Position numbers and translations under genes: made by a program. A stretch of 62,493 nt of DNA from Mycobacterium sp. Marseille-P9652 (GTDB taxonomy: Bacteria; Actinomycetota; Actinomycetes; Mycobacteriales; Mycobacteriaceae): assembly GCF_902652685.1 (NCBI RefSeq), contig NZ_CACRUY010000031.1, forward strand, positions 1 to 62,493, written 5' to 3'. The notes beneath the pieces are model-generated. The model worked only from the letters and a program-made list of their open reading frames with translations. It was not told where the DNA came from and did no database searches. How positions within the stretch are numbered: position 1 is the first letter of the stretch; each line of letters starts with the position of its first letter. This document shows positions 1 through 62,493 of the stretch, piece by piece.

Positions 1-79
1 CCCGGGGAGAGCGCGCCCAACGATCGCCTCGACCGGGCGCGTCCCCTCCCGCCCCCCGGGGGGGGGGCCCCCGCCGGGC

Positions 80-1246
80 GTGGTGAAATACCGCCGGGCG
101 GGGGGGGGGGCCCGCGTTCAGCCAGGTAGGGCGGCGCCGCCCGCCGGGTGGTGGGAGGTGCGGGGGGTGGCGCTGTGGTTGGTGGGTGGGGGGGCGGCCC
201 GCGCGCCGGCGCCCGCCACGCCCGGCCCGCAGCGCAGCACGCAACATGACCAGGCCCGTGCCCGCAGCCAGCGCGTGCTGGACGACGCCGTCGGGGACTT
301 AATGGCCCGCACGCCCGGATGCTCGGCCGCGGTGGGGGTGAGGGGCCAGGTCGAGTGGACCGGGGTGGCCGGGGTCGCGGACACCGCGACGGGAGCCCCG
401 ATCACCACCCGAACGGTGTTCGACATCGCCTCGGTTTCAAAGCAATTCACCGCGACGGCGGCGCTGCTTCTGATCGGTGACGGCAAACTGGCGCTCGGCG
501 ACCCGCTTTCCCGGCACCTGCCCGAGCTGCCGGCCTGGGCGGCGGGGGTCACCGTCGAGCAGCTGATGCACCAGACGAGCGGCATCCCCGACTACGTCGG
601 GGTGCTCGAGGGCCAGGGGTTCTCCAGTGGCGACCGCACCACCGAGGAGCAGGCCCTGCAGGCCGTGGCCGACATCCCGCGGCTCGATTTCGCGCCCGGA
701 TCGCAGTTCGAGTACTCCAACTCCAACTACCTGCTGCTCGGCGAGATCGTGCACCGCGTGGCCCGCGTACCGCTCGCGCAGTTCCTGTCCGCGGAGATCT
801 TCCGGCCGCTGGGTCTGGACATGGTGCTCGACCCCACGGGCTCGCTGCCGGCGAAGGCCATTGCCTACGAGGCCTACGAGAAGGACGGCGGCGGCTACCG
901 CGCTTCGATCTCGGGCTGGGAGCAGGTCGGTGACGGCGGCATTCAGACCACGCCCAGCCAGCTCGTCGTATGGGGCGACAACTACCGCACCGGCCGCGTC
1001 GGCGGCTCCGAGCTGCTCGAGGCGCAGCTGGCCGGCGCGGTGCCGACCGGTCCCGACCGTTATGGCGCCGGGATCTACCTGATGGCCGACGGCAGCCTCG
1101 ATCACGACGGGATCTGGTCCGGATTCGTCACGGCGTTCCGGGTCAGCAAGGACCGGGCTACCTCCGTCGCGGTGAGCTGCAACACCGACAAGCAGGACGC
1201 CGAAGCCCTCGCGGGCGCGCTCGCCGCCGTGTGGGTGGGGCCGTAA
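80..1246 (+). CDS. Serine hydrolase, beta-lactamase/penicillin-binding fold (start uncertain)
   Basis: Class C beta-lactamase-like hydrolase, probably exported and acting on an ester or amide in the envelope. With the frame opened at 80, the catalytic SVSK tetrad (SxxK) is at about residues 118-121, a Tyr-Ser-Asn motif near 212 and a His-Asp-Gly motif near 342. These are the three motifs of the fold, in the right order. The first ~60 residues are Gly/Ala/Arg-rich and come from G/C homopolymer runs, so the true start, signal peptide or reading frame there cannot be trusted. It lies directly before a FadD31-like ligase, the position held from memory by the Rv1922 lipoprotein in M. tuberculosis. 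The catalytic domain is secure; substrate is unknown. Confidence 0.75.
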   Translation: MVKYRRAGGGARVQPGRAAPPAGWWEVRGVALWLVGGGAARAPAPATPGPQRSTQHDQARARSQRVLDDAVGDLMARTPGCSAAVGVRGQVEWTGVAGVADTATGAPITTRTVFDIASVSKQFTATAALLLIGDGKLALGDPLSRHLPELPAWAAGVTVEQLMHQTSGIPDYVGVLEGQGFSSGDRTTEEQALQAVADIPRLDFAPGSQFEYSNSNYLLLGEIVHRVARVPLAQFLSAEIFRPLGLDMVLDPTGSLPAKAIAYEAYEKDGGGYRASISGWEQVGDGGIQTTPSQLVVWGDNYRTGRVGGSELLEAQLAGAVPTGPDRYGAGIYLMADGSLDHDGIWSGFVTAFRVSKDRATSVAVSCNTDKQDAEALAGALAAVWVGP

Positions 1247-1313
1247 CCCGGCACCGGCCGGGCGGTGCGGACGATCACCGCGCCGAATGCGCGAGTGCCG
1301 CAGCGCCGTTGCC

Positions 1314-1319
1314 TACACT
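1314..1319 (+). promoter_or_regulatory. Candidate -10 box (TACACT) for a leaderless FAAL transcript
   Basis: TACACT lies exactly 12 to 7 bases before the ATG at 1326, the spacing expected if transcription starts on the start codon. No purine-rich ribosome binding site is visible before this ATG. Confidence 0.5.
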
Positions 1320-1325
1320 GCGCTT

Positions 1326-3164
1326 ATGGATTTCGGCTCCCGGCAGACCTCTGCGGCCGTTCCCGGCCTGCTCGAGATCGACGACTGCCTCGACGCCAAC
1401 GGCGAGGTCGCGCTGCCGCCCGGGGCCACGCTGATCTCGCTCATCGAACGCAACGTGGCGAATGTCGGCGACGCGGTGGCCTACCGGTACCTCGACCACA
1501 GCCGCGCGGCCGACGGGCAGGCGGTCGAGGTCACCTGGACCGAGTTCGGCGCCCGGCTGCAGGCCATCGGCGCGCGCGTGCAGCAGGTCGCCGATCGCGG
1601 TGACCGCGTCGCGGTCCTGGCACCGCAGGGCATCGACTACGTCGCGGGTTTCTACGGCGCGGTCAAGGCCGGGACCATCGCGGTGCCGCTGTTCGCGCCC
1701 GAACTTCCGGGACACGCGGAGCGCCTCGACACGGCCTTGCGCGACGCCGAACCCACGGTGGTGCTGACGACGGCCGGGGCGCGCGACGCGGTGGAGAAGT
1801 TCCTGGCGACCCTGCCGGCCGGGGCGAGGCCGCGCGTCGTCGTCATCGACGACATCCCGGACTCGGAGGGGGAGCGCTTCGCCGCGACGGAGCTGGGCAT
1901 GGACGACGTGTCCCACCTGCAGTACACCTCGGGCGCCACGCGCCCGCCGGTCGGCGTGGAGATCACGCACCGGGCGGTCGGCACCAACCTGGTGCAGATG
2001 ATCCTGTCGATCGACCTGCTGGACCGAAACACCCACGGCGTCAGCTGGTTACCGCTCTATCACGACATGGGCCTGTCGATGATCGGCTTCCCGGCGGTGT
2101 ACGGGGGGCATTCGACGCTGATGTCGCCGACGGCGTTCGTCCGCCGGCCGCTGCGGTGGATTCAGGCCCTGTCCGCGGCATCGAAGCAGGGCCGCGCGGT
2201 CACCGCCGCCCCGAACTTCGCCTACGAGTGGACCGCGCAGCGCGGCCTGCCCGGGCCGGGCGACGACATCGACCTGAGCAATGTGGTCATGATCATCGGC
2301 TCCGAACCCGTCAGCATGGACGCGATCCGGACGTTCACCGCGGCGTTCGAGCCGTACGGCCTGCCGCGCACGGCGTTCAAGCCGTCCTACGGAATTGCCG
2401 AGGCGACGCTGTTCGTCGCCAACATCGCCCCCGACGAAGAGCCGTCGGTGGTTTACCTCGACCGCGACGAGTTGGCCGCCGGCCGGGCGGTGCGGGTCGC
2501 GCCCGACGCGCCCACCGCGGTGGCGCAGGTGTCCTGCGGGCGGGTGGCGCGCAGCGAGTGGGCGGTGATCGTCGATCCCGACACCGAGACCGAGCTGCCC
2601 GACGGCCGCGTCGGCGAGATCTGGCTGCAGGGCGACAACGTCGGTCGGGGCTATTGGGGCCTGCCGGAGCAGACGCAGCTGGCGTTCGGCGCGAAGCTGC
2701 AGGCGACGCTCGAGCAGGGCAGTCACGCCGACGGCTCGGCCGTCGCGCGCACCTGGCTGCGGACCGGCGACCTGGGGCTCTACCTCGACGGGGCGCTGTA
2801 CGTGACCGGCCGAATCGCCGACCTGGTGACCGTCGATGGCCGCAACCACTACCCGCAGGACATCGAGGCCACCGTGGCCGAAGCCTCGCCGATGGTGCGG
2901 CGCGGATACGTCACCGCGTTCACCGCACCGGCCGACCGCGGCGAACGCCTGGTGGTTGTGGCCGAGCGCGCCGCCGGCACCAGCCACGACGACCCGGCGC
3001 CGGCGATCGAGGCTATCGGCGCGGCGGTGTCACACCGGCACGGCGTGACGGTGGCCGACGTGCGTTTCCTGCCGGCCGGTGGCATCCCGCGCACCACCAG
3101 CGGCAAGCTGGCGCGCCGCGCCTGCCGGGCCCAGTACGTGGCCGGAACGCTCGGCGTGCACTGA
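1326..3164 (+). CDS. fadD31: Fatty-acyl-AMP ligase (FAAL), FadD31-like
   Basis: ANL-superfamily adenylating enzyme of 612 aa that activates a fatty acid as acyl-AMP for transfer to an acyl carrier protein or another acceptor. The ATP-binding P-loop reads YTSGATRPP near residue 200. The C-terminal catalytic lysine motif TSGKLARR lies close to the end, and the conserved acyl-adenylate region YRTGDLG-like (LRTGDLGLY) is present. Total length fits mycobacterial FAALs. ATG 1326 is chosen over upstream in-frame codons because it has a -10 box at leaderless spacing and the family N-terminus begins there. The symbol rests on synteny recalled from M. tuberculosis (serine hydrolase before; SDR, DJ-1, AraC and tpx after); other FAALs such as FadD21 or FadD23 cannot be excluded. 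No polyketide synthase is adjacent. Confidence 0.85.
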   Translation: MDFGSRQTSAAVPGLLEIDDCLDANGEVALPPGATLISLIERNVANVGDAVAYRYLDHSRAADGQAVEVTWTEFGARLQAIGARVQQVADRGDRVAVLAPQGIDYVAGFYGAVKAGTIAVPLFAPELPGHAERLDTALRDAEPTVVLTTAGARDAVEKFLATLPAGARPRVVVIDDIPDSEGERFAATELGMDDVSHLQYTSGATRPPVGVEITHRAVGTNLVQMILSIDLLDRNTHGVSWLPLYHDMGLSMIGFPAVYGGHSTLMSPTAFVRRPLRWIQALSAASKQGRAVTAAPNFAYEWTAQRGLPGPGDDIDLSNVVMIIGSEPVSMDAIRTFTAAFEPYGLPRTAFKPSYGIAEATLFVANIAPDEEPSVVYLDRDELAAGRAVRVAPDAPTAVAQVSCGRVARSEWAVIVDPDTETELPDGRVGEIWLQGDNVGRGYWGLPEQTQLAFGAKLQATLEQGSHADGSAVARTWLRTGDLGLYLDGALYVTGRIADLVTVDGRNHYPQDIEATVAEASPMVRRGYVTAFTAPADRGERLVVVAERAAGTSHDDPAPAIEAIGAAVSHRHGVTVADVRFLPAGGIPRTTSGKLARRACRAQYVAGTLGVH

Positions 3165-3234
3165 CCGCGGGACGAGGATCCCGCCCACCGCACGGATGAA
3201 GTCTGGCCCGATTCCTGGCGAGAATGCGCGTTTT

Positions 3235-3251
3235 CCAGCAAGATCTGCTGG
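3235..3251. promoter_or_regulatory. Short inverted repeat upstream of sulfatase
   Basis: CCAGCA and TGCTGG are separated by five bases in the 109-bp gap before the sulfatase, 23 bases before its ATG and just upstream of the GGGAGA ribosome binding site. It could be an operator or an mRNA hairpin. Confidence 0.3.
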
Positions 3252-3273
3252 ACCACATCGACCGGGAGAAACC

Positions 3274-5598
3274 ATGGCCGACCTGCCGCCCGCGGACCCA
3301 CCCTTTCGCGGCGTCATCAACGAGTTCGCGAAAGACTCCACCTCGGTCAGGCCGTCGATCACCCGTCCACCGGCCGGCGCGCCGAACGTCGTCGTGGTGC
3401 TGCTCGACGACGTCGGATTCGGCGCCTCGTCCACGTTCGGCGGTCCCATCCCGACGCCCACGCTGGACCGCGTCGCGCGAGAGGGATTGCGCTACAACCA
3501 GTTTCACACCACCGCCCTGTGCTCGCCGACTCGCGCCGCCCTGCTGACCGGGCGCAACCACCACAGCGCGCACATGGGCACCATCTGCGACATCGCCTAC
3601 GGCTTCCCCGGGTACGACAGCGTCATACCGCAGAGCACGGCCACGGTCGCGCAAGTCCTGCGCATGAGCGGATACGGCACGGCGATGATCGGCAAGGCGC
3701 ACGTGACGCCGACGTGGGAGACGGGCCCGGCCGGCCCGTTCGACCGCTGGCCCACCGGACTCGGGTTCGACAGGTTCTACGGCTTTCTGGGGGGCGACAC
3801 CTCGCAATACGAGCCGGCGCTCTACGACCAGACCACGCCGGTCGAGCCCTATGTCGGCCGCGACGACTACCACCTCACCGAGGACCTCGCCGACAAGGCG
3901 ATCGACTGGATCCGGTTGCAGAAGACGTCGGCGCCCGACAAGCCGTTCTTCCTGTACTTCGCGCCGGGCGCGACGCACAGCCCCCACCACGTCTGGCCAG
4001 AGTGGTGGCAGCGGTTCGCGGGGCAATTCGACGACGGCTGGGATGCCTTGCGGGAGAGGACGTATGCCCGCCAGCTGGAGATGGGCATCGTGCCCGCGGG
4101 CACCCGGTTGACGCCGCGGCCCGAACAGATACCCGCGTGGGCGGACTACGACGACCGCTACAAGCCGGTGGCCCGCCGCCTGATGGAGGTCTATGCCGGC
4201 TTCCTGGCTCATACCGACGCTCAGGTCGGGCGCCTCGCCGACGCCGTCGACGCGCTGGGCATCTGGGAGGACACGCTGTTCGTCTACATGTGCGGCGACA
4301 ACGGCGCGTCGGCCGAAGGGACCATCCACGGCGCCTGGAGCTCGCCCGCCTTCCAGAACGGGCTGCCCGAGGACCCGGAATGGCTGCTGGCGCACATCGA
4401 CGACTTCGGCACGGCCCGCTGCGACAACCACTACAACGTCGGCTGGGCGTGGGCGCTGGACGCACCGTTTCAGTGGATGAAGCAGGTGGCCTCCCACTTC
4501 GGCGGCACCCGCAACGGCCTCGCCATCTCGTGGCCGCGCGGGATCGGCGCGGCGGGGGAGCAGCGCAGCCAGTTCCACCACGTCATCGACATCGTTCCCA
4601 CCATCCTCGACGCCGCCGGCATCGAGCTGCCCGCACGGGTCAACGGCGTCGACCAGCGGCCCATCGAGGGTGTCAGCATGCGGTACTCCTTCGACGACGC
4701 CGCGGCAGACAGCCGGCGGACCACCCAGTACTTCGAGATCTTCGGCAACCGGGCGATCTATCAAAGCGGTTGGATCGCATCGTGTTTCCACGGCCGGCTG
4801 CCCTGGATCCGCACCGGGGCACACCCGTTCGGCGACAGCGAACGCTGGGAGCTGTACGACCTGGGCGGCGACTTCAGCCAGGGCGTGGACCTCGCCGACC
4901 GACACCCGGACAAGCTCGCCGAACTCAAGGCCGTCTTCGACGCCGAGGCGCGCAAGTACGGCGTCTACCCCCTGAGTGACGGGACACTGGCCCGCGCCCT
5001 GCCGGCCAGCCGGCCCAGCCAGCTCGGTGATCGCAGCAAGGTCACCTACTTTCCCGGCCAGGTGCGCATCCCCGAAGCCACCACGCTCGGCTACACCAGC
5101 ACCTCGTTCGACATCCGGGCACACCTGCGGATACCGCCGGGCGGCGCACGGGGCGTGGTCATCTGCATCGGCGGGGCGATGGCCGGGTGGAGCCTGTACC
5201 TGCAGGACGGGGTTCCGGTTTTCACCTACAACTACCTGGGGCACGAACTCACCACCATCGCCGCGCCGCACGCGCTCCCGGAAGGCCAAGTGCTGCTTGG
5301 TCTTTCCTTCGCCTACGACGGCGGGGGGCTGGGCAAAGGCGCCACAGCGTCACTGCTGGTCGACGACGCCCCGGTGAGCAGCGGGCGCATCGAGAACACG
5401 GTGCCGTTCCGGTTCTCGATGAGTGGCGAGACGTTGGACGTCGGCGTCGACACCGGCTCGCCCGTGGCGCCGTACGGACACGCCTTCGCGTTCACGGGGG
5501 GTATCGACCGGGTCGACGTCACCGTCGCCCCGCGTCCCGCCGACCTGGCCGCGGCGATCGCCGAGGCCGAGACGCGCGCGGCCATCGCCGCGCAATGA
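3274..5598 (+). CDS. Type I (formylglycine-dependent) arylsulfatase
   Basis: Sulfatase of 774 aa that would hydrolyse a sulfate ester on a lipid, glycan or aryl substrate. The signature CSPTR (CxPxR) has its cysteine at about residue 83, where maturation to formylglycine is expected. The metal-binding Asp pair lies in VLLDDVGFG near residue 46, and GYGTAMIGKAH carries a conserved active-site lysine. A C-terminal beta-rich extension of about 200 residues is typical of the long mycobacterial AtsA/AtsD-type enzymes. No signal peptide is evident. The ATG at 3274 has GGGAGA just upstream; longer in-frame openings lack this. Its stop overlaps the start of the following GAP-family gene (ATGA), so the two are translationally coupled. 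No formylglycine-generating enzyme gene is in the window. Confidence 0.92.
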   Translation: MADLPPADPPFRGVINEFAKDSTSVRPSITRPPAGAPNVVVVLLDDVGFGASSTFGGPIPTPTLDRVAREGLRYNQFHTTALCSPTRAALLTGRNHHSAHMGTICDIAYGFPGYDSVIPQSTATVAQVLRMSGYGTAMIGKAHVTPTWETGPAGPFDRWPTGLGFDRFYGFLGGDTSQYEPALYDQTTPVEPYVGRDDYHLTEDLADKAIDWIRLQKTSAPDKPFFLYFAPGATHSPHHVWPEWWQRFAGQFDDGWDALRERTYARQLEMGIVPAGTRLTPRPEQIPAWADYDDRYKPVARRLMEVYAGFLAHTDAQVGRLADAVDALGIWEDTLFVYMCGDNGASAEGTIHGAWSSPAFQNGLPEDPEWLLAHIDDFGTARCDNHYNVGWAWALDAPFQWMKQVASHFGGTRNGLAISWPRGIGAAGEQRSQFHHVIDIVPTILDAAGIELPARVNGVDQRPIEGVSMRYSFDDAAADSRRTTQYFEIFGNRAIYQSGWIASCFHGRLPWIRTGAHPFGDSERWELYDLGGDFSQGVDLADRHPDKLAELKAVFDAEARKYGVYPLSDGTLARALPASRPSQLGDRSKVTYFPGQVRIPEATTLGYTSTSFDIRAHLRIPPGGARGVVICIGGAMAGWSLYLQDGVPVFTYNYLGHELTTIAAPHALPEGQVLLGLSFAYDGGGLGKGATASLLVDDAPVSSGRIENTVPFRFSMSGETLDVGVDTGSPVAPYGHAFAFTGGIDRVDVTVAPRPADLAAAIAEAETRAAIAAQ

Positions 5599-6275
5599 CG
5601 GGCGTCTGGAGCGGTCTGGTCCCGCTGATCCTCGGCAGCGCCCTCGAGCCGATCGAGATCGCCATCACGATCACGCTTTTGAGCACGCCGTCGCGGCTGC
5701 GGGCGGCCGGCGCCTGGATCGCGGGACATGGCACCACGCGCCTGCTCCAGGGCCTTGTTTTCGGGACGATCCTGCACTGGGGTGCGCGCAGCGCCGACCC
5801 TTCGCGTTCGCGCCACTGGGTGGTGTCGACCGTCCTGTTGGTCGTCGCCCTCGTGTTCCTGGTCACCGCGGCGCGCGCCGCGTTCGGCCATGACGAGCCC
5901 AACGCGCCCCCGTCCAAGTGGATGACCATGCTCACCACCGCGACGCCCACTAGGGCGTTCTTCATCGGCGCGGGTGTGATGGCCGTTTCGGTGAAGGCCT
6001 GGGTCTTCACGCTCGCCGCAATCGGCGTGATCGGCGGCGCGGACTCGGGACACGCCACCAACGTCGCCACCTACGTCGCGTTCGTCGTCCTGGCTTCGAG
6101 CGGGAACCTGCTCGTCGTCGGCGCGGCCGCGTTCCTGCCCGGCCGGTCGCGCTCCCTGCTGGACCGGACAATGCGCTGGATCCAGGACAACGACCGGCCG
6201 ATCATGGTCGTCGTGGGCCTGGTGTTCGGGATCTGGTTCGGCGCCAAGGCGCTGCACGGCTTCGGCATTTTCTAG
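5595..6275 (+). CDS. GAP/Sap-family membrane protein (lipid-addressing type)
   Basis: Polytopic membrane protein of 226 aa with about six hydrophobic helices and an N-terminal PLILGSALEPIEI motif. This is characteristic of the mycobacterial GAP family (GPL-addressing protein; Sap for sulfolipid-1), whose members assist surface delivery of glycolipids alongside MmpL transporters. The start codon overlaps the sulfatase stop codon by four bases, so both proteins come from one mRNA. The pairing suggests that the sulfatase product or substrate is a lipid handled at the membrane; this is inference. Family assignment is by motif and topology, with no similarity search available. Confidence 0.75.
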   Translation: MTGVWSGLVPLILGSALEPIEIAITITLLSTPSRLRAAGAWIAGHGTTRLLQGLVFGTILHWGARSADPSRSRHWVVSTVLLVVALVFLVTAARAAFGHDEPNAPPSKWMTMLTTATPTRAFFIGAGVMAVSVKAWVFTLAAIGVIGGADSGHATNVATYVAFVVLASSGNLLVVGAAAFLPGRSRSLLDRTMRWIQDNDRPIMVVVGLVFGIWFGAKALHGFGIF

Positions 6276-6311
6276 AAGGGCAAGCCCCGCTACTCTCCCC
6301 TCGGAGGCACG

Positions 6312-7544
6312 ATGGTTCTCAAGGTCGCCGTTTCACCGGAGTCGATCCAGGGTGAGGTCGAAGCCGGCTACGGCAAGGTCGCCGACGCGTTCCGGGCGAG
6401 CTTTCGCGACGGCGCCGAGGTCGGGGCGGCCGTCGCGGTCTACCGCGACGGCGTCAAGGTCGTCGACCTGTGGGGCGGCTACCGCAACGGGTTGACCAAG
6501 CACCCGTGGCAGGCCGACACGATGGTCAACATGTTCTCCACGACCAAGGGCGTGGCCGCCCTGGTCGTGGCGGTGGCCGTCTCCCGGGGCCTGGTCTCCT
6601 ACGACGCCAGGGTCGCCGACTACTGGCCCGAGTTCGCGCAAGCCGGCAAGGGCGACGTGACCGTCCGCCAACTCCTGGGGCATCAGGCGGGGCTGTGCGC
6701 GCTGAAGCCGAAGCCGACGCTGGCCGACGTGGCCGACCCGGCCAGGCTCGCATCCATCCTGGCCGCGCAGGCGCCGGCGTGGCGGCCGGGTTCGCGGCAC
6801 GGGTACCACGCGATCACGCTCGGCTGGTACAAGTCCGAGCTGATCCGGCGCACCGACCCGGCCGGGCGCACCCTGGGCCGGTTCATGGACGACGAGATCG
6901 TCCGGCCGATGGGGCTGGACCTGCACATCGGCCTGCCGGACTCCGTCGACCGCGCGCGCGTCGCCCACGTGCACAACTGGAACCGGGCCGAGACGCTGTT
7001 CCACCTCAACGTGATGCCGGCCGGCTTCCTGGGCGCCTCGCTCAACCCGATCGGCCTGACGGCGCGGACCGTCTCGGTCCCGCGCGGCGTCGACCCGTTC
7101 AACGGCGACTACAACCGCGACGACGTCCGGGCGGCCGAGATTCCGTCCGCCAACGGCATCGGGACGGCCCGGTCGGTGGCGCGCATGTACGGCAGCGCCG
7201 CGACCGGTGGCGCCGAACTCGGCTTGAACGCCGCCACTTTCGATAAGCTGACGGCGCCCGCGACCGAGCCGAGCCAGGGCATCCGCGACAAGGTGATGCA
7301 CGCGGACGTGGCCTACTCGCTCGGCTTCTGCAAGCCGGTGCCGCATTTCGAGTTCGGGTCGTCCGGCCGGGCCTTCGGGACGCCCGGCTTCGGTGGCTCG
7401 TTCGGCTGCGCCGACCCCGACACCGGCACCGGCTTCGCCTACGTCATGAACCGGCTGGGCTTTCACCTGTGGAGCGACCCACGCGAGCTGGCCCTGCGGC
7501 AGGCCCTGTTTCGCGACGTCCTCGGGGCGCGGCCACAGACCTGA
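6312..7544 (+). CDS. Beta-lactamase-fold esterase (family VIII carboxylesterase type)
   Basis: Serine hydrolase of 410 aa in the class C beta-lactamase/EstB-like group, which in mycobacteria includes several Lip esterases. The SxxK motif is STTK at residues 76-79 in NMFSTTKGVAAL. A Tyr motif in GYHAITLGWY lies near residue 165, and a Gly-rich C-terminal segment GTPGFGGSFGCADP corresponds to the KTG-like region. No signal peptide is visible, so it is probably cytoplasmic. The ATG at 6312 is preceded by TCGGAGG. It follows the GAP-family gene by 36 bases and may share its transcript. A large hairpin begins 14 bases after its stop. Substrate unknown; short-chain esters are typical of the family. 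Confidence 0.82.
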   Translation: MVLKVAVSPESIQGEVEAGYGKVADAFRASFRDGAEVGAAVAVYRDGVKVVDLWGGYRNGLTKHPWQADTMVNMFSTTKGVAALVVAVAVSRGLVSYDARVADYWPEFAQAGKGDVTVRQLLGHQAGLCALKPKPTLADVADPARLASILAAQAPAWRPGSRHGYHAITLGWYKSELIRRTDPAGRTLGRFMDDEIVRPMGLDLHIGLPDSVDRARVAHVHNWNRAETLFHLNVMPAGFLGASLNPIGLTARTVSVPRGVDPFNGDYNRDDVRAAEIPSANGIGTARSVARMYGSAATGGAELGLNAATFDKLTAPATEPSQGIRDKVMHADVAYSLGFCKPVPHFEFGSSGRAFGTPGFGGSFGCADPDTGTGFAYVMNRLGFHLWSDPRELALRQALFRDVLGARPQT

Positions 7545-7557
7545 CCGAGTTCAGCCA

Positions 7558-7618
7558 GCCGAACGTCGAGTTGTTGCGCCGCATGCCGCACATCGGCGAC
7601 AACAAGTCGACGTTCGGC
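7558..7618 (+). terminator. Large stem-loop after the esterase gene
   Basis: Arms 7558-7576 (GCCGAACGTCGAGTTGTTG) and 7600-7618 pair over 19 bp with one mismatch around a 23-base loop. The stem starts 14 bases downstream of the esterase stop and ends 18 bases before the next ATG. There is no U-tract, as is usual for mycobacterial terminators. It could instead be an mRNA-processing or attenuation hairpin for the next gene. Confidence 0.5.
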
Positions 7619-7636
7619 CGCAATATATTCGAGGGT

Positions 7637-8308
7637 ATGGGTCTGCTCATTCGCCTCGCGGAGCTCTTGATCGTGATCCTGCCGCTGATCGCCGCGACCG
7701 TCGCCGCGGTGAGGGCATTCACGGGTAACAGGCGGGGACCCGCCGAACCGCAGGACCCGCAGCAAGCGCCCGTCGCCGACCCCGCGTCCGCAACCACGGG
7801 CAACAGCCACGCCGCGCAATGGCGGTCCATTCGCCGCGTCATCGACGAGCACACGCGCACCGACGCGCGCTGGCTCGACTATGAGCTCGACGTCGCCAAG
7901 CTGCTGGACTTCCCGCTCATGACCGACATGCGCGACCCGCTCACGATCGCCTTCCACAAGGCGAAGCTCCGGGCCGACTTCCTGCGGCCCGCGAAGGCGG
8001 AGGACCTGCTCGACGACCGGGAGGCGGCCGCGCAGTACCGGGCCGCCGTCGAGGACTACGTCACCGCGTTCAACAGCGCCGAGGCGGAGGCGACGCGCCG
8101 GCGCCGCAACGACTTCGCGCCGGCGGACCAGCAGCGGATCGTCCGTGCCCAGAATCTTTTACGCATGGCGTCGGACCCCGGGGCGGCACCGCAGGAGCGG
8201 CAGCACGCCTATGACCGGGCCCGCAAGGAGCTCGCCGGCCTGCTCGTGCTGCCGACCACCGCTCAGGCCGCCATCGAGCGCGGAATCTCCGGCGAGCTCG
8301 AGGGATAG
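7637..8308 (+). CDS. Membrane-anchored protein of unknown function
   Basis: Protein of 223 aa with one N-terminal transmembrane segment (residues about 6-28), a Pro/Gln-rich linker and a charged, helical soluble domain with Arg/Ala/Glu-rich stretches. The ATG at 7637 is chosen because GAGGG precedes it and the sequence starts straight into a membrane helix. The frame stays open back to 7469, but that part overlaps the esterase and crosses the large hairpin. I recognise no enzymatic motif. The topology would place a C-terminal domain on one face of the membrane. It looks like a conserved mycobacterial hypothetical protein. Confidence 0.7.
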   Translation: MGLLIRLAELLIVILPLIAATVAAVRAFTGNRRGPAEPQDPQQAPVADPASATTGNSHAAQWRSIRRVIDEHTRTDARWLDYELDVAKLLDFPLMTDMRDPLTIAFHKAKLRADFLRPAKAEDLLDDREAAAQYRAAVEDYVTAFNSAEAEATRRRRNDFAPADQQRIVRAQNLLRMASDPGAAPQERQHAYDRARKELAGLLVLPTTAQAAIERGISGELEG

Positions 8309-8370
8309 GGGATGGCCCCAGTGACTTTGGGCTCTTATCCCGCCGGTCGGGCCGTGGGCATCATGGCCGC

Positions 8371-8733
8371 ATGATCGAATACGAACTCGACAAAGAGCAC
8401 TCCATCCTGGAGGCGCGGCCCCAGTCCGCGCTCGACAAGGAGGATTTCGTCGAACTGGCCAAGGCCGTCGATCCGCAGATCGAGGCCGCGGGCGACCTGG
8501 CCGGCATCATCATCAGCGCTCCGTCGTTTCCGGGCTGGGACAGCTTCGGCGCGATGGTCACCCATTTCCGCTTCGTCCGCGATCACCACAAGCACGTCAA
8601 GAAGATCGCGGTGGTCACCGACTCCCACCTCGGGGATGTGGCAGAGCACCTCGCCGCCCACTTCGTGTCGGCGAAGATCCGCCACTTCCCGGCCGGGGAA
8701 GTCGACCAGGCCCGGCAATGGGTCGCGGAATGA
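8371..8733 (+). CDS. SpoIIAA/STAS-like protein
   Basis: Small 120-aa soluble protein whose pattern (an N-terminal EYELDKEHSILE strand, a central Gly-Ile-Ile-Ile-Ser strand, then a His-Lys-rich VRDHHKHVKKIAVVTD segment) matches SpoIIAA-like proteins of the STAS fold (DUF3478). Such proteins are thought to bind lipids or hydrophobic ligands; the biological role is not established. It begins at ATG 8371 and is followed by DUF2071 after 16 bases, so the two are probably co-transcribed. Confidence 0.75.
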   Translation: MIEYELDKEHSILEARPQSALDKEDFVELAKAVDPQIEAAGDLAGIIISAPSFPGWDSFGAMVTHFRFVRDHHKHVKKIAVVTDSHLGDVAEHLAAHFVSAKIRHFPAGEVDQARQWVAE

Positions 8734-8749
8734 GTGCCACGATGGGGGA

Positions 8750-9496
8750 ATGACCGCCGACCCGGATCCGGCGCTCGCCGGATACCCCGTCACACCGCCG
8801 CCGCTGCGGCGCCCCGTGACGTTCGACCAGTGGTGGCGCGACGTGACCTTCCTGCACTGGCCCGTGCGGCCGGAAGACGTCGAAACCCTGTACCCGCCCG
8901 GGACCCGGCCCGATGTCTACGCCGACGGGCTGACGTACGTCGGCCTGATCCCCTTCGCGATGGGGAGCACGAAAGTTGGCTCCCGCCTTCTCCTTCCGTA
9001 CTTCGGCAGCTTCGCGGAGACGAACGTCCGGCTCTACTCCGTCGACGGCGACGGCCGCCACGGCGTGCTGTTCCGCTCGCTGGAGACCGCCCGGCTGGCG
9101 GTCGTGCCCGCGATCAGGATCGGCATGGGGGTCCCGTACACGTGGGCGCGGATGCGGGTGCGGCGGGAAGGCGACCGCATCACCTACGACAGCGTGCGCC
9201 GGTGGCCGCGGCGCGGGCTGCGCAGCCGGGTGACGGTGACCGTCGGCGCGGTGGTCGAGCCGACGCCGCTGGAGGTGTGGCTCACGGCGCGGTGGGGCGC
9301 CCATACCCGCAAGGCGGGCCGGACGTGGTGGGTGCCCAACGAGCACGACCCGTGGCCACTGCGGGCCGCCGATGTGGTCGGTCTCGACGACGAGCTGGTC
9401 GACGCCGCCGGCGTGCGGCGCTGCGGCGAGCGTCTGCGGGCGCTCTATTCGCCGGCGATGCGTACCCGCTTCGGGCGCCCCAGCGTCGTGCGGTGA
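8750..9496 (+). CDS. DUF2071 (YqjF-like) protein
   Basis: Protein of 248 aa with the DUF2071 hallmarks: an N-terminal DQWWRDVTFLHWPV segment, a proline-rich ETLYPPGTRPDVY stretch and a C-terminal region of short beta strands ending in LYSPAMRTRFGRP. The family is related to acetoacetate-decarboxylase-like folds but has no assigned activity. The ATG at 8750 follows GGGGGAA. Its position before a convergent SDR recalls Rv1927-Rv1928c of M. tuberculosis, from memory. The gene converges with the SDR, leaving one base between stop codons. Confidence 0.78.
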   Translation: MTADPDPALAGYPVTPPPLRRPVTFDQWWRDVTFLHWPVRPEDVETLYPPGTRPDVYADGLTYVGLIPFAMGSTKVGSRLLLPYFGSFAETNVRLYSVDGDGRHGVLFRSLETARLAVVPAIRIGMGVPYTWARMRVRREGDRITYDSVRRWPRRGLRSRVTVTVGAVVEPTPLEVWLTARWGAHTRKAGRTWWVPNEHDPWPLRAADVVGLDDELVDAAGVRRCGERLRALYSPAMRTRFGRPSVVR

Positions 9497-9497
9497 T

Positions 9498-10262
9498 TCA
9501 GCAGCAGGTGTATCCGCCGTCGATCACCAGGTCCGACCCGGTCATGTAGCTGGACGCGTCGCTGGCGAGGTACAGGTAGAGGGCGCCGAGTTCCTCGGGC
9601 CGCCCCATCCGCCCCATCGGGACCTTCGGCTCCCACTGCGCGTGATACTCGGTCAACGGCTCCACGAGCTCGGTGCGGATGTAGCCCGGGCTGACGCTGT
9701 TGACCCGGATGCGATGCGGCGCGAGCTCGACGGCCATGGCCTTGGTCAGGTGGATGACCGCAGCCTTCGACGTGCAGTAGTGGCCCACCCGCTGCGGGAC
9801 GTTGATGATGTGGCCGGACATCGAGGCGGTGGTGATGATGACCCCGCCGCGGCCCTGATTCATCATCGCCCTCGCCGCCGCCTGGGCGGTGAGGAACACG
9901 CCGTCGACGTTGGTGTCCTGGATGCGCCGGAACTCCTCCGGCGGCATCTCCAGAAGGCCCCGGTCCGAGATGATGCCGGCGTTGCACACCGCGATGTCGA
10001 CACCGCCGAGCTCCGCGGTCACCCGGTCCACCATGCGCGCCACGTCGTCGGGCCGCGTCACGTCGCACCCGACGGGCAACACCCTGCCGTCGCCGGACAG
10101 TTCGCCGGCAACCCGCCCGAGTGCGTCGGAATGCCTTGCGGCGATTGCCACTTCGGCACCGGCCTGAAGGTAGGCCCGCGCGACTTCCTTCCCGATGCCG
10201 CTCGACGCCCCCGTCACCACGGCCTTCTTGCCGCTCAGGTCGAACAGGTCCAAGACGCTCAC
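9498..10262 (-). CDS. Short-chain dehydrogenase/reductase
   Basis: Classical SDR oxidoreductase of 254 aa. The cofactor motif TGASSGIG is at residues 17-24. An NAG motif lies in AVCNAGII, and the catalytic Tyr/Lys are in YCTSK near residue 160, preceded by the Ser-containing strand TTASMSGHI. The C-terminus has the usual IDGGYTC ending. Substrate cannot be read from sequence. GTG at 10262 is the start. It is divergent from the NTF2-like gene across 59 bases. Order relative to the DJ-1 and AraC genes recalls Rv1928c. Confidence 0.92.
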   Translation of the reverse strand: MSVLDLFDLSGKKAVVTGASSGIGKEVARAYLQAGAEVAIAARHSDALGRVAGELSGDGRVLPVGCDVTRPDDVARMVDRVTAELGGVDIAVCNAGIISDRGLLEMPPEEFRRIQDTNVDGVFLTAQAAARAMMNQGRGGVIITTASMSGHIINVPQRVGHYCTSKAAVIHLTKAMAVELAPHRIRVNSVSPGYIRTELVEPLTEYHAQWEPKVPMGRMGRPEELGALYLYLASDASSYMTGSDLVIDGGYTCC

Positions 10263-10308
10263 ACCTACCAGTGTGCGGCATTGCGGAGCGATCTTGTGCA
10301 GGCACGTT

Positions 10309-10314
10309 TACTGT
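10309..10314 (+). promoter_or_regulatory. Candidate -10 box (TACTGT) of the NTF2-like gene
   Basis: TACTGT sits 13 to 8 bases before ATG 10322, in the 59-base divergent gap with the SDR gene. The spacing fits a leaderless or near-leaderless transcript. Confidence 0.4.
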
Positions 10315-10321
10315 GTCCGCC

Positions 10322-10798
10322 ATGGGCAAATTCAGCAGGGCCGAAATCGATGAAGCCGTCAGGCACTACACCACCGTCGTCGAGGGGTGCAGCGCATCGG
10401 GGGACTGGCGGCCCTTCGCCGATTTGTTCACCGAAGACGTCGTATACACCGAACACCACTACGGGGTGTTCCACGGGCGAGAGGCGGTGCGCGACTGGAT
10501 CGTCGCCGTCATGGCGCCGTTCCCGCACATGCGGTTCCCGTCCGACTGGGTCGCATACGACGACGACAACGACGCCGTCGTCATCATGATCAAGAACCTC
10601 CTCGACCATCCGACCGACCCGCAGGGCGAACCCTTCTGGTTCCCCAACTGGACGCGACTGGTGTACGCCGGGAACGGGTTGTTCTCCAGCGAGGAGGACA
10701 TCTACAACCCCGACCGCGACGCGCCGCGCGTCGTGGCGGCGTGGCTGCAGGCCGGGGGACAGCTGGCGACCACGGAGATCCTGCAGCCCAACGCGTAG
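10322..10798 (+). CDS. NTF2-like (SnoaL-type) protein
   Basis: Soluble 158-aa protein of the NTF2-like superfamily, cone-shaped folds that form small isomerases, hydratases or ligand-binding domains. The pattern is HYTTVVEGCSASGDWRPFADLFTEDVVYTEH followed by a GREAVRDWI helix, as in SnoaL-like domains. Possible acid-base residues are Asp and His in the pocket-lining strands. It is divergent from the SDR and convergent with the DJ-1 gene. No specific activity can be assigned. Confidence 0.78.
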   Translation: MGKFSRAEIDEAVRHYTTVVEGCSASGDWRPFADLFTEDVVYTEHHYGVFHGREAVRDWIVAVMAPFPHMRFPSDWVAYDDDNDAVVIMIKNLLDHPTDPQGEPFWFPNWTRLVYAGNGLFSSEEDIYNPDRDAPRVVAAWLQAGGQLATTEILQPNA

Positions 10799-10816
10799 GC
10801 GCGCCCGGCGTTGACG

Positions 10817-11554
10817 TCAGCGCGCGGCCGGCACGCGCCCGCGTCGCCGCGACCGCACCGCCGCCAACGCCCGGTCCCACGCCAACAGCGTGGTCGCCTT
10901 GAGGTTCTCCGGGGTGACACTGTGGCGCGAAAGAGCCGCGGTGGCAGCGGCTTTCGTGGTCGCCGAGGCCTTCGAGACGTGGCCGGAGTCGAACGGCGGC
11001 TGCGGGTCGTCCTCGATCGCCAGCTGGATCGCCTTGGCGCGTCCTTCCCCGGCGATCTCGCCGGCCAGCCACAGCGCGAGGTCGAGCCCGGCGGACACGC
11101 CCGCGGCCGTGACGACGTTGCCCTCGCGCACGATGCGTTCGTCACCGACGGGGATCGCACCGAACGCCTTGAGCGCCGGGACGGTCGACCAGTGCGACGT
11201 CGCCCGCCGGTCTTCCAGCAACCCCGCGGCGGCCAGAATCAGCGAGCCGGTGCACACCGAGGTGGTCCAGGCGGCGCCCCGGCTGGCCCGGCGCAGCCAT
11301 TCCAGCAGCGCCTCGTCGCGGGCATGCACGGGCGTCCCGGGCCCGCCCGGCACGAGTATCACGTCGGGGGAGGGCGTTTCGTCGAGCGTATGGGTCGCGC
11401 CGATGACCAGCACGCCGGAATCGGCGGTGATCGGACCCGATTCGTGCCAGACGAAGCGCACCTCGGCGCCCGGCAGGTTGCGCAGCACCTCGTAGGGCCC
11501 GATCATGTCCAGGGCGGTGAACCCGGGGTAGGCCACGAAAGCGATCTGTGTCAT
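10817..11554 (-). CDS. DJ-1/PfpI-family protein (class I glutamine amidotransferase-like)
   Basis: Protein of 245 aa. The DJ-1/PfpI domain spans about residues 1-180, with the nucleophile Cys101 in TSVCTGSLIL and the upstream DVILVPGGPGT strand-turn. The first residues ALDMIGPYEVL match isonitrile-hydratase/GATase1 relatives. A C-terminal Ala/Thr/Arg-rich tail of about 60 residues is extra. ATG 11554 is chosen because it starts the Rossmann-like MTQIAFVAYPGF strand; the frame runs further upstream, but antisense to the coding frame of the regulator. It lies 17 bases behind the AraC regulator gene and is probably in one operon with it, as with Rv1930c-Rv1931c in M. tuberculosis (from memory). 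Confidence 0.87.
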   Translation of the reverse strand: MTQIAFVAYPGFTALDMIGPYEVLRNLPGAEVRFVWHESGPITADSGVLVIGATHTLDETPSPDVILVPGGPGTPVHARDEALLEWLRRASRGAAWTTSVCTGSLILAAAGLLEDRRATSHWSTVPALKAFGAIPVGDERIVREGNVVTAAGVSAGLDLALWLAGEIAGEGRAKAIQLAIEDDPQPPFDSGHVSKASATTKAAATAALSRHSVTPENLKATTLLAWDRALAAVRSRRRGRVPAAR

Positions 11555-11571
11555 CGGTGTTCCTTCCTGAG

Positions 11572-12522
11572 CTAGGCGAATGCCTTGCGGTATTGGTCCG
11601 GCGGTATGCCGACGCGGCGAATGAAGTTGCGCCGCATGGTCTCTGCGGTGCCGAAGCCGCACCGGGCCGCGATGGCGACGACGGTGTCGTCGGTCTCCTC
11701 GAGTTGCCGGCGCGCGGCCTCGGTGCGCACCCGTTCGACGTAGTGTCCGGGCGCCTCGCCGACCTCGTCGGTGAAGACGCGGGTGAAGTGGCGCGGGCTC
11801 ATGGCCGCCCGGCGCGCCAATTCGGTGACGCTGTGCGGTCCGCCGGGTTGGGCCTCGATGGCCTCCTGCACCTCGCGGATCGACGACCGCCTGGCCCGCG
11901 GCATCCACACCGGCGCGGCGAACTGCGTCTGCCCACCGGGGCGGCGCAGGTACAGCACCAGCCAGCGCGCGACCGTCTGCGCGACGTCGGTGCCGTGGTC
12001 GTCCTCGACGAGCGAGAGCGCGAGGTCGATCCCGGCGGTCACCCCGGCGGCCGTCCACACCGTGTCCGAGCTGCGCACAAAGATGGGGTCGGGGTCGACC
12101 TTGACCGAGGGGAACTCGCGGGCCAGCCGCCCGGCGAACGCCCAGTGCGTCGTGACCCGGCAACCGTCCAGGAGCCCCGCCTGGGCGGCCAGGAACGCGC
12201 CGGTGCAGACGGTGACGGTGCGGCGGGCGTGGCCGGCGACCGCCTTGATCCAGCTCAGCAGCTCCGCGTCGGCGCGGGCCGTCTCGACCCCGCCGCCGCC
12301 CGGCAGCACCACGGTGTCCACGGGTTCGGCCGGGTCCGGCAACGGCGCGCCCGCCAGCCCCAGGCCCGCGGCGGTGGTCACCGGCCGGCCGTCGACCGTG
12401 GACAGGACGACGTCGTATCCGCCGTCGGTCAGCAGCGACGCACCGGAGAACACCTCGAACGGCCCCACGACGTCGAGCGCCTGAACACCCGGGAAGCCGA
12501 CGATCACCACCTTGCGAGCCAT
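11572..12522 (-). CDS. GATase1-AraC transcriptional regulator
   Basis: Regulator of 316 aa. The N-terminal DJ-1/PfpI-like ligand-binding domain (residues about 1-190) has a Cys in TVCTGAFLAAQAG. The C-terminal AraC/XylS DNA-binding domain carries two helix-turn-helix units, with MSPRHFTRVFTDEVG and the signature CGFGTAETMRRNFIRRVG near the end. This is the FtrA-like architecture. Start ATG 12522 gives MARKVVIVGF. It is divergent from tpx over 110 bp and precedes the DJ-1 gene, so it likely controls one or both. Ligand unknown. Confidence 0.9.
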   Translation of the reverse strand: MARKVVIVGFPGVQALDVVGPFEVFSGASLLTDGGYDVVLSTVDGRPVTTAAGLGLAGAPLPDPAEPVDTVVLPGGGGVETARADAELLSWIKAVAGHARRTVTVCTGAFLAAQAGLLDGCRVTTHWAFAGRLAREFPSVKVDPDPIFVRSSDTVWTAAGVTAGIDLALSLVEDDHGTDVAQTVARWLVLYLRRPGGQTQFAAPVWMPRARRSSIREVQEAIEAQPGGPHSVTELARRAAMSPRHFTRVFTDEVGEAPGHYVERVRTEAARRQLEETDDTVVAIAARCGFGTAETMRRNFIRRVGIPPDQYRKAFA

Positions 12523-12632
12523 GAACTCAAGTGTTGGCCACAACGCGCGTGTCGTCTACGACATGGATCCCACTGATCAGGACATGGCCACCTGGCCCAG
12601 CGGGCGCCAGCCGGCCTTGGCACACTGTGCGC

Positions 12633-13127
12633 ATGGCACAGATAACCTTGCGTGGAAATCCGATCAACACCGTCGGCGAACTCCCGGCCGTCGGATCCAA
12701 GGCCCCGGCGTTCAACCTCACCGGCGGCGACCTGGGTCCGGTCAGCAGCGAGCAGTTCAGCGGTAAATCCGTGGTGCTCAACATCTTTCCCTCCGTCGAC
12801 ACACCCGTGTGTGCGACGAGTGTGCGCAAGTTCAACGAGCGCGTCGCCGGCGGCGGGGCGCCCGTCGTGTGCGTCTCGAAAGACCTCCCGTTCGCCTTCT
12901 CGCGGTTCTGCGGCGCCGAGGGCATCGAGAACGTGAAGACCGCATCGGCGTTCCGGGACAGCTTCGGCGAGGACTACGGCGTCACCATCGCCGACGGCCC
13001 GATGGCGGGGCTGCTGGCGCGGGCCATCGTGGTCGTCGGACCCGACGGCAACGTCACCTACACGGAGTTGGTCCCCGAGATCGGCCAGGAGCCGGACTAC
13101 GACGCGGCGCTCGCGGCCGTCGGCTGA
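12633..13127 (+). CDS. tpx: Thiol peroxidase (atypical 2-Cys peroxiredoxin)
   Basis: Peroxiredoxin of 164 aa that reduces hydroperoxides using thioredoxin-type electron donors. The peroxidatic Cys60 lies in SVDTPVC and the resolving Cys93 in FSRFCGAEG. Both numbers match the classical Tpx family. Length is full. ATG 12633 starts MAQITLRGN, as in mycobacterial Tpx. It is divergent from the GATase-AraC regulator, which matches the M. tuberculosis arrangement Rv1931c-Rv1932 (from memory). Confidence 0.97.
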   Translation: MAQITLRGNPINTVGELPAVGSKAPAFNLTGGDLGPVSSEQFSGKSVVLNIFPSVDTPVCATSVRKFNERVAGGGAPVVCVSKDLPFAFSRFCGAEGIENVKTASAFRDSFGEDYGVTIADGPMAGLLARAIVVVGPDGNVTYTELVPEIGQEPDYDAALAAVG

Positions 13128-13139
13128 TCCCGGTGCCGG

Positions 13140-13538
13140 TCACCGGCGCGGGTCGACCATGTTGCGGAAGCCCTCCGCCGGGTAGACCGCGGCGCCGAGC
13201 GTCCTGACGCGCTCGGCCAGCGCCCGGTCGGAGGTCACCACGCGCAGCCGCTCGGGCCGCGCGTCGGCCTGCACCAGGCGGACGATCTCGTCGTCCGCCG
13301 AATTCGCGGCGGCCCTGGGTGCGTGCGCGATCGCGACCGCCGAAACTCCGATGGGCACCCTCGGGGGCCGCTCGAGGACCACCGTGACGTCGGCGCCCTC
13401 GGCGGACGCCCAGCGGTCCAGCTTCTCGACCAGGGCGAGCACCGCGGCGTCGCGATCCCTCCACCAGCCGTCGGGGCGGCTGCCGATCACGTTCATGGCG
13501 TCGACGATCCACCTGCAGGACCCCTGCGCCACAGTCAC
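13140..13538 (-). CDS. NYN-domain (PIN-like) putative RNase
   Basis: Small 132-aa protein with an NYN/YacP-like fold. It opens with WIVDAMNVIGS (conserved Asp and Asn), has an internal acidic ADDEIVRLV segment and a late VVTSDRALAERV motif. These acidic residues would bind a metal in a PIN-type nuclease site. The GTG at 13538 overlaps the TGA of the upstream membrane-protein gene (GTGA), so the two are translationally coupled. RNA substrate unknown. Confidence 0.8.
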   Translation of the reverse strand: MTVAQGSCRWIVDAMNVIGSRPDGWWRDRDAAVLALVEKLDRWASAEGADVTVVLERPPRVPIGVSAVAIAHAPRAAANSADDEIVRLVQADARPERLRVVTSDRALAERVRTLGAAVYPAEGFRNMVDPRR

Positions 13539-13969
13539 TTCCCCAGCACCAGGACCAGGCTGACCACGACCAGCACGGTCAGCGCGAGCAGTTGCGGCCA
13601 CGGCCGCCACGGCGCGTCCTGGATCGCATAGGACATCTCCTTCAGCGGCGACGTCGGCGGCGGCGCGGCGCGCTCGGGGGCCACGGGCCGGTCGAAGCGG
13701 TGGAAGTACAACTGGATCAGCGTCGCACCGATCCACAATCCGCCCAGGAAGCTGACCGCCTCGACGCCGCGCCACAACAGCAGCCCGGCGACGGCCACGG
13801 TGAAGGCCATCAACACCAGGTCGGAGGTGGCGGTGGCCGACGGTTTGTCGCCGTACTGCTTGTCGAGCAGGGCGCGCCGGCTGCGGTACGGCAGCGCGAA
13901 GAACGCGAACTTGGTGACGATGTGCAAGCCGAGCACGACCACGACGACGGTGGCGACTGTGTTGAGCAT
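13535..13969 (-). CDS. Multi-pass membrane protein of unknown function
   Basis: Protein of 144 aa with about four hydrophobic segments: N-terminal (residues 2-25), two in the middle (about 50-90) and one at the C-terminus (about 122-142). A Pro/Ala-rich loop separates the third and fourth. No functional motif is recognised. It is the first gene of a two-gene unit with the NYN protein and is divergent from the flavoprotein gene at 14054 over 84 bases. Confidence 0.78.
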   Translation of the reverse strand: MLNTVATVVVVVLGLHIVTKFAFFALPYRSRRALLDKQYGDKPSATATSDLVLMAFTVAVAGLLLWRGVEAVSFLGGLWIGATLIQLYFHRFDRPVAPERAAPPPTSPLKEMSYAIQDAPWRPWPQLLALTVLVVVSLVLVLGK

Positions 13970-14053
13970 GAGACCTCGTCAATTCGTTCTCCGACCGGTT
14001 GGCACGGTCACCGATTACAGTTTCCTCGTCCACCGGATGATGGGAAAAGGCCA

Positions 14054-15238
14054 ATGACGTCGATCGCCGACACGGACAGCCGCGTTCTTTCGCTGGCGCG
14101 CGGGATGCGGGAGCTGGTGCGCGACCAGGCCGCCGAATCGGAGCGCAACCGCACCCTGACCCCGGCGATCGTCGACGAGATGTGGGCGAGCGGGCTCATG
14201 TCGTCGTTCAATCCCGTCGCCGCCGGCGGCGTCGAGCCGTCGTTCGCCGAAATGATCGAGACGTGGATCGAAATGGCTTGGCAGGACGGATCATTCGGCT
14301 GGATCGGCATCGCGAACCTGCCCTCGTCCTTCGCGGCCGCGGCCTACCTGCCCGACGAGGGGTTCGCCGAGGTGTTCACCGCCCACGACAACCGCGTCAC
14401 CCTCGGCGGCCAGTTCTTTCCCAACGGGCAGGGGGCCGCCGTCGAGGGCGGCTACCGCGTCACCGGGGCGTGGAACTTCGGCTCGGGGACCGGGCACTCG
14501 GAATACGTCGCGGCCGGGTTCCTGCCGATGGACGACGGCGAGATGCGCTGGATCAGCGAGGGCTTCCCCGAGATGCGCGTCGCGGTGATCCCCCGGGACC
14601 AGATCAGCTTCAACGACGGCTGGTACGTGCAGGGCCTCAAGGGCACCGGCTCGTACGACTACAGCGCGGCGGACGTCTTCGTGCCGGAATGCCGCACCTT
14701 CGAGCTGTTCGTCCGCCGGCCGCACCGCGGGACGTCGCCGGCCACCCGGATGGGCCTCATGCCCGTCACCGCCGCCGGTCACGCCTCGTGGGCGCTGGGG
14801 GTGGCGCTGAGCATGCTCGACGACGTGCAGGAGCTGGCGGCCACCAAGTTCCGGATGAGCGACATGGCGTCGCTGGCCAGCCGCCCCACCTTCCAGAAGG
14901 GGCTGGCCCACCATCGGGCGGCCTGGCGCGCCGCCCGCCTGCTCGTCCTCGACGCGTTCACCACCGCCGAGGCCGCCGTCGCCGCGGGTGAGGACCTGAC
15001 GCCGGCGCTGCGGGCCGACATGCGCGTCGCCGCCGTCTACGCCACCGACACCGCGCGGGCCTGCGCCGAATGGGCCCATCTCGTCGCCGGCACCAGCTCC
15101 ATCCGCGAGGGCACGCGCCTCGAGCGGGCCTTCCGCGACATCTACACCGGCACCCAACACGCGTTCATCAGCGAGAAGGTGGCCATCGACGTCGCGCAGA
15201 TCTGGCTGGGCATCATCGACGACCAACCGGGGCTGTAG
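14054..15238 (+). CDS. Acyl-CoA-dehydrogenase-fold flavoprotein (HsaA-like monooxygenase group)
   Basis: Protein of 394 aa in the acyl-CoA dehydrogenase superfamily, nearest by pattern to the flavin-dependent group-D hydroxylases (HsaA-like) rather than beta-oxidation enzymes. Evidence includes the central beta-domain YRVTGAWNFGSGTGHSEYV, the LKGTGSYDYSAADVFVPE segment and a C-terminal helical bundle with HLVAGTSSIREGTRLERAFRDI, typical of this subfamily. Group-D enzymes hydroxylate aromatics with reduced flavin from a separate reductase; no reductase gene is adjacent. ATG 14054 follows GGGAAAAGG. It lies 300 bp upstream of papA, so a functional link to lipid assembly is possible but not shown. 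Confidence 0.82.
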   Translation: MTSIADTDSRVLSLARGMRELVRDQAAESERNRTLTPAIVDEMWASGLMSSFNPVAAGGVEPSFAEMIETWIEMAWQDGSFGWIGIANLPSSFAAAAYLPDEGFAEVFTAHDNRVTLGGQFFPNGQGAAVEGGYRVTGAWNFGSGTGHSEYVAAGFLPMDDGEMRWISEGFPEMRVAVIPRDQISFNDGWYVQGLKGTGSYDYSAADVFVPECRTFELFVRRPHRGTSPATRMGLMPVTAAGHASWALGVALSMLDDVQELAATKFRMSDMASLASRPTFQKGLAHHRAAWRAARLLVLDAFTTAEAAVAAGEDLTPALRADMRVAAVYATDTARACAEWAHLVAGTSSIREGTRLERAFRDIYTGTQHAFISEKVAIDVAQIWLGIIDDQPGL

Positions 15239-15538
15239 GAGTAGCTCGCCCGGCTGGTCCTCCGGGCCGTCCCTCAAACACCCGGCCGACTTAAGGGCGC
15301 GCGGGGCGTGCACCTTCCGCGGCCACGCCGGAGTGACGGGGACCGCCCTCCGAGCACAATGCGCAAAACCGGGCAATCGTCGCTTATTTCGACTATCGCC
15401 CACAAGCGCGACTCCCGAGCCGCCGCGCCGTAATTTCGGTTGCAGCAGATCACCGGATCGACCGCACATCGCGGTGCCGGAGGCGAAATACCGCTCACGA
15501 CAATGTGACTCGCACGGACAGGACGGGGTTACAGGACA
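15239..15538. other. 300-bp intergenic region carrying conserved element copy A
   Basis: No convincing gene is present on either strand. It contains the element at 15352-15412 that recurs before mmpL. The first ~110 bases have nothing I can name. Confidence 0.6.
15352..15412 (+). promoter_or_regulatory. Conserved intergenic element, copy A (upstream of papA)
   Basis: 61 bases starting GAGCACAATGCGCAAAACCG match the element at 19831-19891 at 54 of 61 positions without gaps; weaker similarity runs about 25 bases further. TCGCT and AGCGC near positions 29-33 and 54-58 form a partial inverted repeat (perfect TCGCT/AGCGA in the other copy). It ends 126 bases before the papA ATG. A shared promoter or operator is the simplest reading. 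Confidence 0.65.
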
Positions 15539-17047
15539 ATGGTCGCACTGGGAAGCATCAACGGGTGGCAGCCTGGCGAGGGGCGGGTCGTCACGTGGCG
15601 CGCCTCGGCCCCCGCTCGCGCGGCTGCCCTCAACGCGCCGCACAGCGAGTTGGCGCCGAGTTACCAGCGGGCTCGGCACCTGCGGGCCGCCTACGACGCA
15701 GCGCGGCGGTCGGTGGAGCTGCCCCGGCTGATGGTCGTGGCCTGGGACATCCCGGGGGAGTGCGACATTCCCGCGATGACGGCGACGCTCAACGCCCACG
15801 TGCGCCGGCACGACGCCTACCACGACTGGTTTCAGCTGGAGGACGGCGTCATCGTCCGGCGCACGATCGAGGACCCCATGGACATCGACCTCGTGCCCAC
15901 CGAATCCGGCCACATGGACGCCGACCAGGTCCGCACGCACGCGCTGACCAACACCCGGGGGACCCTCGAGTGGGACTGCTTCACGTTCGGCATCGTCCAG
16001 CACCCCGACTACTTCACGTTCTACGCGAGCGTCGACCACCTGCACATCGACGGGATGTCGGCCGGCCTGATCTTCTTCGACGTCCACATGATGTACCAGC
16101 ACCTGTCGCGGACGGGCGCCGACGCGGTCGCGATCCCCCAGGTGGCGAGCTACCGCAGCTACGCCGCGCGCCAGCACGCCGGGCTCGCGGACCTGACCCT
16201 GTCCTCGCCGGAGGTCAAGGCCTGGGTCGACTTCGCACTCGACGCCGGGGGCGAGTGGCCGGCGTTCCCGCTGCCCGTCGGCGAAACCGGGGCCGGCAGC
16301 AAGGGCGCCTTCGTGACGGTCGACCTGCTGGACGCCGCCGACACCGAGTCGTTCGAGATCGCCTGCCACGCGGCCGGCGCCCGGTTCAGCGGGGGAGTGC
16401 TGGCCTGCGCCGCCTTCGCCGAGCACGAGTTCACCGGCGCAGCAACGTATCACGGGTTCACGCCGTATGACACGCGGACGCCGGGTGTCGACTCGATGAC
16501 CGTGGGCTGGTTCGCCAACCTGGTCCCGGTCAGCGTGCCGATCTGCACCGCCACCTTCGCCGAGGCGGCCCGGGCGGCTCAGCAGTCGTTCAATGCCGCC
16601 AAACCCCTTGCCGACGTGCCCGTTGAGCGCGCGCTCGAGCTGGCGGCCCCGCTCAACTTGGGCGTCGAGCCGCCCACCGCGCGCGCAATGATGGTGTCCT
16701 TCATGGACTTTCGCAAGATCCCCGCCTTCAGCCTGTTCGAGGAGACCAACTGGGGCACCTACGCCGACAACCTGTCACACGGCGGGATCAACCTGTGGAT
16801 CAACCGGCAGACGGACAAGACCACCGCGACGATCTCGTTCCCGGACAACGCGGAGGCGCGCAAGTCGGTGCACCGCTACCTGGCGGCCCTCACCCAGGCG
16901 TTCTCCTATGCCGTCAAGACCACCCCCGACTGGGTAAATGCCGTTGCGGACCACGCCAATTCGGCCCACGGCTTGCCCGTCATCAGCCTCGTGGCGATCG
17001 CGAGCGCGGCGAAGCCGGGCGAAGCGGGTCGCCACCAATTGACCTGA
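15539..17047 (+). CDS. PapA-family acyltransferase (trehalose-lipid type)
   Basis: Condensation-fold acyltransferase of 502 aa. The N-terminal INGWQPGEGRVVTW and SYQRARHLRAAYDAAR patterns match mycobacterial PapA1/PapA2/PapA3, which acylate trehalose in sulfolipid and polyacyltrehalose synthesis. The catalytic HxxxDG is HLHIDG near residue 180, within FYASVDHLHIDGMSAG. The second family motif region NWGTYADNLSHGG is present near residue 408. Length is close to PapA1. In known loci PapA lies beside a PKS and an MmpL; here the MmpL is present but no PKS is. Transcription probably starts in the 300-bp upstream region. The exact acceptor is an inference. Confidence 0.9.
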   Translation: MVALGSINGWQPGEGRVVTWRASAPARAAALNAPHSELAPSYQRARHLRAAYDAARRSVELPRLMVVAWDIPGECDIPAMTATLNAHVRRHDAYHDWFQLEDGVIVRRTIEDPMDIDLVPTESGHMDADQVRTHALTNTRGTLEWDCFTFGIVQHPDYFTFYASVDHLHIDGMSAGLIFFDVHMMYQHLSRTGADAVAIPQVASYRSYAARQHAGLADLTLSSPEVKAWVDFALDAGGEWPAFPLPVGETGAGSKGAFVTVDLLDAADTESFEIACHAAGARFSGGVLACAAFAEHEFTGAATYHGFTPYDTRTPGVDSMTVGWFANLVPVSVPICTATFAEAARAAQQSFNAAKPLADVPVERALELAAPLNLGVEPPTARAMMVSFMDFRKIPAFSLFEETNWGTYADNLSHGGINLWINRQTDKTTATISFPDNAEARKSVHRYLAALTQAFSYAVKTTPDWVNAVADHANSAHGLPVISLVAIASAAKPGEAGRHQLT

Positions 17048-17076
17048 GAATCCCCGTAACCGAAAGGATCGCCACC

Positions 17077-18441
17077 ATGAGCAACCTACTCGACCTGTTC
17101 GACGAGACCGTCTTCCGCTTCGAGCGGGCGGCCGGAGTCACGAGCATCGGCCAGTGCGTCTGGGTGTACAACCGCCCGGTCGACATCGCCGGCCTGCGCC
17201 GGTTCCACGGACATCTTCAGCGCGGACGGCTGGCGCGCCGCATCGAACGCTCGCCCCTGCCGTTCGGCCGCCACCGCTGGGTGGCCCCGCGCGACAACTC
17301 CCCACTGGAGATCGTCGCGACACCCCGGCCGCGCGCGGAGTTTCCCGCCTGGCTCGCCGAGCAGGCCGCGACGCCGTTGGACGCCGAGCGCGGCCCCGGG
17401 TTCCACCTTGCGGTGCTCCCCTTCACCGACGGGGGTGCCGGGGTGAGCCTGGTCGCCCTGCACTCACTGGCCGACGGGATGGCGGGCTGCCTGGCGGTGG
17501 TGGAAGCGGCCTGCGGCTACGACGCCACGATGGACTGGCCCGACGCGGGGTCACGCCGGCGGTGGCGGGCACTGCGCGAAGACACCCGCCAGACCGCACG
17601 CGACCTGCCCGCGACGGGCCGGGCTGTCGCCGCCGCGTTCACCGCGGCACGGCTCGCGCGGCGCACGCGGAAGGGCGACGGACGGCCCACCGCGGCACCG
17701 GCCGTGGCGGCCGCTCCGGACGAAGTGGTCGCGATCCCCACGGTGACGATCTTCCTCGACGCCGACGAGTGGGACGCCCGCGCGGAGGCCCTGGGCGGCA
17801 CCAGCAACGCGCTGCTCGCGGGGCTGGGCGCCCGGCTCGCCCAACGGGTGGGACGCGTCACCGCGGACGGCTCGGTCACCCTCTCGATCCCCGTCAGCGT
17901 GCGGACCGCCGACGACACCCGCGCCAACGCCGTCGCCAACGTCGACGTCACCGTCGACCCCGCGGCGGCGGCGACGGGCCTGCGGCAGGTCCGCGCTGCC
18001 ATCAAGGACGCGCTGACCCGTCGCCACGAGATTCCCGACGAGCGGTTGCCCCTGCTGCCCCTGGTACCGCTCCTGCCCAAGCGGCTCGCCCGGGCCTGCC
18101 TCGCGGTCGCCACCGGGCGCGCAACCGGCGTCGTCTCGTCCAACCTGGGCGCCGCCCCGGCGGCCGTCAACCGGCCGGACGGCACGGACGCCGACTACGT
18201 CTCCGTGACGTCGCTGTACCCGGGCATGACCCGGGCGACGATGGAACGCACCGGGGGTGTGCTGGCCCTGCTGTCGGCGAGGGTGAACCGACAGGTCTTC
18301 GTCTCGGTGCAGTCCTATCAGCCGGGCCGTCCCAACACGGAAGAGATTCTCACCGAGGCGCTTTGGGGCGCGCTCGACGACTTCTCTCTGCACGCGACTC
18401 ACGGCTGGCCGGCCCCCGCGGCGGCGCTCGCGGCCGGATGA
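17077..18441 (+). CDS. Condensation-fold acyltransferase-like protein, paralog 1
   Basis: Protein of 454 aa with the chloramphenicol-acetyltransferase/condensation fold. HxxxDG is seen as HSLADG near residue 130 and a late SSNLGAAP strand corresponds to the usual bridging region, as in WS/DGAT and PapA relatives. The N-terminus LLDLFDETVFRFERAAG and the block RRIERSPLPFGRHRW are nearly repeated in the next gene. It starts at ATG 17077 after GAAAGGA, 29 bases behind papA. The intact His and Asp suggest activity; its acyl donor and acceptor are unknown. It may act in series with PapA on one lipid. Confidence 0.82.
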   Translation: MSNLLDLFDETVFRFERAAGVTSIGQCVWVYNRPVDIAGLRRFHGHLQRGRLARRIERSPLPFGRHRWVAPRDNSPLEIVATPRPRAEFPAWLAEQAATPLDAERGPGFHLAVLPFTDGGAGVSLVALHSLADGMAGCLAVVEAACGYDATMDWPDAGSRRRWRALREDTRQTARDLPATGRAVAAAFTAARLARRTRKGDGRPTAAPAVAAAPDEVVAIPTVTIFLDADEWDARAEALGGTSNALLAGLGARLAQRVGRVTADGSVTLSIPVSVRTADDTRANAVANVDVTVDPAAAATGLRQVRAAIKDALTRRHEIPDERLPLLPLVPLLPKRLARACLAVATGRATGVVSSNLGAAPAAVNRPDGTDADYVSVTSLYPGMTRATMERTGGVLALLSARVNRQVFVSVQSYQPGRPNTEEILTEALWGALDDFSLHATHGWPAPAAALAAG

Positions 18442-18464
18442 CACGGAAAGGAATCGAAAGAACA

Positions 18465-19805
18465 ATGGACACCACACTGGACCTGTTCGACCACACCTTC
18501 GCGAGCCTCGAGCGGGCGACCGGCGTCGTCGGACTCCTGCAGTGCATCTGGATCTACGACCGCGATGTCGACCTCGACGGCGTGCGGCGATTCCACCGGA
18601 ACCTTCGGCGCGGGCGGCTCTCCCGCCGGATCGAGCGCTCGGCCCTGCCCTTCGGCCGCCACCGCTGGATCGCGGCCAGCGGCCGGTCGACCCTCGAGGT
18701 CGTCGCGACACCCCGGTCGCGCGCAGGCCTCGACGAGTGGCTCGCCGAACAGGCCGCGACGCCCATCGATTTCGAACGCGGCCCCGAATGGCGCCTCGCG
18801 GTGCTGCCGTTCACCGAGGGCGGCGCGGGGATCAGCCTGGTGGTGCCGCATTGCCTCACCGACGGCATCGGGCTGTGCGAGGCCCTGGCCGACGCCGCCA
18901 CCGGCCGTCACGACCCCATCGCCTGGCCCGGCGCCGGATCGCGCCGGCCGTGGCAGGCGCTGCGCGAGGACGCCCGCCAAACCGCCCGAGACATCCCGCG
19001 CATCGCGCGCGCTTTCGTCGCTGCGGTGCGACGCGTGAGGGCGGGCGCGCAACCGGTCGCCCCACCAACCGCGCCGCCAAGCGGAACCGACCGGCCCATC
19101 AGCCTGCCCACGGCAACCGTCTTCGTCGACGCCGACGACTGGGACGCCCGCGCGAACGCCCTCGGGGGCACCAGCAACAGCCTGCTGGCCGGGGTCGCGG
19201 CGACGTTGGCGCAGCGCATCGGCCGCGTCGCCGCCGAAGGCTCGGTCACCGTGGCGATACCGGTCAACGAGCGCACGACCGGCGACACCCGCGCCAACGC
19301 GGTCGCCAATGTCGACATCGCAGCCGACCCCGCCACCGCGACGGCGGACCTGCGCGACATCCGTGCCGCGACCAAGCGCGCACTGACCGACCGCCGCCAG
19401 AACCCCGACACGCGGCGGGACTTGCTGCCCCTTGTCCCTCTGATGCCGCAGTGGCTGATCCGGCGAATCGCCGGCGTGGCCGCCGGCGGCCCCAGCACCG
19501 TCGTCGCATCCAACGTCGGCGTGATCGACCCGGCCGTCTCGCGGCCGGACGGCACCAAAGCCGACCACTTCGCCGTCAAGGCTCCCCACCCGGACGCGAC
19601 CACCGCCGCCATGAACCGGTTCGGCGGAATGCTGTCCCTGGCGTCGGGCCGGGCAAACGGCCAGGTGTTCGTCTCGGTCGTCGCCTATCAGCCGGGTCGG
19701 TGCACCACCGATATCGAACTGCGTCAAGCCTTTTCGGGCGCCCTGAGTGACTTCTCGCTGACCGCGACGGGCGACTGGCGTTGCCGCGAGCTCTGTGGCG
19801 CGTAG
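18465..19805 (+). CDS. Condensation-fold acyltransferase-like protein, paralog 2
   Basis: Protein of 446 aa, clearly a tandem duplicate of the preceding gene: the same LDLFDHTFASLERATG start, RRIERSALPFGRHRW block and WDARANALGGTSN segment, in the same order. The catalytic HxxxDG is HCLTDG near residue 130 and is intact. The ATG at 18465 is preceded by GGAAAGGAA. The gap from paralog 1 is 23 bases, so the three acyltransferase-like genes form one operon. Divergence in the middle linker (Pro/Ala-rich in both) suggests the copies are not recent. Function unknown beyond the fold. Confidence 0.82.
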   Translation: MDTTLDLFDHTFASLERATGVVGLLQCIWIYDRDVDLDGVRRFHRNLRRGRLSRRIERSALPFGRHRWIAASGRSTLEVVATPRSRAGLDEWLAEQAATPIDFERGPEWRLAVLPFTEGGAGISLVVPHCLTDGIGLCEALADAATGRHDPIAWPGAGSRRPWQALREDARQTARDIPRIARAFVAAVRRVRAGAQPVAPPTAPPSGTDRPISLPTATVFVDADDWDARANALGGTSNSLLAGVAATLAQRIGRVAAEGSVTVAIPVNERTTGDTRANAVANVDIAADPATATADLRDIRAATKRALTDRRQNPDTRRDLLPLVPLMPQWLIRRIAGVAAGGPSTVVASNVGVIDPAVSRPDGTKADHFAVKAPHPDATTAAMNRFGGMLSLASGRANGQVFVSVVAYQPGRCTTDIELRQAFSGALSDFSLTATGDWRCRELCGA

Positions 19806-19830
19806 GGCTGACCGCCCGCCGAAACACCAA

Positions 19831-19891
19831 GAGCACAATGCGCAAAACCGGTGAATCGTCGCTAATCCCGACTATCGCCGACAAGCGAGAC
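19831..19891 (+). promoter_or_regulatory. Conserved intergenic element, copy B (upstream of mmpL)
   Basis: Second copy of the 61-bp element found before papA, 54/61 identical. Here TCGCT and AGCGA flank a 20-base centre as a perfect short inverted repeat. It ends 79 bases before the mmpL ATG. Its presence implies that mmpL has its own promoter under the same control as papA. Confidence 0.65.
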
Positions 19892-19970
19892 AGGGCTGCG
19901 CGCGGCGCCATAAGTTCCGAGTAACCGAAGCGAAACCCTTCGCGGCCCGACGCTTTTGAAAGGTCCTCCC

Positions 19971-22900
19971 ATGTCTGAGAAGTCCGCCGTCAATACCGGG
20001 GCCGGTGCGTTCTGGATGCTCGGTCGCGTCGTCGTGCGCGCGCCCTGGCTCGTGATCGCCGCCTGGGCGGCCGTATTGGCCGCGCTGGCCCTGACCTTCG
20101 CGCCGCTGACGAAGGTGGTCGAAGGGCAGACCGTGCAGCCGCTGCCGCCCAAGGCAATGGCCGCGGCCGAGCAGATGGCGAAGGACTTCGGCGAATCCGC
20201 CCAGAACGTCCTGATCGTCGTGCTCGGCGACAACCGGCGTCTGCAGCCGGCGGACGACGCCACCTACCGGAAGCTGGCCGACACGTTGCGCGCCCAGTCC
20301 AATGAGGTGGCCGGCGTCCAGGACGTCGCGACCACCCCCGCGCTGCGTGCGCTGATGGTCAGCCCCGACAACAAGGCGGTTTACCTTGCGGTGGTGCTGC
20401 GCGCGCCCGCCGGCTCCCCGGAGTCGTCACGGGCCTACCAGCGGATCAACGACATCGTCAAGCGCTCCACCGCGGGCACGGGGCTCACCGCGGACGTGAC
20501 GGGACAGGCCGCCATGGTGGGCGACATGTCGATTCTGACCGCCCGCGACATGCACGTCACCGAGATCGTCACCGCCCTGTTCGTCCTCGGCATCCTGCTG
20601 GTGATCTACCGGCGACCGGCGACGGTGGTGCTGCCGTTGATCACCATCGGGGTTTCGGTGGTATCGGCACAGGGCGTGGTGTCGGGGCTGACCCAGGTCG
20701 GGCTGGGCGTGTCCGCGCTGACGATCGCGCTGATGACCGCCATGATCTTCGGCGCCGGCACCGACTACGCCGTCTTCCTCATCAGCCGCTACCACGAGTA
20801 CATCCGATCCGGCACCGACTCGGACTTGGCCGTGCAGCGGGCACTGAGCTCCATCGGTGAGGTGATCGCCGGGTCGGCGGCCACCGTCGCCGTCACGTTC
20901 TGCGGCATGGTCTTCACCCGGCTGCCCGCGTTCACGAGCATCGGCCCCGCCCTTGCCGTTTCGATCGGGGTCGCGTTCCTGGCCGCCGTCACGCTGCTGC
21001 CGGCCGTCCTGGTGCTCGCCGGCAGGCGCGGATGGGTAATGCCGCGGCCCCCGTTGACCGGTCGCCTGTGGCAGCGCTCCGCCGTTCACCTGGTCCGCCG
21101 GCCGAAAGCCCATCTGCTGGCGAGTCTTTCGGTGTTGGTGGCGCTGGCCGGCTGCGCGGCCTTCCTGCGGCCCACGTTCAACGACCGCCTGCAATTGCCG
21201 CAGTCGGCGCCGAGCAACGTCGGATTCTCGACGATGCAGAGCCACTTCTCGACCAGCGCGCTGCTCCCGCAGTACATCTATGTCCGCTCGCCGCACGACC
21301 TGCGGACCTCGCGGGCCCTGGCCGACCTCGACCAGATGGCGCAACGGGTCTCGCAGTTGCCCAATATCGCGGCGGTGCGCGGCATCACGCGGCCGGACGG
21401 TCAGCCGCTCGATCAGACCAAGCTCAGCACCCAGGCGGGGGCGGTCGGCGACAAGCTGCAGGACGCCTCGACGCAGATCGGCGACCGGGCCACCGATCTC
21501 GATGCGCTGACCAAGGGCGCCGACCAATTGGCATCGAGCCTGGCCGAGGTGCGCGACCAGGTCCGCGCCGCCAGCGGGCCCATGACACGGGCGGCCGCGA
21601 CCGTCGCGCAGGCCCGCCAGCAGCTCGCCGGCGCGGCCACGCAACTGGACAACCTGCGCGCCCTCGCGAACGCTGCCGCCCCACTGCTGACCGCCGTCGT
21701 CCCCGACGCGCAGCCGGCGATGCCGGGCCTGCAGTCAGCCGTCCAGAGTCTCGGCGGCCAGTTGGCCGCGGCGGCCGGCGCTCTGCGGAGTGCCGGTGGC
21801 AGCGCGGCCGGCGTCTCCCAGGGGATCGCGCGGCTGCAGGAGACCGCCGACGCGCTTGCCGACGGCAGCCGGCGGCTGGCCGAGGGCGTGCGGACGCTGG
21901 TCGACCAGACCAAGAAGATGGGCCTGGGCATGAACCAGGCGGCCGACGTCCTGCTGTCGATGAAGCGCGACGCTTCACAGCAATCCATGGCGGGCATGTA
22001 CATCCCGCCGCAGGTGCTCTCCTCGGGCGAGTTCAAGAAGGCCGCGAAGATGTTCATCTCGCCCGACGGCCACTCGGCGCGCTACCTGGTGGAAACGAAG
22101 TTCGACCCGTTCAGCACCGCGGCGATGGATCAGGTTCCGGCCATCCTCGGCACGGCCCGCGGTGCGCAGCCGAACACCTCGCTGTCCGACGCGTCGATCT
22201 CGATGGTCGGCACGACTCCGATGTACAGCGCGATCCGCAGCTACTACGACGACGACGTGCGCCTGATCGTCGTGATGACGCTGGTGGTCGTCTTCTTCAT
22301 TCTCGTGCTGCTGCTGCGGGCGATCGTCGCCCCGATGTATCTCATTGCCTCCGTGGTCATCTCGTTTCTGTCGGCGGTGGGGGTGGGGGTGCTCTTCTTC
22401 CAGTTCCTGCTGCACCAGCCGATCTACTGGAACGTGCAGGCGACGGCGTTCATCGTGCTGGTCGCCGTAGGGGCGGATTACAACCTGTTGCTGATCACGC
22501 GAATCCGGGAGGAGTCACGCGCCGGCGTGCGCTCGGGCATCATCCGCGCGGTCCGCTCCACCGGCGGTGTCATCACCTCGGCCGGCATCATCTTCGCCGC
22601 CTCGATGTCGGGCCTGCTGTTCGGCAGCCTCTCGACCATGGTCCAGACCGGATTCATCATCGGCATGGGCATCTTGATCGACACATTCGTTGTTCGCACC
22701 ATCACCGTGCCGGCCCTGGCGGCGATGATCGGCCAGGCGAACTGGTGGCCTTCCAGGCCGAAGAAAGTCGTCCACGCCCGCACGCCCGCCGCCGAGAGTC
22801 GTGTCCCCACTGACCCCACCGTGGCCGCGTGCGTCCACGGCGACATGTCACACACGCTGGTGGCAGCCAGCATTCGCCGTTCGGCGGCTCACCGCCGGCG

Positions 22901-23003
22901 GACACTCGCTCGGGGCGACGCGTCGGGTAGCCGTCGCAGGTCCCGCGCCGGCCGCGTCGGGCCCGCGCACCGGCGGCGGCTGGCCGGCCAAGTCGCGCGC
23001 TGA
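19971..23003 (+). CDS. MmpL-family RND lipid exporter
   Basis: Inner-membrane transporter of 1010 aa. Two repeats each have a transmembrane helix, a large periplasmic loop and five further helices. The proton-relay Asp-Tyr pairs are in GAGTDYAVFLISRYHE (TM4) and VGADYNLLLITRIREE (TM10). The second loop (residues about 480-680) has long Ala/Gln/Leu heptad-like stretches, a coiled coil as in lipid-exporting MmpLs such as MmpL8 and MmpL10. The tail after the last helix is strongly basic, with many Arg. ATG 19971 follows AAAGGTCC; a TTG 15 bases upstream is less likely. With PapA and the two condensation-fold proteins it probably exports the acylated lipid. Converges with the response regulator. 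Confidence 0.95.
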   Translation: MSEKSAVNTGAGAFWMLGRVVVRAPWLVIAAWAAVLAALALTFAPLTKVVEGQTVQPLPPKAMAAAEQMAKDFGESAQNVLIVVLGDNRRLQPADDATYRKLADTLRAQSNEVAGVQDVATTPALRALMVSPDNKAVYLAVVLRAPAGSPESSRAYQRINDIVKRSTAGTGLTADVTGQAAMVGDMSILTARDMHVTEIVTALFVLGILLVIYRRPATVVLPLITIGVSVVSAQGVVSGLTQVGLGVSALTIALMTAMIFGAGTDYAVFLISRYHEYIRSGTDSDLAVQRALSSIGEVIAGSAATVAVTFCGMVFTRLPAFTSIGPALAVSIGVAFLAAVTLLPAVLVLAGRRGWVMPRPPLTGRLWQRSAVHLVRRPKAHLLASLSVLVALAGCAAFLRPTFNDRLQLPQSAPSNVGFSTMQSHFSTSALLPQYIYVRSPHDLRTSRALADLDQMAQRVSQLPNIAAVRGITRPDGQPLDQTKLSTQAGAVGDKLQDASTQIGDRATDLDALTKGADQLASSLAEVRDQVRAASGPMTRAAATVAQARQQLAGAATQLDNLRALANAAAPLLTAVVPDAQPAMPGLQSAVQSLGGQLAAAAGALRSAGGSAAGVSQGIARLQETADALADGSRRLAEGVRTLVDQTKKMGLGMNQAADVLLSMKRDASQQSMAGMYIPPQVLSSGEFKKAAKMFISPDGHSARYLVETKFDPFSTAAMDQVPAILGTARGAQPNTSLSDASISMVGTTPMYSAIRSYYDDDVRLIVVMTLVVVFFILVLLLRAIVAPMYLIASVVISFLSAVGVGVLFFQFLLHQPIYWNVQATAFIVLVAVGADYNLLLITRIREESRAGVRSGIIRAVRSTGGVITSAGIIFAASMSGLLFGSLSTMVQTGFIIGMGILIDTFVVRTITVPALAAMIGQANWWPSRPKKVVHARTPAAESRVPTDPTVAACVHGDMSHTLVAASIRRSAAHRRRTLARGDASGSRRRSRAGRVGPAHRRRLAGQVAR

Positions 23004-23011
23004 GCGCGGCC

Positions 23012-23707
23012 TCAGCGCGGCGGGCGGGGTCGCCGCGCCGGGGCCGCGGCGAACTCCTGCTCGGGCCGGCCCGTCGTCCCGTAGCGCAAGCCGACGGTCA
23101 CCTCCGCGGTCGTGGCAAGCGCCGCCAGGTACCGCTGGGCGGTCGCCCGCGAGATGCCGATGGCGGCCGAAACCTCCGCCGCCGACATCGGCGTGCTCGA
23201 CGTGCGCAACGCCTGCAGCACAAGCTGTTTGGTGGACGAGGCCGCGATGGTGGCCGGCTGCGGGGGAGCGACCCTGGGACGCAGCGCGTCCAGGGCCGCG
23301 TCCACGTCGGCGGCCCCCAGGTTCGGGCCGCCGATGATCTTGCGGTAGCGCGCGTAACCGGCCAGCCGGGCGGCAAGATCCGTGGTGGCAAACGGCTTGA
23401 CGAGGTAGCTGAGCGCGCCGGCGGACATGGCGGCGCGGATGGTGGCCGCCTCGGTCGCCGCCGTCAACGCCATGCTGTCGCAATGCAATTCGCGGATGAA
23501 GTCGATCCCGGAGCCGTCGGGAAGATAGACGTCGACCAGCGCCAGATCGAGAGCGGGTTCCTCGTGAACGGCCTTGCGCGCGGCCTCGAGGGTGTTCGCC
23601 GTGGCGGTCACGGTGAAGCCGGGCAGGGTATTGACCACCTCGGCGTGTAGATTTGCGACGCGGAAATCGTCGTCGACCACAAGCACCGTCAGATCTGCGT
23701 CGCCCAT
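23012..23707 (-). CDS. Response regulator, CitB/DcuR type
   Basis: Response regulator of 231 aa. The receiver domain (residues about 6-125) has the acidic VVDDD pair, the phosphoacceptor Asp in LALVDVYLPDGSG, a Thr in LTAATE and a Lys in YLVKPF. A C-terminal helix-turn-helix (about 160-210), SAAEVSAAIGISRATAQRYLAAL, is of the CitB/DcuR type. The gene start overlaps the kinase 3' end by 19 bases, so the pair is translated together. In other bacteria such systems sense C4-dicarboxylates or citrate; the target here is unknown. The mmpL gene ends 8 bases away on the other strand. Confidence 0.93.
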   Translation of the reverse strand: MGDADLTVLVVDDDFRVANLHAEVVNTLPGFTVTATANTLEAARKAVHEEPALDLALVDVYLPDGSGIDFIRELHCDSMALTAATEAATIRAAMSAGALSYLVKPFATTDLAARLAGYARYRKIIGGPNLGAADVDAALDALRPRVAPPQPATIAASSTKQLVLQALRTSSTPMSAAEVSAAIGISRATAQRYLAALATTAEVTVGLRYGTTGRPEQEFAAAPARRPRPPR

Positions 23708-25374
23708 TGTGCCTCCTCAACCATCACTCCCGGCAGCCGCGCGATGAACTCCGCGCCCCGCAGTCGCAGGGCCGGGTTACCCGAACTGGACAGCCACAGG
23801 TCGCCACCGACGGCGCGACTGATCTGGCGCGACAACGCAAGTCCGATGCCGCGGCCGCCGGGGATGCCGGAGTCGGGCTTTGTGCTCTCGCCCTCGGTGA
23901 AGAGGTGCTCCACGAACTCGGGTGCGACGCCGTCGCCGCTGTCGGCCACCGTGACGTGCAGGGTCGTACCGTCCTGCAGCAGTTCGATCTCCACTTCCTT
24001 GGTCGCGTTGGCGCTGGTCCGCGCCGCGTCAATCGCGTTATCCAGCAGGTTCCCGATCACGGTGGTGACGTCGACCGGAAGTACGAGACTGCCTGCCACC
24101 CAGGTGTTTTCACCTATCGTCAGCGTCACCCCGGCCTCGCGCGCGGCAGCCGCTTTGGCCGCCAGGAACGCCTGCAGGTAGGCATCACGGATGGACTCGA
24201 TGCCAGCTACCGCCGACCCGAGGGGACCGGACCCGAGGAGCTCCTCCAGATAGCGCAGCCCCTCGTCGACGTGACCGCCGTGCAGCAACCCGGTGAGCAG
24301 GTGCAGCCGGTTGGCGAACTCGTGGCGCTGCGCGCGCAGGACGGTGCTCATCACCTGCACGGCGTCGAGTTGCCGGGTCAGCGATTCCACGTCGGTCCGG
24401 TCCCGCACCACCAAGACGGTTCCCAGCTCGCGTCCCTCGCGCGTCACCGGCCGCGCCGAAACCACGACGATGCGCTCACCCACGGTGGCCAACGTGGGAG
24501 TCGCGTCGGCCGCCTTGAATACGTCGATCAGGCGTGGAGTCAACCCGATCTCGTCCACGGGGCGGCCCGGTTCGCTGCTGATGTCCAGCAGCCGGCATGC
24601 CTCGTCATTGATGAAGGTGGTCTTCCACGACGCGTCGGCCGCGAGCACGCCTTCACCGATGCCCTGAAGGACGGCGGCCTGACTGCGCAGCAGCTCAACG
24701 ATTTCGGTCGGCCGCAGGCCCAGCGTCAGCCCCCGCCAACGTCGGAAGAGCAGCACCGATCCCGTCAGCCCGCCCAGCAGAAGCGCACCGGCCATCCCGG
24801 CGAGCACCCGCAGGTTCTTGGAGAACTGGTCGTCGAAAGACTTGGTGGACAGGCCGACGACGACCACGCCTAACACCCGATCGGTATTTGGCTCGAGGAC
24901 AGGCACTTTGGCGACTATCGCCCGCCCGAAGACCGTGGAGTCGTGGGTGACTTCCTCGTGCCCGGCGGTCGCCTGGCTGATATCGGCGAGGATGGGGCGA
25001 CCCAACCGTTCACGGTCGGGATCGGCCAGCCGGATGCCGTGGCTGTTGGCGACGACGACGAACCGCACGTGCGTGCGCTGCTCGACGCGCGACGCCACAC
25101 TTTCGATCGGCCCGGTCGCGAGTTCGTCGACCAGCCCCGAGCTCGCGGTCAACGTGGGGTCGTTGTAGCGGTCGATGTTGTTGATCACCGTCGGGGAAGA
25201 GGCCACCACGCGGGCGATGTCCAGCGCATGGACGTGAAACTGGCTGTCCAGACGCTGGCGGTTGAACACGGCGAACAACCCGAACGCGATGATCAGGGTC
25301 AGGGTCACGACGACGAGCTGCAGCAGCAACACCTGCGTGGCGAGCCGCAGGTCGATGCGACCCCTGACGGCCAT
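23689..25374 (-). CDS. Sensor histidine kinase, DcuS/CitA type
   Basis: Membrane kinase of 561 aa. TM1 is at residues about 17-37, followed by an extracytoplasmic single-Cache-like sensor (about 40-175), TM2 (about 183-203), a PAS domain (about 220-320), a Spo0B-type phosphoacceptor helix with the His in QRHEFANRLHLL (near 347) and an HATPase domain with DNAIDA (N box), DSGDGV and GGRGIGLAL. This order is that of DcuS/CitA kinases, which bind small carboxylates outside the cell. Its 3' end overlaps the response regulator. No dicarboxylate transporter gene is next to it. Confidence 0.94.
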   Translation of the reverse strand: MAVRGRIDLRLATQVLLLQLVVVTLTLIIAFGLFAVFNRQRLDSQFHVHALDIARVVASSPTVINNIDRYNDPTLTASSGLVDELATGPIESVASRVEQRTHVRFVVVANSHGIRLADPDRERLGRPILADISQATAGHEEVTHDSTVFGRAIVAKVPVLEPNTDRVLGVVVVGLSTKSFDDQFSKNLRVLAGMAGALLLGGLTGSVLLFRRWRGLTLGLRPTEIVELLRSQAAVLQGIGEGVLAADASWKTTFINDEACRLLDISSEPGRPVDEIGLTPRLIDVFKAADATPTLATVGERIVVVSARPVTREGRELGTVLVVRDRTDVESLTRQLDAVQVMSTVLRAQRHEFANRLHLLTGLLHGGHVDEGLRYLEELLGSGPLGSAVAGIESIRDAYLQAFLAAKAAAAREAGVTLTIGENTWVAGSLVLPVDVTTVIGNLLDNAIDAARTSANATKEVEIELLQDGTTLHVTVADSGDGVAPEFVEHLFTEGESTKPDSGIPGGRGIGLALSRQISRAVGGDLWLSSSGNPALRLRGAEFIARLPGVMVEEAQWATQI

Positions 25375-25435
25375 GCCGAGACCCTACCGCGCCGCCGAGC
25401 AAAAAGCGGAGAAGTCGCTCCGACCGCTGGCCGCG

Positions 25436-25825
25436 CTACGGGCGGGGCGTGGGGGTCGCCGGCGTGCTCGGCTGCGGACTCGGGACGGCGCCCGGCCCCA
25501 TCATGCCCGGGCCCATCATGCCCGGGCCCATCATCCCGCCCGGCATCATCGGGCCGGCCGGCATCCCATCGCCGCCGTTCATCATGGGGCAGGTGCCCGC
25601 GCGCCCGCCGGCGCCCATGTGACCGCCGAATCGCCAGCCGCCGTAGCCGTGCGCCGACGCACCGAGGAAGAAACCGGCGAAGAACACCACCGCCACCACG
25701 AATACGACCCCGGCGACGATGCCGACCACGGCGGCCACCTGCAGCAGCCGACTGGGCGTCTCGTCGTAGCGCGGGGGCGCCGTCTCGGCCACGGGGCGAA
25801 CCGGGACATCCTCAGGCTGCGTCAT
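25436..25825 (-). CDS. Met/Gly-rich single-pass membrane protein
   Basis: Protein of 129 aa: a short acidic N-terminus, one transmembrane helix (residues about 28-54), then a Gly/His-containing segment and a tail with repeated GMMGPGMMGPG, ending in a Pro/Thr-rich stretch. Methionine-rich repeats with His and a Cys-Pro-Met-Met site could bind copper, but no known copper-protein domain is seen. The repeats are encoded by 15-bp tandem units. It lies 61 bases upstream of the kinase gene's start on the same strand, with the kinase downstream-facing away, so it is probably a separate transcript. Confidence 0.7.
   Translation of the reverse strand: MTQPEDVPVRPVAETAPPRYDETPSRLLQVAAVVGIVAGVVFVVAVVFFAGFFLGASAHGYGGWRFGGHMGAGGRAGTCPMMNGGDGMPAGPMMPGGMMGPGMMGPGMMGPGAVPSPQPSTPATPTPRP
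25499..25543. repeat. 15-bp tandem repeat inside the Met-rich gene
   Basis: Three head-to-tail units of CATCATGCCCGGGCC (25499-25513, 25514-25528, and an imperfect 25529-25543) encode the Met-Met-Gly-Pro-Gly repeats. A multiple-of-three unit keeps the frame, so copy number could vary between strains. Confidence 0.8.
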
Positions 25826-25919
25826 GTTCCGAATGATGGCGCACCGACGTCCCCGACAGTAGGGACCATCGGCCCTAATCGGTTCGGGGGCGCGGATTAC
25901 GTGCGGCCGCGAGGTCGCC

Positions 25920-25925
25920 TACCAT
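25920..25925 (+). promoter_or_regulatory. Candidate -10 box (TACCAT), leaderless spacing
   Basis: TACCAT lies exactly 12 to 7 bases before ATG 25932 of the epimerase gene; no ribosome binding site is visible. Confidence 0.5.
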
Positions 25926-25931
25926 CAGCGC

Positions 25932-26834
25932 ATGCGCGGATCCAAGATCCTGATCACCGGCCCCACCGGGCAGATCGCCACTCCCATCGCGATGGCCCTC
26001 GCGGCCGACAACGAGGTCTGGGGCATCGCACGCTTCAGCAACCCCGCCGCACGCGAAACCCTCGAGAAAGCCGGGGTGCGGTGCCAGACCGTCAACCTCG
26101 CAGCGGGTGACTTCTCCGGGCTCCCAGACGATTTCGAGTACGTGCTGAACCTGGCCGTCGCCAAGAGCGGCCACTGGGACAAGGACCTGGCCGCCAACGC
26201 GGAGTCGGTCGGCCTGCTCATGGCCCACTGCCGCGGCGCAAAGGCGTTCCTGCACTGCTCGTCCGCCGCCGTCTACGACCCGCCCGACGACGAACCCCGA
26301 ACCGAGGGCGCCGCGCTGGGCGACAACCACAAGTTTCTGTTCCCCACCTACTCGATCTCCAAGATCGCCGGCGAGGTCGTCGCCCGCTCGACCGCCCGAA
26401 TCCTCAACCTGCCGACCACGATCGCCCGACTGAACGTCCCCTACGGCAACAACGGGGGCTGGCCGTATTACCACATGGAGATGATGCTGGCCGGCATCGC
26501 GATCCCCGTCCCGCCCGGCGAACCGGCCCGCTACAACCCCATCCACGAGGACGACATCATCGCGTCCATCCCGAAGCTCCTCGCGGTCGCGTCGGTCCCC
26601 GCCACCACCGTCAACTGGTGCGGCGAGCAGACCGTCAGCATCCAGGAATGGTCGCATTACCTCGGGTCGCTCATCGGCAAGGAGCCGATGTTCGAGGAGA
26701 GCGAGCATGCGCTTCGGGGCAATCCCACCGATACCACCCTGATGGGTGAGCTCATCGGGGGGACGACCGTCGACTGGCGCGACGGGCTACGGCGGATGGC
26801 GGCCAGGTTCCACCCGGAGCTGGTCGAGGCTTAA
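25932..26834 (+). CDS. NAD-dependent epimerase/dehydratase family protein
   Basis: Extended-SDR protein of 300 aa. The N-terminal cofactor motif is ITGPTGQIATPIA (TGxxGxxG variant), an acidic region follows the second strand, LHCSSAAVYDPP contains the catalytic Ser and YSISKIAGE the Tyr-x-x-x-Lys pair. The C-terminal substrate domain has YGNNGGWPYYHMEMM and YNPIHEDDI, as in sugar-nucleotide epimerases and related reductases. Substrate unknown. It converges with the TetR gene, whose stop is 20 bases away. Confidence 0.88.
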   Translation: MRGSKILITGPTGQIATPIAMALAADNEVWGIARFSNPAARETLEKAGVRCQTVNLAAGDFSGLPDDFEYVLNLAVAKSGHWDKDLAANAESVGLLMAHCRGAKAFLHCSSAAVYDPPDDEPRTEGAALGDNHKFLFPTYSISKIAGEVVARSTARILNLPTTIARLNVPYGNNGGWPYYHMEMMLAGIAIPVPPGEPARYNPIHEDDIIASIPKLLAVASVPATTVNWCGEQTVSIQEWSHYLGSLIGKEPMFEESEHALRGNPTDTTLMGELIGGTTVDWRDGLRRMAARFHPELVEA

Positions 26835-26854
26835 GTCGTTGCGCCGCAGAGCTT

Positions 26855-27430
26855 TCAGTCCCGCTCGGCGGGCTTGACGATGCGGGCCGCCGCTTCGACG
26901 GCGGCCGCGCGGCGGCTGGCGAGGGCCTCGGGATCGCTTGTCGCCAACGCGGGGTCGGGCCAGTGGGCCCACCCCAGGGCGACCGCGAACAGCAGCACCA
27001 GCAGGTGCTTGGGCTCCCAACGCGGGTCGACCTGGCCGGCGGCCTGTGCCTGTTCCAGCGCGGCGATGGCCAGCTCGGGCGGATGCTCGCCGTCGAACTC
27101 CGGCTTGTCGAGCGGAAAGCCTTCCAGCTGTGCCCAGGTGATCATCCGCAGGTGTTCGGGCCGGCGCTGAGCAAGGTCGAAGAGGTCGCCGACGAACTCG
27201 GGCACCGCGTCGGGACGCATCTCCACGGCGCGGAAGAATTCCGCCCCGTCGGCGGCGACGACGTCACGGAAGAGCGTCTCCTTGTCGCCGAAGTGCGCGT
27301 ACAGGCGTTCCTTGCTGGCACTGGCGGCGCGGGCGATGCGGTCGATCCGCGCCCCCGCGAGGCCGTACTGCGCGAACTCCGCGCGGGCGGCGGCGAGGAT
27401 CTCACCGCGAAGTTCGGTCTTGGTTCTCAC
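26855..27430 (-). CDS. TetR-family transcriptional regulator
   Basis: Repressor of 191 aa. The N-terminal helix-turn-helix spans residues about 10-50, ending in the family pattern SKERLYAHFGDKETLF, followed by an all-helical ligand domain. GTG 27430 is preferred over the in-frame codon at 27484 because it begins with RTKTELRGEIL, as family members do, and because TATGCT lies exactly 12 to 7 bases upstream. The inverted repeat at 27444-27465, between it and the divergent methyltransferase, is the probable operator, giving autoregulation and control of the methyltransferase-acyltransferase pair. Inducer unknown. Confidence 0.9.
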   Translation of the reverse strand: MRTKTELRGEILAAARAEFAQYGLAGARIDRIARAASASKERLYAHFGDKETLFRDVVAADGAEFFRAVEMRPDAVPEFVGDLFDLAQRRPEHLRMITWAQLEGFPLDKPEFDGEHPPELAIAALEQAQAAGQVDPRWEPKHLLVLLFAVALGWAHWPDPALATSDPEALASRRAAAVEAAARIVKPAERD

Positions 27431-27436
27431 GCATAC

Positions 27437-27442
27437 AGCATA
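27437..27442 (-). promoter_or_regulatory. -10 box (TATGCT) of the tetR gene
   Basis: Read on the minus strand, TATGCT is exactly 12 to 7 bases upstream of GTG 27430, supporting a leaderless tetR mRNA. Confidence 0.55.
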
Positions 27443-27443
27443 G

Positions 27444-27465
27444 ACAGACGAACTGGTTCGTTTGT
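27444..27465. promoter_or_regulatory. TetR operator, inverted repeat
   Basis: ACAGACGAAC and GTTCGTTTGT flank a 2-bp TG centre and pair at 9 of 10 positions. It lies between the candidate TAGACA (-35, 27441-27446) and TATAGT (-10) of the methyltransferase gene and directly upstream of the tetR -10 box, so a bound repressor would block both promoters. Confidence 0.75.
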
Positions 27466-27471
27466 TATAGT
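27466..27471 (+). promoter_or_regulatory. -10 box (TATAGT) of the methyltransferase operon
   Basis: TATAGT follows the operator directly, 35 bases before ATG 27506, which has its own CAGGAG ribosome binding site. A TAGACA-like -35 lies 19 bases upstream. Confidence 0.5.
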
Positions 27472-27505
27472 GGTCGGGAAACATCAGCGAACAGGAGTGC
27501 CGGCG

Positions 27506-28318
27506 ATGACGACGAACGACGTGTTGGACCAGGAACTAGCGCGAATGCCGCGGGGCGGCCCGGACGCGTCGTGGCTGGACCGCCGATTCCAGACCGATGC
27601 GCTGGAGTATCTGGACCGCGACGACGTGCCGGACGAGATCAAGCAGAAGGTCATCGGCACGCTCGACCGGCTGGGCGCCCGCACCAAGCAGCACGAGAAC
27701 AACGCGAGGGTCGCGCTCGAGCTGGTGGCGCACCTGCCCAATCCGCGCATCCTCGAGCTGGGCGCGGGCCACGGCCGGCTGTCCGCGGAAATCCTGCGGC
27801 AACACCCGACGGCCACCGTCACGATCAGCGACGTGAACCCGGACTCGGTGGCCAACATCGCTGCCGGTGCGCTGGGGAGTCACCCGCGGGCGCACACCCG
27901 CGTGATCGACGCGACGGCCATCGACGCCGCCGACGACAGCTACGACCTGGTGGTGTTCGCCCTGGCGTTTCACCACCTGCCGCCCGCCGTCGCCTGCCGC
28001 GCCATCGCGGAGGCCACCCGGGTGGGCAAGCGGTTCCTGGTCATCGACCTGCAACGGCGTAACCCGTTGGCCACCATGCTGTTTCCGGTGCTCGCGCTCC
28101 CGATGAACCTGGCGTTGGTGCCCTGGTCGTGGATCTGGCCGACCGTGCACGACGGCTTCATCAGCGCCCTGCGCGCCTACAGCCCGTCGGCGATGCGGGC
28201 CCTGGGCCGCGCGGCCGACCCGGCGATGGGCGTCGAGATCCTGCCGACCAAGACCCGGCTCGGCCCCCCGTCGATGAGCGTCGTCTTCTCCCGCCCCGAG
28301 GCCGACCATCGTGGTTGA
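27506..28318 (+). CDS. Class I SAM-dependent methyltransferase
   Basis: Methyltransferase of 270 aa. Motif I is ILELGAGHGRLSAEIL near residue 78, an acidic residue ends the next strand in TISDVNPDS, and motif IV-like DLVVFALAFHHLP follows. A hydrophobic stretch LFPVLALPMNLALVPWSWIW near the C-terminal third could touch the membrane, suggesting a lipid substrate. ATG 27506 has CAGGAG upstream. The 3' end overlaps the acyltransferase GTG by eight bases, so the two are coupled and both are under the TetR operator. Confidence 0.88.
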   Translation: MTTNDVLDQELARMPRGGPDASWLDRRFQTDALEYLDRDDVPDEIKQKVIGTLDRLGARTKQHENNARVALELVAHLPNPRILELGAGHGRLSAEILRQHPTATVTISDVNPDSVANIAAGALGSHPRAHTRVIDATAIDAADDSYDLVVFALAFHHLPPAVACRAIAEATRVGKRFLVIDLQRRNPLATMLFPVLALPMNLALVPWSWIWPTVHDGFISALRAYSPSAMRALGRAADPAMGVEILPTKTRLGPPSMSVVFSRPEADHRG

Positions 28319-29165
28319 GCACACCGACGTCTCGGCGATCATGGAGCCGGGCGCGCGGGTCCGGGCGCTGCGCCGAGTCCTCGACACGGCGACCGATCGT
28401 CTGCGTCCCGTGCTCGGTCTCACCCAGCCGTACGTCGACGGCTTGGAACACCTGCCGCGCGATGGGCGGTTCCTGTTGGTGGGCAACCACACTCAGTTCG
28501 GTTCCGAGATCTATTTGATCTCGGACGCGGTGCGACGGGCGATCGGAAAACGTGTGCGGCCGTTGGCCGATCGCGGGTTCGGGCGCATGCGCGGGCTGCC
28601 CGCCGACCTGATGGCGGCGTACGGCGGCGTCGTCGGCGCACCCGAGACGGCGCGCGAGCTGATGCGCAACGACCAGACCATCCTCGTGTTTCCCGGCGGC
28701 GGCCGGGAGATCCCCAAGTTCAAGGGGGAGGAGTACACCCTGCGCTGGCAGGGCCGCGAGGGATTCGCGCGGCTCGCGGCGGAGAACGACTACCCGATCG
28801 TGCCCGTCGGCCTGGTCGGCGGCGACGACGTCTACCGCAGCTGGACCACCCGCGACAGCGCCTACGGCAGGTTGAGCGAAGCGTTGGGCCGCAGGCTGAA
28901 CGGCCGTCCGGACATGGCGATGCCGCTGCTGCGGGGGATCGGCCCCACACTCATTCCCCGGCCGCGGCGCATGTACCTGCGTTTCGGCGCGCCGATCGAC
29001 AGCACCGCACCGGCGAGTGCCGGTGCGCAGGATTGGGTGACGGGTCTGAAGGACCGAACTCAACGGGCGGTCGAGGGGCTCCTCGCCGACCTCATGCGGG
29101 TGCGTGAAACCGATCCCTACCGTGAGCTCAACCCGCTCGCCTGGCGAAGCGCCGTCAGGCCCTAG
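28311..29165 (+). CDS. Lysophospholipid/glycerol acyltransferase-like protein (LPLAT)
   Basis: Acyltransferase of 284 aa from the PlsC-like superfamily. The catalytic His is in VGNHTQFGSE (NHxxxx with Glu in place of the usual Asp), and the phosphate-binding region is VFPGGGREIPKFKGE. Both have correct spacing for this superfamily. It probably transfers an acyl chain to a glycerol-phosphate or lyso-lipid at the inner membrane face. The GTG at 28311 overlaps the methyltransferase stop. The Glu in the HX4D position is unusual but seen in some bacterial relatives. Confidence 0.83.
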   Translation: MVEHTDVSAIMEPGARVRALRRVLDTATDRLRPVLGLTQPYVDGLEHLPRDGRFLLVGNHTQFGSEIYLISDAVRRAIGKRVRPLADRGFGRMRGLPADLMAAYGGVVGAPETARELMRNDQTILVFPGGGREIPKFKGEEYTLRWQGREGFARLAAENDYPIVPVGLVGGDDVYRSWTTRDSAYGRLSEALGRRLNGRPDMAMPLLRGIGPTLIPRPRRMYLRFGAPIDSTAPASAGAQDWVTGLKDRTQRAVEGLLADLMRVRETDPYRELNPLAWRSAVRP

Positions 29166-29301
29166 ACGGTTCGCGCGCACAACCTCGCGCGCCACGGCTC
29201 GCGACACTGAACCAGTTGCGAAGACACGCCGACGGGGCTCGCCACGGCTTTTGTCTGGGCGAGGGGTACATCGCCCGGCCGCCGATGGCACGATCGACAA
29301 C

Positions 29302-29760
29302 ATGGCCAGCCGACCGACCGCGGCGCAGCGTCTGCGCGACCTCGCGCTGCTGCGTCGCGTCCGTGACCGGATCGACCGAGACTATGCGCAGCCGCTGGAC
29401 GTGGAGGCGCTTGCGCGCGGCGTGCACCTGTCCGCCGGGCACCTCAGCCGCGAGTTTCGCCGCGCCTACGGCGAATCGCCGTACTCCTACTTGATGACCC
29501 GGCGCATCGAGCGCGCGATGGCGCTACTGCGGCACGGTGACCTCAGCGTCACGCAGGTGTGTTTCGAAGTCGGCTGCTCGTCGTTGGGTACGTTCAGCAC
29601 CCGATTCACCGAGCTGGTCGGCGTGCAGCCCAGCGCGTACCGGCGGCGGGCCGCGGAGGGCGCCGACCCGACGGCGGGGCTACCACCCTGCGTGTCGAAA
29701 CAGGTGAGCAGACCGATCAGGAATCGAGAAGCGCCCGCCATCGCGGCGGACCTAACGTGA
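29302..29760 (+). CDS. AraC-family regulator, DNA-binding domain only
   Basis: Short regulator of 152 aa consisting almost entirely of the AraC/XylS DNA-binding domain (residues about 13-112). The first helix-turn-helix is LARGVHLSAGHLSREFRRAYG and the second contains VTQVCFEVGCSSLGTFSTRFTELVG. It has no N-terminal sensor domain and a short disordered tail. It starts at ATG 29302. The VOC gene starts five bases after its stop, so the two may be functionally linked. Confidence 0.87.
   Translation: MASRPTAAQRLRDLALLRRVRDRIDRDYAQPLDVEALARGVHLSAGHLSREFRRAYGESPYSYLMTRRIERAMALLRHGDLSVTQVCFEVGCSSLGTFSTRFTELVGVQPSAYRRRAAEGADPTAGLPPCVSKQVSRPIRNREAPAIAADLT
29753..29758 (+). promoter_or_regulatory. Candidate -10 box (TAACGT) of the VOC gene
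   Basis: TAACGT, within the last codons of the AraC gene, is exactly 12 to 7 bases before ATG 29765. The VOC gene may have its own leaderless promoter. Confidence 0.4.
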
Positions 29761-29764
29761 GCGC

Positions 29765-30175
29765 ATGAACCTCACCATCCACTCCAGCTTCCTGCCACAC
29801 GACAATCCCGAAGCCTCGCTGGCCTTTTACCGCGACGTCCTCGGTTTCGAGGTGCGCCTCGACGTCGGCAAAGGGCAGATGAGGTGGATCACCGTGGGCC
29901 CACCCGACCAGCCCGACACGTCAATCGTCCTCAACCCGCCGGCCGCCAATCCCGGCATCACCGAGGACGAGAGGCGCACCATCGCCGAGATGATGGCCAA
30001 GGGCACCTACGCCATGCTCCTGCTCGCCACGCCGGACCTCGACGGCGCGTTCGAGCGCCTGCAGGCCGGTGAGGCGGACATCGTGCAGGAGCCGACCGAG
30101 CAGCCGTACGGGCTTCGGGACTGCGCTGTCCGCGATCCGGCGGGCAATCTCATCCGTATCCAACAGGTGCGCTGA
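29765..30175 (+). CDS. VOC-family (glyoxalase/bleomycin-resistance-type) protein
   Basis: Protein of 136 aa with the paired beta-alpha-beta-beta-beta modules of the vicinal oxygen chelate superfamily. The first module shows EASLAFYRDVLGFEVRLD and the second YGLRDCAVRDPAGNLIRI, the usual ending. A metal-binding His is present at the N-terminus (TIHSSF). The family includes glyoxalases, dioxygenases and drug-binding proteins; no specific function can be set. It follows a small AraC regulator with five bases between. Confidence 0.88.
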   Translation: MNLTIHSSFLPHDNPEASLAFYRDVLGFEVRLDVGKGQMRWITVGPPDQPDTSIVLNPPAANPGITEDERRTIAEMMAKGTYAMLLLATPDLDGAFERLQAGEADIVQEPTEQPYGLRDCAVRDPAGNLIRIQQVR

Positions 30176-30194
30176 GGGGCCGGCCTCACACGGA

Positions 30195-30226
30195 CAAGTT
30201 CCGAACCTGAACAGGTTCGGAACTTG
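30195..30226. terminator. Perfect 32-bp palindrome between convergent genes
   Basis: Arms CAAGTTCCGAACCTG (30195-30209) and CAGGTTCGGAACTTG (30212-30226) are perfect inverse complements around AA. It lies 19 bases after the VOC stop and 33 bases from the stop of the convergent small membrane-protein gene. A bidirectional terminator is most likely. The very short loop also fits a dimeric protein-binding site. Confidence 0.6.
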
Positions 30227-30228
30227 CC

Positions 30229-30251
30229 GGTTCGTCGGGAGGTTCGTCGGG
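30229..30251. repeat. Direct repeat GGTTCGTCGGG x2
   Basis: Two exact 11-base copies (30229-30239 and 30241-30251) separated by one A, immediately after the palindrome. Confidence 0.6.
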
Positions 30252-30258
30252 GCGGACG

Positions 30259-30513
30259 TCAAGATCCCTTGCTGTAGCGGGTCAGGAACCCGACGGCCGC
30301 GATCGCCGCGGCGGTGCCGATGACGCCCCAGAGCACGAGCTGGAAGACCATCGAACCGAGGAACCACCCGAACGTCATGCCGATGTAGAGCACCCAGAAC
30401 AGGCGGAACGCGCTCCAGAGCGCCACCACGCCGGCGCTGATGCCGAAGTACAGGCTGCGCTGCCGGTCGACCCGGTTGATCTGCTCTTCGATGCTGGTGG
30501 GCACGATCTTCAT
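30259..30513 (-). CDS. Small membrane protein (two helices)
   Basis: Protein of 84 aa with a charged N-terminus and two hydrophobic helices (residues about 22-45 and 48-74), followed by a basic TRYSKGS end. Start ATG 30513 has AGGAAG upstream at normal spacing; the much longer open frame upstream is non-coding in composition. The function is not recognised. It is divergent from the SOUL-family gene. Confidence 0.75.
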   Translation of the reverse strand: MKIVPTSIEEQINRVDRQRSLYFGISAGVVALWSAFRLFWVLYIGMTFGWFLGSMVFQLVLWGVIGTAAAIAAVGFLTRYSKGS

Positions 30514-30696
30514 TGGTTGACTTCCTTTCTTCAGGCGCCGCCCCAGTGGCGTCGTTGCGGGTAAGTACAAACCGCGGCGACGGCTACCGATCCCAACGTT
30601 GCGCCCGAGGACGGCGCTACTGTGGGCGTCGGAGAGGGCACTGTGTGGGCTGGCCAGCCGTAGATTCCCTCCCGAAGACGGAAGGCAACGATCTAG

Positions 30697-31353
30697 ATGG
30701 TCCCGATGATCAACCCAGTCAAGCTCGGCGAGCAGGTGGTCGAGTCGCTTTTGGCGGTGGTCGGCGTGCGCGCCGGCACCGAGGAGCCGGAATTCACCCG
30801 GCGTCCCCTCACCGACTCCGTGGAGATACGCCGCTACGGCCCGCGGATCGCCGCCGAGACGACGGTCCGCGCCGACGAGATGCGCGCCCGCAATGTCGGC
30901 TTCCGGCGGCTGGCCGGCTACATCTTCGGCGGAAACCGCCGCGACCAGACGATCGCGATGACCGCTCCCGTCAGCCAGCAGTCGGCGAAGGGCGGCGAGC
31001 AGATCGCGATGACCGCGCCGGTCGTTCAGTCCGGTTCGGGCGAGAACGGCTGGGTGATCCGGTTTTTCATGCCGTCGAAGTGGACGATGGACACGCTGCC
31101 GACGCCCAAGGACGACGAGGTCCGCCTCGTCGACGTGCCGCCCGAGACGGTGGCCGTGCTGAAGTTCAGCGGCGATCGCGGCGCCAGGGCGGTGGCCGCG
31201 CGCACCGCCGAGCTCCTGACCACGTTGCGCGACAACGGCATCGAGCCCACGGGCAAGCCCGAGGCCTGGTTCTACGACCCGCCCTGGACGGTGCCGATGC
31301 TTCGTCGCAACGAGATCGCCGTCGCGGTCGACCCCGCGGCGGCGGACAACTAG
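30697..31353 (+). CDS. SOUL/HBP-family haem-binding-like protein
   Basis: Soluble 218-aa protein of the SOUL family. It shows the family pattern VEIRRYGPRIAAETTV, a duplicated IAMTAPV motif (around residues 85-110), FFMPSKWTMDTLPTP, and PPWTVPMLRRNE at the C-terminus. Family members bind haem or tetrapyrroles, or act in their handling; direct haem ligands cannot be assigned here. A GGAAGG ribosome binding site precedes the ATG at 30697. It is followed closely by DUF2905 and a methyltransferase gene. Confidence 0.88.
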   Translation: MVPMINPVKLGEQVVESLLAVVGVRAGTEEPEFTRRPLTDSVEIRRYGPRIAAETTVRADEMRARNVGFRRLAGYIFGGNRRDQTIAMTAPVSQQSAKGGEQIAMTAPVVQSGSGENGWVIRFFMPSKWTMDTLPTPKDDEVRLVDVPPETVAVLKFSGDRGARAVAARTAELLTTLRDNGIEPTGKPEAWFYDPPWTVPMLRRNEIAVAVDPAAADN

Positions 31354-31362
31354 CCCGCCGTC

Positions 31363-31587
31363 ATGGAGAAGAGCCTCGGCCCGTTCGTCGTACTGGCGGG
31401 CATCATCATCGTGCTCGCCGGCGTCCTGATCTGGACCGGCGGGCTGTCGTGGTTCGGCCGCCTGCCCGGCGACATCCGCATCGAGCGTGACAACGTGCGC
31501 GTGTACATCCCGTTGGTATCCATGCTGCTGGTCTCGGTCGTGGGCTCCCTCGTGCTCTCGGTCGTCGCTTACCTCTTCCGGCGGTGA
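31363..31587 (+). CDS. DUF2905 small membrane protein
   Basis: Protein of 74 aa with two helices around a polar loop that carries the family signature LPGDIRIERDNVRVYIPL. DUF2905 proteins are widespread and uncharacterised. It sits nine bases after the SOUL gene and seven bases before the methyltransferase, so all three look co-transcribed. Confidence 0.87.
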   Translation: MEKSLGPFVVLAGIIIVLAGVLIWTGGLSWFGRLPGDIRIERDNVRVYIPLVSMLLVSVVGSLVLSVVAYLFRR

Positions 31588-31594
31588 CGAGCCG

Positions 31595-32431
31595 ATGGAG
31601 CGCCGAACCACCCGCGGGGTCGACGCCAGCCAGCTGACCGGCGTCTCGGAAACCGCGCTCCTCACGCTCTACGGACGGGCCCACCAGGCCGGCCACGCCG
31701 ACCCGATCATCGACGACCCGATGGCCATCCACCTGGTGGACGCGATCGACTTCGACTTCGAGAAGTTCGGGCGCAAGGGCCAGGAGATGGCGCTGCGCTC
31801 CCTGGCCGTCGACGGATGCGCCATCGACTACCTGACGGCGCATTCGCGGGCCACCGTGGTCGCCCTCGCCGAGGGCTTCCAGACCTCCTTCTGGCGGCTG
31901 GAGCGGGCGCTGCCCGACGCGCAATTCCGTTGGCTCTCCATCGATCTGCCGCCGGTTATCGAACTTCGCCGGCGCCTGCTGCCGCATTCCCCGCGGATCA
32001 CCGAGCTCGCCCAGTCGGTGCTGGACTACTCGTGGATGGACCACGTCGACACCCGCGACGGCGTGTTCCTCACCGCGGAAGGTCTGTTGATGTACCTGCA
32101 GCCCGAGCAGGCCATGGACCTGATCGCCCAGTGCGCCAAGCGGTTTCCCGGCGGGCAGATGTTCTTCGACCTGCCGCCGACCATCGTCAAGGCGGTCGCG
32201 CGCAAGGGCCTGCGCTCGTCGCGGCGCTACCGGGTGCCGCCCATGCCGTTCAGCCTGTCGACACGCCAATTGGCGCGGCTGCCGCACACCGTTCCGGGCG
32301 TGCGCGCCGTGCACGACGTGCCGATGCCGAAGGGCCGCGGCGCGTTCTTCGGGTCGGTGTACCCGGCGATCTGGCGGTTCGGCCCGACCAAGCCGTTGCG
32401 CGGCGCCTACACGTTGCTCGAATTCGGCTGA
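31595..32431 (+). CDS. SAM-dependent methyltransferase, leucine-carboxyl-methyltransferase-like
   Basis: Protein of 278 aa related to the PpmC/LCMT group of class I methyltransferases common in mycobacteria. It shows the N-terminal TALLTLYGRAHQAGHADPIIDDPMA pattern, FRWLSIDLPPVIELRRRLLP as the cofactor acidic strand, and the typical LTAEGLLMYLQPEQ motif. The substrate is unknown; relatives are encoded near polyketide or lipid genes. ATG 31595 is chosen for the alignable N-terminus. The longer frame from 31487 overlaps DUF2905. Confidence 0.88.
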   Translation: MERRTTRGVDASQLTGVSETALLTLYGRAHQAGHADPIIDDPMAIHLVDAIDFDFEKFGRKGQEMALRSLAVDGCAIDYLTAHSRATVVALAEGFQTSFWRLERALPDAQFRWLSIDLPPVIELRRRLLPHSPRITELAQSVLDYSWMDHVDTRDGVFLTAEGLLMYLQPEQAMDLIAQCAKRFPGGQMFFDLPPTIVKAVARKGLRSSRRYRVPPMPFSLSTRQLARLPHTVPGVRAVHDVPMPKGRGAFFGSVYPAIWRFGPTKPLRGAYTLLEFG

Positions 32432-32434
32432 GCC

Positions 32435-33445
32435 TCAGCCGATCTTGACGACGAGCTTGCCCAGGTTCTTGCCGTCGAACAGCATGTTGATCGCCGTCGG
32501 CAGTTGCTCGAAACCCTCGATGACGGTCTCGAGCGGCGTCAGCTTGCCGTCGGCGATCAGGCCGGTGATCTCCTTGGCCGCCTGCTCCGCCCGGCCGAAG
32601 TGGTCGAGCACGATGAACCCCTGCAGGTGGACGCGTTGGATCAGCAGATTCCCGAACGCGCGCGGGCCGGGCGGGGGATCGGCGGCGTTGTAGCCGGAGA
32701 TCATGCCGCACAGCGCGACCCGGGCGTGGGTGTTCAGCCGCGCGAAGATGGCGTCCATCAGGTCGCCGCCGACGTTCTCGAAGTCGACGTCGATGCCATC
32801 GGGGGTCGCGGCGGCGAGCTGGGCGGCCCAGTCGTCGGCGCGGTGGTCGACGGCCGCGTCGAACCCAAGTTGCTCGGTGAGCAGCGTGCACTTGTCGGGA
32901 CCGCCGGCGATCCCGACGACCCGTGCGCCGTCGGCCTTGGCGAGTTGCCCGGCGACCGAGCCGACAGCGCCCGCGGCGGCCGACACGACGACCGTTTCGC
33001 CCGGCCGGGGCTTGCCGATGTCGCGGATCCCGACCCACGCGGTGAGCCCGGTCATTCCCAGGGCACCCAGGTAGGCGCTCGGCGAGACGCCCTCGGCGAC
33101 CTCGACCGGCATGAGGAACGACGCGTCCGACGCGACCGCGTACTCCTGCCAGCCGAGCAGCCCCTGCACCGTCTGGCCGACCTCGAATCTCGGGTTCTTC
33201 GATGCGACAACCTCGCCGAGGCCGGCCGCGCGCATGACCTCGCCGAGGCCCACCGGGGGCAGGTAGGTGGGAGTGTCGTTGATCCACATGCGGTTTGTCG
33301 GGTCGAGCGAGATCCAGTCGACCCGGACGAGCGCCTCCCCGTCGGCGAGTTCGGGGATCGCCTCCTCGGTGAGCTCGAACGTATTCGCACCGATCCGCCC
33401 CTTCGGGCGTTCGCGGAGGAGGAAGCGACGATTTTGTGCGGCCAT
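32435..33445 (-). CDS. NADP-dependent MDR oxidoreductase, zinc-free
   Basis: Medium-chain dehydrogenase/reductase of 336 aa in the leukotriene-B4-dehydrogenase/CurA-like group. The nucleotide-binding motif is VVVSAAAGAVGSVAGQLAK (AAxGxxG), and no structural zinc cysteines are present. It starts QNRRFLLRERPKG and contains DWISLDPTNRMWI, both typical of the group, which reduces alpha,beta-unsaturated carbonyls with NADPH. It converges with the methyltransferase, leaving three bases between. Confidence 0.92.
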   Translation of the reverse strand: MAAQNRRFLLRERPKGRIGANTFELTEEAIPELADGEALVRVDWISLDPTNRMWINDTPTYLPPVGLGEVMRAAGLGEVVASKNPRFEVGQTVQGLLGWQEYAVASDASFLMPVEVAEGVSPSAYLGALGMTGLTAWVGIRDIGKPRPGETVVVSAAAGAVGSVAGQLAKADGARVVGIAGGPDKCTLLTEQLGFDAAVDHRADDWAAQLAAATPDGIDVDFENVGGDLMDAIFARLNTHARVALCGMISGYNAADPPPGPRAFGNLLIQRVHLQGFIVLDHFGRAEQAAKEITGLIADGKLTPLETVIEGFEQLPTAINMLFDGKNLGKLVVKIG

Positions 33446-33489
33446 GAGCGCACCGTACCTCTACCCTGTACCGAAGGGGGCACTCGAAG

Positions 33490-34176
33490 GTGAGGAGCCT
33501 GGTGAACGCGATGGCAAGGGTTGTGCTGGTGCCACTGGCCGTGATGTCGGTGGCATTCTTTTCAGTCGCCGGAACGGCGAGCGCCAATCCGCCACCCACC
33601 GAGGTGATCACCATCATGGCCGTCGGGCCCGACGGGCAGCCGATCAACGGCTATCGGGACACATCCCCTCCGGGAAACGTCGGCTCGGTCAGCGAGTGCA
33701 CGACGCCGTCGCCGTCGGCGGTGGCCGACAACGTCTACTCCTGTTCGCCCAGCGCGGCCGGCGCCGGCACGTGCTGGCCGTCGACGCCCGGATCGCTTCT
33801 GTGTGTCGACGATCCCTGGGCAAAGACGATGCATCGCTTGACCTATGGCGGCCCGCTCCCGCCCGTGCGGGCGACCCCAAACCCGGAGCCATTCGCGCTG
33901 ACGCTGGACGACGGCACCCACTGCCTGCTGCGCAACGGCGGCGCGTGGGGGGTGCGCGCCGACGGGTACGAGGGCGCCTACAGCTGCACCGGCGCCCGCC
34001 CGCACCTCGCGGTGCTATGGATCCCCAGCCAGGGCGCCGGCAGTTGCATCGACCGCTCGTCGCCCGCGTGGACGGTCAAAGTCGGTGAGCTCGGCACCCC
34101 CGACACCCCCCTTCCGCCGCCCCAAACCCGCACGGTGACCGAAGCGTGGCTGGCCGGGGGCAAGGCCGGTCAGTAA
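33490..34176 (+). CDS. Secreted protein of unknown function, Cys-rich
   Basis: Protein of 228 aa with a Sec signal peptide (residues about 1-33, cleavage after GTASA), then a mature region with at least six cysteines in CTTP, YSCSP, TCWP, LLCVDD, HCLLRNG and YSCTG, and ending in a basic tail. The pattern resembles secreted Cys-rich mycobacterial proteins without known activity. GTG 33490 gives the full signal peptide; ATG 33511 is an alternative that shortens the n-region by seven residues. Confidence 0.72.
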   Translation: MRSLVNAMARVVLVPLAVMSVAFFSVAGTASANPPPTEVITIMAVGPDGQPINGYRDTSPPGNVGSVSECTTPSPSAVADNVYSCSPSAAGAGTCWPSTPGSLLCVDDPWAKTMHRLTYGGPLPPVRATPNPEPFALTLDDGTHCLLRNGGAWGVRADGYEGAYSCTGARPHLAVLWIPSQGAGSCIDRSSPAWTVKVGELGTPDTPLPPPQTRTVTEAWLAGGKAGQ

Positions 34177-34188
34177 GCCCGGGGCTGC

Positions 34189-34194
34189 TATAAC
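34189..34194 (+). promoter_or_regulatory. Candidate -10 box (TATAAC), leaderless spacing
   Basis: TATAAC is 12 to 7 bases before ATG 34201; no Shine-Dalgarno sequence is seen. Confidence 0.45.
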
Positions 34195-34200
34195 GCACGT

Positions 34201-35046
34201 ATGGCAGGCCCCGGGCACACGATCACCCACGTCTCCGACACGGCGAGATGGACGGCCCTGCATCGGGCCACCGAATCGGCTCGTCCCGACGCGCTGTTCA
34301 CCGACCCGCTCGCCGAACGCCTCGCCGGGGAGCACGGGCGGAAGATCGTCGCCGCCGTGCCGCGCAGCACCCGCAACGGCTGGTGGCTCGTCGCGCGCAC
34401 CAAGCTCATCGACGACGCGATCGCCGACGCGATCGCCGACGGCTGCGACCGGGTGCTGAACCTCGCCGCCGGATTGGACACCCGGCCGTATCGCCTGGAC
34501 CTGCCGCCGGACCTCACCTGGGTGGAGGCGGACCTGCCGAAGCTCCTCGCGGAGAAGACGGACCTGCTCGCCGACCAGGCGCCCCGCTGCCGCCTGACCC
34601 GGATGCCCGTCGACCTGGCCGACCCGACAGCACGCGACGCGTTCCTCGACGAGGCTCTGCGCGGCGCTACCCGGGCGCTGGTGCTCACCGAGGGGCTGCT
34701 GATGTACCTCGAGGAGAGCGACGTCGTCGCGCTCTCGGGGGCGATCAAGCGGCCCGAGGTCGCGTGGTGGATGCTCGACTTCGCCGGCCCGGGCCTGAAG
34801 GCCATGATGAACAAGAAGATGGCCGGCATGCTGGAGAACGCGCCCTTCAAGTTCGCGCCGGAGAACGGGCTGGCCTTCTTCGAGCAACTGGGTTGGCGCA
34901 CGGTCGAATTCGAGGCGCTGTATGTGGCCGCCCGCCGGTTTCGCCGCCTGCCCCTGATGATGCGCCCGTGGTCCTGGCTGCCTCAGCCCGATCCGCGCCG
35001 CCCGGGGGGCCGGGCGTGGAGCGCGGTCGCACTGCTCACGCAGTGA
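34201..35046 (+). CDS. SAM-dependent methyltransferase, mycobacterial TIGR00027 type
   Basis: Protein of 281 aa of the large mycobacterial family of LCMT-like methyltransferases. The N-terminus has SDTARWTALHRATES, followed by HGRKIVAAVPRSTRNGWW. The cofactor region is VLNLAAGLDTRPYRLDLP (motif I) with an acidic residue in WVEADLPKLL, then LVLTEGLLMYL. Substrate unknown. It converges with the GH16 gene with no gap between the stop codons. Confidence 0.92.
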   Translation: MAGPGHTITHVSDTARWTALHRATESARPDALFTDPLAERLAGEHGRKIVAAVPRSTRNGWWLVARTKLIDDAIADAIADGCDRVLNLAAGLDTRPYRLDLPPDLTWVEADLPKLLAEKTDLLADQAPRCRLTRMPVDLADPTARDAFLDEALRGATRALVLTEGLLMYLEESDVVALSGAIKRPEVAWWMLDFAGPGLKAMMNKKMAGMLENAPFKFAPENGLAFFEQLGWRTVEFEALYVAARRFRRLPLMMRPWSWLPQPDPRRPGGRAWSAVALLTQ

Positions 35047-35874
35047 TCACCAGACGCGGATGTAGTCGACGAGCATCTGCGCGGGATAGCTGCCCGAGGT
35101 CGGGTCACCGCCGCCCGAGCCGGCCACGGCGAGGTTGAAGACCGGGTAGACGGTGTAGCCGGGCCCGTTGAACGGCCAGTCCGGAAGTGAGCTCGCCGGG
35201 ACGTCGAAGTACGGCTGCGCCCCGTCGCTGTAGTCCCTCCAGAAGCGGATGCCCGCCTCGTCCCACTGGACCCGCCAGGTGTGCCAGGCGCTGTCGACCG
35301 CGATGTTGTGGGTCTTCCACTCACCGCCGTTGGCCTTGGCGTGCACGGTGGTGGCCGACGGCCAGTTGCCGTTGCCGTACCACTCCATCGTGTCGATCTC
35401 GCCCTCGCCCTCGTTGCCCATCCAGAAGGCGGGCCAGCAGCCGGGGGTGAGGCAGTCCAGCTTGATGCGGGCCTCCCAGGTGTGGCCGACGCCGCCCCGC
35501 CACAGGCTCTGCACCTTGCCGCTGTAATACGTCGGTCCGTCCTTGGCGGCGCGCAGGACGAGGTTGGACTTGCCGTCCAAAAAGACGTTCTGGCGGTCGT
35601 CCCGGTACTGCCCGATGTGGTCCGGCTGCTCCCAGTAGGTCGGGTCCTTGATCGTCTCGCGGGCCCGCGCGATCGCCCACTTCGAGCCGTCGGGCGCCGA
35701 GCCCGCCGGGCCGTCGAATTCGTCCTGGAAGATGTACGTCGGTGTCTGGCCGCTCGGGGCGTTGGGCACCGGCAGGGGGGCCGGAACGGCCCGGGCCTTC
35801 GCGACCGGCAGCGCGGCCGCCAGCACCCCGATTCCCGTCGTCACGATCATGCGGCGGCGATCCATCTCCGGCAT
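35047..35874 (-). CDS. Secreted GH16 family endo-beta-glucanase-like protein (Rv0315-like)
   Basis: Glycoside hydrolase family 16 protein of 275 aa with a Tat-type signal: MDRRRMIVTTGIGVLAAAL. The catalytic motif ExDxxE is present as GEIDTMEWYGNG, with both glutamates. Other GH16 marks are QNVFLDGKSNLVLRA, WEARIKLDCLTPGCWPAFW and a C-terminal DYIRVW strand. The closest recalled relative is M. tuberculosis Rv0315 (beta-1,3-glucanase-like secreted antigen), whose first residues PEMDRRRM are almost the same and support ATG 35874. Probable substrate is a beta-1,3-glucan. Confidence 0.93.
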   Translation of the reverse strand: MPEMDRRRMIVTTGIGVLAAALPVAKARAVPAPLPVPNAPSGQTPTYIFQDEFDGPAGSAPDGSKWAIARARETIKDPTYWEQPDHIGQYRDDRQNVFLDGKSNLVLRAAKDGPTYYSGKVQSLWRGGVGHTWEARIKLDCLTPGCWPAFWMGNEGEGEIDTMEWYGNGNWPSATTVHAKANGGEWKTHNIAVDSAWHTWRVQWDEAGIRFWRDYSDGAQPYFDVPASSLPDWPFNGPGYTVYPVFNLAVAGSGGGDPTSGSYPAQMLVDYIRVW

Positions 35875-36129
35875 AAGCAAGGGACGATAGCAGCCGACGG
35901 CCCCCGGAACCGAACTCGCAAATCTGTCGGTGGCCCCCGCTAGCGTGTGTGCACCACGGGTGACCTGCACGGGCGAGGTGATCCGCGGCGAGGAGAAAGG
36001 TGCCGGCGAATTCATGGCGAATTCTCATCCATGGCGATGGTTTGGTCTCAGTATTGCCCGGGCATCCTGGATCACAAGCCGATAACCACAGTGGTAACAG
36101 GCGAAATTCCTCCGAGGGGGTTGACGATC

Positions 36130-36333
36130 GTGGCGAACGACAAAGCGGGCACGGTTATTTTCCTCGAATCGCACCCGACATGGATTGCGGCGCAGCGCCG
36201 CAAACGAGAGCTCACCGAGGCGATGCGCCGCCACCCGTCGGCCCTGGCGCGTCAGCGCATCAGGACCTCCGCCGCCGCCAACGCCCGCATGCGTCATTTC
36301 GCGGTCTACTCGAGCGGCGACACCCCGGCCTGA
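36130..36333 (+). CDS. Small basic protein, 67 aa
   Basis: Short frame starting at GTG 36130, with GAGGGGG at 36114-36120 as a well-placed ribosome binding site. The product is Arg/Ala-rich (WIAAQRRKRELTEAMRRHPSALARQRIRTSAA) and helical, with no membrane segment. Codon third positions are strongly GC, as in real genes here, which supports coding. The frame is open further upstream, but that part has poor composition. No family recognised; a nucleic-acid-binding role is possible from charge alone. Confidence 0.55.
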   Translation: MANDKAGTVIFLESHPTWIAAQRRKRELTEAMRRHPSALARQRIRTSAAANARMRHFAVYSSGDTPA

Positions 36334-36508
36334 ATCGCAGCGAATTCCGTCGCCGCCAATCCCGCATGGAGCTCGGTTCGCACCAATTAGCGGCTCCAGC
36401 ATTCGCATTCTTTCGGCGATAACGATCCGCACCCTTAGCCGCGGTCATAACGCCTCCGATCGGCGAGCAACGGCCTTGTCGAGAATTCCCCTCGCCTGAT
36501 TCCGTCGC

Positions 36509-37189
36509 CTAAAGCCTGCTCGCGACGAAGTCGGCGGCCTGGTTCGCCATGCCCGCCTGGATGTACGCGCCGGCCAGATGTTGCGGCCAGTTGTCCTGCC
36601 AGGTGTTCGGGTCGGCCGGGTTGCAGATGGGGTCGGCCCCGTGGCACAGCTCGATCGTCCGGTCGTTGTAGACCGGGTTGAAGTTCGTGATCGGGCCCAC
36701 CCACTGGCTGCCGTTGCCGAACAGCGCGACGGCGGCCACGTGCCGATCGGCGCCGTCGGGCAACGGACTGTCGAACCCGAAGGCGGAGAACGGGACCGCG
36801 AGCACCACGTCGGTGACCGCGGCGCCCAGCGAGTAGCCGCCCAGCACCAGCCGCGTGTTCGGACAGCTGTTGAGCATGTATTGGATGTGGTGGCTCATGT
36901 CGTTGGCGCCGACGTCGACCTCGGTGTCGGCCGGGTACTTGACGGCATACACGCCGATGTTCTTGCCGCCTGCCCTCGACTGCAGGGCGTTGACGAACGC
37001 GGCGCCGAGCGCCCCGGTCCCGGGTGGCTCCAATCGACCGCGGGCGAACACCACCTGCACCTGGGGGCAATCGGCCGCCGCGGCCGGGCCCGCGCCCCAC
37101 GGCAGCAGGACGGCCGTCCACATCGCGACGGCAGCGGCCAGCGCCGCGGGACCGCCGCGAACCCATCGGTGAGCGGGCAAAGCGCGCAC
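36509..37189 (-). CDS. Secreted cutinase-family esterase (Culp-like)
   Basis: Cutinase-like serine esterase of 226 aa with a Sec signal peptide (cleavage after GPAAAA). The nucleophile is in LGGYSLGAAV (GYSxG). The catalytic Asp and His are expected in ELCHGADPICNPAD and WPQHLAGAYIQAG, in the order Ser-Asp-His. Cysteines in ADCPQ, NSCPN, ELCHG and PICN fit the two disulfides of the family. Mycobacterial Culps hydrolyse lipid esters at the cell surface. The start is GTG 37189; the far longer open frame upstream is antisense to other genes. Confidence 0.92.
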   Translation of the reverse strand: MRALPAHRWVRGGPAALAAAVAMWTAVLLPWGAGPAAAADCPQVQVVFARGRLEPPGTGALGAAFVNALQSRAGGKNIGVYAVKYPADTEVDVGANDMSHHIQYMLNSCPNTRLVLGGYSLGAAVTDVVLAVPFSAFGFDSPLPDGADRHVAAVALFGNGSQWVGPITNFNPVYNDRTIELCHGADPICNPADPNTWQDNWPQHLAGAYIQAGMANQAADFVASRL

Positions 37190-37246
37190 AGCACGATGGT
37201 AAGGCGGTTTCGGCGATGCCGCTGCCGGTCGGAATGCCCCGCCCGA

Positions 37247-39017
<1,771 letters not shown>

Positions 39018-39731
39018 TTTCCGTCGCCCGCGTCTTGGTGAAGTACATCGCCACGCTCTTGCCCACCAGCGGGTTGAGCAGCGACTCGGCCCACTGCGTC
39101 ACCCTGGGCCGGCGCATCAGGTCCCACACCAGGAGCTTGTGATACGCGGTGACGGCGGGGTGTTCCGAATTCGAAACCCCCACAGCGCATTTGAGCCACC
39201 AGAACGGGGAGTGTAAGGCGTGCGCGTGATGCGCGTGCGTCAGATCCAGGCCGCCGCCTGCGATCTTGTCCCGCAGTTCGCTGGCGCGATAGATGCGGAC
39301 GTGCCCGCCCTCGTTGGCGTGGTACTCGTCGGACAGTAGCCAGCACAACCGTTCGGGTAGCCAGCGCGGCACGCTGACCGCCAGCGTGCCACCGACTTTG
39401 AGCACTCTGACCAGTTCGGCGATCGCGGCGTCGTCCTCGGGGATGTGTTCGAGGACTTCGGAGGCGATGACGCAGTCGAATGTCTCGTCGGCGTAGGGCA
39501 GGCGCAGCGCGTCCCCGAGGACCGCCGTCGCCGATGCCGACGCAGGGGCCTCACCGGCCTCGGCCATCGCCTGCAGGATGGCCTCGACGGAGCGCAGTTC
39601 GGACGCGTCGCGGTCGAAGGCGATGACGTCGGCGCCGCGCCGGTAGGCCTCGAACGCGTGCCGGCCGGCGCCGCAACCCACATCGATGACCTTGACGGAC
39701 GGCCCGATGCCGAGCCGGTCGAAGTCGACCG

Positions 39732-40988
39732 TCAGCATAGGGTTTCGCCCTCGACGACGGCCGTGCGCGCGATCGCCCGCTCGTAGACGCGGACGGTCTG
39801 CGCGGCCACGGCCTCCCAGCTGAACACGTTGACCGCGCGCTCCCGGCCTGCTCTGCCGAGGCTTCGGCGCTTGTCAGGCGAGTCGAGCAGTTCGCCGAGC
39901 GCGTGAGTGAGGGCGTCGACGTCGGCGGGCGGCACGAGCTCGGCGCAGGTGCCGTCGGTCCCCAGGACCTCGGGCAGCGCGCCGACCCGGCTGGCGACGA
40001 TCGGGGTCCCGCTGGCCATCGCCTCCACGGCGGGCAGCGAAAAGCCTTCGTATAGCGAGGGAATGCATGCGACCTCGGCCGAGGCGAACAACGCGGCCAG
40101 GTCGGCGTCGGACAGCCCGCTGGTGATGTGGACGATGTCGGAGATCCCCAGCTCGGCGATGAGCTTGTGGGTGGGGCCGTTGGGTTCGACCTTGGCGACC
40201 AGGCGCAGCTCGAGGTTGCGGCTCGCGCGCAGCCGGGCGACCGCGTGCAGCAGGGTGCGCACGCCCTTGAGCGGGGTGTCGGCGCTGGCGATCGCGATGA
40301 TCCGTCCCGACCGCCGGGGCTGGGCGCCCGGCCGGAACAGCTCGGTGTTCACGCCCAGCGGCACGGTGTGCAACTGCTCCGGGGAGACGCCGAAGTCGGT
40401 GACGATGTCGGCGGCGGACGACGACGAGACCGTCAGCAGGTCCGGGATCTGGCGCGCCACCCGCTGTTGCATCTTGGAGAAGCCATACCACCTGCGCACC
40501 AACGGCTTTCGCCATAACCGCGCGGCGGCGACGTCGAGCACGCGGTCGCGGGTGATGGGGTGGTGCACGGTGGCGACCACCGGCAGCCCGGCGCGGGCGA
40601 TGGTCAGCAATCCGGTGCCGAGGCTCTGGTTGTCGTGGACGACGTCGAAGTCGCCCGCCCGTTCGGCCAGCAATCGGGCGACGCGCAACGTGAAGGTCCG
40701 TGGTTCGGGGAAGCCCGCGGTCCATACGGTGAGCAGTTCCAAGAGGTCGATCGAGTCGCGGATCTCGCTCGGGCGCGGCACCCGGAACGGGTCGGGCTCC
40801 CGGTACAGGTCGAGGCTCGGCACCTTCGTCAGGCGCACCCGCGGGTCGAGCAGGTCGGGATAGGGCTGGCCGGAGAAGACCTCGACATCGTGCCCGAGTT
40901 CAACCAGGCCGTGGCTGAGGTGTCGTACATAGACGCCCTGCCCGCCGCAATGGGTCTTACTACGGTAGGACAGTAAGGCAATTCGCAT
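39732..40988 (-). CDS. GT4-family glycosyltransferase (GT-B fold)
   Basis: Glycosyltransferase of 418 aa. The N-terminal acceptor domain starts MRIALLSYRSKTHCGGQGVYVRHLS, with the Gly-rich loop of GT-B enzymes. The donor domain has EGFSLPAVEAMASGTPIVAS, the E-x7-E signature of retaining GT4 enzymes. It would transfer a hexose from a nucleotide donor, at the cytoplasmic membrane. It is the first gene of an operon with a methyltransferase and an alpha-toroid protein. An inverted repeat at 41078-41093 lies about 90 bases upstream. Confidence 0.93.
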   Translation of the reverse strand: MRIALLSYRSKTHCGGQGVYVRHLSHGLVELGHDVEVFSGQPYPDLLDPRVRLTKVPSLDLYREPDPFRVPRPSEIRDSIDLLELLTVWTAGFPEPRTFTLRVARLLAERAGDFDVVHDNQSLGTGLLTIARAGLPVVATVHHPITRDRVLDVAAARLWRKPLVRRWYGFSKMQQRVARQIPDLLTVSSSSAADIVTDFGVSPEQLHTVPLGVNTELFRPGAQPRRSGRIIAIASADTPLKGVRTLLHAVARLRASRNLELRLVAKVEPNGPTHKLIAELGISDIVHITSGLSDADLAALFASAEVACIPSLYEGFSLPAVEAMASGTPIVASRVGALPEVLGTDGTCAELVPPADVDALTHALGELLDSPDKRRSLGRAGRERAVNVFSWEAVAAQTVRVYERAIARTAVVEGETLC

Positions 40989-41077
40989 GCTTAACTCTTA
41001 TCCGCCGGTGAAAAGGCCCGGGCAGGCACCCCCCAATCAGTCGCGATCAACGGGGTCCCGAACTCCGTGACGGCAAA

Positions 41078-41093
41078 CTGGACATGTGTCCAG
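41078..41093. promoter_or_regulatory. Inverted repeat CTGGACA-TG-TGTCCAG
   Basis: Perfect 7-bp arms with a 2-bp spacer, a layout typical of TetR-type operators. It lies 90 bases upstream of the glycosyltransferase start. No regulator gene is adjacent, so the cognate protein would act in trans. Confidence 0.5.
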
Positions 41094-41099
41094 ACTATA

Positions 41100-41112
41100 T
41101 TAGGCCGCCTAA
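41100..41112. promoter_or_regulatory. Inverted repeat TTAGG-CCG-CCTAA
   Basis: Perfect 5-bp arms, six bases to the right of the CTGGACA repeat, within the only AT-rich stretch of the gap (ACTATATTAGG). It may overlap a promoter. Confidence 0.35.
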
Positions 41113-41355
41113 GCCAACGCAATCGCGCCGATATCACCGGCGCTATCGGAATCGGGAACACCCCATGTCCCGGGAGACCATGTCTCTGGGGGGATAGGTG
41201 ACTCTCGGAAGCGATATCACCGATGACATCGCGGCGCGCCCGCTACGCCGCGCTGGGGGATCGGCGCGAGAACGCCGGCGCCGACCCGCCGGCCACGCGT
41301 GCGTGCCCGGGCGCGTGAGGCCTACGGGCAAACGAGAGCGCGCGTCCCCTTTTGT

Positions 41356-41361
41356 TACCAT
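41356..41361 (+). promoter_or_regulatory. Candidate -10 box (TACCAT), leaderless spacing
   Basis: TACCAT lies exactly 12 to 7 bases before GTG 41368, supporting that start codon for the Tat-signal protein. Confidence 0.5.
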
Positions 41362-41367
41362 CGCGCG

Positions 41368-42138
41368 GTGCACGACTGGTCCCGGCCAACCCGACGCGAC
41401 GTCCTCAAATACGCCCTGGCACCGGTCGCGCTGGGCCTGGCGGCATCGGCCGGCGCGCCGCGGGCTTCGGCGGCCGCCACGAGGCTCATCGACTTCGCCG
41501 AGAAGCGGATCGCCCCGGCCGAGATCAAGGCGGCGGGCTACGACGGTGTGGTGAACTACGTGTCGGCGTCGCGCCCCGGGGCAAACTTCGAGGCGAAGCC
41601 GATCACGCGCGAGTACGCCGACTCGCTGCGCGCCGCGGGCCTGCAGATCGTGAGCAACTTCCAGTACGGCAAGCCCGGCTGGCCGGATCCCTCCGACTTC
41701 ACCCGCGGCTACGACGGCGGGGTGGCGGACGCCCAGACCGCCCTGGGCTTGCACAACGCGGCGGGCGGCTCACCCTCGGCGCCCATCTTTTTCAGCGTCG
41801 ACGAAGCCATCGACGCCAACGCCTGGAATGGCCCCGGGGTGCAATGGTTTCGGGGGATCAACTCCGTCTTGGGCGTGAACCGCACCGGCATATACGGGGA
41901 TTCGCAGGTGTGCGGGTGGGCGATCAGGGACGGCGTGATCGGAAACTCTACGACGCCCGGGCACAAGTGGGCGTGGCAGACGAAGGCCTGGTCGAACGGC
42001 GAGCGTGAGCCGGCCGCGGTGCTCTATCAGGCGGTCGTCAACACCCCGTCGAACCCCGGCCCGCTGCTGGGCGGCATCAACGTCGACGTCGACGACGTCC
42101 TCGCGACCGACTTCGGCCAGTGGGACCTGGGCCGCTGA
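41368..42138 (+). CDS. Tat-exported DUF1906 (glycoside-hydrolase-like) protein, Rv2525c paralog
   Basis: Protein of 256 aa with a Tat signal (PTRRDVLKYALAPVALGLAAS, cleaved after RASA) and a DUF1906 domain with a TIM-barrel-like glycoside-hydrolase fold. Marks are ARLIDFAE-like start, GYDGVVNYVSASRPG, IVSNFQYGKPGW, IFFSVDEAID (acidic pair) and GINVDVDDVLATDFGQW at the C-terminus. It resembles M. tuberculosis Rv2525c throughout; that protein is a Tat substrate linked to cell-wall remodelling. Start at GTG 41368 keeps the twin-arginine motif near the N-terminus. Whether it is the ortholog or a second paralog cannot be decided here. Confidence 0.88.
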   Translation: MHDWSRPTRRDVLKYALAPVALGLAASAGAPRASAAATRLIDFAEKRIAPAEIKAAGYDGVVNYVSASRPGANFEAKPITREYADSLRAAGLQIVSNFQYGKPGWPDPSDFTRGYDGGVADAQTALGLHNAAGGSPSAPIFFSVDEAIDANAWNGPGVQWFRGINSVLGVNRTGIYGDSQVCGWAIRDGVIGNSTTPGHKWAWQTKAWSNGEREPAAVLYQAVVNTPSNPGPLLGGINVDVDDVLATDFGQWDLGR

Positions 42139-42148
42139 GCTCAGCGGC
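42131..42148. terminator. 18-bp perfect palindrome over the DUF1906 stop codon
   Basis: GCCGCTGAGCTCAGCGGC reads the same on both strands and includes the TGA stop at 42136-42138. It could form a short terminator hairpin (no loop spacer, no U-tract). Confidence 0.4.
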
Positions 42149-42193
42149 GCCCTTCCCGCGAGACTTGCACCCTGGCGGTCGATCACGGCGTGC

Positions 42194-42238
42194 CGTGTCG
42201 CGAATCGAGCGGCGCCCCGCGAGCCGTGACCCGCGGGG
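42194..42238. repeat. Intergenic direct repeat, copy 1
   Basis: 45 bases beginning CGTGTCGCGAATCGAGCGGC and ending GTGACCCGCGGGG, repeated almost exactly at 42329-42372 between the DUF1906 and katG 3' ends. Confidence 0.65.
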
Positions 42239-42328
42239 ATCTGCTTTCACGAGACGTCAACGAGTGCGGCCAAATTCGGCGTGTCGTGTATGAGGTTTCC
42301 GTGTCGTGGACCGGCGCGCGGCTCGGCA

Positions 42329-42372
42329 CGTGTCGCGAAGCGAACGGCGCCCGCGAGCCGTGACCCGCGGGG
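42329..42372. repeat. Intergenic direct repeat, copy 2
   Basis: 44-base copy of the repeat at 42194, with two substitutions and one deletion. It ends 20 bases from the katG stop codon. Confidence 0.65.
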
Positions 42373-42392
42373 CGCCGTCCGTCCGAGCGCGC

Positions 42393-45103
<2,711 letters not shown>

Positions 45104-45109
45104 CGCCTC

Positions 45110-45139
45110 AGAATGACTCACTTATCTGGAATGAGTCAA
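45110..45139 (-). promoter_or_regulatory. furA promoter and probable FurA operator
   Basis: On the minus strand TTGACT (-35, 45139-45134) and CATTCT (-10, 45115-45110) are separated by 18 bases, and the -10 is exactly 12 to 7 bases before GTG 45103. TGAGTCA and TGACTCA near its ends form an imperfect AT-rich palindrome, as in the known FurA-binding site upstream of mycobacterial furA. Confidence 0.65.
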
Positions 45140-45191
45140 GACTAATTTGTGAGGCGGCGCACACCGCGGGGTGTACCTCTGGGGCTCGGCC

Positions 45192-46445
45192 TCAGGAGGC
45201 CGGCTTCAGGGCGCTGCCCTGGCGCCACTGGTCCCAGCTGAGCGTCCAGTCGCCGTTCTGCTCCAGCTTCAGGGGAGGTCCGCCGGTGTTGCGGACCTCG
45301 ACGACGTCACCCGGCACCGAGAAGCCGTAGAACCATTTGGCGTTGTCCGCGTTAAGATTCAGGCATCCGTGCGACGTGTCCTGATGGCCCTGCGCCCAGA
45401 CCGTCGCGTCGAGCTCGTGCAGGTAGATGCCGTCGGTGCTGATCTTGGTGGCGTAGTTGATCGTTTCGCGGTAGCCCAGCCGGGAGTTCTTGGGCAGCCC
45501 GAACGTCGAGGAATCCATGACGACGGGGTTGCCTTTGTCGAGCACCGTGTAGATGCCGGGCGGCGTCCACAGCGAGATCGTCTGGCTGCCCACCTTTTCG
45601 GTGCCGCCCATGCCCATCGAGGTGGGCATCGTCCGCACCAGCTTGCCGTTGTCGAAGACGCTGACCTGGTGGGTCGTGTCGTCGGCGATCGACACGTGCG
45701 CGTCGCCGATCCGGAACGACACGCGCGTGTCGTCCTGCCCGAAAAGCCCGTCGCCCAAGGCAACTCCGTAGATCTTGGCCTCAGCCGTGACCGTCGTGCC
45801 CGGCGCGTAGTAGTGCTCGGGCCGCCAGTGCGCGTTCTGTCCGTCCACCCAGTACCACGAGCCGTCCACCTTCGGATCGGTGGTCACGGTCAGCTGCCGC
45901 TCGGCGGCGGCGCGATCGCTGATCTTCTCGTCGAAGTGCGCGACGACCACCGTCCCCACCCCGTAGGTGCCGCCGTCCTTCAGCGTCGCCTCGTTGGTGG
46001 TGGTGAACGAGACCTTGGTCTGGTTGGACGGCTGCAGGGTGGAGAACGACGACACCTGCGTGGACGGGGCGCCGTTGGGCCCGCGACTGGTCACCGTCAG
46101 CGTGTAGGTGCGGCCGTAGCCGAGCGGGACCGTGGGCTTCCAGACGGTGTTGTCCGGCGTCATCACGCCGTCCACCGACTTGCCGCTCTCGTTGACCATG
46201 CGGACGTCGGTCAGCGTGCCGGCGTCGGCCTTGACCGTCACCTGCGCGACGGGGTCGACGTCGCGCGCGCCCGATCCGGGTGTGATCGAAACCTGAGCCG
46301 GCCCAGGTTGTTTGGACGCGGCGTCGTGGTGGCCGCAGCCGGCGAGCACCGCCACCAAGGCCACTAAGGCGAACAGGACGAGCAAGAGCCGGCGCGGCCC
46401 GCCAAGAGGGGCCCGGACGGCGCGGTCGCTGTTCTGTGACGTCAT
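45192..46445 (-). CDS. L,D-transpeptidase lipoprotein (LdtMt2/LdtMt5-type)
   Basis: Peptidoglycan 3-3 cross-linking enzyme of 417 aa. A lipoprotein signal ends in VLAGC with the lipid-modified Cys37. Two Ig-like domains follow (ITPGSGARDVDPVAQVTV and SFTTTNEATLKDGG...), then the YkuD domain with the catalytic SHGCLNL (His359, Cys361). A C-terminal Trp-rich segment (DWTLSWDQW) caps it, as in LdtMt2 and LdtMt5. It acts on the outer face of the membrane and is a carbapenem target. Which of the M. tuberculosis Ldt proteins is its ortholog cannot be settled from motifs alone; domain order is closest to LdtMt2 (LppS). Confidence 0.93.
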   Translation of the reverse strand: MTSQNSDRAVRAPLGGPRRLLLVLFALVALVAVLAGCGHHDAASKQPGPAQVSITPGSGARDVDPVAQVTVKADAGTLTDVRMVNESGKSVDGVMTPDNTVWKPTVPLGYGRTYTLTVTSRGPNGAPSTQVSSFSTLQPSNQTKVSFTTTNEATLKDGGTYGVGTVVVAHFDEKISDRAAAERQLTVTTDPKVDGSWYWVDGQNAHWRPEHYYAPGTTVTAEAKIYGVALGDGLFGQDDTRVSFRIGDAHVSIADDTTHQVSVFDNGKLVRTMPTSMGMGGTEKVGSQTISLWTPPGIYTVLDKGNPVVMDSSTFGLPKNSRLGYRETINYATKISTDGIYLHELDATVWAQGHQDTSHGCLNLNADNAKWFYGFSVPGDVVEVRNTGGPPLKLEQNGDWTLSWDQWRQGSALKPAS

Positions 46446-46566
46446 GGGAAAGGTCGGATCCTTCGGTCGTGCTTGCTGACTCGGGGCTGCTCATCACATA
46501 GCCCCGGGCGCCAAAATCGAAACAGGGGCTGCCTCACATGGCGGCCCGGCGAGAGATCATGGCGTC

Positions 46567-47361
46567 ATGGCCGACGACGAACTCGACACGCTCTACTGGG
46601 CGCCGCCCGACGCGTTCACCGCGGAGCGCGCCAAGCTGGCGGCCGCGGCCAAGAAGCGCGGCGACGCCGCCGCCGCCAAGCGGATCTCGGCCGCGCGCAA
46701 ACCCACAACGTCGGCGTGGATCGTCAACCGGCTGGCGCTCGGACACAAGGACACCGCGGAGCGGCTGGGCGAGCTCGGCGACCGGCTCCGTGCCGCGCAC
46801 GCGGCGATGGACGGCGACCAGATCCGCGAGCTGTCGGCCGAGCAGCACCGGCTCATCGATCAACTCGCCCGCGCCGCCTTCGACGCCGCCGGGGTCGAGA
46901 CGCCGTCGGCAAGCGCGCGCGACGACCTCACCAGCACGCTGCAGGCCGCGATCGCCGACCCCGACGTCAGGGCGCGCCTCGGTCGCCTGGCGCGGCCCGA
47001 GCAATGGACGGGCTTCGGCGCGTTCGCCGATGCGCCGGCGGAGGACCCGGCGCCGAAGCCCAGCCGGGGGAAGGCGTCGGCCCGCCCCCGGGAGGATGAC
47101 GGGGCCGCCCGCCGGCGGCAGAAGTTGATCGAGGCCGTGGCGGCCGCCGAGCGTGCCAAGGCCGACGCCGCCGACGCCCTGGCGAGCAGCCGGACCGAAC
47201 GCGACGCCGCCCGGCAACGCCGTGACGACGCGCTCGCCGCGCTGCAGGACGCCGAGCGGGACCTGGCCGCGGCCGAGGAGCGGTATGCCCAGGCGAAGCG
47301 CGATAACCACACCGCGGGCGAGGTGGTCAAGGAGGCTAAGGCGCAACTCAGGCGGGCGTGA
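46567..47361 (+). CDS. Ala/Arg/Glu-rich coiled-coil protein
   Basis: Soluble protein of 264 aa with a conserved-looking N-terminus (ELDTLYWAPPDAFTAERAKLAA, KPTTSAWIVNRLAL) and a long C-terminal coiled coil (residues about 175-262) rich in Ala, Glu, Arg and Lys. No enzymatic motif is seen. Such N-termini are found in actinobacterial hypothetical proteins. It is divergent from the L,D-transpeptidase gene and 58 bases upstream of the FAD-Rieske gene. Confidence 0.72.
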   Translation: MADDELDTLYWAPPDAFTAERAKLAAAAKKRGDAAAAKRISAARKPTTSAWIVNRLALGHKDTAERLGELGDRLRAAHAAMDGDQIRELSAEQHRLIDQLARAAFDAAGVETPSASARDDLTSTLQAAIADPDVRARLGRLARPEQWTGFGAFADAPAEDPAPKPSRGKASARPREDDGAARRRQKLIEAVAAAERAKADAADALASSRTERDAARQRRDDALAALQDAERDLAAAEERYAQAKRDNHTAGEVVKEAKAQLRRA

Positions 47362-47419
47362 CGCCCCACGCCGCGGCCGCGCCCGTTTCCCGGCGCCCCG
47401 CCCGGGTATCAGTGCAGTC

Positions 47420-48931
47420 GTGACTTCACTCTGGCTGTCCGAACGGACCGAACCATCCTGGGCGCCAAGCCGCCTGGACGACGGGCCCCGATCCGCCGAC
47501 GTCATCGTCGTCGGCGCGGGAATCACCGGCCTGATGACCGCGGTGCTGCTGGCCCGCGCCGGCCGGGAGGTGCTGGTGCTCGAGGCGCGCACGGTCGGCG
47601 CCGGCGCCACCGGCAACACCACCGCGAAGATCAGCCTGCTGCAGGGCACCCACATGACGAAGATCCTGTCGCGGCACGGCAAGGATCTGGCGCGCGCGTA
47701 CGTGGACGGCAACCGCGAGGGTCAGGACTGGATTCTCAGCCACTGCCAGTCGCGCGGCATCGCCTACCAACGCGAGGACGCCTACACCTACGCCCAGTCC
47801 GCCAAGGGTGTGCCGTCGGCCAAGGCGGAGTTGAAGGCCTGCCAGGCGGTCGGCCTGCCCGTCGAGTGGGACGACGACGCGTTGGTGCCGTTTCCGTACC
47901 ACGGCGGCGTTCGGCTGGAGAAGCAGGCGCAATTCGACCCCATGCCGTTTCTAGACACTTTGGCCGAGGAGTTCACCGATCGCGGGGGACGCATCGTCGA
48001 GCACACCCGGGTCCGGCGGGTGTCGTGGCGCGGCGAGACGCTGCGCGTGTCCGTCAACGACCCGGACGGGCGGGACGTCGACCTCGAGGCCGGACGGCTC
48101 GTGCTGGCGACCGGCATACCGATCCTGGACCGCGGCGGCTTCTTCGCCCGCCTGCAGCCGAGCCGCTCGTACTGCATGGCCTTCCGGGTGCCGGGCGACA
48201 TCACCCGCCCGATGATGATCTCCACCGACTCGCCGACGCGTTCGGTGCGCTACGCGCGCGCCGGTGACGGGGAGCGGCTCATCGTCGGGGGTGCCGGCCA
48301 CACCGTCGGCCGCAACCGCAGCCCGTCGAAGGACCTGGAGGAGTTGTCCTCCTGGACCCGCACCCATTTCCCGGGAGCGGAGCAGACCCACTACTGGTCG
48401 GCGCAGGACTACACCCCCATCGACGCGCTGCCCTATGTCGGCCCCATCCTTCCCGGCGTCGAAAACATCCTCGTGGCAACGGGATTCAACAAGTGGGGGA
48501 TGACCAACGGCGCGGCCGCGGCGCTGGCGCTGTCCAGCCGCGTCCTGGGCGGGCGGATGGACTGGTCGCGCGCGTTCGCCAGCTGGAGCCCGCACGAGTT
48601 GACCGGACTGACCACCGCACTGCAGTTCAACGCCGAGGTGGGCTTCGACCTGGCGAAGGGCTGGGTCACGCCGGCCACCCGCATCGGACGTCGCAGCCCC
48701 GGCGCGGACGAGGGCGGCGTGGTCAGCGGGCCGCCGTGGGATCTGGAGGCCAGGTGCCGTGTCAACGGCACCGAGCACCGCGTGTCGCCGGTGTGCCCCC
48801 ACCTCGGCGGGATCGTGAACTGGAACGACGCCGACAAGGCGTGGGAGTGCCCGTTGCACGGGTCGCGGTTCGCCCCCGACGGGACGCTGCTGGAAGGCCC
48901 GGCCACCCGCGACCTCACCGCATCGCAGTGA
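47420..48931 (+). CDS. FAD-dependent oxidoreductase with C-terminal Rieske domain
   Basis: Fused oxidoreductase of 503 aa. The DAO-type FAD domain (residues about 25-385) starts with VIVVGAGITGLMTAVLLARAG (GxGxxG) and VLVLEA, and ends with LVATGFNKWGMTNGAAAA. The C-terminal Rieske [2Fe-2S] domain (about 420-500) has the ligands CPHLGG and CPLHGSRF. This matches YhfW-like proteins of unknown substrate. GTG 47420 is the start; the open frame continues upstream into the preceding gene in another composition. Electron flow probably runs from substrate through FAD to the cluster. Confidence 0.9.
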   Translation: MTSLWLSERTEPSWAPSRLDDGPRSADVIVVGAGITGLMTAVLLARAGREVLVLEARTVGAGATGNTTAKISLLQGTHMTKILSRHGKDLARAYVDGNREGQDWILSHCQSRGIAYQREDAYTYAQSAKGVPSAKAELKACQAVGLPVEWDDDALVPFPYHGGVRLEKQAQFDPMPFLDTLAEEFTDRGGRIVEHTRVRRVSWRGETLRVSVNDPDGRDVDLEAGRLVLATGIPILDRGGFFARLQPSRSYCMAFRVPGDITRPMMISTDSPTRSVRYARAGDGERLIVGGAGHTVGRNRSPSKDLEELSSWTRTHFPGAEQTHYWSAQDYTPIDALPYVGPILPGVENILVATGFNKWGMTNGAAAALALSSRVLGGRMDWSRAFASWSPHELTGLTTALQFNAEVGFDLAKGWVTPATRIGRRSPGADEGGVVSGPPWDLEARCRVNGTEHRVSPVCPHLGGIVNWNDADKAWECPLHGSRFAPDGTLLEGPATRDLTASQ

Positions 48932-48950
48932 CGGCGGCCGCTTGGGCCGG

Positions 48951-50000
48951 TCAGTCCGTCTTGCGGTAGACGAGCCAGCGCAGCTCGATCGGGGACTCCC
49001 CGGCCTCGAGGTCGAACACGTCGAGGCCGTGGGCCCAGCCGTCGAACCAGCCGGTGGGGGGCCACGCGCCTTCGGGCAGGTGTGCCTTCTCGTATTCGGT
49101 GGCCGAGTCGTCCCCGATCAGTTCCAGGGGGAGGCCGTCCGCGGCCTTGGCCAACTCGTCTGAGGTGAAGATCATGGTGTTGCACTGCTGCCCGAGTTCG
49201 CGCGCCGCGTTGTCGGGAACGTAGCCCGGGCGCGCCACGAAACTGTTGAACACCAGGCGGCCGCCCGGCGCCAGGCAGTCGACCGCGAGCTCGAAGACGC
49301 CGCGCAGCTCGTGCGTCGTGCGGAAGTCGGACACCACCTCCGAGAGCACCATCAGCTGATACTCGTCGTGGACGCCCTCCATGGCCGTGAAGACGTCGCT
49401 CTGCATGACGCGCACGCCGAGCGATTCCGCGTCCGCCGCCGAGCGGATTTCCTCCGCGAACTTCGGCGTCATCTCCACGGCGTCCACGGGATGCCCGCGG
49501 CGGGCCAGGGCGAGCGCGTTGCGTCCGGTCCCCGCACCGATGTCGAGCACCCGGTAGGACGACGGGTCGGCCGCTTCCGCGGCCAGGGCCATCACCCGGG
49601 CGTCGGCCTCGGTGCCGAATAGCGGCGGTTCGCGGAAGCCGACCCACTGCTCGTAGTCGGCCTCGATGGTGCGCCAGTCCGCCTTCACCCGGTAGTTCAG
49701 TCCCGTGCCGAACGGCACGGTGTAGGAAACCACGATGTCGGAGCGGGGCGAGGCCTTGAACGCCTTCGCCAGTTCGGCCTCGAGCACGGTCCGTAGCTGG
49801 ATGGACTGCTCGGGCGTATAGGCGACACCCAGGCTGGCGCAGATGTTGGCGCACAACTGGACGTAGTCGTCGATCAGGCCGGGAACCGCCGGCAGCCGGA
49901 TCTGGCCCTCGGCCTGCGCCCGGCGATACACCCGGCTCACCATGGCCTCGCGCAGCCGCGACGGGTCGTAGGCTCTGGGCGGACGGTCTTCCACCAGCAT
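48951..50000 (-). CDS. Class I SAM methyltransferase with N-terminal extension
   Basis: Protein of 349 aa. A ~130-residue N-terminal helical region (RLREAMVSRVYRRAQAEG...) precedes the methyltransferase domain with motif I VLDIGAGTGRNALALARRG near residue 148 and a following VDAVEMTPKF acidic strand. Other motifs are QLMVLSEVVSDF and LAPGGRLVFNSFVA. The N-terminal part suggests a specific protein or lipid partner, but none is recognised. It is in the same direction as the PPE genes, 39 bases downstream of the nearer one, and converges with the FAD-Rieske gene. Confidence 0.87.
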   Translation of the reverse strand: MLVEDRPPRAYDPSRLREAMVSRVYRRAQAEGQIRLPAVPGLIDDYVQLCANICASLGVAYTPEQSIQLRTVLEAELAKAFKASPRSDIVVSYTVPFGTGLNYRVKADWRTIEADYEQWVGFREPPLFGTEADARVMALAAEAADPSSYRVLDIGAGTGRNALALARRGHPVDAVEMTPKFAEEIRSAADAESLGVRVMQSDVFTAMEGVHDEYQLMVLSEVVSDFRTTHELRGVFELAVDCLAPGGRLVFNSFVARPGYVPDNAARELGQQCNTMIFTSDELAKAADGLPLELIGDDSATEYEKAHLPEGAWPPTGWFDGWAHGLDVFDLEAGESPIELRWLVYRKTD

Positions 50001-50039
50001 TTTCTACACGACCGGTGTCACCATCGAGAAGCCGAGGCC

Positions 50040-51413
50040 TCAGCGGCCGAGTAGTTGGTTCTTCAACTGTTGGTACTCGTCGTCGGCCAACTTTCCCTCG
50101 TCGCGCAGCAGGGCGATCTCGCGGATCCTGGCCGCGACGCCGGTGACCACGACCCGCGGCTCGGGGTGCGTGGCGTCCGGCTCGGCGTCGGCCGCCGGTT
50201 CGGCGAAGCCGGTGGTCACGCGCCGGCCCGTCACCCGTACGCCGTCGCCGCCGCCGTTGACCGGCCCGGCCATGGCCCGTCCCGTCATCGCGGCCAGACC
50301 CATGTCGCTGAGCGCGGCGCTCGAGGCGAAGCCCTCGGGCGCCGCCGCGAGGCCGTCGGCGAGGGGGATCGCCATCGCGGCGGGGCGCACCTCCGCGACG
50401 GCGGCGGTCCAGGCCGGCGGCACCGACAACGCCCCGACCGTGTTGACCCCGCCCAGACCCGCCGCCGGCACCGTGCCCGGGCTCAGATTCGTCAAGGTCG
50501 CCGGGAAATCCAGGACGGGCGCGGGGTCGGTGCCCGGCCAAATCTGGGTCCCGTCCCAGCCGCTGACGATGGCGTCGGTGTGGAAGCTGAGGAGCGCGCC
50601 CGCGATGGCGAAGGGTGTGTCGACCGCCCCGTCCAGGATCGATTCGGGGAAGAGCACGCCCAGGGTGGCCAGGCCGCTCGGGGCGCTGACGAAGATCGTG
50701 ATCAGATCGGTCAGCGGGCCCAGCGGGTCGGTCGCCTGAGCCGCCGGGGCCGCGGTCGCCAGGCCCTGAAGCGCTGCCGGGACCGCCGAGAATGCCTGGG
50801 GGACAACGGAAACACCGCTTTGCACAGCGCCGGCCGGCGCGCCGGCGGCCCGGCTCACCGCGGCCGCCTGAGCGGCCGGGCCGCCGGGGTCGGTGTTCTG
50901 TACCGGGGGGCGCGGCGGGGTCAGCGCCGTCGACGCCGCCGACGACGCCGCGTAGGCGTACATCGCGGCCGCGTCCTGCGCCCACATCTCGGCGTATTGC
51001 GCTTCGGTGGCCGCGATCGCCGGCGTGTTCTGGCCGAAGAAATTCGTCGCCACCAGGGCCGCGAGCAGGCTGCGGTTGGCCGCGACGGCCACTGGCGGCA
51101 CCGTGGCGGCGAACGCGGCCTCGTAGGCGGCGACCGCGGATGTCGCACGGGCGGCGGTTTCCTCCGCGAGCGCCGCGGTGCCGCCGAGCCACTCCGCGTA
51201 GGGCAGGGCGGCCGCCGTCATGGCCGCCGCGGCGGGTCCCGACCACGGGCCGGCGGTCAGTTCCGTGACCGCCAACTGGTAGCCGCCCGCGGCCGCGTAC
51301 AACTCGTCGGCCAGTTGCGCCCAGGCCTGCGCGGCGGCCAGCAATGACGACGAGCCGGGACCGGCATACATCCGGCCGGAGTTTACCTCCGGCGAAAGCA
51401 TCCCAAAATCCAT
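50040..51413 (-). CDS. PPE family protein, SVP subfamily, with SHOCT-like C-terminus (PPE paralog 2)
   Basis: PPE protein of 457 aa. The N-terminal ~175-residue PPE domain starts MDFGMLSPEVNSGRMY (Ser-Pro-Glu in place of the usual Pro-Pro-Glu) and has the WxG turn GPWSG and the helical hairpin patterns of the family. The C-terminal domain carries the SVP signature GALSVPPAW near residue 350. The last ~28 residues (IREIALLRDEGKLADDEYQQ...) are a SHOCT-like motif. PPE proteins are usually secreted by type VII systems with a PE partner; none is in the window. It is separated from its paralog by 47 bases. Confidence 0.95.
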   Translation of the reverse strand: MDFGMLSPEVNSGRMYAGPGSSSLLAAAQAWAQLADELYAAAGGYQLAVTELTAGPWSGPAAAAMTAAALPYAEWLGGTAALAEETAARATSAVAAYEAAFAATVPPVAVAANRSLLAALVATNFFGQNTPAIAATEAQYAEMWAQDAAAMYAYAASSAASTALTPPRPPVQNTDPGGPAAQAAAVSRAAGAPAGAVQSGVSVVPQAFSAVPAALQGLATAAPAAQATDPLGPLTDLITIFVSAPSGLATLGVLFPESILDGAVDTPFAIAGALLSFHTDAIVSGWDGTQIWPGTDPAPVLDFPATLTNLSPGTVPAAGLGGVNTVGALSVPPAWTAAVAEVRPAAMAIPLADGLAAAPEGFASSAALSDMGLAAMTGRAMAGPVNGGGDGVRVTGRRVTTGFAEPAADAEPDATHPEPRVVVTGVAARIREIALLRDEGKLADDEYQQLKNQLLGR

Positions 51414-51460
51414 TGCAGCGCATTCCTTTTCGAATGATCGCGATAAGTCGTGTCGGCGGT

Positions 51461-52867
51461 TCAGCGACCGAGCAGTCGATTCTTCTGCTCGGCGTACTCT
51501 TCGTCGGTCAGAATTCCCTCGTCGCGGAGCTTGGCGAATTCGCGGAGCTCGGCCGCCACTCCCGTCACCACCGGCCGGGGCGCGGGTCCGGTCGTCTCGG
51601 GTTCCCCGTCGGGGGCCGCACCCGGCGCGGCGCCCGCCTCGCTGGCGGCGGCGGGCACGCGTTCGGCTCCGCCTTTACCGCCGCCCCCCACCGTTCCGGC
51701 GAGGGCCCGACCGGCCAGAGCCGCCAACCCCATCTGGGCGAAGGTGCTCGATCCCGCCGCGGACCCCGCCTCCACCGCCCCGGCCGCGGCGGCGGGCAGG
51801 GTCGGCAGGGTGAAGGCCATGGGACGCACCGCCGGCGTGGCGATGGTCCACGTGGGCGGCACCGACAGGCTCCCGGCCGTGCCGGCCTCGCCCAGGGCGG
51901 CCGAGACCCGCGGACCGGCCGGGACGGTGCCGGGTGGCAGGTTCAGCAGGGTCGCCGGGAAGGGTTTGACCGGCGCCGGATCCGTTCCCGGCCAACTCTG
52001 TTCGCCGTTCCACCCGCTGACGATGTCGTCGGTGTGCACACCGACGTAGTAGCTCACGATGTCGACGGGCAGGGCCACGGCGCCGAGCGTGCTCAGCGGG
52101 ATGTCGCCGAAGATGCCCACCAGGCCCGCCGGCAGGTCGACGAAGACCGTGATCAGGTCGGACAACGTCCCCAGGTTGTCCGTCGGCGCGGCCGCCACCG
52201 GCGCGGCGGTCGCCAGGCCCTGCAACGCGTTGGGCACCGCGCTGAAGGTCTGCTGAACCGACGTGACCGCGCTCTGAACCTGCCCGGAAGACGCGCCCGC
52301 GGTCTGCCCCACGGCGGCCGCCTGCGCGGCCGGACCGCCGGGGTCGGTGTTCTGGCTGGGGGCGGTGAAGGGGGTCAGGGACGTCGCGGACGCCGACGCG
52401 CCCGCGTACTGGTACATCGCCGCGGCGTCCTGGGCCCACATCTCCGCGTACTGCGCCTCGGTGGTGGCGATCGCGGATGTGTTCTGCCCGAACAGGTTCG
52501 TGGCGATCAGCCTCGCCAGCAGCGCGCGGTTGGCGGCGATCAGTTGCGGCGGGACCGTCGAGGCGAATGCTCCCTGATACGCCGCGACGGCGGCTCGGGC
52601 GAGCGCGGCGGATTCATCCGCCTGGGCGGCCGCCGTCCTCAGCCAACTGACATAGGACGCGGCCGCGGCCGCCATGGAGGCCGACGACGGACCCAGCCAC
52701 GGACCGGCCGTCAGTGCCGACACCACCGACTGATACGCATCGGACGCCGCGTGCAGCTCGGACGCCAACCCGTCCCAGGCTTCGGCCGCGGTGATCATCG
52801 AGGCCGGCCCGGAGCCCAGATACATCCGGCCGGAATTGATCTCCGGTGGGAGCAAGGCGAAATCCAT
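51461..52867 (-). CDS. PPE family protein, SVP subfamily, with SHOCT-like C-terminus (PPE paralog 1)
   Basis: PPE protein of 468 aa, tandem paralog of the downstream gene. The start [16 protein letters not shown] has the full Pro-Pro-Glu. WxG is GPWLG, and the SVP motif GSLSVPPTW is at a similar position. The C-terminus ends [20 protein letters not shown]..., a clearer SHOCT-like motif than in paralog 2. A conserved [18 protein letters not shown] segment is shared between both. It lies eight bases downstream of a 50-aa ORF with a strong ribosome binding site; AGGGGCC lies just before its own ATG. Confidence 0.96.
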
Positions 52868-52875
52868 GCCGGCCC

Positions 52876-53028
52876 CTAACCAGACCCGGTCGGATCGACC
52901 TCGGTGCTGGCGACGTCCCGCCGGACGCCGGCAGTCGCGTGGGCTCCGGACTCCGCATCTGCCGTCGCGGAGCGCTTGTAGGCCCCCATGCGTTTGCTGA
53001 CAGAACGGTGCAGCCGATCATTGGCCAT
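52876..53028 (-). CDS. 50-residue leader ORF before the PPE pair
   Basis: Short frame from ATG 53028 to TAG 52876, too short for usual gene calls. It is preceded by GGGAGGGG at normal spacing, the strongest ribosome binding site in the gap. The product ([20 protein letters not shown]...) is basic, then acidic/Ala/Gly-rich, with no signal peptide or membrane helix. It ends eight bases before the PPE start, so translation of the two may be coupled. It could be a leader peptide or a small PPE-associated protein. Not recognised as any known family. Confidence 0.55.
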
Positions 53029-53518
53029 TGCAGACACCCCTCCCTACGGCGAGCCCGATAACCGTCGGAAGCGCTGCGCCGCGCCGCATAATATCCCGTC
53101 GGCGGGCCCCGCCGGTGCCGCACCACGCGTGCGATACGGTTCCCACCAGCACAAAGACCTACCCCTCCCTCGTTCGAAAAGCATGTTTCGACAAATCGTG
53201 ACAATTCAAAATTGTTTCCTGCGGTCGCAATACTAGCACCCGGGTGTTTCCGCAATGTTCAGTTGTCCGTCACATAGCACTCACAGCCGAAGATTTGCCG
53301 CGGACGGACGATTTGCTCGTGGGCCGGCCGTTTGCAATTCTGACCGGTCAACATCTGACGATGAACGACGCCGCGGCGAGCGCGGCCGAGGTGTGCGATC
53401 GCAGAGTGTTGCCCACTCTGTGTGCGTGAATTCACGGCCGTATCTTGACGCACCCGGATAGGAAGCTCATCATCATCGGCGCGTGGTTGGTCGGCGTCGT
53501 AATGGAGGGTGAAAAGCC
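53029..53518. other. 490-bp intergenic region, PPE operon promoter area
   Basis: No credible gene on either strand. It is more AT-rich (especially 53160-53290) than the surroundings and has two inverted repeats: CGAAA/TTTCG (53175-53190) and ACAATT/AATTGT (53201-53215). The PPE promoter (leftward) and PPOX promoter (rightward) are probably both here. Confidence 0.6.
53175..53215. promoter_or_regulatory. Two AT-rich inverted repeats upstream of the PPE operon
   Basis: CGAAA-N6-TTTCG and ACAATT-CAA-AATTGT lie ten bases apart, about 150 bases upstream of the 50-aa ORF. The second is a perfect palindrome with a 3-base centre. They are likely regulator sites. Confidence 0.4.
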
Positions 53519-53926
53519 ATGACAGAAACGCGATTCGGCCCGCTGGGTGACGAAAAGTTCGTCTCTCTGGCGACATTCAAGCGCGACGGACAGCCGGTCG
53601 CCACGCCGATGTGGGTCGTGGAGGACGGCGACGGTCTCTGTCTCTGGACGCCTGCCGACGCCGCGAAAGTCAAGCGTGTCCGGCGCAATCCGCGCGTCAC
53701 ACTCACACCGTGCGGCCGAACGGGGAAGGTGCGCGCGGGCCTGCCCGTCGCCGAGGGTACCGCCGAGGTGATCACCCATCCCGGCGAAGTCAAGCGCATC
53801 GAGTCACTTCTCAAGCGCAAGTACGGTTTCGAGTACCGAATTGTCACCGTGATCGAATCGCTTCTGTCGCAAGGCCGTAAAGAGCGGGTAGTCGTTCGCG
53901 TCACGCCGCCCCGAAAGCCGGTATAA
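53519..53926 (+). CDS. PPOX-type FMN/F420-binding oxidoreductase
   Basis: Split-barrel protein of 135 aa of the pyridoxine-5'-phosphate-oxidase-like superfamily, in the mycobacterial F420-dependent subgroup. The sequence starts ETRFGPLGDEKFVSLATFKRDGQPVATPMWVV, typical of the family, then shows AAKVKRVRRNPRVTLTPCGRTGKVRAG and ends KRKYGFEYRIV. It probably binds F420 or FMN and reduces small molecules. The ATG 53519 has GGAGGG upstream. Confidence 0.9.
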   Translation: MTETRFGPLGDEKFVSLATFKRDGQPVATPMWVVEDGDGLCLWTPADAAKVKRVRRNPRVTLTPCGRTGKVRAGLPVAEGTAEVITHPGEVKRIESLLKRKYGFEYRIVTVIESLLSQGRKERVVVRVTPPRKPV

Positions 53927-54033
53927 GCGGAGCCTTTACAAGCGTTTGAAGTATTCCTATTTTTACTCTGCGGGTTATTCCGCCGCGTTTATATACGCGG
54001 CACCCCTCGACCCGACGGAAAGAAGGGTTTCAC

Positions 54034-54357
54034 ATGTCTGCACGTCGCTTGTTCGCCAAGCTCGCCGTCCCGGTGGTGGTTGGCGCTGCCCTTTCCACCA
54101 GCACCGCAATCGCGTTCGCCAACGCCGCCGACGACGCGTATATCGCCCAACTGCACAAGCTGGGCTTCACCTGGCCGGCCGGGGACGACTCCGACGTCAT
54201 CGCGGTGGGCCATCAGATCTGCGCCGACCGCAATGCGGGCAAGACGCCGGACCAGATTGCGACGGACATTCACAACACGCTGGGGCCCAAGGGCATCACG
54301 TTCGCGGACGTCACGTCGATGGTGAGCGCCGCGGAGTCGAACTACTGCCCGGACTAA
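54034..54357 (+). CDS. Secreted DUF732 protein
   Basis: Small exported protein of 107 aa with a signal peptide (residues 1-31, cleavage near FANAADD) and a DUF732 domain: DDAYIAQLHKLGFTWPAGDDSDVIAVGHQICADRNAGKTP with two Cys that probably form a disulfide (QICAD and NYCPD). DUF732 proteins are mycobacterial secreted proteins without known activity. GGAAAGAAGGG precedes the ATG. Confidence 0.92.
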   Translation: MSARRLFAKLAVPVVVGAALSTSTAIAFANAADDAYIAQLHKLGFTWPAGDDSDVIAVGHQICADRNAGKTPDQIATDIHNTLGPKGITFADVTSMVSAAESNYCPD

Positions 54358-54392
54358 ACCCGAGCTGACCGCCGTCTCCCGCATACTGTTCG

Positions 54393-55247
54393 GTGACAGT
54401 GAGGTGGGGACGGGTGATTGACGGTGCCGCTGCGGCGGAGATGCGTGTCGAAGGCTTGCTTCGTTATCCGGTGAAGTCGATGCTCGGCGAATCCGTGCGC
54501 AGCCTGTTCGTCGACGAGGGCGGCGCCGAAGGGGACCGGCGGCTTGCGCTGGTCGACGCCGTGACCGGCCATGTGGCCAGCGCCAAGCAGGCCAGGTTGT
54601 GGCGCGACCTGCTGAAGTGCACCGCCAGCCGCGACGGCGAGCGGGTGAGCATTGCACTGCCCGACGGGACGTGCGTGGCCGCGGACGAGCCCGGCGTCGA
54701 CGACGTCTTGTCGGGCCTGACGAAGCGGACGGTCCGACTGGTTCGCCAGCGCCCCGACGGGGCGACGCTGGAACGCCCCGACCCCGAGCAACTGCTCGAC
54801 CTGGGGTTGGACGCCGAGGTCAGCGGACGCATCCTCGAGATCGCCCAGGCGACCCCGGGCGACTCGTTCACGGACGAGGCTCCGCTGCACGCGATCACCA
54901 CGGCCACCCTCGAGCACATCGGCGTCGATGCGCTCCGCTACCGGCCGAACCTGGTGATCGCGACACCGCCGGGCCACCCGCCTTACACGGAAAATGATTG
55001 GGCCGGAAGCGAAGTCATCGTCGGGGACGTGAGGCTGCGGGTGCTCACGGCCACGTCGCGGTGCGTGGTGCCCACCCTGGAGCACGGGCAGCTGCCCAGG
55101 GCCCCGCACGCGTTGCGCACACCGGCCGCCGAAAACCGTTTGGACACAGGCGGTCACGGGCCGCAACCGTGCGCGGGGGCCTACCTCGAGGTGCTCAGCG
55201 CCGGCGTCATCCGCGTCGGCGACACCGTCACGCTTTCGCCGGCATAG
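54393..55247 (+). CDS. MOSC-domain protein
   Basis: Protein of 284 aa with an N-terminal beta-barrel (EGLLRYPVKSMLGE, the typical opening) and a MOSC domain, which in related proteins binds the molybdenum cofactor or sulfur through a conserved Cys. The Cys is in LTATSRCVVPTLEH. The start may be GTG 54393 or ATG 54441, which would begin at MRVEGLLRYP; the latter matches the domain start but has a weak ribosome binding site. It converges with the P450 gene. Confidence 0.88.
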   Translation: MTVRWGRVIDGAAAAEMRVEGLLRYPVKSMLGESVRSLFVDEGGAEGDRRLALVDAVTGHVASAKQARLWRDLLKCTASRDGERVSIALPDGTCVAADEPGVDDVLSGLTKRTVRLVRQRPDGATLERPDPEQLLDLGLDAEVSGRILEIAQATPGDSFTDEAPLHAITTATLEHIGVDALRYRPNLVIATPPGHPPYTENDWAGSEVIVGDVRLRVLTATSRCVVPTLEHGQLPRAPHALRTPAAENRLDTGGHGPQPCAGAYLEVLSAGVIRVGDTVTLSPA

Positions 55248-55260
55248 ATCGCCGAGTCGC

Positions 55261-56538
55261 CTATACGCCCGAGGACCGGCCGGCGATCCCGGCGAAGTCG
55301 ACCCACAAGTGCCTCGGCCCGCGAAACACCTGGTTGTGCCGATACGGCGGCGGGTCGACCACCAGCCTCGGGGACTCGACGCGGCGCAGGAAGGTCTCCA
55401 GGGCGAGGTTGACCTCCAGTCGCGCCAGCGGCCCACCCATGCAGGTGTGAATCCCGCTGCCCCAACCGAAGTGCTCGTTGTCCGGGCGCAGGGGGTTGAA
55501 GCGGTCCGGGTCGTCGAATCGGCGCGGATCGCGGTTGGCCGCCGCGTAGATCAAATGCACCGCCGAACCCGCCGGGATGACGGTGCCACCGATATCGATG
55601 TCGGCGGTGGCGCTGCGGCTGGGGAAGAACTGCACGGCGGACTGCAGCCGCTGCACCTCTTCGATGGCCCGGGGGATCAGCTCCGGCCGGTCGGCCAACA
55701 GGTCCCAGGAGCCGGGGTGACGCAGCAGCGTCATCACGCAATTGGTGATGGTGTTGACGGTGGAATCGTGACCCGCCACCAGCAGGAGCATCGCGTTGGA
55801 TGTCGTTTCCTTCACCGACATCGGGCCGTCGGATCCGTCGTCGTGCAGCAACTTGGAGAGCAGGCCCTCGCCGGGGGTCGTCGCATAGCGCTCCACCAGA
55901 GCGCCCAGATACTCCTGCAGCGCGGCCGTGCTGGCGCGGCCCTTCTCGGCCAGCGCGCGGCCTTCCTCGCTCGCGCCCTCCGGACCGAGGTCGGTGCCCA
56001 TCATGAAGTCGAAGATCCAGCCGTGGAACATCGGCTCGTCCTCGACGGGCACGCCGAGGATTTGGCAGATGACCGCGACCGGGATGGGGTAGGCGAAGTC
56101 CTCCACCACGTCCATGCGCGTGACGCCGCGGGCGGTGATCCTGTCGAGCAGGTCGTTGGCCAGCCGCACGACGAACGGCTCCATGCCCGGAATGAGATCG
56201 GGGGAGTGCGGAGGACCGAAGTGGCGCATCACCTGCCGGCGGGCTCGGTCGTGGTCGGGCGGGTCGGACACGATGATGCTGGCCTGGCGGCCGTAGGCCT
56301 GCATGTGCTCGTCGCCCGGCTCGGACTTGTCACCGTGGAGGCCGGCCGGGCTGCGGCTGATGTCGGAGCTGATCCGCGGGTCGTGCGCGAGGGCCAGCAG
56401 CTCCCGGTAACCGGTGACGACGTAGGTCTTCTCGGCGACCTTGGCCACCGGCGTCCTGCGCAGCTCGTCGAAGTAGGGGTAGGGGTTGGGGCGGTTCTCG
56501 AACTTCATCGCTTCGGCCCAGGCGGCTGCGGCGTCCAT
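55261..56538 (-). CDS. Cytochrome P450
   Basis: P450 of 425 aa. The I-helix motif is LVAGHDSTVNTI (AGxDST), the K-helix ExxR is in EEVQRLQ, and the haem-ligand loop is FGWGSGIHTCMGGPLAR. It would be a soluble monooxygenase using the ferredoxin and reductase encoded directly upstream in the same operon. The specific CYP family and substrate cannot be given from sequence here. The next gene upstream ends 13 bases before its start. Confidence 0.96.
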   Translation of the reverse strand: MDAAAAWAEAMKFENRPNPYPYFDELRRTPVAKVAEKTYVVTGYRELLALAHDPRISSDISRSPAGLHGDKSEPGDEHMQAYGRQASIIVSDPPDHDRARRQVMRHFGPPHSPDLIPGMEPFVVRLANDLLDRITARGVTRMDVVEDFAYPIPVAVICQILGVPVEDEPMFHGWIFDFMMGTDLGPEGASEEGRALAEKGRASTAALQEYLGALVERYATTPGEGLLSKLLHDDGSDGPMSVKETTSNAMLLLVAGHDSTVNTITNCVMTLLRHPGSWDLLADRPELIPRAIEEVQRLQSAVQFFPSRSATADIDIGGTVIPAGSAVHLIYAAANRDPRRFDDPDRFNPLRPDNEHFGWGSGIHTCMGGPLARLEVNLALETFLRRVESPRLVVDPPPYRHNQVFRGPRHLWVDFAGIAGRSSGV

Positions 56539-56551
56539 CGTCGTCTCCTCC

Positions 56552-57958
56552 TCAGCGCTTGCGGGGCGCCCGGAACTCTGCCCCGCGCGAGGTCGGGTCG
56601 TGCCCGGTCAGCACGACGTCGGGAAAGGCGGTCGGCTCGCGGGGATCCGGGAAGCGGGCGGGCATCGGCTCGAAGATGACCGGGCGGTCGTAGCCGGGCA
56701 GCGGCGGGGGGAAGGGCGCGGAGCGCTCGATGAGCGAGGCGTAGTACGGCAGCCACTTGCCGTGGTTGAACGTCACCGCGCCGACGATTCGACCCCGATA
56801 ACCGTAGGCGGCCGCGAAGCGAAGATCCTTGATGGACCCCTGCGTGAACACGATCTCGTCGCCGAACGAGCACACGCCGACGCTCTTGATGTTGACCCCG
56901 AACTGCCCCGACCAGAACGAGGGCAGCGGTAGGTGCGGCCGACGGCCCAGCTCCAGGCTGATCATGTTGTTGGCCGCGACCTCGGCGCCGAAAACGGCGT
57001 TGTCCCAATGCTCTTGGGACATGAACTGGTACTCGTAGAGCACGTGCGGGGCGCGGGCCACGTCACCGGCGACGAAGATGTTGTCGGTCACCACGCCGTT
57101 GATGTCGAACGCCCGGCAGCCCGCATCGCACGCCACCCCCCAGAACCCGCTGGCCAACTGGGCGCCGTCGAGCCATTCCACGTTGCGGATCGAGCCCAGG
57201 GAGGCGACCACCACGTCGACGTCTAGGACGGTGCCGTCGGACAGGCGGGCGGCGCGGACGTGGCCGTCGGAGTCGCCTTCGAGGCCCTCGACCGCCACTC
57301 CGGTGCGGAGATCGACCCCGGCTTCGAGTTGCATGCGCGCCGCGATGTCGCCGATCACGCCGCCGAGCGCGCCGACCAGCGGCGCCTTGCCGCGCTCGGC
57401 GACCGTCACCGGCAGGTCGAGTTCGCGGCACACCGAAGCGATCTCCGAACCCACGAAACCGGACCCGACGATCAGCACCCGGCGTGGGCGCCGCTCGAGC
57501 GCGGCGGCCAGCTTCGCGGCGTCCTCGCACGTGCGCACGGTGAACAGGCCCTGCAACGCGGCCTCCTCCGCATTGAACCAAGGGCGGGCCCGCGTGCCGG
57601 TGGCGATCAACAGCCGGTCGTAGTCGACCTTCTCACCGTTCGCCAGGAGCACCTGCCGGTTGGAGCGGTCGAGGCCGACCGCGGCCACCCCCAGCTGCCA
57701 CCTCGCGTCGACGGGACGCAACCGGGGCAGCTTGGTGTGGTGCGCGGGGACCCAGCCCTTCAACACCTGCTTGGACAGCGGCGGCCTGTCGTAGGGCTCG
57801 TGCGGCTCGTCGCCGATGATGGTCAGTTCCCCGCGAAAGCCCTTGTCCCGCAGCGCCTCCGCTGCGCGCAGGCCGGCCAGCGAGGCGCCCACGATGACGA
57901 TGCGCCCATCGGCCTTGAAGCTGTCGACCAGCTGGCCGACCAGCGAGGCGGTGCTCAC
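56552..57958 (-). CDS. FAD-dependent ferredoxin reductase
   Basis: Flavoprotein reductase of 468 aa of the rubredoxin/putidaredoxin-reductase type. FAD motif GRIVIVGASLAGLRAAEALRD begins near residue 18, the NAD(P)H motif RRVLIVGSGFVGSEIASV lies near residue 160, and VFVAGDVARAPH closes the FAD site. It transfers electrons from NAD(P)H to the neighbouring ferredoxin for P450 catalysis. The GTG at 57958 overlaps the ferredoxin TGA (GTGA), so the two are coupled; longer open frames upstream belong to the ferredoxin region. Confidence 0.95.
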   Translation of the reverse strand: MSTASLVGQLVDSFKADGRIVIVGASLAGLRAAEALRDKGFRGELTIIGDEPHEPYDRPPLSKQVLKGWVPAHHTKLPRLRPVDARWQLGVAAVGLDRSNRQVLLANGEKVDYDRLLIATGTRARPWFNAEEAALQGLFTVRTCEDAAKLAAALERRPRRVLIVGSGFVGSEIASVCRELDLPVTVAERGKAPLVGALGGVIGDIAARMQLEAGVDLRTGVAVEGLEGDSDGHVRAARLSDGTVLDVDVVVASLGSIRNVEWLDGAQLASGFWGVACDAGCRAFDINGVVTDNIFVAGDVARAPHVLYEYQFMSQEHWDNAVFGAEVAANNMISLELGRRPHLPLPSFWSGQFGVNIKSVGVCSFGDEIVFTQGSIKDLRFAAAYGYRGRIVGAVTFNHGKWLPYYASLIERSAPFPPPLPGYDRPVIFEPMPARFPDPREPTAFPDVVLTGHDPTSRGAEFRAPRKR

Positions 57959-58170
57959 TCGGTGTCCCGGTCCGCCGGAGGATCCGCCTCGAGGATGATC
58001 GCCTGCACCGGGCAGGAGGCCGCCGCACGCAGCACACGCTGGCGCTGGGAGTCGTCCGGGTTGGGGTCGTAGGCAAGGGCTTCCTCGCCGACCATCCGCA
58101 GGACCTCGGGCGCCAGGGGGACGCACTGGGCGTAACCCTGACACTTGTTGAGATCGACCACCAACCGCAT
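57955..58170 (-). CDS. 3Fe-4S ferredoxin
   Basis: Small ferredoxin of 71 aa with the three-cysteine pattern of P450-linked 3Fe-4S ferredoxins: Cys10 and Cys16 in CQGYAQC (Cys-x5-Cys) and Cys53 in ASCPVQAI, the second position of the usual 4Fe cluster motif being non-Cys. It carries electrons between the reductase and the P450, whose genes follow in the operon. Confidence 0.95.
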   Translation of the reverse strand: MRLVVDLNKCQGYAQCVPLAPEVLRMVGEEALAYDPNPDDSQRQRVLRAAASCPVQAIILEADPPADRDTE

Positions 58171-58293
58171 GCTCCGACCCTTCCGCCGGCCAAATCACCC
58201 CCGCGCGCAGAGACTACTGTGGCGAAGCCCGCTCATCACGGACATCGCGGAAAATGGCCGCGGTCTGGGGATCGCCGAACGCGGTCGGCGCGG

Positions 58294-58545
58294 TCAGCCG
58301 CCCAGGTTGCGCACCGCGGAGTCGAGATCCTTGGCCTGCTCGGCCAGCTCGCGGTCAGAGAGCTCCGTTCCGCCCGTCCGCTGCAGGACGTCCTCGCGGG
58401 TCGCGATCTGCAGCGCCCCCCGGTAATCGGGCGACTCCAGGTCCGCCGGCGCGACGACCTCGACGCGCCCCTCGATCAAAACCAGCACCGCGTCCGCCTC
58501 GTCAGCGCCCAGCAGTCGCCGAACGTCGTCGGCGTCAACCGTCAT
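58294..58545 (-). CDS. Small soluble protein in the P450 operon
   Basis: Protein of 83 aa, acidic, with an N-terminal VDADDVRRLLGADEADAVLVLIEGRVEVV segment and a helical C-terminus (SDRELAEQAKDLDSAVRNLGG). It is found between the membrane protein and the ferredoxin. No family is recognised. Confidence 0.7.
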   Translation of the reverse strand: MTVDADDVRRLLGADEADAVLVLIEGRVEVVAPADLESPDYRGALQIATREDVLQRTGGTELSDRELAEQAKDLDSAVRNLGG

Positions 58546-58578
58546 GCCCGTCCCCTTCCCATCCGTTCCGTTGCACGG

Positions 58579-58827
58579 TCAGCCCGTCGCGCCAACCATT
58601 TTCATGACGAGGAGCACCGCCACGGCGAGGAAGATCACGACGAAGACGCAGACGGCGATCACGGAGACGACGCCCGTGGGCGTGAAGCGACCCCGCCCGG
58701 GCGGGTGCGGGTTCGCCACCCCTGGTGTCTGACCGGCGGCGGGGGGAGTGGCTCCCGGGCTGACCCCTCCGCCCGGCTCGAGGTCCGGGGTGTTGACGGG
58801 GTCAGGAAGGGGCGGCTGCGAGGTCAT
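58579..58827 (-). CDS. Small Pro-rich single-pass membrane protein
   Basis: Protein of 82 aa with a Pro/Gly-rich, disordered N-terminus and one transmembrane helix (residues about 51-77). ATG 58827 is used; an in-frame GTG at 58836 adds three residues. Its start overlaps the alcohol dehydrogenase 3' end by 26 bases. Function unknown; it may anchor or regulate operon partners. Confidence 0.65.
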   Translation of the reverse strand: MTSQPPLPDPVNTPDLEPGGGVSPGATPPAAGQTPGVANPHPPGRGRFTPTGVVSVIAVCVFVVIFLAVAVLLVMKMVGATG

Positions 58828-60040
58828 GGCTCTCACTGGTCCTCTCGCCGGCGGGACCGCCCGCCTTGACGCCGGGTCGCATCGCCACGCGGATGCAGTG
58901 GTCCTTCTTGTTCTTGAACAGGTCGTAGGCGCGCACGCCGTCCTCGAGTGGCAAGTCGTGAGTGATCAGCTTCGCCGGGTCGAGGTCCCCCTGCTCGACA
59001 TAGTCGAACAGCCGCGCCATGTAGCGCTGGCCGTGCTGCTGGGCGGTTTTCATCGTCAGCCCCTTGTTGGTCAGCACGCCCATCGGGAACTTGTCGGTCA
59101 GGCCGTACACCCCGAGCACCGACACCACGCCACCCTTGCGGCACGCCAGGATGGCCTGGCGCAGTGCGGTGGCGCGGTCGGTCTCCAGGCGCAGCAGCTG
59201 CTTGGCCCTGTCGTACAGCTGTTGCACTCCGGTGCCGTGACCCTCCATGCCGACGGCGTCGATGCAGGCGTCCGGTCCACGGCCTCCCGTCATCTCCCGC
59301 AGGGTCTCGTGGACGCTGTCCACCGCGGTGTAGTCGATGGTCTCCAGGCCGAACTCATTGCGCGCCAAGGCGAGCCGCTCGGGAATGCGGTCGATTACGA
59401 TGGCGCGTTCGGCCCCGAGCAGCAGGGCGCTGCGCGCGGCCATCAGGCCGACGCCGCCGGCGCCCCACACCGCGACGGCGTCCCCGCCGGAGATGTCGCA
59501 GAAGTCGGCGCCCATGAACCCCGTGGGCACGGCGTCCGACAGGAACAACGCCTGTTCGTCGGTGATGTCGCCGGGGATCACAAAGCAATTCGCGTCCCCG
59601 AAGGGCACGCGCACGTACTCCGCGTGCGAGCCCGCGTAGCCGCCGAACGGGTGGGTGTAGCCGTAGATGCCACCGGAGGGATACCCGAGCAGTGGCTGCT
59701 GTAGTTCGGCATTGGGATTGGTTGTGTCGCAACACGAATAGAGCTCGTGTTCGCAATACCAGCAGCGGTCGCACGCGATGAACGACGGCACCACCACCCG
59801 GTCGCCGACCTTGGTGTCGCGCACGTCGGGGCCCGCCTCGCGGACCACGCCCATGAACTCATGGCCGAAGACGTCACCCTCGCGCATGCCCGGCAGGTAT
59901 CCGTCGATGAAATGCAGGTCCGAACCGCACGTGGTGGTCAGCCGGACTTCGACGATCACGTCGTGGGGATTGAGGATCTTCGGGTCGTCGACCGTCTCCA
60001 CGGACAGGTCGTTGACACCGTTCCAGCACAATGCGCGCAT
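58802..60040 (-). CDS. Zinc-dependent alcohol/formaldehyde-type dehydrogenase
   Basis: MDR enzyme of 412 aa. Catalytic-zinc ligands are in TTTCGSDLHF and FGHEFMG; the four structural-zinc cysteines are in ACDRCWYCEHELYSCC. The cofactor motif is VWGAGGVGLMAARSALL, followed by IVIDRIP (Asp, NAD-type). The long insertion GYPSGGIYGYTHPFGGYAGSHAEYV is typical of glutathione-independent formaldehyde-dehydrogenase-like enzymes. It likely oxidises an alcohol or aldehyde made by or fed to the P450. Confidence 0.94.
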   Translation of the reverse strand: MRALCWNGVNDLSVETVDDPKILNPHDVIVEVRLTTTCGSDLHFIDGYLPGMREGDVFGHEFMGVVREAGPDVRDTKVGDRVVVPSFIACDRCWYCEHELYSCCDTTNPNAELQQPLLGYPSGGIYGYTHPFGGYAGSHAEYVRVPFGDANCFVIPGDITDEQALFLSDAVPTGFMGADFCDISGGDAVAVWGAGGVGLMAARSALLLGAERAIVIDRIPERLALARNEFGLETIDYTAVDSVHETLREMTGGRGPDACIDAVGMEGHGTGVQQLYDRAKQLLRLETDRATALRQAILACRKGGVVSVLGVYGLTDKFPMGVLTNKGLTMKTAQQHGQRYMARLFDYVEQGDLDPAKLITHDLPLEDGVRAYDLFKNKKDHCIRVAMRPGVKAGGPAGERTSESHDLAAAPS

Positions 60041-60055
60041 GATTGACCTCTCGCT

Positions 60056-60544
60056 CTACCGCGCGGACGCCCGCGCGCTGGGGTTGCACCGGATGGTCGG
60101 CACTTCGCCGGTCTGCAGCAACGCCCGCAGCCGGTAGAGGACCATGAACGCCGCCGCGCCCGACAGCAGTCCGGGTGCCGGGGTGGTGGCGCGCAGCGTC
60201 ACCTCGGTGCCCAGGCCGTTCGGTGCGGGCCGATACCTGACCGCGAGCTCGTTGCCGCCCCCGACGAAGCGGACGCCGTCGTTCTCGCGCACCACGCGCG
60301 AATTCCACACCGCGGCCGGTCCTTCGAGCAGCCGCCAGGTGTACCGGTCGTCTCCGGAGGTTTCGACCTCGGCGATGTCGCCGAGGACGACCGATATCTG
60401 CAGCGGGTCACCCCAGAACTGCGCGACCCGCTCCGGGGAGCACGCGATGGTGACCGTCTGCGCCGTCGCTCGGGGCGGCTGGGCGTCGACGACCTTCTTG
60501 ACGACCCCGAGCACTTGATCTTTCGCGATGTCCAGATAACTCAC
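60056..60544 (-). CDS. SRPBCC/polyketide-cyclase-like protein
   Basis: Protein of 162 aa with a helix-grip SRPBCC fold: SPERVAQFWGDPLQISVVLGDIAEVE and the long C-terminal helix AAAFMVLYRLRALLQTG. The fold binds hydrophobic ligands or acts as a cyclase; catalytic residues cannot be assigned. GTG 60544 has AGGAGG upstream. It is the probable first gene of the P450 operon. Confidence 0.8.
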   Translation of the reverse strand: MSYLDIAKDQVLGVVKKVVDAQPPRATAQTVTIACSPERVAQFWGDPLQISVVLGDIAEVETSGDDRYTWRLLEGPAAVWNSRVVRENDGVRFVGGGNELAVRYRPAPNGLGTEVTLRATTPAPGLLSGAAAFMVLYRLRALLQTGEVPTIRCNPSARASAR

Positions 60545-60606
60545 GCCGCGCCTCCTGTAGTTGAGGCAGGCGATACCCGCCCGCGCGGCGGCCAAACGGC
60601 CGCGCG

Positions 60607-61635
60607 TCACGGGTTCGGTGCGTGCACGCGCTCGGCGATCTTCGTGGCGACCGTGACGGCCTGGTCGGTGCGGTTGAAGCCGCAGCTGCGCGCGTCGACG
60701 ACGATGTTGTTGCGGGCGGTGAGCGCGCGCTGGCAACCCCAGCCGACGGCGCCCTCCTGGGTCAGCACGACGCTCACAACGCCGTTGCGATCGCTCGTCG
60801 GCCCCACCGACCAGGTGACCGGGCCTTCCCCGGCCGCGTTGGTGGTCAAGGGTTTTCCGGCGCATCGGCCCCAGGCCTCGGCTTGCCGGGCGGCATAGTC
60901 GGTGGCCAGCTGTGCGCTGGGGAAGTCGACGACGGCGTTGCTCACCAGGTGCTTCCAGTCGTCGTTGGGTTCGCTCAGGACCTGGGTCTGCGCCGCGATC
61001 CAGCCGCTGCCCTGCAGCGCCGACACCATCGCGGGATGCTGGACGCCCTTGCATTCGGGTCGATTGCTCGGCAGGTCGGCGAACCCGGAGCCAGAACCGG
61101 CGTTTGGGTCGGGGCGCACCACCATTGCGGTCGTGCCTTCGATGCCGTTGACCACCGCGGGGTCCAGCAGCAGCCCGGGCAGCGCGTCGATCGGGACGAC
61201 GGACGGCGGTGTCGCGGCGCTCGTCGGTGCCGGCGGCGGCGCGGAGGGCGGCTCGCTGACGCTGGTCGTGCCGGCGGGGCCGGTGGACCGGTCGGCGACG
61301 GCGATGAACACGCCGGTGCCCGCGGTGACGAGCGCGACGACGGCCGTCACGCCGCCGATCAGCGCCCACCTGCGCCGGGTGCCGCGGGGCGGCGGCCCCA
61401 TCGGCGGGTAGCCGTGAGGTGGCCAGCCCGCGATGGCCGGCCGCGGCGCCGTTGGCGGGTGAGCGGCAGCGGGGAAGCCGGGCGCCGCCGGTGGCCGGAC
61501 CACGGGCACGCCGACGGGCCGGACCCAGGTCTGCGCCCAGGGATCTACCCGCGCACCGTGTGGATAGCCCTGCGGGGCAACGGGATTCGGTAAGGACCGG
61601 CCTCCGGGTGCCGGCGTGTTCGGGTGGCTCGACAT
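60607..61635 (-). CDS. PknH-sensor-domain-like exported protein, paralog 1
   Basis: Protein of 342 aa: a Pro/Gly-rich cytoplasmic N-terminus (residues 1-85), one transmembrane helix (about 90-111), a Ser/Pro-rich linker and a C-terminal extracytoplasmic domain like the sensor domain of kinase PknH. The domain has conserved Cys in RPECKG, GRCAGK, GCQRAL and RSCGF, and two disulfides are likely. No kinase domain is present. In M. tuberculosis such domains also occur on lipoproteins. Ligand unknown. ATG 61635 has GGGAG upstream. Same strand as the next gene, 32 bases downstream of it. Confidence 0.85.
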   Translation of the reverse strand: MSSHPNTPAPGGRSLPNPVAPQGYPHGARVDPWAQTWVRPVGVPVVRPPAAPGFPAAAHPPTAPRPAIAGWPPHGYPPMGPPPRGTRRRWALIGGVTAVVALVTAGTGVFIAVADRSTGPAGTTSVSEPPSAPPPAPTSAATPPSVVPIDALPGLLLDPAVVNGIEGTTAMVVRPDPNAGSGSGFADLPSNRPECKGVQHPAMVSALQGSGWIAAQTQVLSEPNDDWKHLVSNAVVDFPSAQLATDYAARQAEAWGRCAGKPLTTNAAGEGPVTWSVGPTSDRNGVVSVVLTQEGAVGWGCQRALTARNNIVVDARSCGFNRTDQAVTVATKIAERVHAPNP

Positions 61636-61667
61636 GTCATCTCCCCTTCGGGTGCCTTGACCGGCGG

Positions 61668-62493
61668 TCAGTGGATGCCCTGGGCGACTTTGCCGGCGAT
61701 CTCCGATGCCTGCTCCTGCACCGAGAATCCGCACGTCTCCACGTCGACCACCACGTTGTTGCGCGAGGTCAGTGCGTGCTGGCAGCCCCATCCGTGGGCA
61801 CCCTCACGGTTGATGACGGAGGTGAGCAGCCCGTCGTGGTGGCTCACGGTGGCGACCCACCAGGTCTGCGGCGGGTTGTTGGGCGTCGTGGTGGTGATGG
61901 ACCTGCCGTTGCACAGCGGCCAGCCCTTGGCCTCCTTGGCCACGAAGTCGGTGGCCGCCGACGCGGTCGGGAAGCTGACCACCGATTGGAAGACCTCGTG
62001 GCGCGGGTCGGCCGGCTCGCGCAGATACTGCGTCTGCACCGCCACCCATCCACTCCCGGCGTAGACGCCCTTGTTCGCGTTGGCCCACACCCCGCCGCAC
62101 TCGGGCCGGTCGGTGGTGTCGATGTAGAGGCGGGTCGTCGTCAGGGTGGGGTTCACCACCAGGTCGCGGGTGCCCATGATCGTGTTGATCGCGCCGGTGT
62201 CCAGCAGCAGTGTCGGCAGCTCCTCGGCCTGGACCGGCGGACCGGCGGGCGGAGTCGTCGTCGTCGAGGGGCTCGGCCGCTCGGATGTCGACGGTTGGTG
62301 TGCCGCCGGGCCGGCGGTGGTGTCCGAGCCGCCGGCGGTGGCCATGACGCTGACCAGCGTCACCAGGGTCACGGTCAGCGCCGCGGCCCCGCCAACCAGC
62401 GCCCACGTGCGGGGTGAGGTGCCCCTGCGCGGGGCCGGCGGGTACGGCGGAAGTGGCGCCGGGGCGAACGCCATGGGCGGTGCCCACGGCGGC
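61668..62493 (-). CDS. PknH-sensor-domain-like exported protein, paralog 2 (partial at window edge)
   Basis: Tandem paralog of the preceding protein; at least 268 aa, and the 5' end may lie beyond the window. The Pro-rich frame is open to the edge (PPWAPPM upstream of the ATG at 62474). One transmembrane helix (about residues 24-46 from 62474), a Ser/Thr/Pro linker and the PknH-like extracytoplasmic domain follow, with Cys in RPECGG, LCNGR, GCQHAL and ETCGF matching paralog 1. The two probably arose by duplication. Confidence 0.82.
   Translation of the reverse strand, partial: PPWAPPMAFAPAPLPPYPPAPRRGTSPRTWALVGGAAALTVTLVTLVSVMATAGGSDTTAGPAAHQPSTSERPSPSTTTTPPAGPPVQAEELPTLLLDTGAINTIMGTRDLVVNPTLTTTRLYIDTTDRPECGGVWANANKGVYAGSGWVAVQTQYLREPADPRHEVFQSVVSFPTASAATDFVAKEAKGWPLCNGRSITTTTPNNPPQTWWVATVSHHDGLLTSVINREGAHGWGCQHALTSRNNVVVDVETCGFSVQEQASEIAGKVAQGIH

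Follow-up and report, generated by a model that had tools for sequence, protein, structure and literature searches.

A repeated element before papA-like and mmpL genes of a mycobacterium as predicted operator and promoter of a DcuR/CitB-type response regulator

Results and discussion

In the 62,493-nucleotide stretch of Mycobacterium sp. Marseille-P9652 analysed here (the window), two copies of a 61-bp intergenic element precede a papA operon and an mmpL gene. Each copy is very probably an activator-dependent promoter under the DcuR/CitB-type response regulator (RR) encoded next to mmpL, which would switch the papA operon, mmpL and a distant hydrolase gene together. The DcuSR/CitAB-type two-component system beside mmpL is the most likely regulator of the element according to the sequence comparisons presented below. 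The features of the locus are as follows, the PapA label of the acyltransferase genes being taken over from the original prediction.

15352 to 15412, + strand: element copy 1, putative operator of the DcuR-like RR, lying 5' of the papA-operon -35 and extending over it, kept across the genus
15408 to 15413, + strand: -35-like hexamer GCGACT of the putative papA-operon promoter (from its letters and the consensus position)
15431 to 15436, + strand: -10-like hexamer TAATTT of the putative papA-operon promoter, 17 bp from the -35-like hexamer
15539 to 17047, + strand: PapA-like acyltransferase a, with which the papA operon begins; it has a condensation domain (Pfam PF00668, Condensation, E 6e-15)
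17077 to 18441, + strand: PapA-like protein b, with no Pfam match; DNA about 75% identical to that of c over two 300-base stretches
18465 to 19805, + strand: PapA-like protein c, with a distant match to WS/DGAT acyltransferases, below cut-off
19831 to 19891, + strand: second copy of the element, likewise a putative operator, in front of mmpL (repeat match, profile search)
19887 to 19892, + strand: -35-like hexamer GAGACA of the putative mmpL promoter (from its letters)
19911 to 19916, + strand: -10-like hexamer TAAGTT of the putative mmpL promoter, 18 bp from the -35-like hexamer
19971 to 23003, + strand: MmpL-family RND transporter (Pfam MMPL, E 4.5e-161)
23012 to 23707, - strand: DcuR/CitB-type RR, the proposed activator (receiver, Response_reg, and HTH_IclR at 163-198, both above Pfam cut-offs)
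23689 to 25374, - strand: DcuS/CitA-type sensor histidine kinase (HK), partner of the RR (sCache_3_2, SPOB_a and HATPase_c above Pfam cut-offs)
25397 to 25415, + strand: what may be the remnant of an ancestral element, directly 5' of the kinase gene (nhmmer E 0.96, very weak)

Copies of the element in the window and in the source genome

The two copies are identical at 54 of 61 ungapped positions, as had been counted in the original prediction, and both are intergenic, located between the stop at 15238 and the ATG at 15539 and between the stop at 19805 and the ATG at 19971, respectively. The weaker similarity reported 3' of both copies is genuine, resembles a promoter and reaches the -10-like hexamer. 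The TCGCT/AGCGA pair, which had been suggested as a protein-binding site, is present in copy 2 only (copy 1 has AGCGC, and the consensus of the relatives is AAGCGcGaC), and it was dropped as an operator core since it is missing from both copy 1 and the consensus. No further site matching copy 1 at 33 or more of the 61 positions was found on either strand of the window.

When the source genome was searched by blastn with a 111-base copy 1 query, the matches were the query itself and copy 2 (E 6e-16). A sequence-profile search of the genome returned a third strong site (G000:C8:64596-64681, E 7e-12; next best 0.2), which sits before an alpha/beta-hydrolase gene. Chance similarity is rejected by this search and by the comparison within the window. 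A dispersed repeat, a mobile element or a structured RNA without regulatory role could be considered in view of the species with several copies per genome (11 at E ≤ 1e-3 in G066). The genome search that had been proposed as a check on this point found, however, only three strong copies in 5.7 Mb, each 5' of a gene, and the targets are patterned; an Rfam search of positions 13000-27000 at the gathering threshold gave 0 matches. Copy number and contexts largely refute this explanation, whose probability we regard as negligible.

Promoter-like anatomy

Of the 152 distinct elements in which the -35 anchor can be read, 145 combine a GNGACA-like -35, a spacing of 17-18 bp and a TAnnnT hexamer, and 146 have the TAnnnT -10 at the fixed spacing; A8, A9, G11, A54 and A55 are, with others, invariant among 71 element sequences. 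The element reads as an operator plus a promoter, the latter being its 3' part, and the conserved boxes would therefore occupy the place expected for an activator. The idea of a shared regulator or promoter type, put forward in the original prediction, is supported by the comparison in this operator-plus-promoter form. The fixed spacing of the -10 would also suit a promoter that is strong and constitutive, was duplicated along with the lipid genes and lacks a dedicated regulator. What is conserved, however, is around 60 bp 5' of and over the -35, which is more than a sigma-A promoter requires, while the -35 itself is poor, and the element precedes unrelated genes and accompanies one regulator; a constitutive promoter is accordingly highly improbable.

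Distribution of the element and the regulator

In the search across mycobacteria that had been called for, the element profile found matches in 117 of the 396 genomes of the genus. Both the RR and the element were found in 81 genomes, the element only in 36, the RR only in 4 and neither in 275, so that 81 of the 85 genomes with a close RR have the element (Fisher p 3e-50, kinship ignored). The numbers of copies per genome in the genus scans are lower bounds, the best 2 or best 10 candidates having been scored for each genome. In one genome, G253 (97% complete), the RR occurs without the element. At the cut-off used, 36 of the 117 element genomes are without the RR, and 19 of these have the element at E ≤ 1e-6. 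The locus was viewed in 13 of these 19 (G003, G008, G045, G146, G219, G233, G240, G249, G269, G271, G283, G327 and G378), G167, G244, G257, G278, G290 and G389 being left out.

Named loci picked by RR similarity alone have the element at E ≤ 1e-3 in 66 of 80 cases, with 0 matches at E ≤ 1 for reversed sequences; the 14 loci without it at this threshold include the second RR copies of M. szulgai and M. angelicum. In the family sample, the element is present in 5 of 31 genera and the RR (E ≤ 1e-50) in 88 of 301 genomes, 65 of which have no element at E ≤ 1e-3. Most of these 65 RRs are only 46-53% identical, while 10 (group g28) reach 61-64%. Outside the genus, the RR lies 1.7-3.2 kb from the element in 18 of the 19 element genomes. 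The adjacent RR, which had been named as the first candidate, is favoured by this comparison, as a DcuR-like RR accompanies the element across genera, and the circuit of sensor pair and element looks like one that occurs in many mycobacteria and Nocardia.

The recognition helix of the window RR is SRATAQRYLA, residues 186-195 by hand count on the alignment. SRATAQR[YH]L is found in 33 of 33 RRs, all chosen for having the element. Of 20 weaker RR relatives, 19 differ in the helix and have no site at E ≤ 0.05, and the only relative with the same helix does have one (E 0.0024). Among 8 family RRs with a different helix, 3 show a weak element match at E ≤ 0.05, and in G559 the helix is present with a site at chance level (E 0.57). 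Across these protein and DNA sequences, the recognition helix tracks the element site.

Class of the two-component system

The best NCBIfam relatives of the RR are DcuR (E 4.5e-31) and DpiA, and that of the kinase is DcuS/MalK (E 7e-84), all below the curated cut-offs. According to Pfam, the kinase has the sCache sensor, SpoOB-type dimerisation helix and HATPase domain, and the RR the receiver and helix-turn-helix, of the CitB/DcuR type. The pair is flanked by mmpL and an epimerase gene and adjoins no carboxylate transporter, which is a common but not strictly defining trait of the class, while the HK-RR pairs of the relatives adjoin transporters of the ABC, MFS or APC classes. No strong element was found directly 5' of the window's own kinase gene (best E 0.96); at this position, a degenerate copy is seen in many of the related loci (E 0.4 to 1e-3).

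The aligned Nocardia and transporter-linked kinases keep RxxHP and VRAKVP, where the window kinase has RLADP and IVAKVP. These positions were read against what we take to be the ligand-binding residues of DcuS. The papA-linked kinases L121, L122 and L126, and L234 of M. barrassiae, keep both of the sensor positions that are altered in the window, and lipid control and retuning are thus not generally tied to each other. As there is no transporter beside the kinase, the kinase-side site is at best a vestige, papA and mmpL are each preceded by a strong site, and two positions of the pocket are altered, it is conceivable, though we would not count on it, that a two-component system for nutrient sensing was taken over as a switch of surface lipids, with retuning of its sensor in the window's slow-growing lineage.

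Layout and targets in other lineages

All 19 Nocardia loci with an element have one 24-159 bp 5' of the kinase gene (measured from the part of it that was matched), in each case directed away from that gene; in 7 of the 8 loci read out it faces an ABC transporter. Given this orientation relative to the kinase gene, autoregulation is not supported. The targets vary by lineage and comprise transporters, PrpD/PrpF, hydrolases, PapA and MmpL. Of the coordination of lipid acylation and export that had been proposed, the shared regulation is supported and the restriction to lipids is not, since elements of other lineages precede transporters and adjoin PrpD/PrpF-type genes.

In genomes without the RR, the hydrolase element is as well kept as elsewhere and, in most cases, better conserved than its flank, which leaves room for a different reader of the element or for a recent loss of the RR; the case for this RR as the sole reader is weakened. 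The hydrolase gene behind the element is defective or absent in 4 of 7 genomes that lack the RR and in 0 of 10 that have it, which fits a relaxed need for the target and leaves the persistence of the element unexplained. A more widely kept regulator binding the element, with the two-component system as one target or a mere neighbour, would account for this persistence where no CitB-type RR was found, and also for the loci in which the element precedes an operon including the HK-RR genes (papA-HK-RR, MFS-HK-RR). In Nocardia, Mycobacteroides and several mycobacteria, however, the element is directed away from the HK-RR genes and yet stays adjacent to them, no other gene was seen to recur through these contexts in the maps drawn, and it is the helix of this RR that co-varies with the site. 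We therefore find such a regulator unlikely and retain the adjacent RR as the candidate.

Proposed regulation and relation to known systems

In the proposed mechanism, the roughly 61 bp would consist of several GCACAA-like half-sites for the DcuR/CitB-type RR encoded beside mmpL, the last of which would abut the poor -35, with the -10 (TAAnTT) 17-18 bp beyond. The membrane kinase (DcuS/CitA type) would sense a ligand and phosphorylate the RR, which would then bind the element and recruit RNA polymerase, turning on the papA operon, mmpL and the distant alpha/beta-hydrolase gene jointly. The element would be, as a prediction, the operator 5' of the target promoters in the regulon of this RR. The ancestral site was probably located between the kinase-regulator genes and a transporter, and in mycobacteria with PapA/MmpL loci it may have been copied or have re-evolved before lipid genes. 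What the comparison shows is the repeat and its conservation in the genus, the promoter-like spacing, the linkage to the two-component system in several genera and the co-variation of site and helix; direct binding, activation as opposed to repression, phosphorylation, the signal and this evolutionary order are what we infer.

As outlined for CitA-CitB of Corynebacterium glutamicum (citH, tctCBA) in a 2012 review, an HK and a CitB-type RR are encoded divergently from a transporter gene, the RR is needed for expression of the transport genes, and the DNA motif of CitB had not been identified at that time (PMC3353115). The divergent layout is shared by the mycobacterial, Mycobacteroides and Nocardia relatives, whereas a motif is proposed here and, in the window, PapA-like and MmpL genes take the place of citrate transporters as neighbouring candidate targets. 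The models of E. coli DcuS-DcuR and DpiB-DpiA are the best NCBIfam ones for the window pair, although it scores below their curated cut-offs. The sensor and PAS domains of the kinase align with solved DcuS domains, but the positions of H in RYSHP and R in ALRV are occupied by D and V.

In M. tuberculosis, PhoP, WhiB3 and EspR control the sulfolipid and PAT/DAT loci (papA, mmpL8, mmpL10), the PhoP repeat unit being TCACAG, as a direct repeat 5' of the target. The coordination of papA- and mmpL-type genes is similar, but the regulator family is different, and no PhoP-type TCACAG was seen in either 61-bp copy when the letters were read by eye. No description of control of PapA/MmpL envelope-lipid genes by such a system was found in the literature searched, and a search with the motif letters gave nothing related, judged by titles.

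For the PapA/MmpL envelope-lipid genes of many nontuberculous mycobacteria, the analysis names a specific candidate regulator and a DNA code that can be read, and it proposes a binding motif for an actinobacterial CitB-type regulator. A sensor family known from citrate and dicarboxylate sensing would thereby be connected with cell-surface lipids. If the sensor has indeed been retuned, the cell would make and export an acylated envelope lipid when it meets an extracellular small molecule other than the ancestral carboxylate.

Two copies of the element in the window

The features considered here are:
13592-15238, HsaA-like acyl-CoA dehydrogenase/monooxygenase gene
15352-15412, copy 1 of the element
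15539-19805, plus strand, papA operon (three genes)
19831-19891, copy 2 of the element
19971-23003, plus strand, mmpL
23012-23707, minus strand, DcuR/CitB-type response regulator (RR)
23689-25374, minus strand, DcuS/CitA-type sensor kinase

The predicted repeat was re-checked in the window sequence: its copies are identical at 54 of 61 positions, and everywhere else in the window the match to copy 1 stays below 33 of 61. Both lie in non-coding gaps, as proposed, between the stop at 15238 and the ATG at 15539 and between 19805 and the ATG at 19971. Of the two, only copy 2 has the internal TCGCT/AGCGA pair. Searching the genome with a 111-base query returned the two copies and nothing else. A profile based on sequence only, for which 71 sequences including both copies were used, gives three strong sites in the whole genome, followed by noise starting at E = 0.2: the two copies (E = 6e-24 and 8e-22) and a third site (G000:C8:64596-64681, E = 7e-12), upstream of an alpha/beta-hydrolase gene. 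The first gene of the papA operon has a Condensation domain and the remaining two have weak or absent family matches, the name PapA for this acyltransferase-like operon being that of the original prediction; copy 2 precedes an MmpL transporter gene.

Many homologues of the HsaA-like gene preceding the papA operon align only from about residue 140-155, and its real start is perhaps near 14045. A short tandem repeat of CCCATCATGCCCGGG units precedes the kinase gene (about 25495-25560), probably a low-complexity Met/Pro/Gly-rich part of a minus-strand reading frame.

The element accompanies a CitB-type regulator

The RR and kinase genes, of the DcuR/DcuS kind, adjoin mmpL on the opposite strand. 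In 85 of the 396 genus genomes there is an RR of at least 59% identity, here called close; this set, compiled by hand, omits genomes with RRs at 45-53% identity (G386, G223, G333, G206, G380, G204 and G070). The profile finds the element at E ≤ 1e-3 in 117 of the 396, with filters stricter than those of blastn and ten candidates scored per genome; blastn with an 81-base query gives a match at E ≤ 0.1 in 99, but a good many of the weakest are short matches that chance could explain. At E ≤ 1e-3, 81 genomes have both element and close RR, 36 the element only, 4 the RR only and 275 neither (Fisher p = 3e-50, uncorrected for kinship); at E ≤ 1e-6 the numbers are 80, 19, 5 and 292. The four RR-only genomes at E ≤ 1e-3 are 55, 63, 83 and 97% complete.

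Loci were also selected independently of the element, by querying named genomes with the RR, taking the best 80 of 116 relatives and then searching these for the element. It occurs at E ≤ 1e-3 in 66 of the 80 (99 sites altogether), and the reversed sequences of the same loci have none at E ≤ 1. The 14 loci lacking it at E ≤ 1e-3 (L225, L233, L237, L244, L246, L248, L254, L260, L263-L265, L272, L278 and L281) include some short ones and others with weaker matches. M. szulgai (L246) and M. angelicum (L248) each carry a second RR copy, about 68% identical, with no element close by. In the locus maps drawn, the recurring neighbour of the element is the kinase-regulator pair. The gene order is element, papA, kinase, RR in small-genome mycobacteria (L121-L124, L126), and often element, MFS transporter, kinase, RR in large-genome relatives, with divergent element pairs. 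Of 26 Nocardia loci 19 contain the element, in each case as a single site that lies 24-159 bp ahead of the matched part of the kinase gene, oriented away from it. The gene that it faces belongs to an ABC transporter (ATPase or permease) in 7 of the 8 Nocardia loci read out, and likewise in both named Mycobacteroides loci read out; Pfam was run for one permease and one ATPase. The longest frame is not coding-like in L268 and L256.

Among 301 genomes of 31 genera sampled from the family, the element is found in 25. Outside the genus, element and RR share a contig in 18 of 19 element genomes, 1.7-3.2 kb apart (by subtraction of coordinates); in G601 the site is weak and the locus contains no RR. 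An RR at E ≤ 1e-50 is present in 88 of the 301, and 65 of these 88 lack the element at E ≤ 1e-3, most of their RRs being 46-53% identical, with 10 genomes of one genus (g28) at 61-64%. The link from RR to element is thus looser in this sample than that from element to RR.

Anatomy of the element and the recognition helix

The consensus of 207 distinct elements (127 once clustered at 85%, excluding any row with over 12 gaps) is TGAGCACAATGCGCAaAAcc-n3-aaATCGncgctt-n3-gCGncTagtGCgCACAAGCGcGaCac ... TAncTT. Among 152 elements with a readable anchor, 6 of them without TAnnnT, the GNGACA-like hexamer is followed by TAnnnT at a spacing of 17 bp (106 elements), 18 bp (39) or 19 bp (1). Such conserved boxes next to a weak -35, on its upstream side, are typical of promoters that depend on an activator. 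In 12 of 18 Nocardia elements the palindrome TTGTGCGCACAA lies directly upstream of the -35 place, and GCACAA occurs again in the distal box, so the half-site would be GCACAA-like.

RR residues 186-195, SRATAQRYLA, lie at the end of the helix-turn-helix. SRATAQR[YH]L is common to all 33 aligned RRs, which were chosen for having the element (the window, 17 mycobacterial, 4 Mycobacteroides-type, of which 2 are recorded as Mycobacterium sp., and 11 Nocardia). Among 20 weaker relatives (39-53% identity), 19 have a different helix, and these 19 all lack a site at E ≤ 0.05. The exception, L290, combines SRATAQRYL with a site (E = 0.0024) that lies about 300 bp ahead of the matched portion of its kinase gene, in divergent orientation. 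Twenty further family loci were considered, one without an RR and including 7 of the 10 g28 genomes. The 11 RRs with SRATAQRYL have a site at E ≤ 1e-3 in 5 cases and at E ≤ 0.05 in 10, those of g28 being partial (29-34 bases matched) and found consistently at one position upstream of the kinase. For the 8 RRs with other helices the counts are 0 and 3 (best E = 0.004), and a related GCGCAAAA-type sequence occupies the place of the element. Site and helix vary together, as direct recognition would predict. Weaker relatives with SPATARRYL or a similar helix (L285-L289, L314-L322) show, consistently at one place, a GCGCAAAA-type sequence that is related though not the same, and a sister motif may be definable for them.

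Loss of the regulator

No CitB-type RR was found in G233, G240, G269, G271, G283, G327, G219, G249 and G378, where the best matches (about 35%) cover the receiver part; G146 keeps a 52-residue stretch, 58% identical. Of the RR-less genomes that could be assessed, 4 of 7 (G233, G240, G249, G269) have a broken hydrolase gene behind the element or none at all, compared with 0 of 10 genomes that carry the RR (Fisher 0.015; 19 hand-picked loci, L065 and L170 being omitted as cut by contig or locus ends); draft-assembly frameshifts such as the one in G269 may be artefacts. The pattern fits a declining value of target genes after loss of the system. In some of these genomes the element is itself reduced: only about its first 40 bases are left in L046 and L057, where it is truncated and papA is gone, and in L056, where the piece is degenerate and papA gone or degenerate.

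The element itself is still conserved in RR-less genomes. Between L061 and L063 it is 98% identical, against 88% for the flank and 90% for fourfold sites; between L127 and L063 flank and element are equally similar. The RR may have been lost recently, or the site may have a second reader. L133 (G219) and L129 (G045) retain the element and an epimerase gene, with no kinase, regulator or papA match between them, and resemble scars left by deletions in the locus; the PE gene that follows the element in G219 is truncated.

Downstream genes and the sensor

Four loci (L040, L048, L055, L059) have several papA units, with one element copy ahead of each. The element also precedes genes for PE proteins (Pfam PE), often with papA next, a PE gene followed by a PucR-type regulator, hydrolase/LCM-methyltransferase loci, MFS transporters and an amino-acid permease. 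In large-genome relatives MmgE/PrpD, PrpF, MFS, ATP-grasp, PhyH and M13 peptidase genes lie near elements, a link by position only. Elements adjoin MmgE/PrpD-like, PrpF-like and ATP-grasp (D-Ala-D-Ala-ligase-like) genes in L183, L195, L196, L189 and L200, which suggests a tricarboxylate-related regulon, and flank on both sides an MFS transporter gene, similar to that of L072, in L193, L194 and L197.

The kinase of the window and those closest to it (M. paraense L207, M. colombiense L208, M. palustre L213) depart from the Nocardia and transporter-linked kinases of the alignment at two DcuS-aligned positions, with D, S or A in place of the H of RxxHP and IVAKVP or alike in place of VRAKVP; we take the corresponding DcuS residues to be ligand contacts. 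PE-linked kinases (M. szulgai, M. asiaticum, M. gordonae) retain the H and not the R, while the papA-linked kinases L121, L122, L126 and L234 retain both, which speaks against a general rule. The PrpD, PrpF and MFS genes beside elements elsewhere suggest that the ancestral signal was a di- or tricarboxylate.

According to a 2012 review (PMC3353115), CitAB of C. glutamicum is encoded divergently from citH, and CitB binds the promoter regions of citH and tctCBA, its exact motif not having been identified at that time. A literature search of limited coverage, by titles and the beginnings of abstracts, gave nothing on the element or on CitB-type control of papA/mmpL. The idea of a shared regulator or promoter type is supported, with the RR now named as the probable regulator and a predicted regulon wider than could be seen from the window. 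Within CitB-type two-component control, what is new is the predicted set of targets and a readable putative operator.
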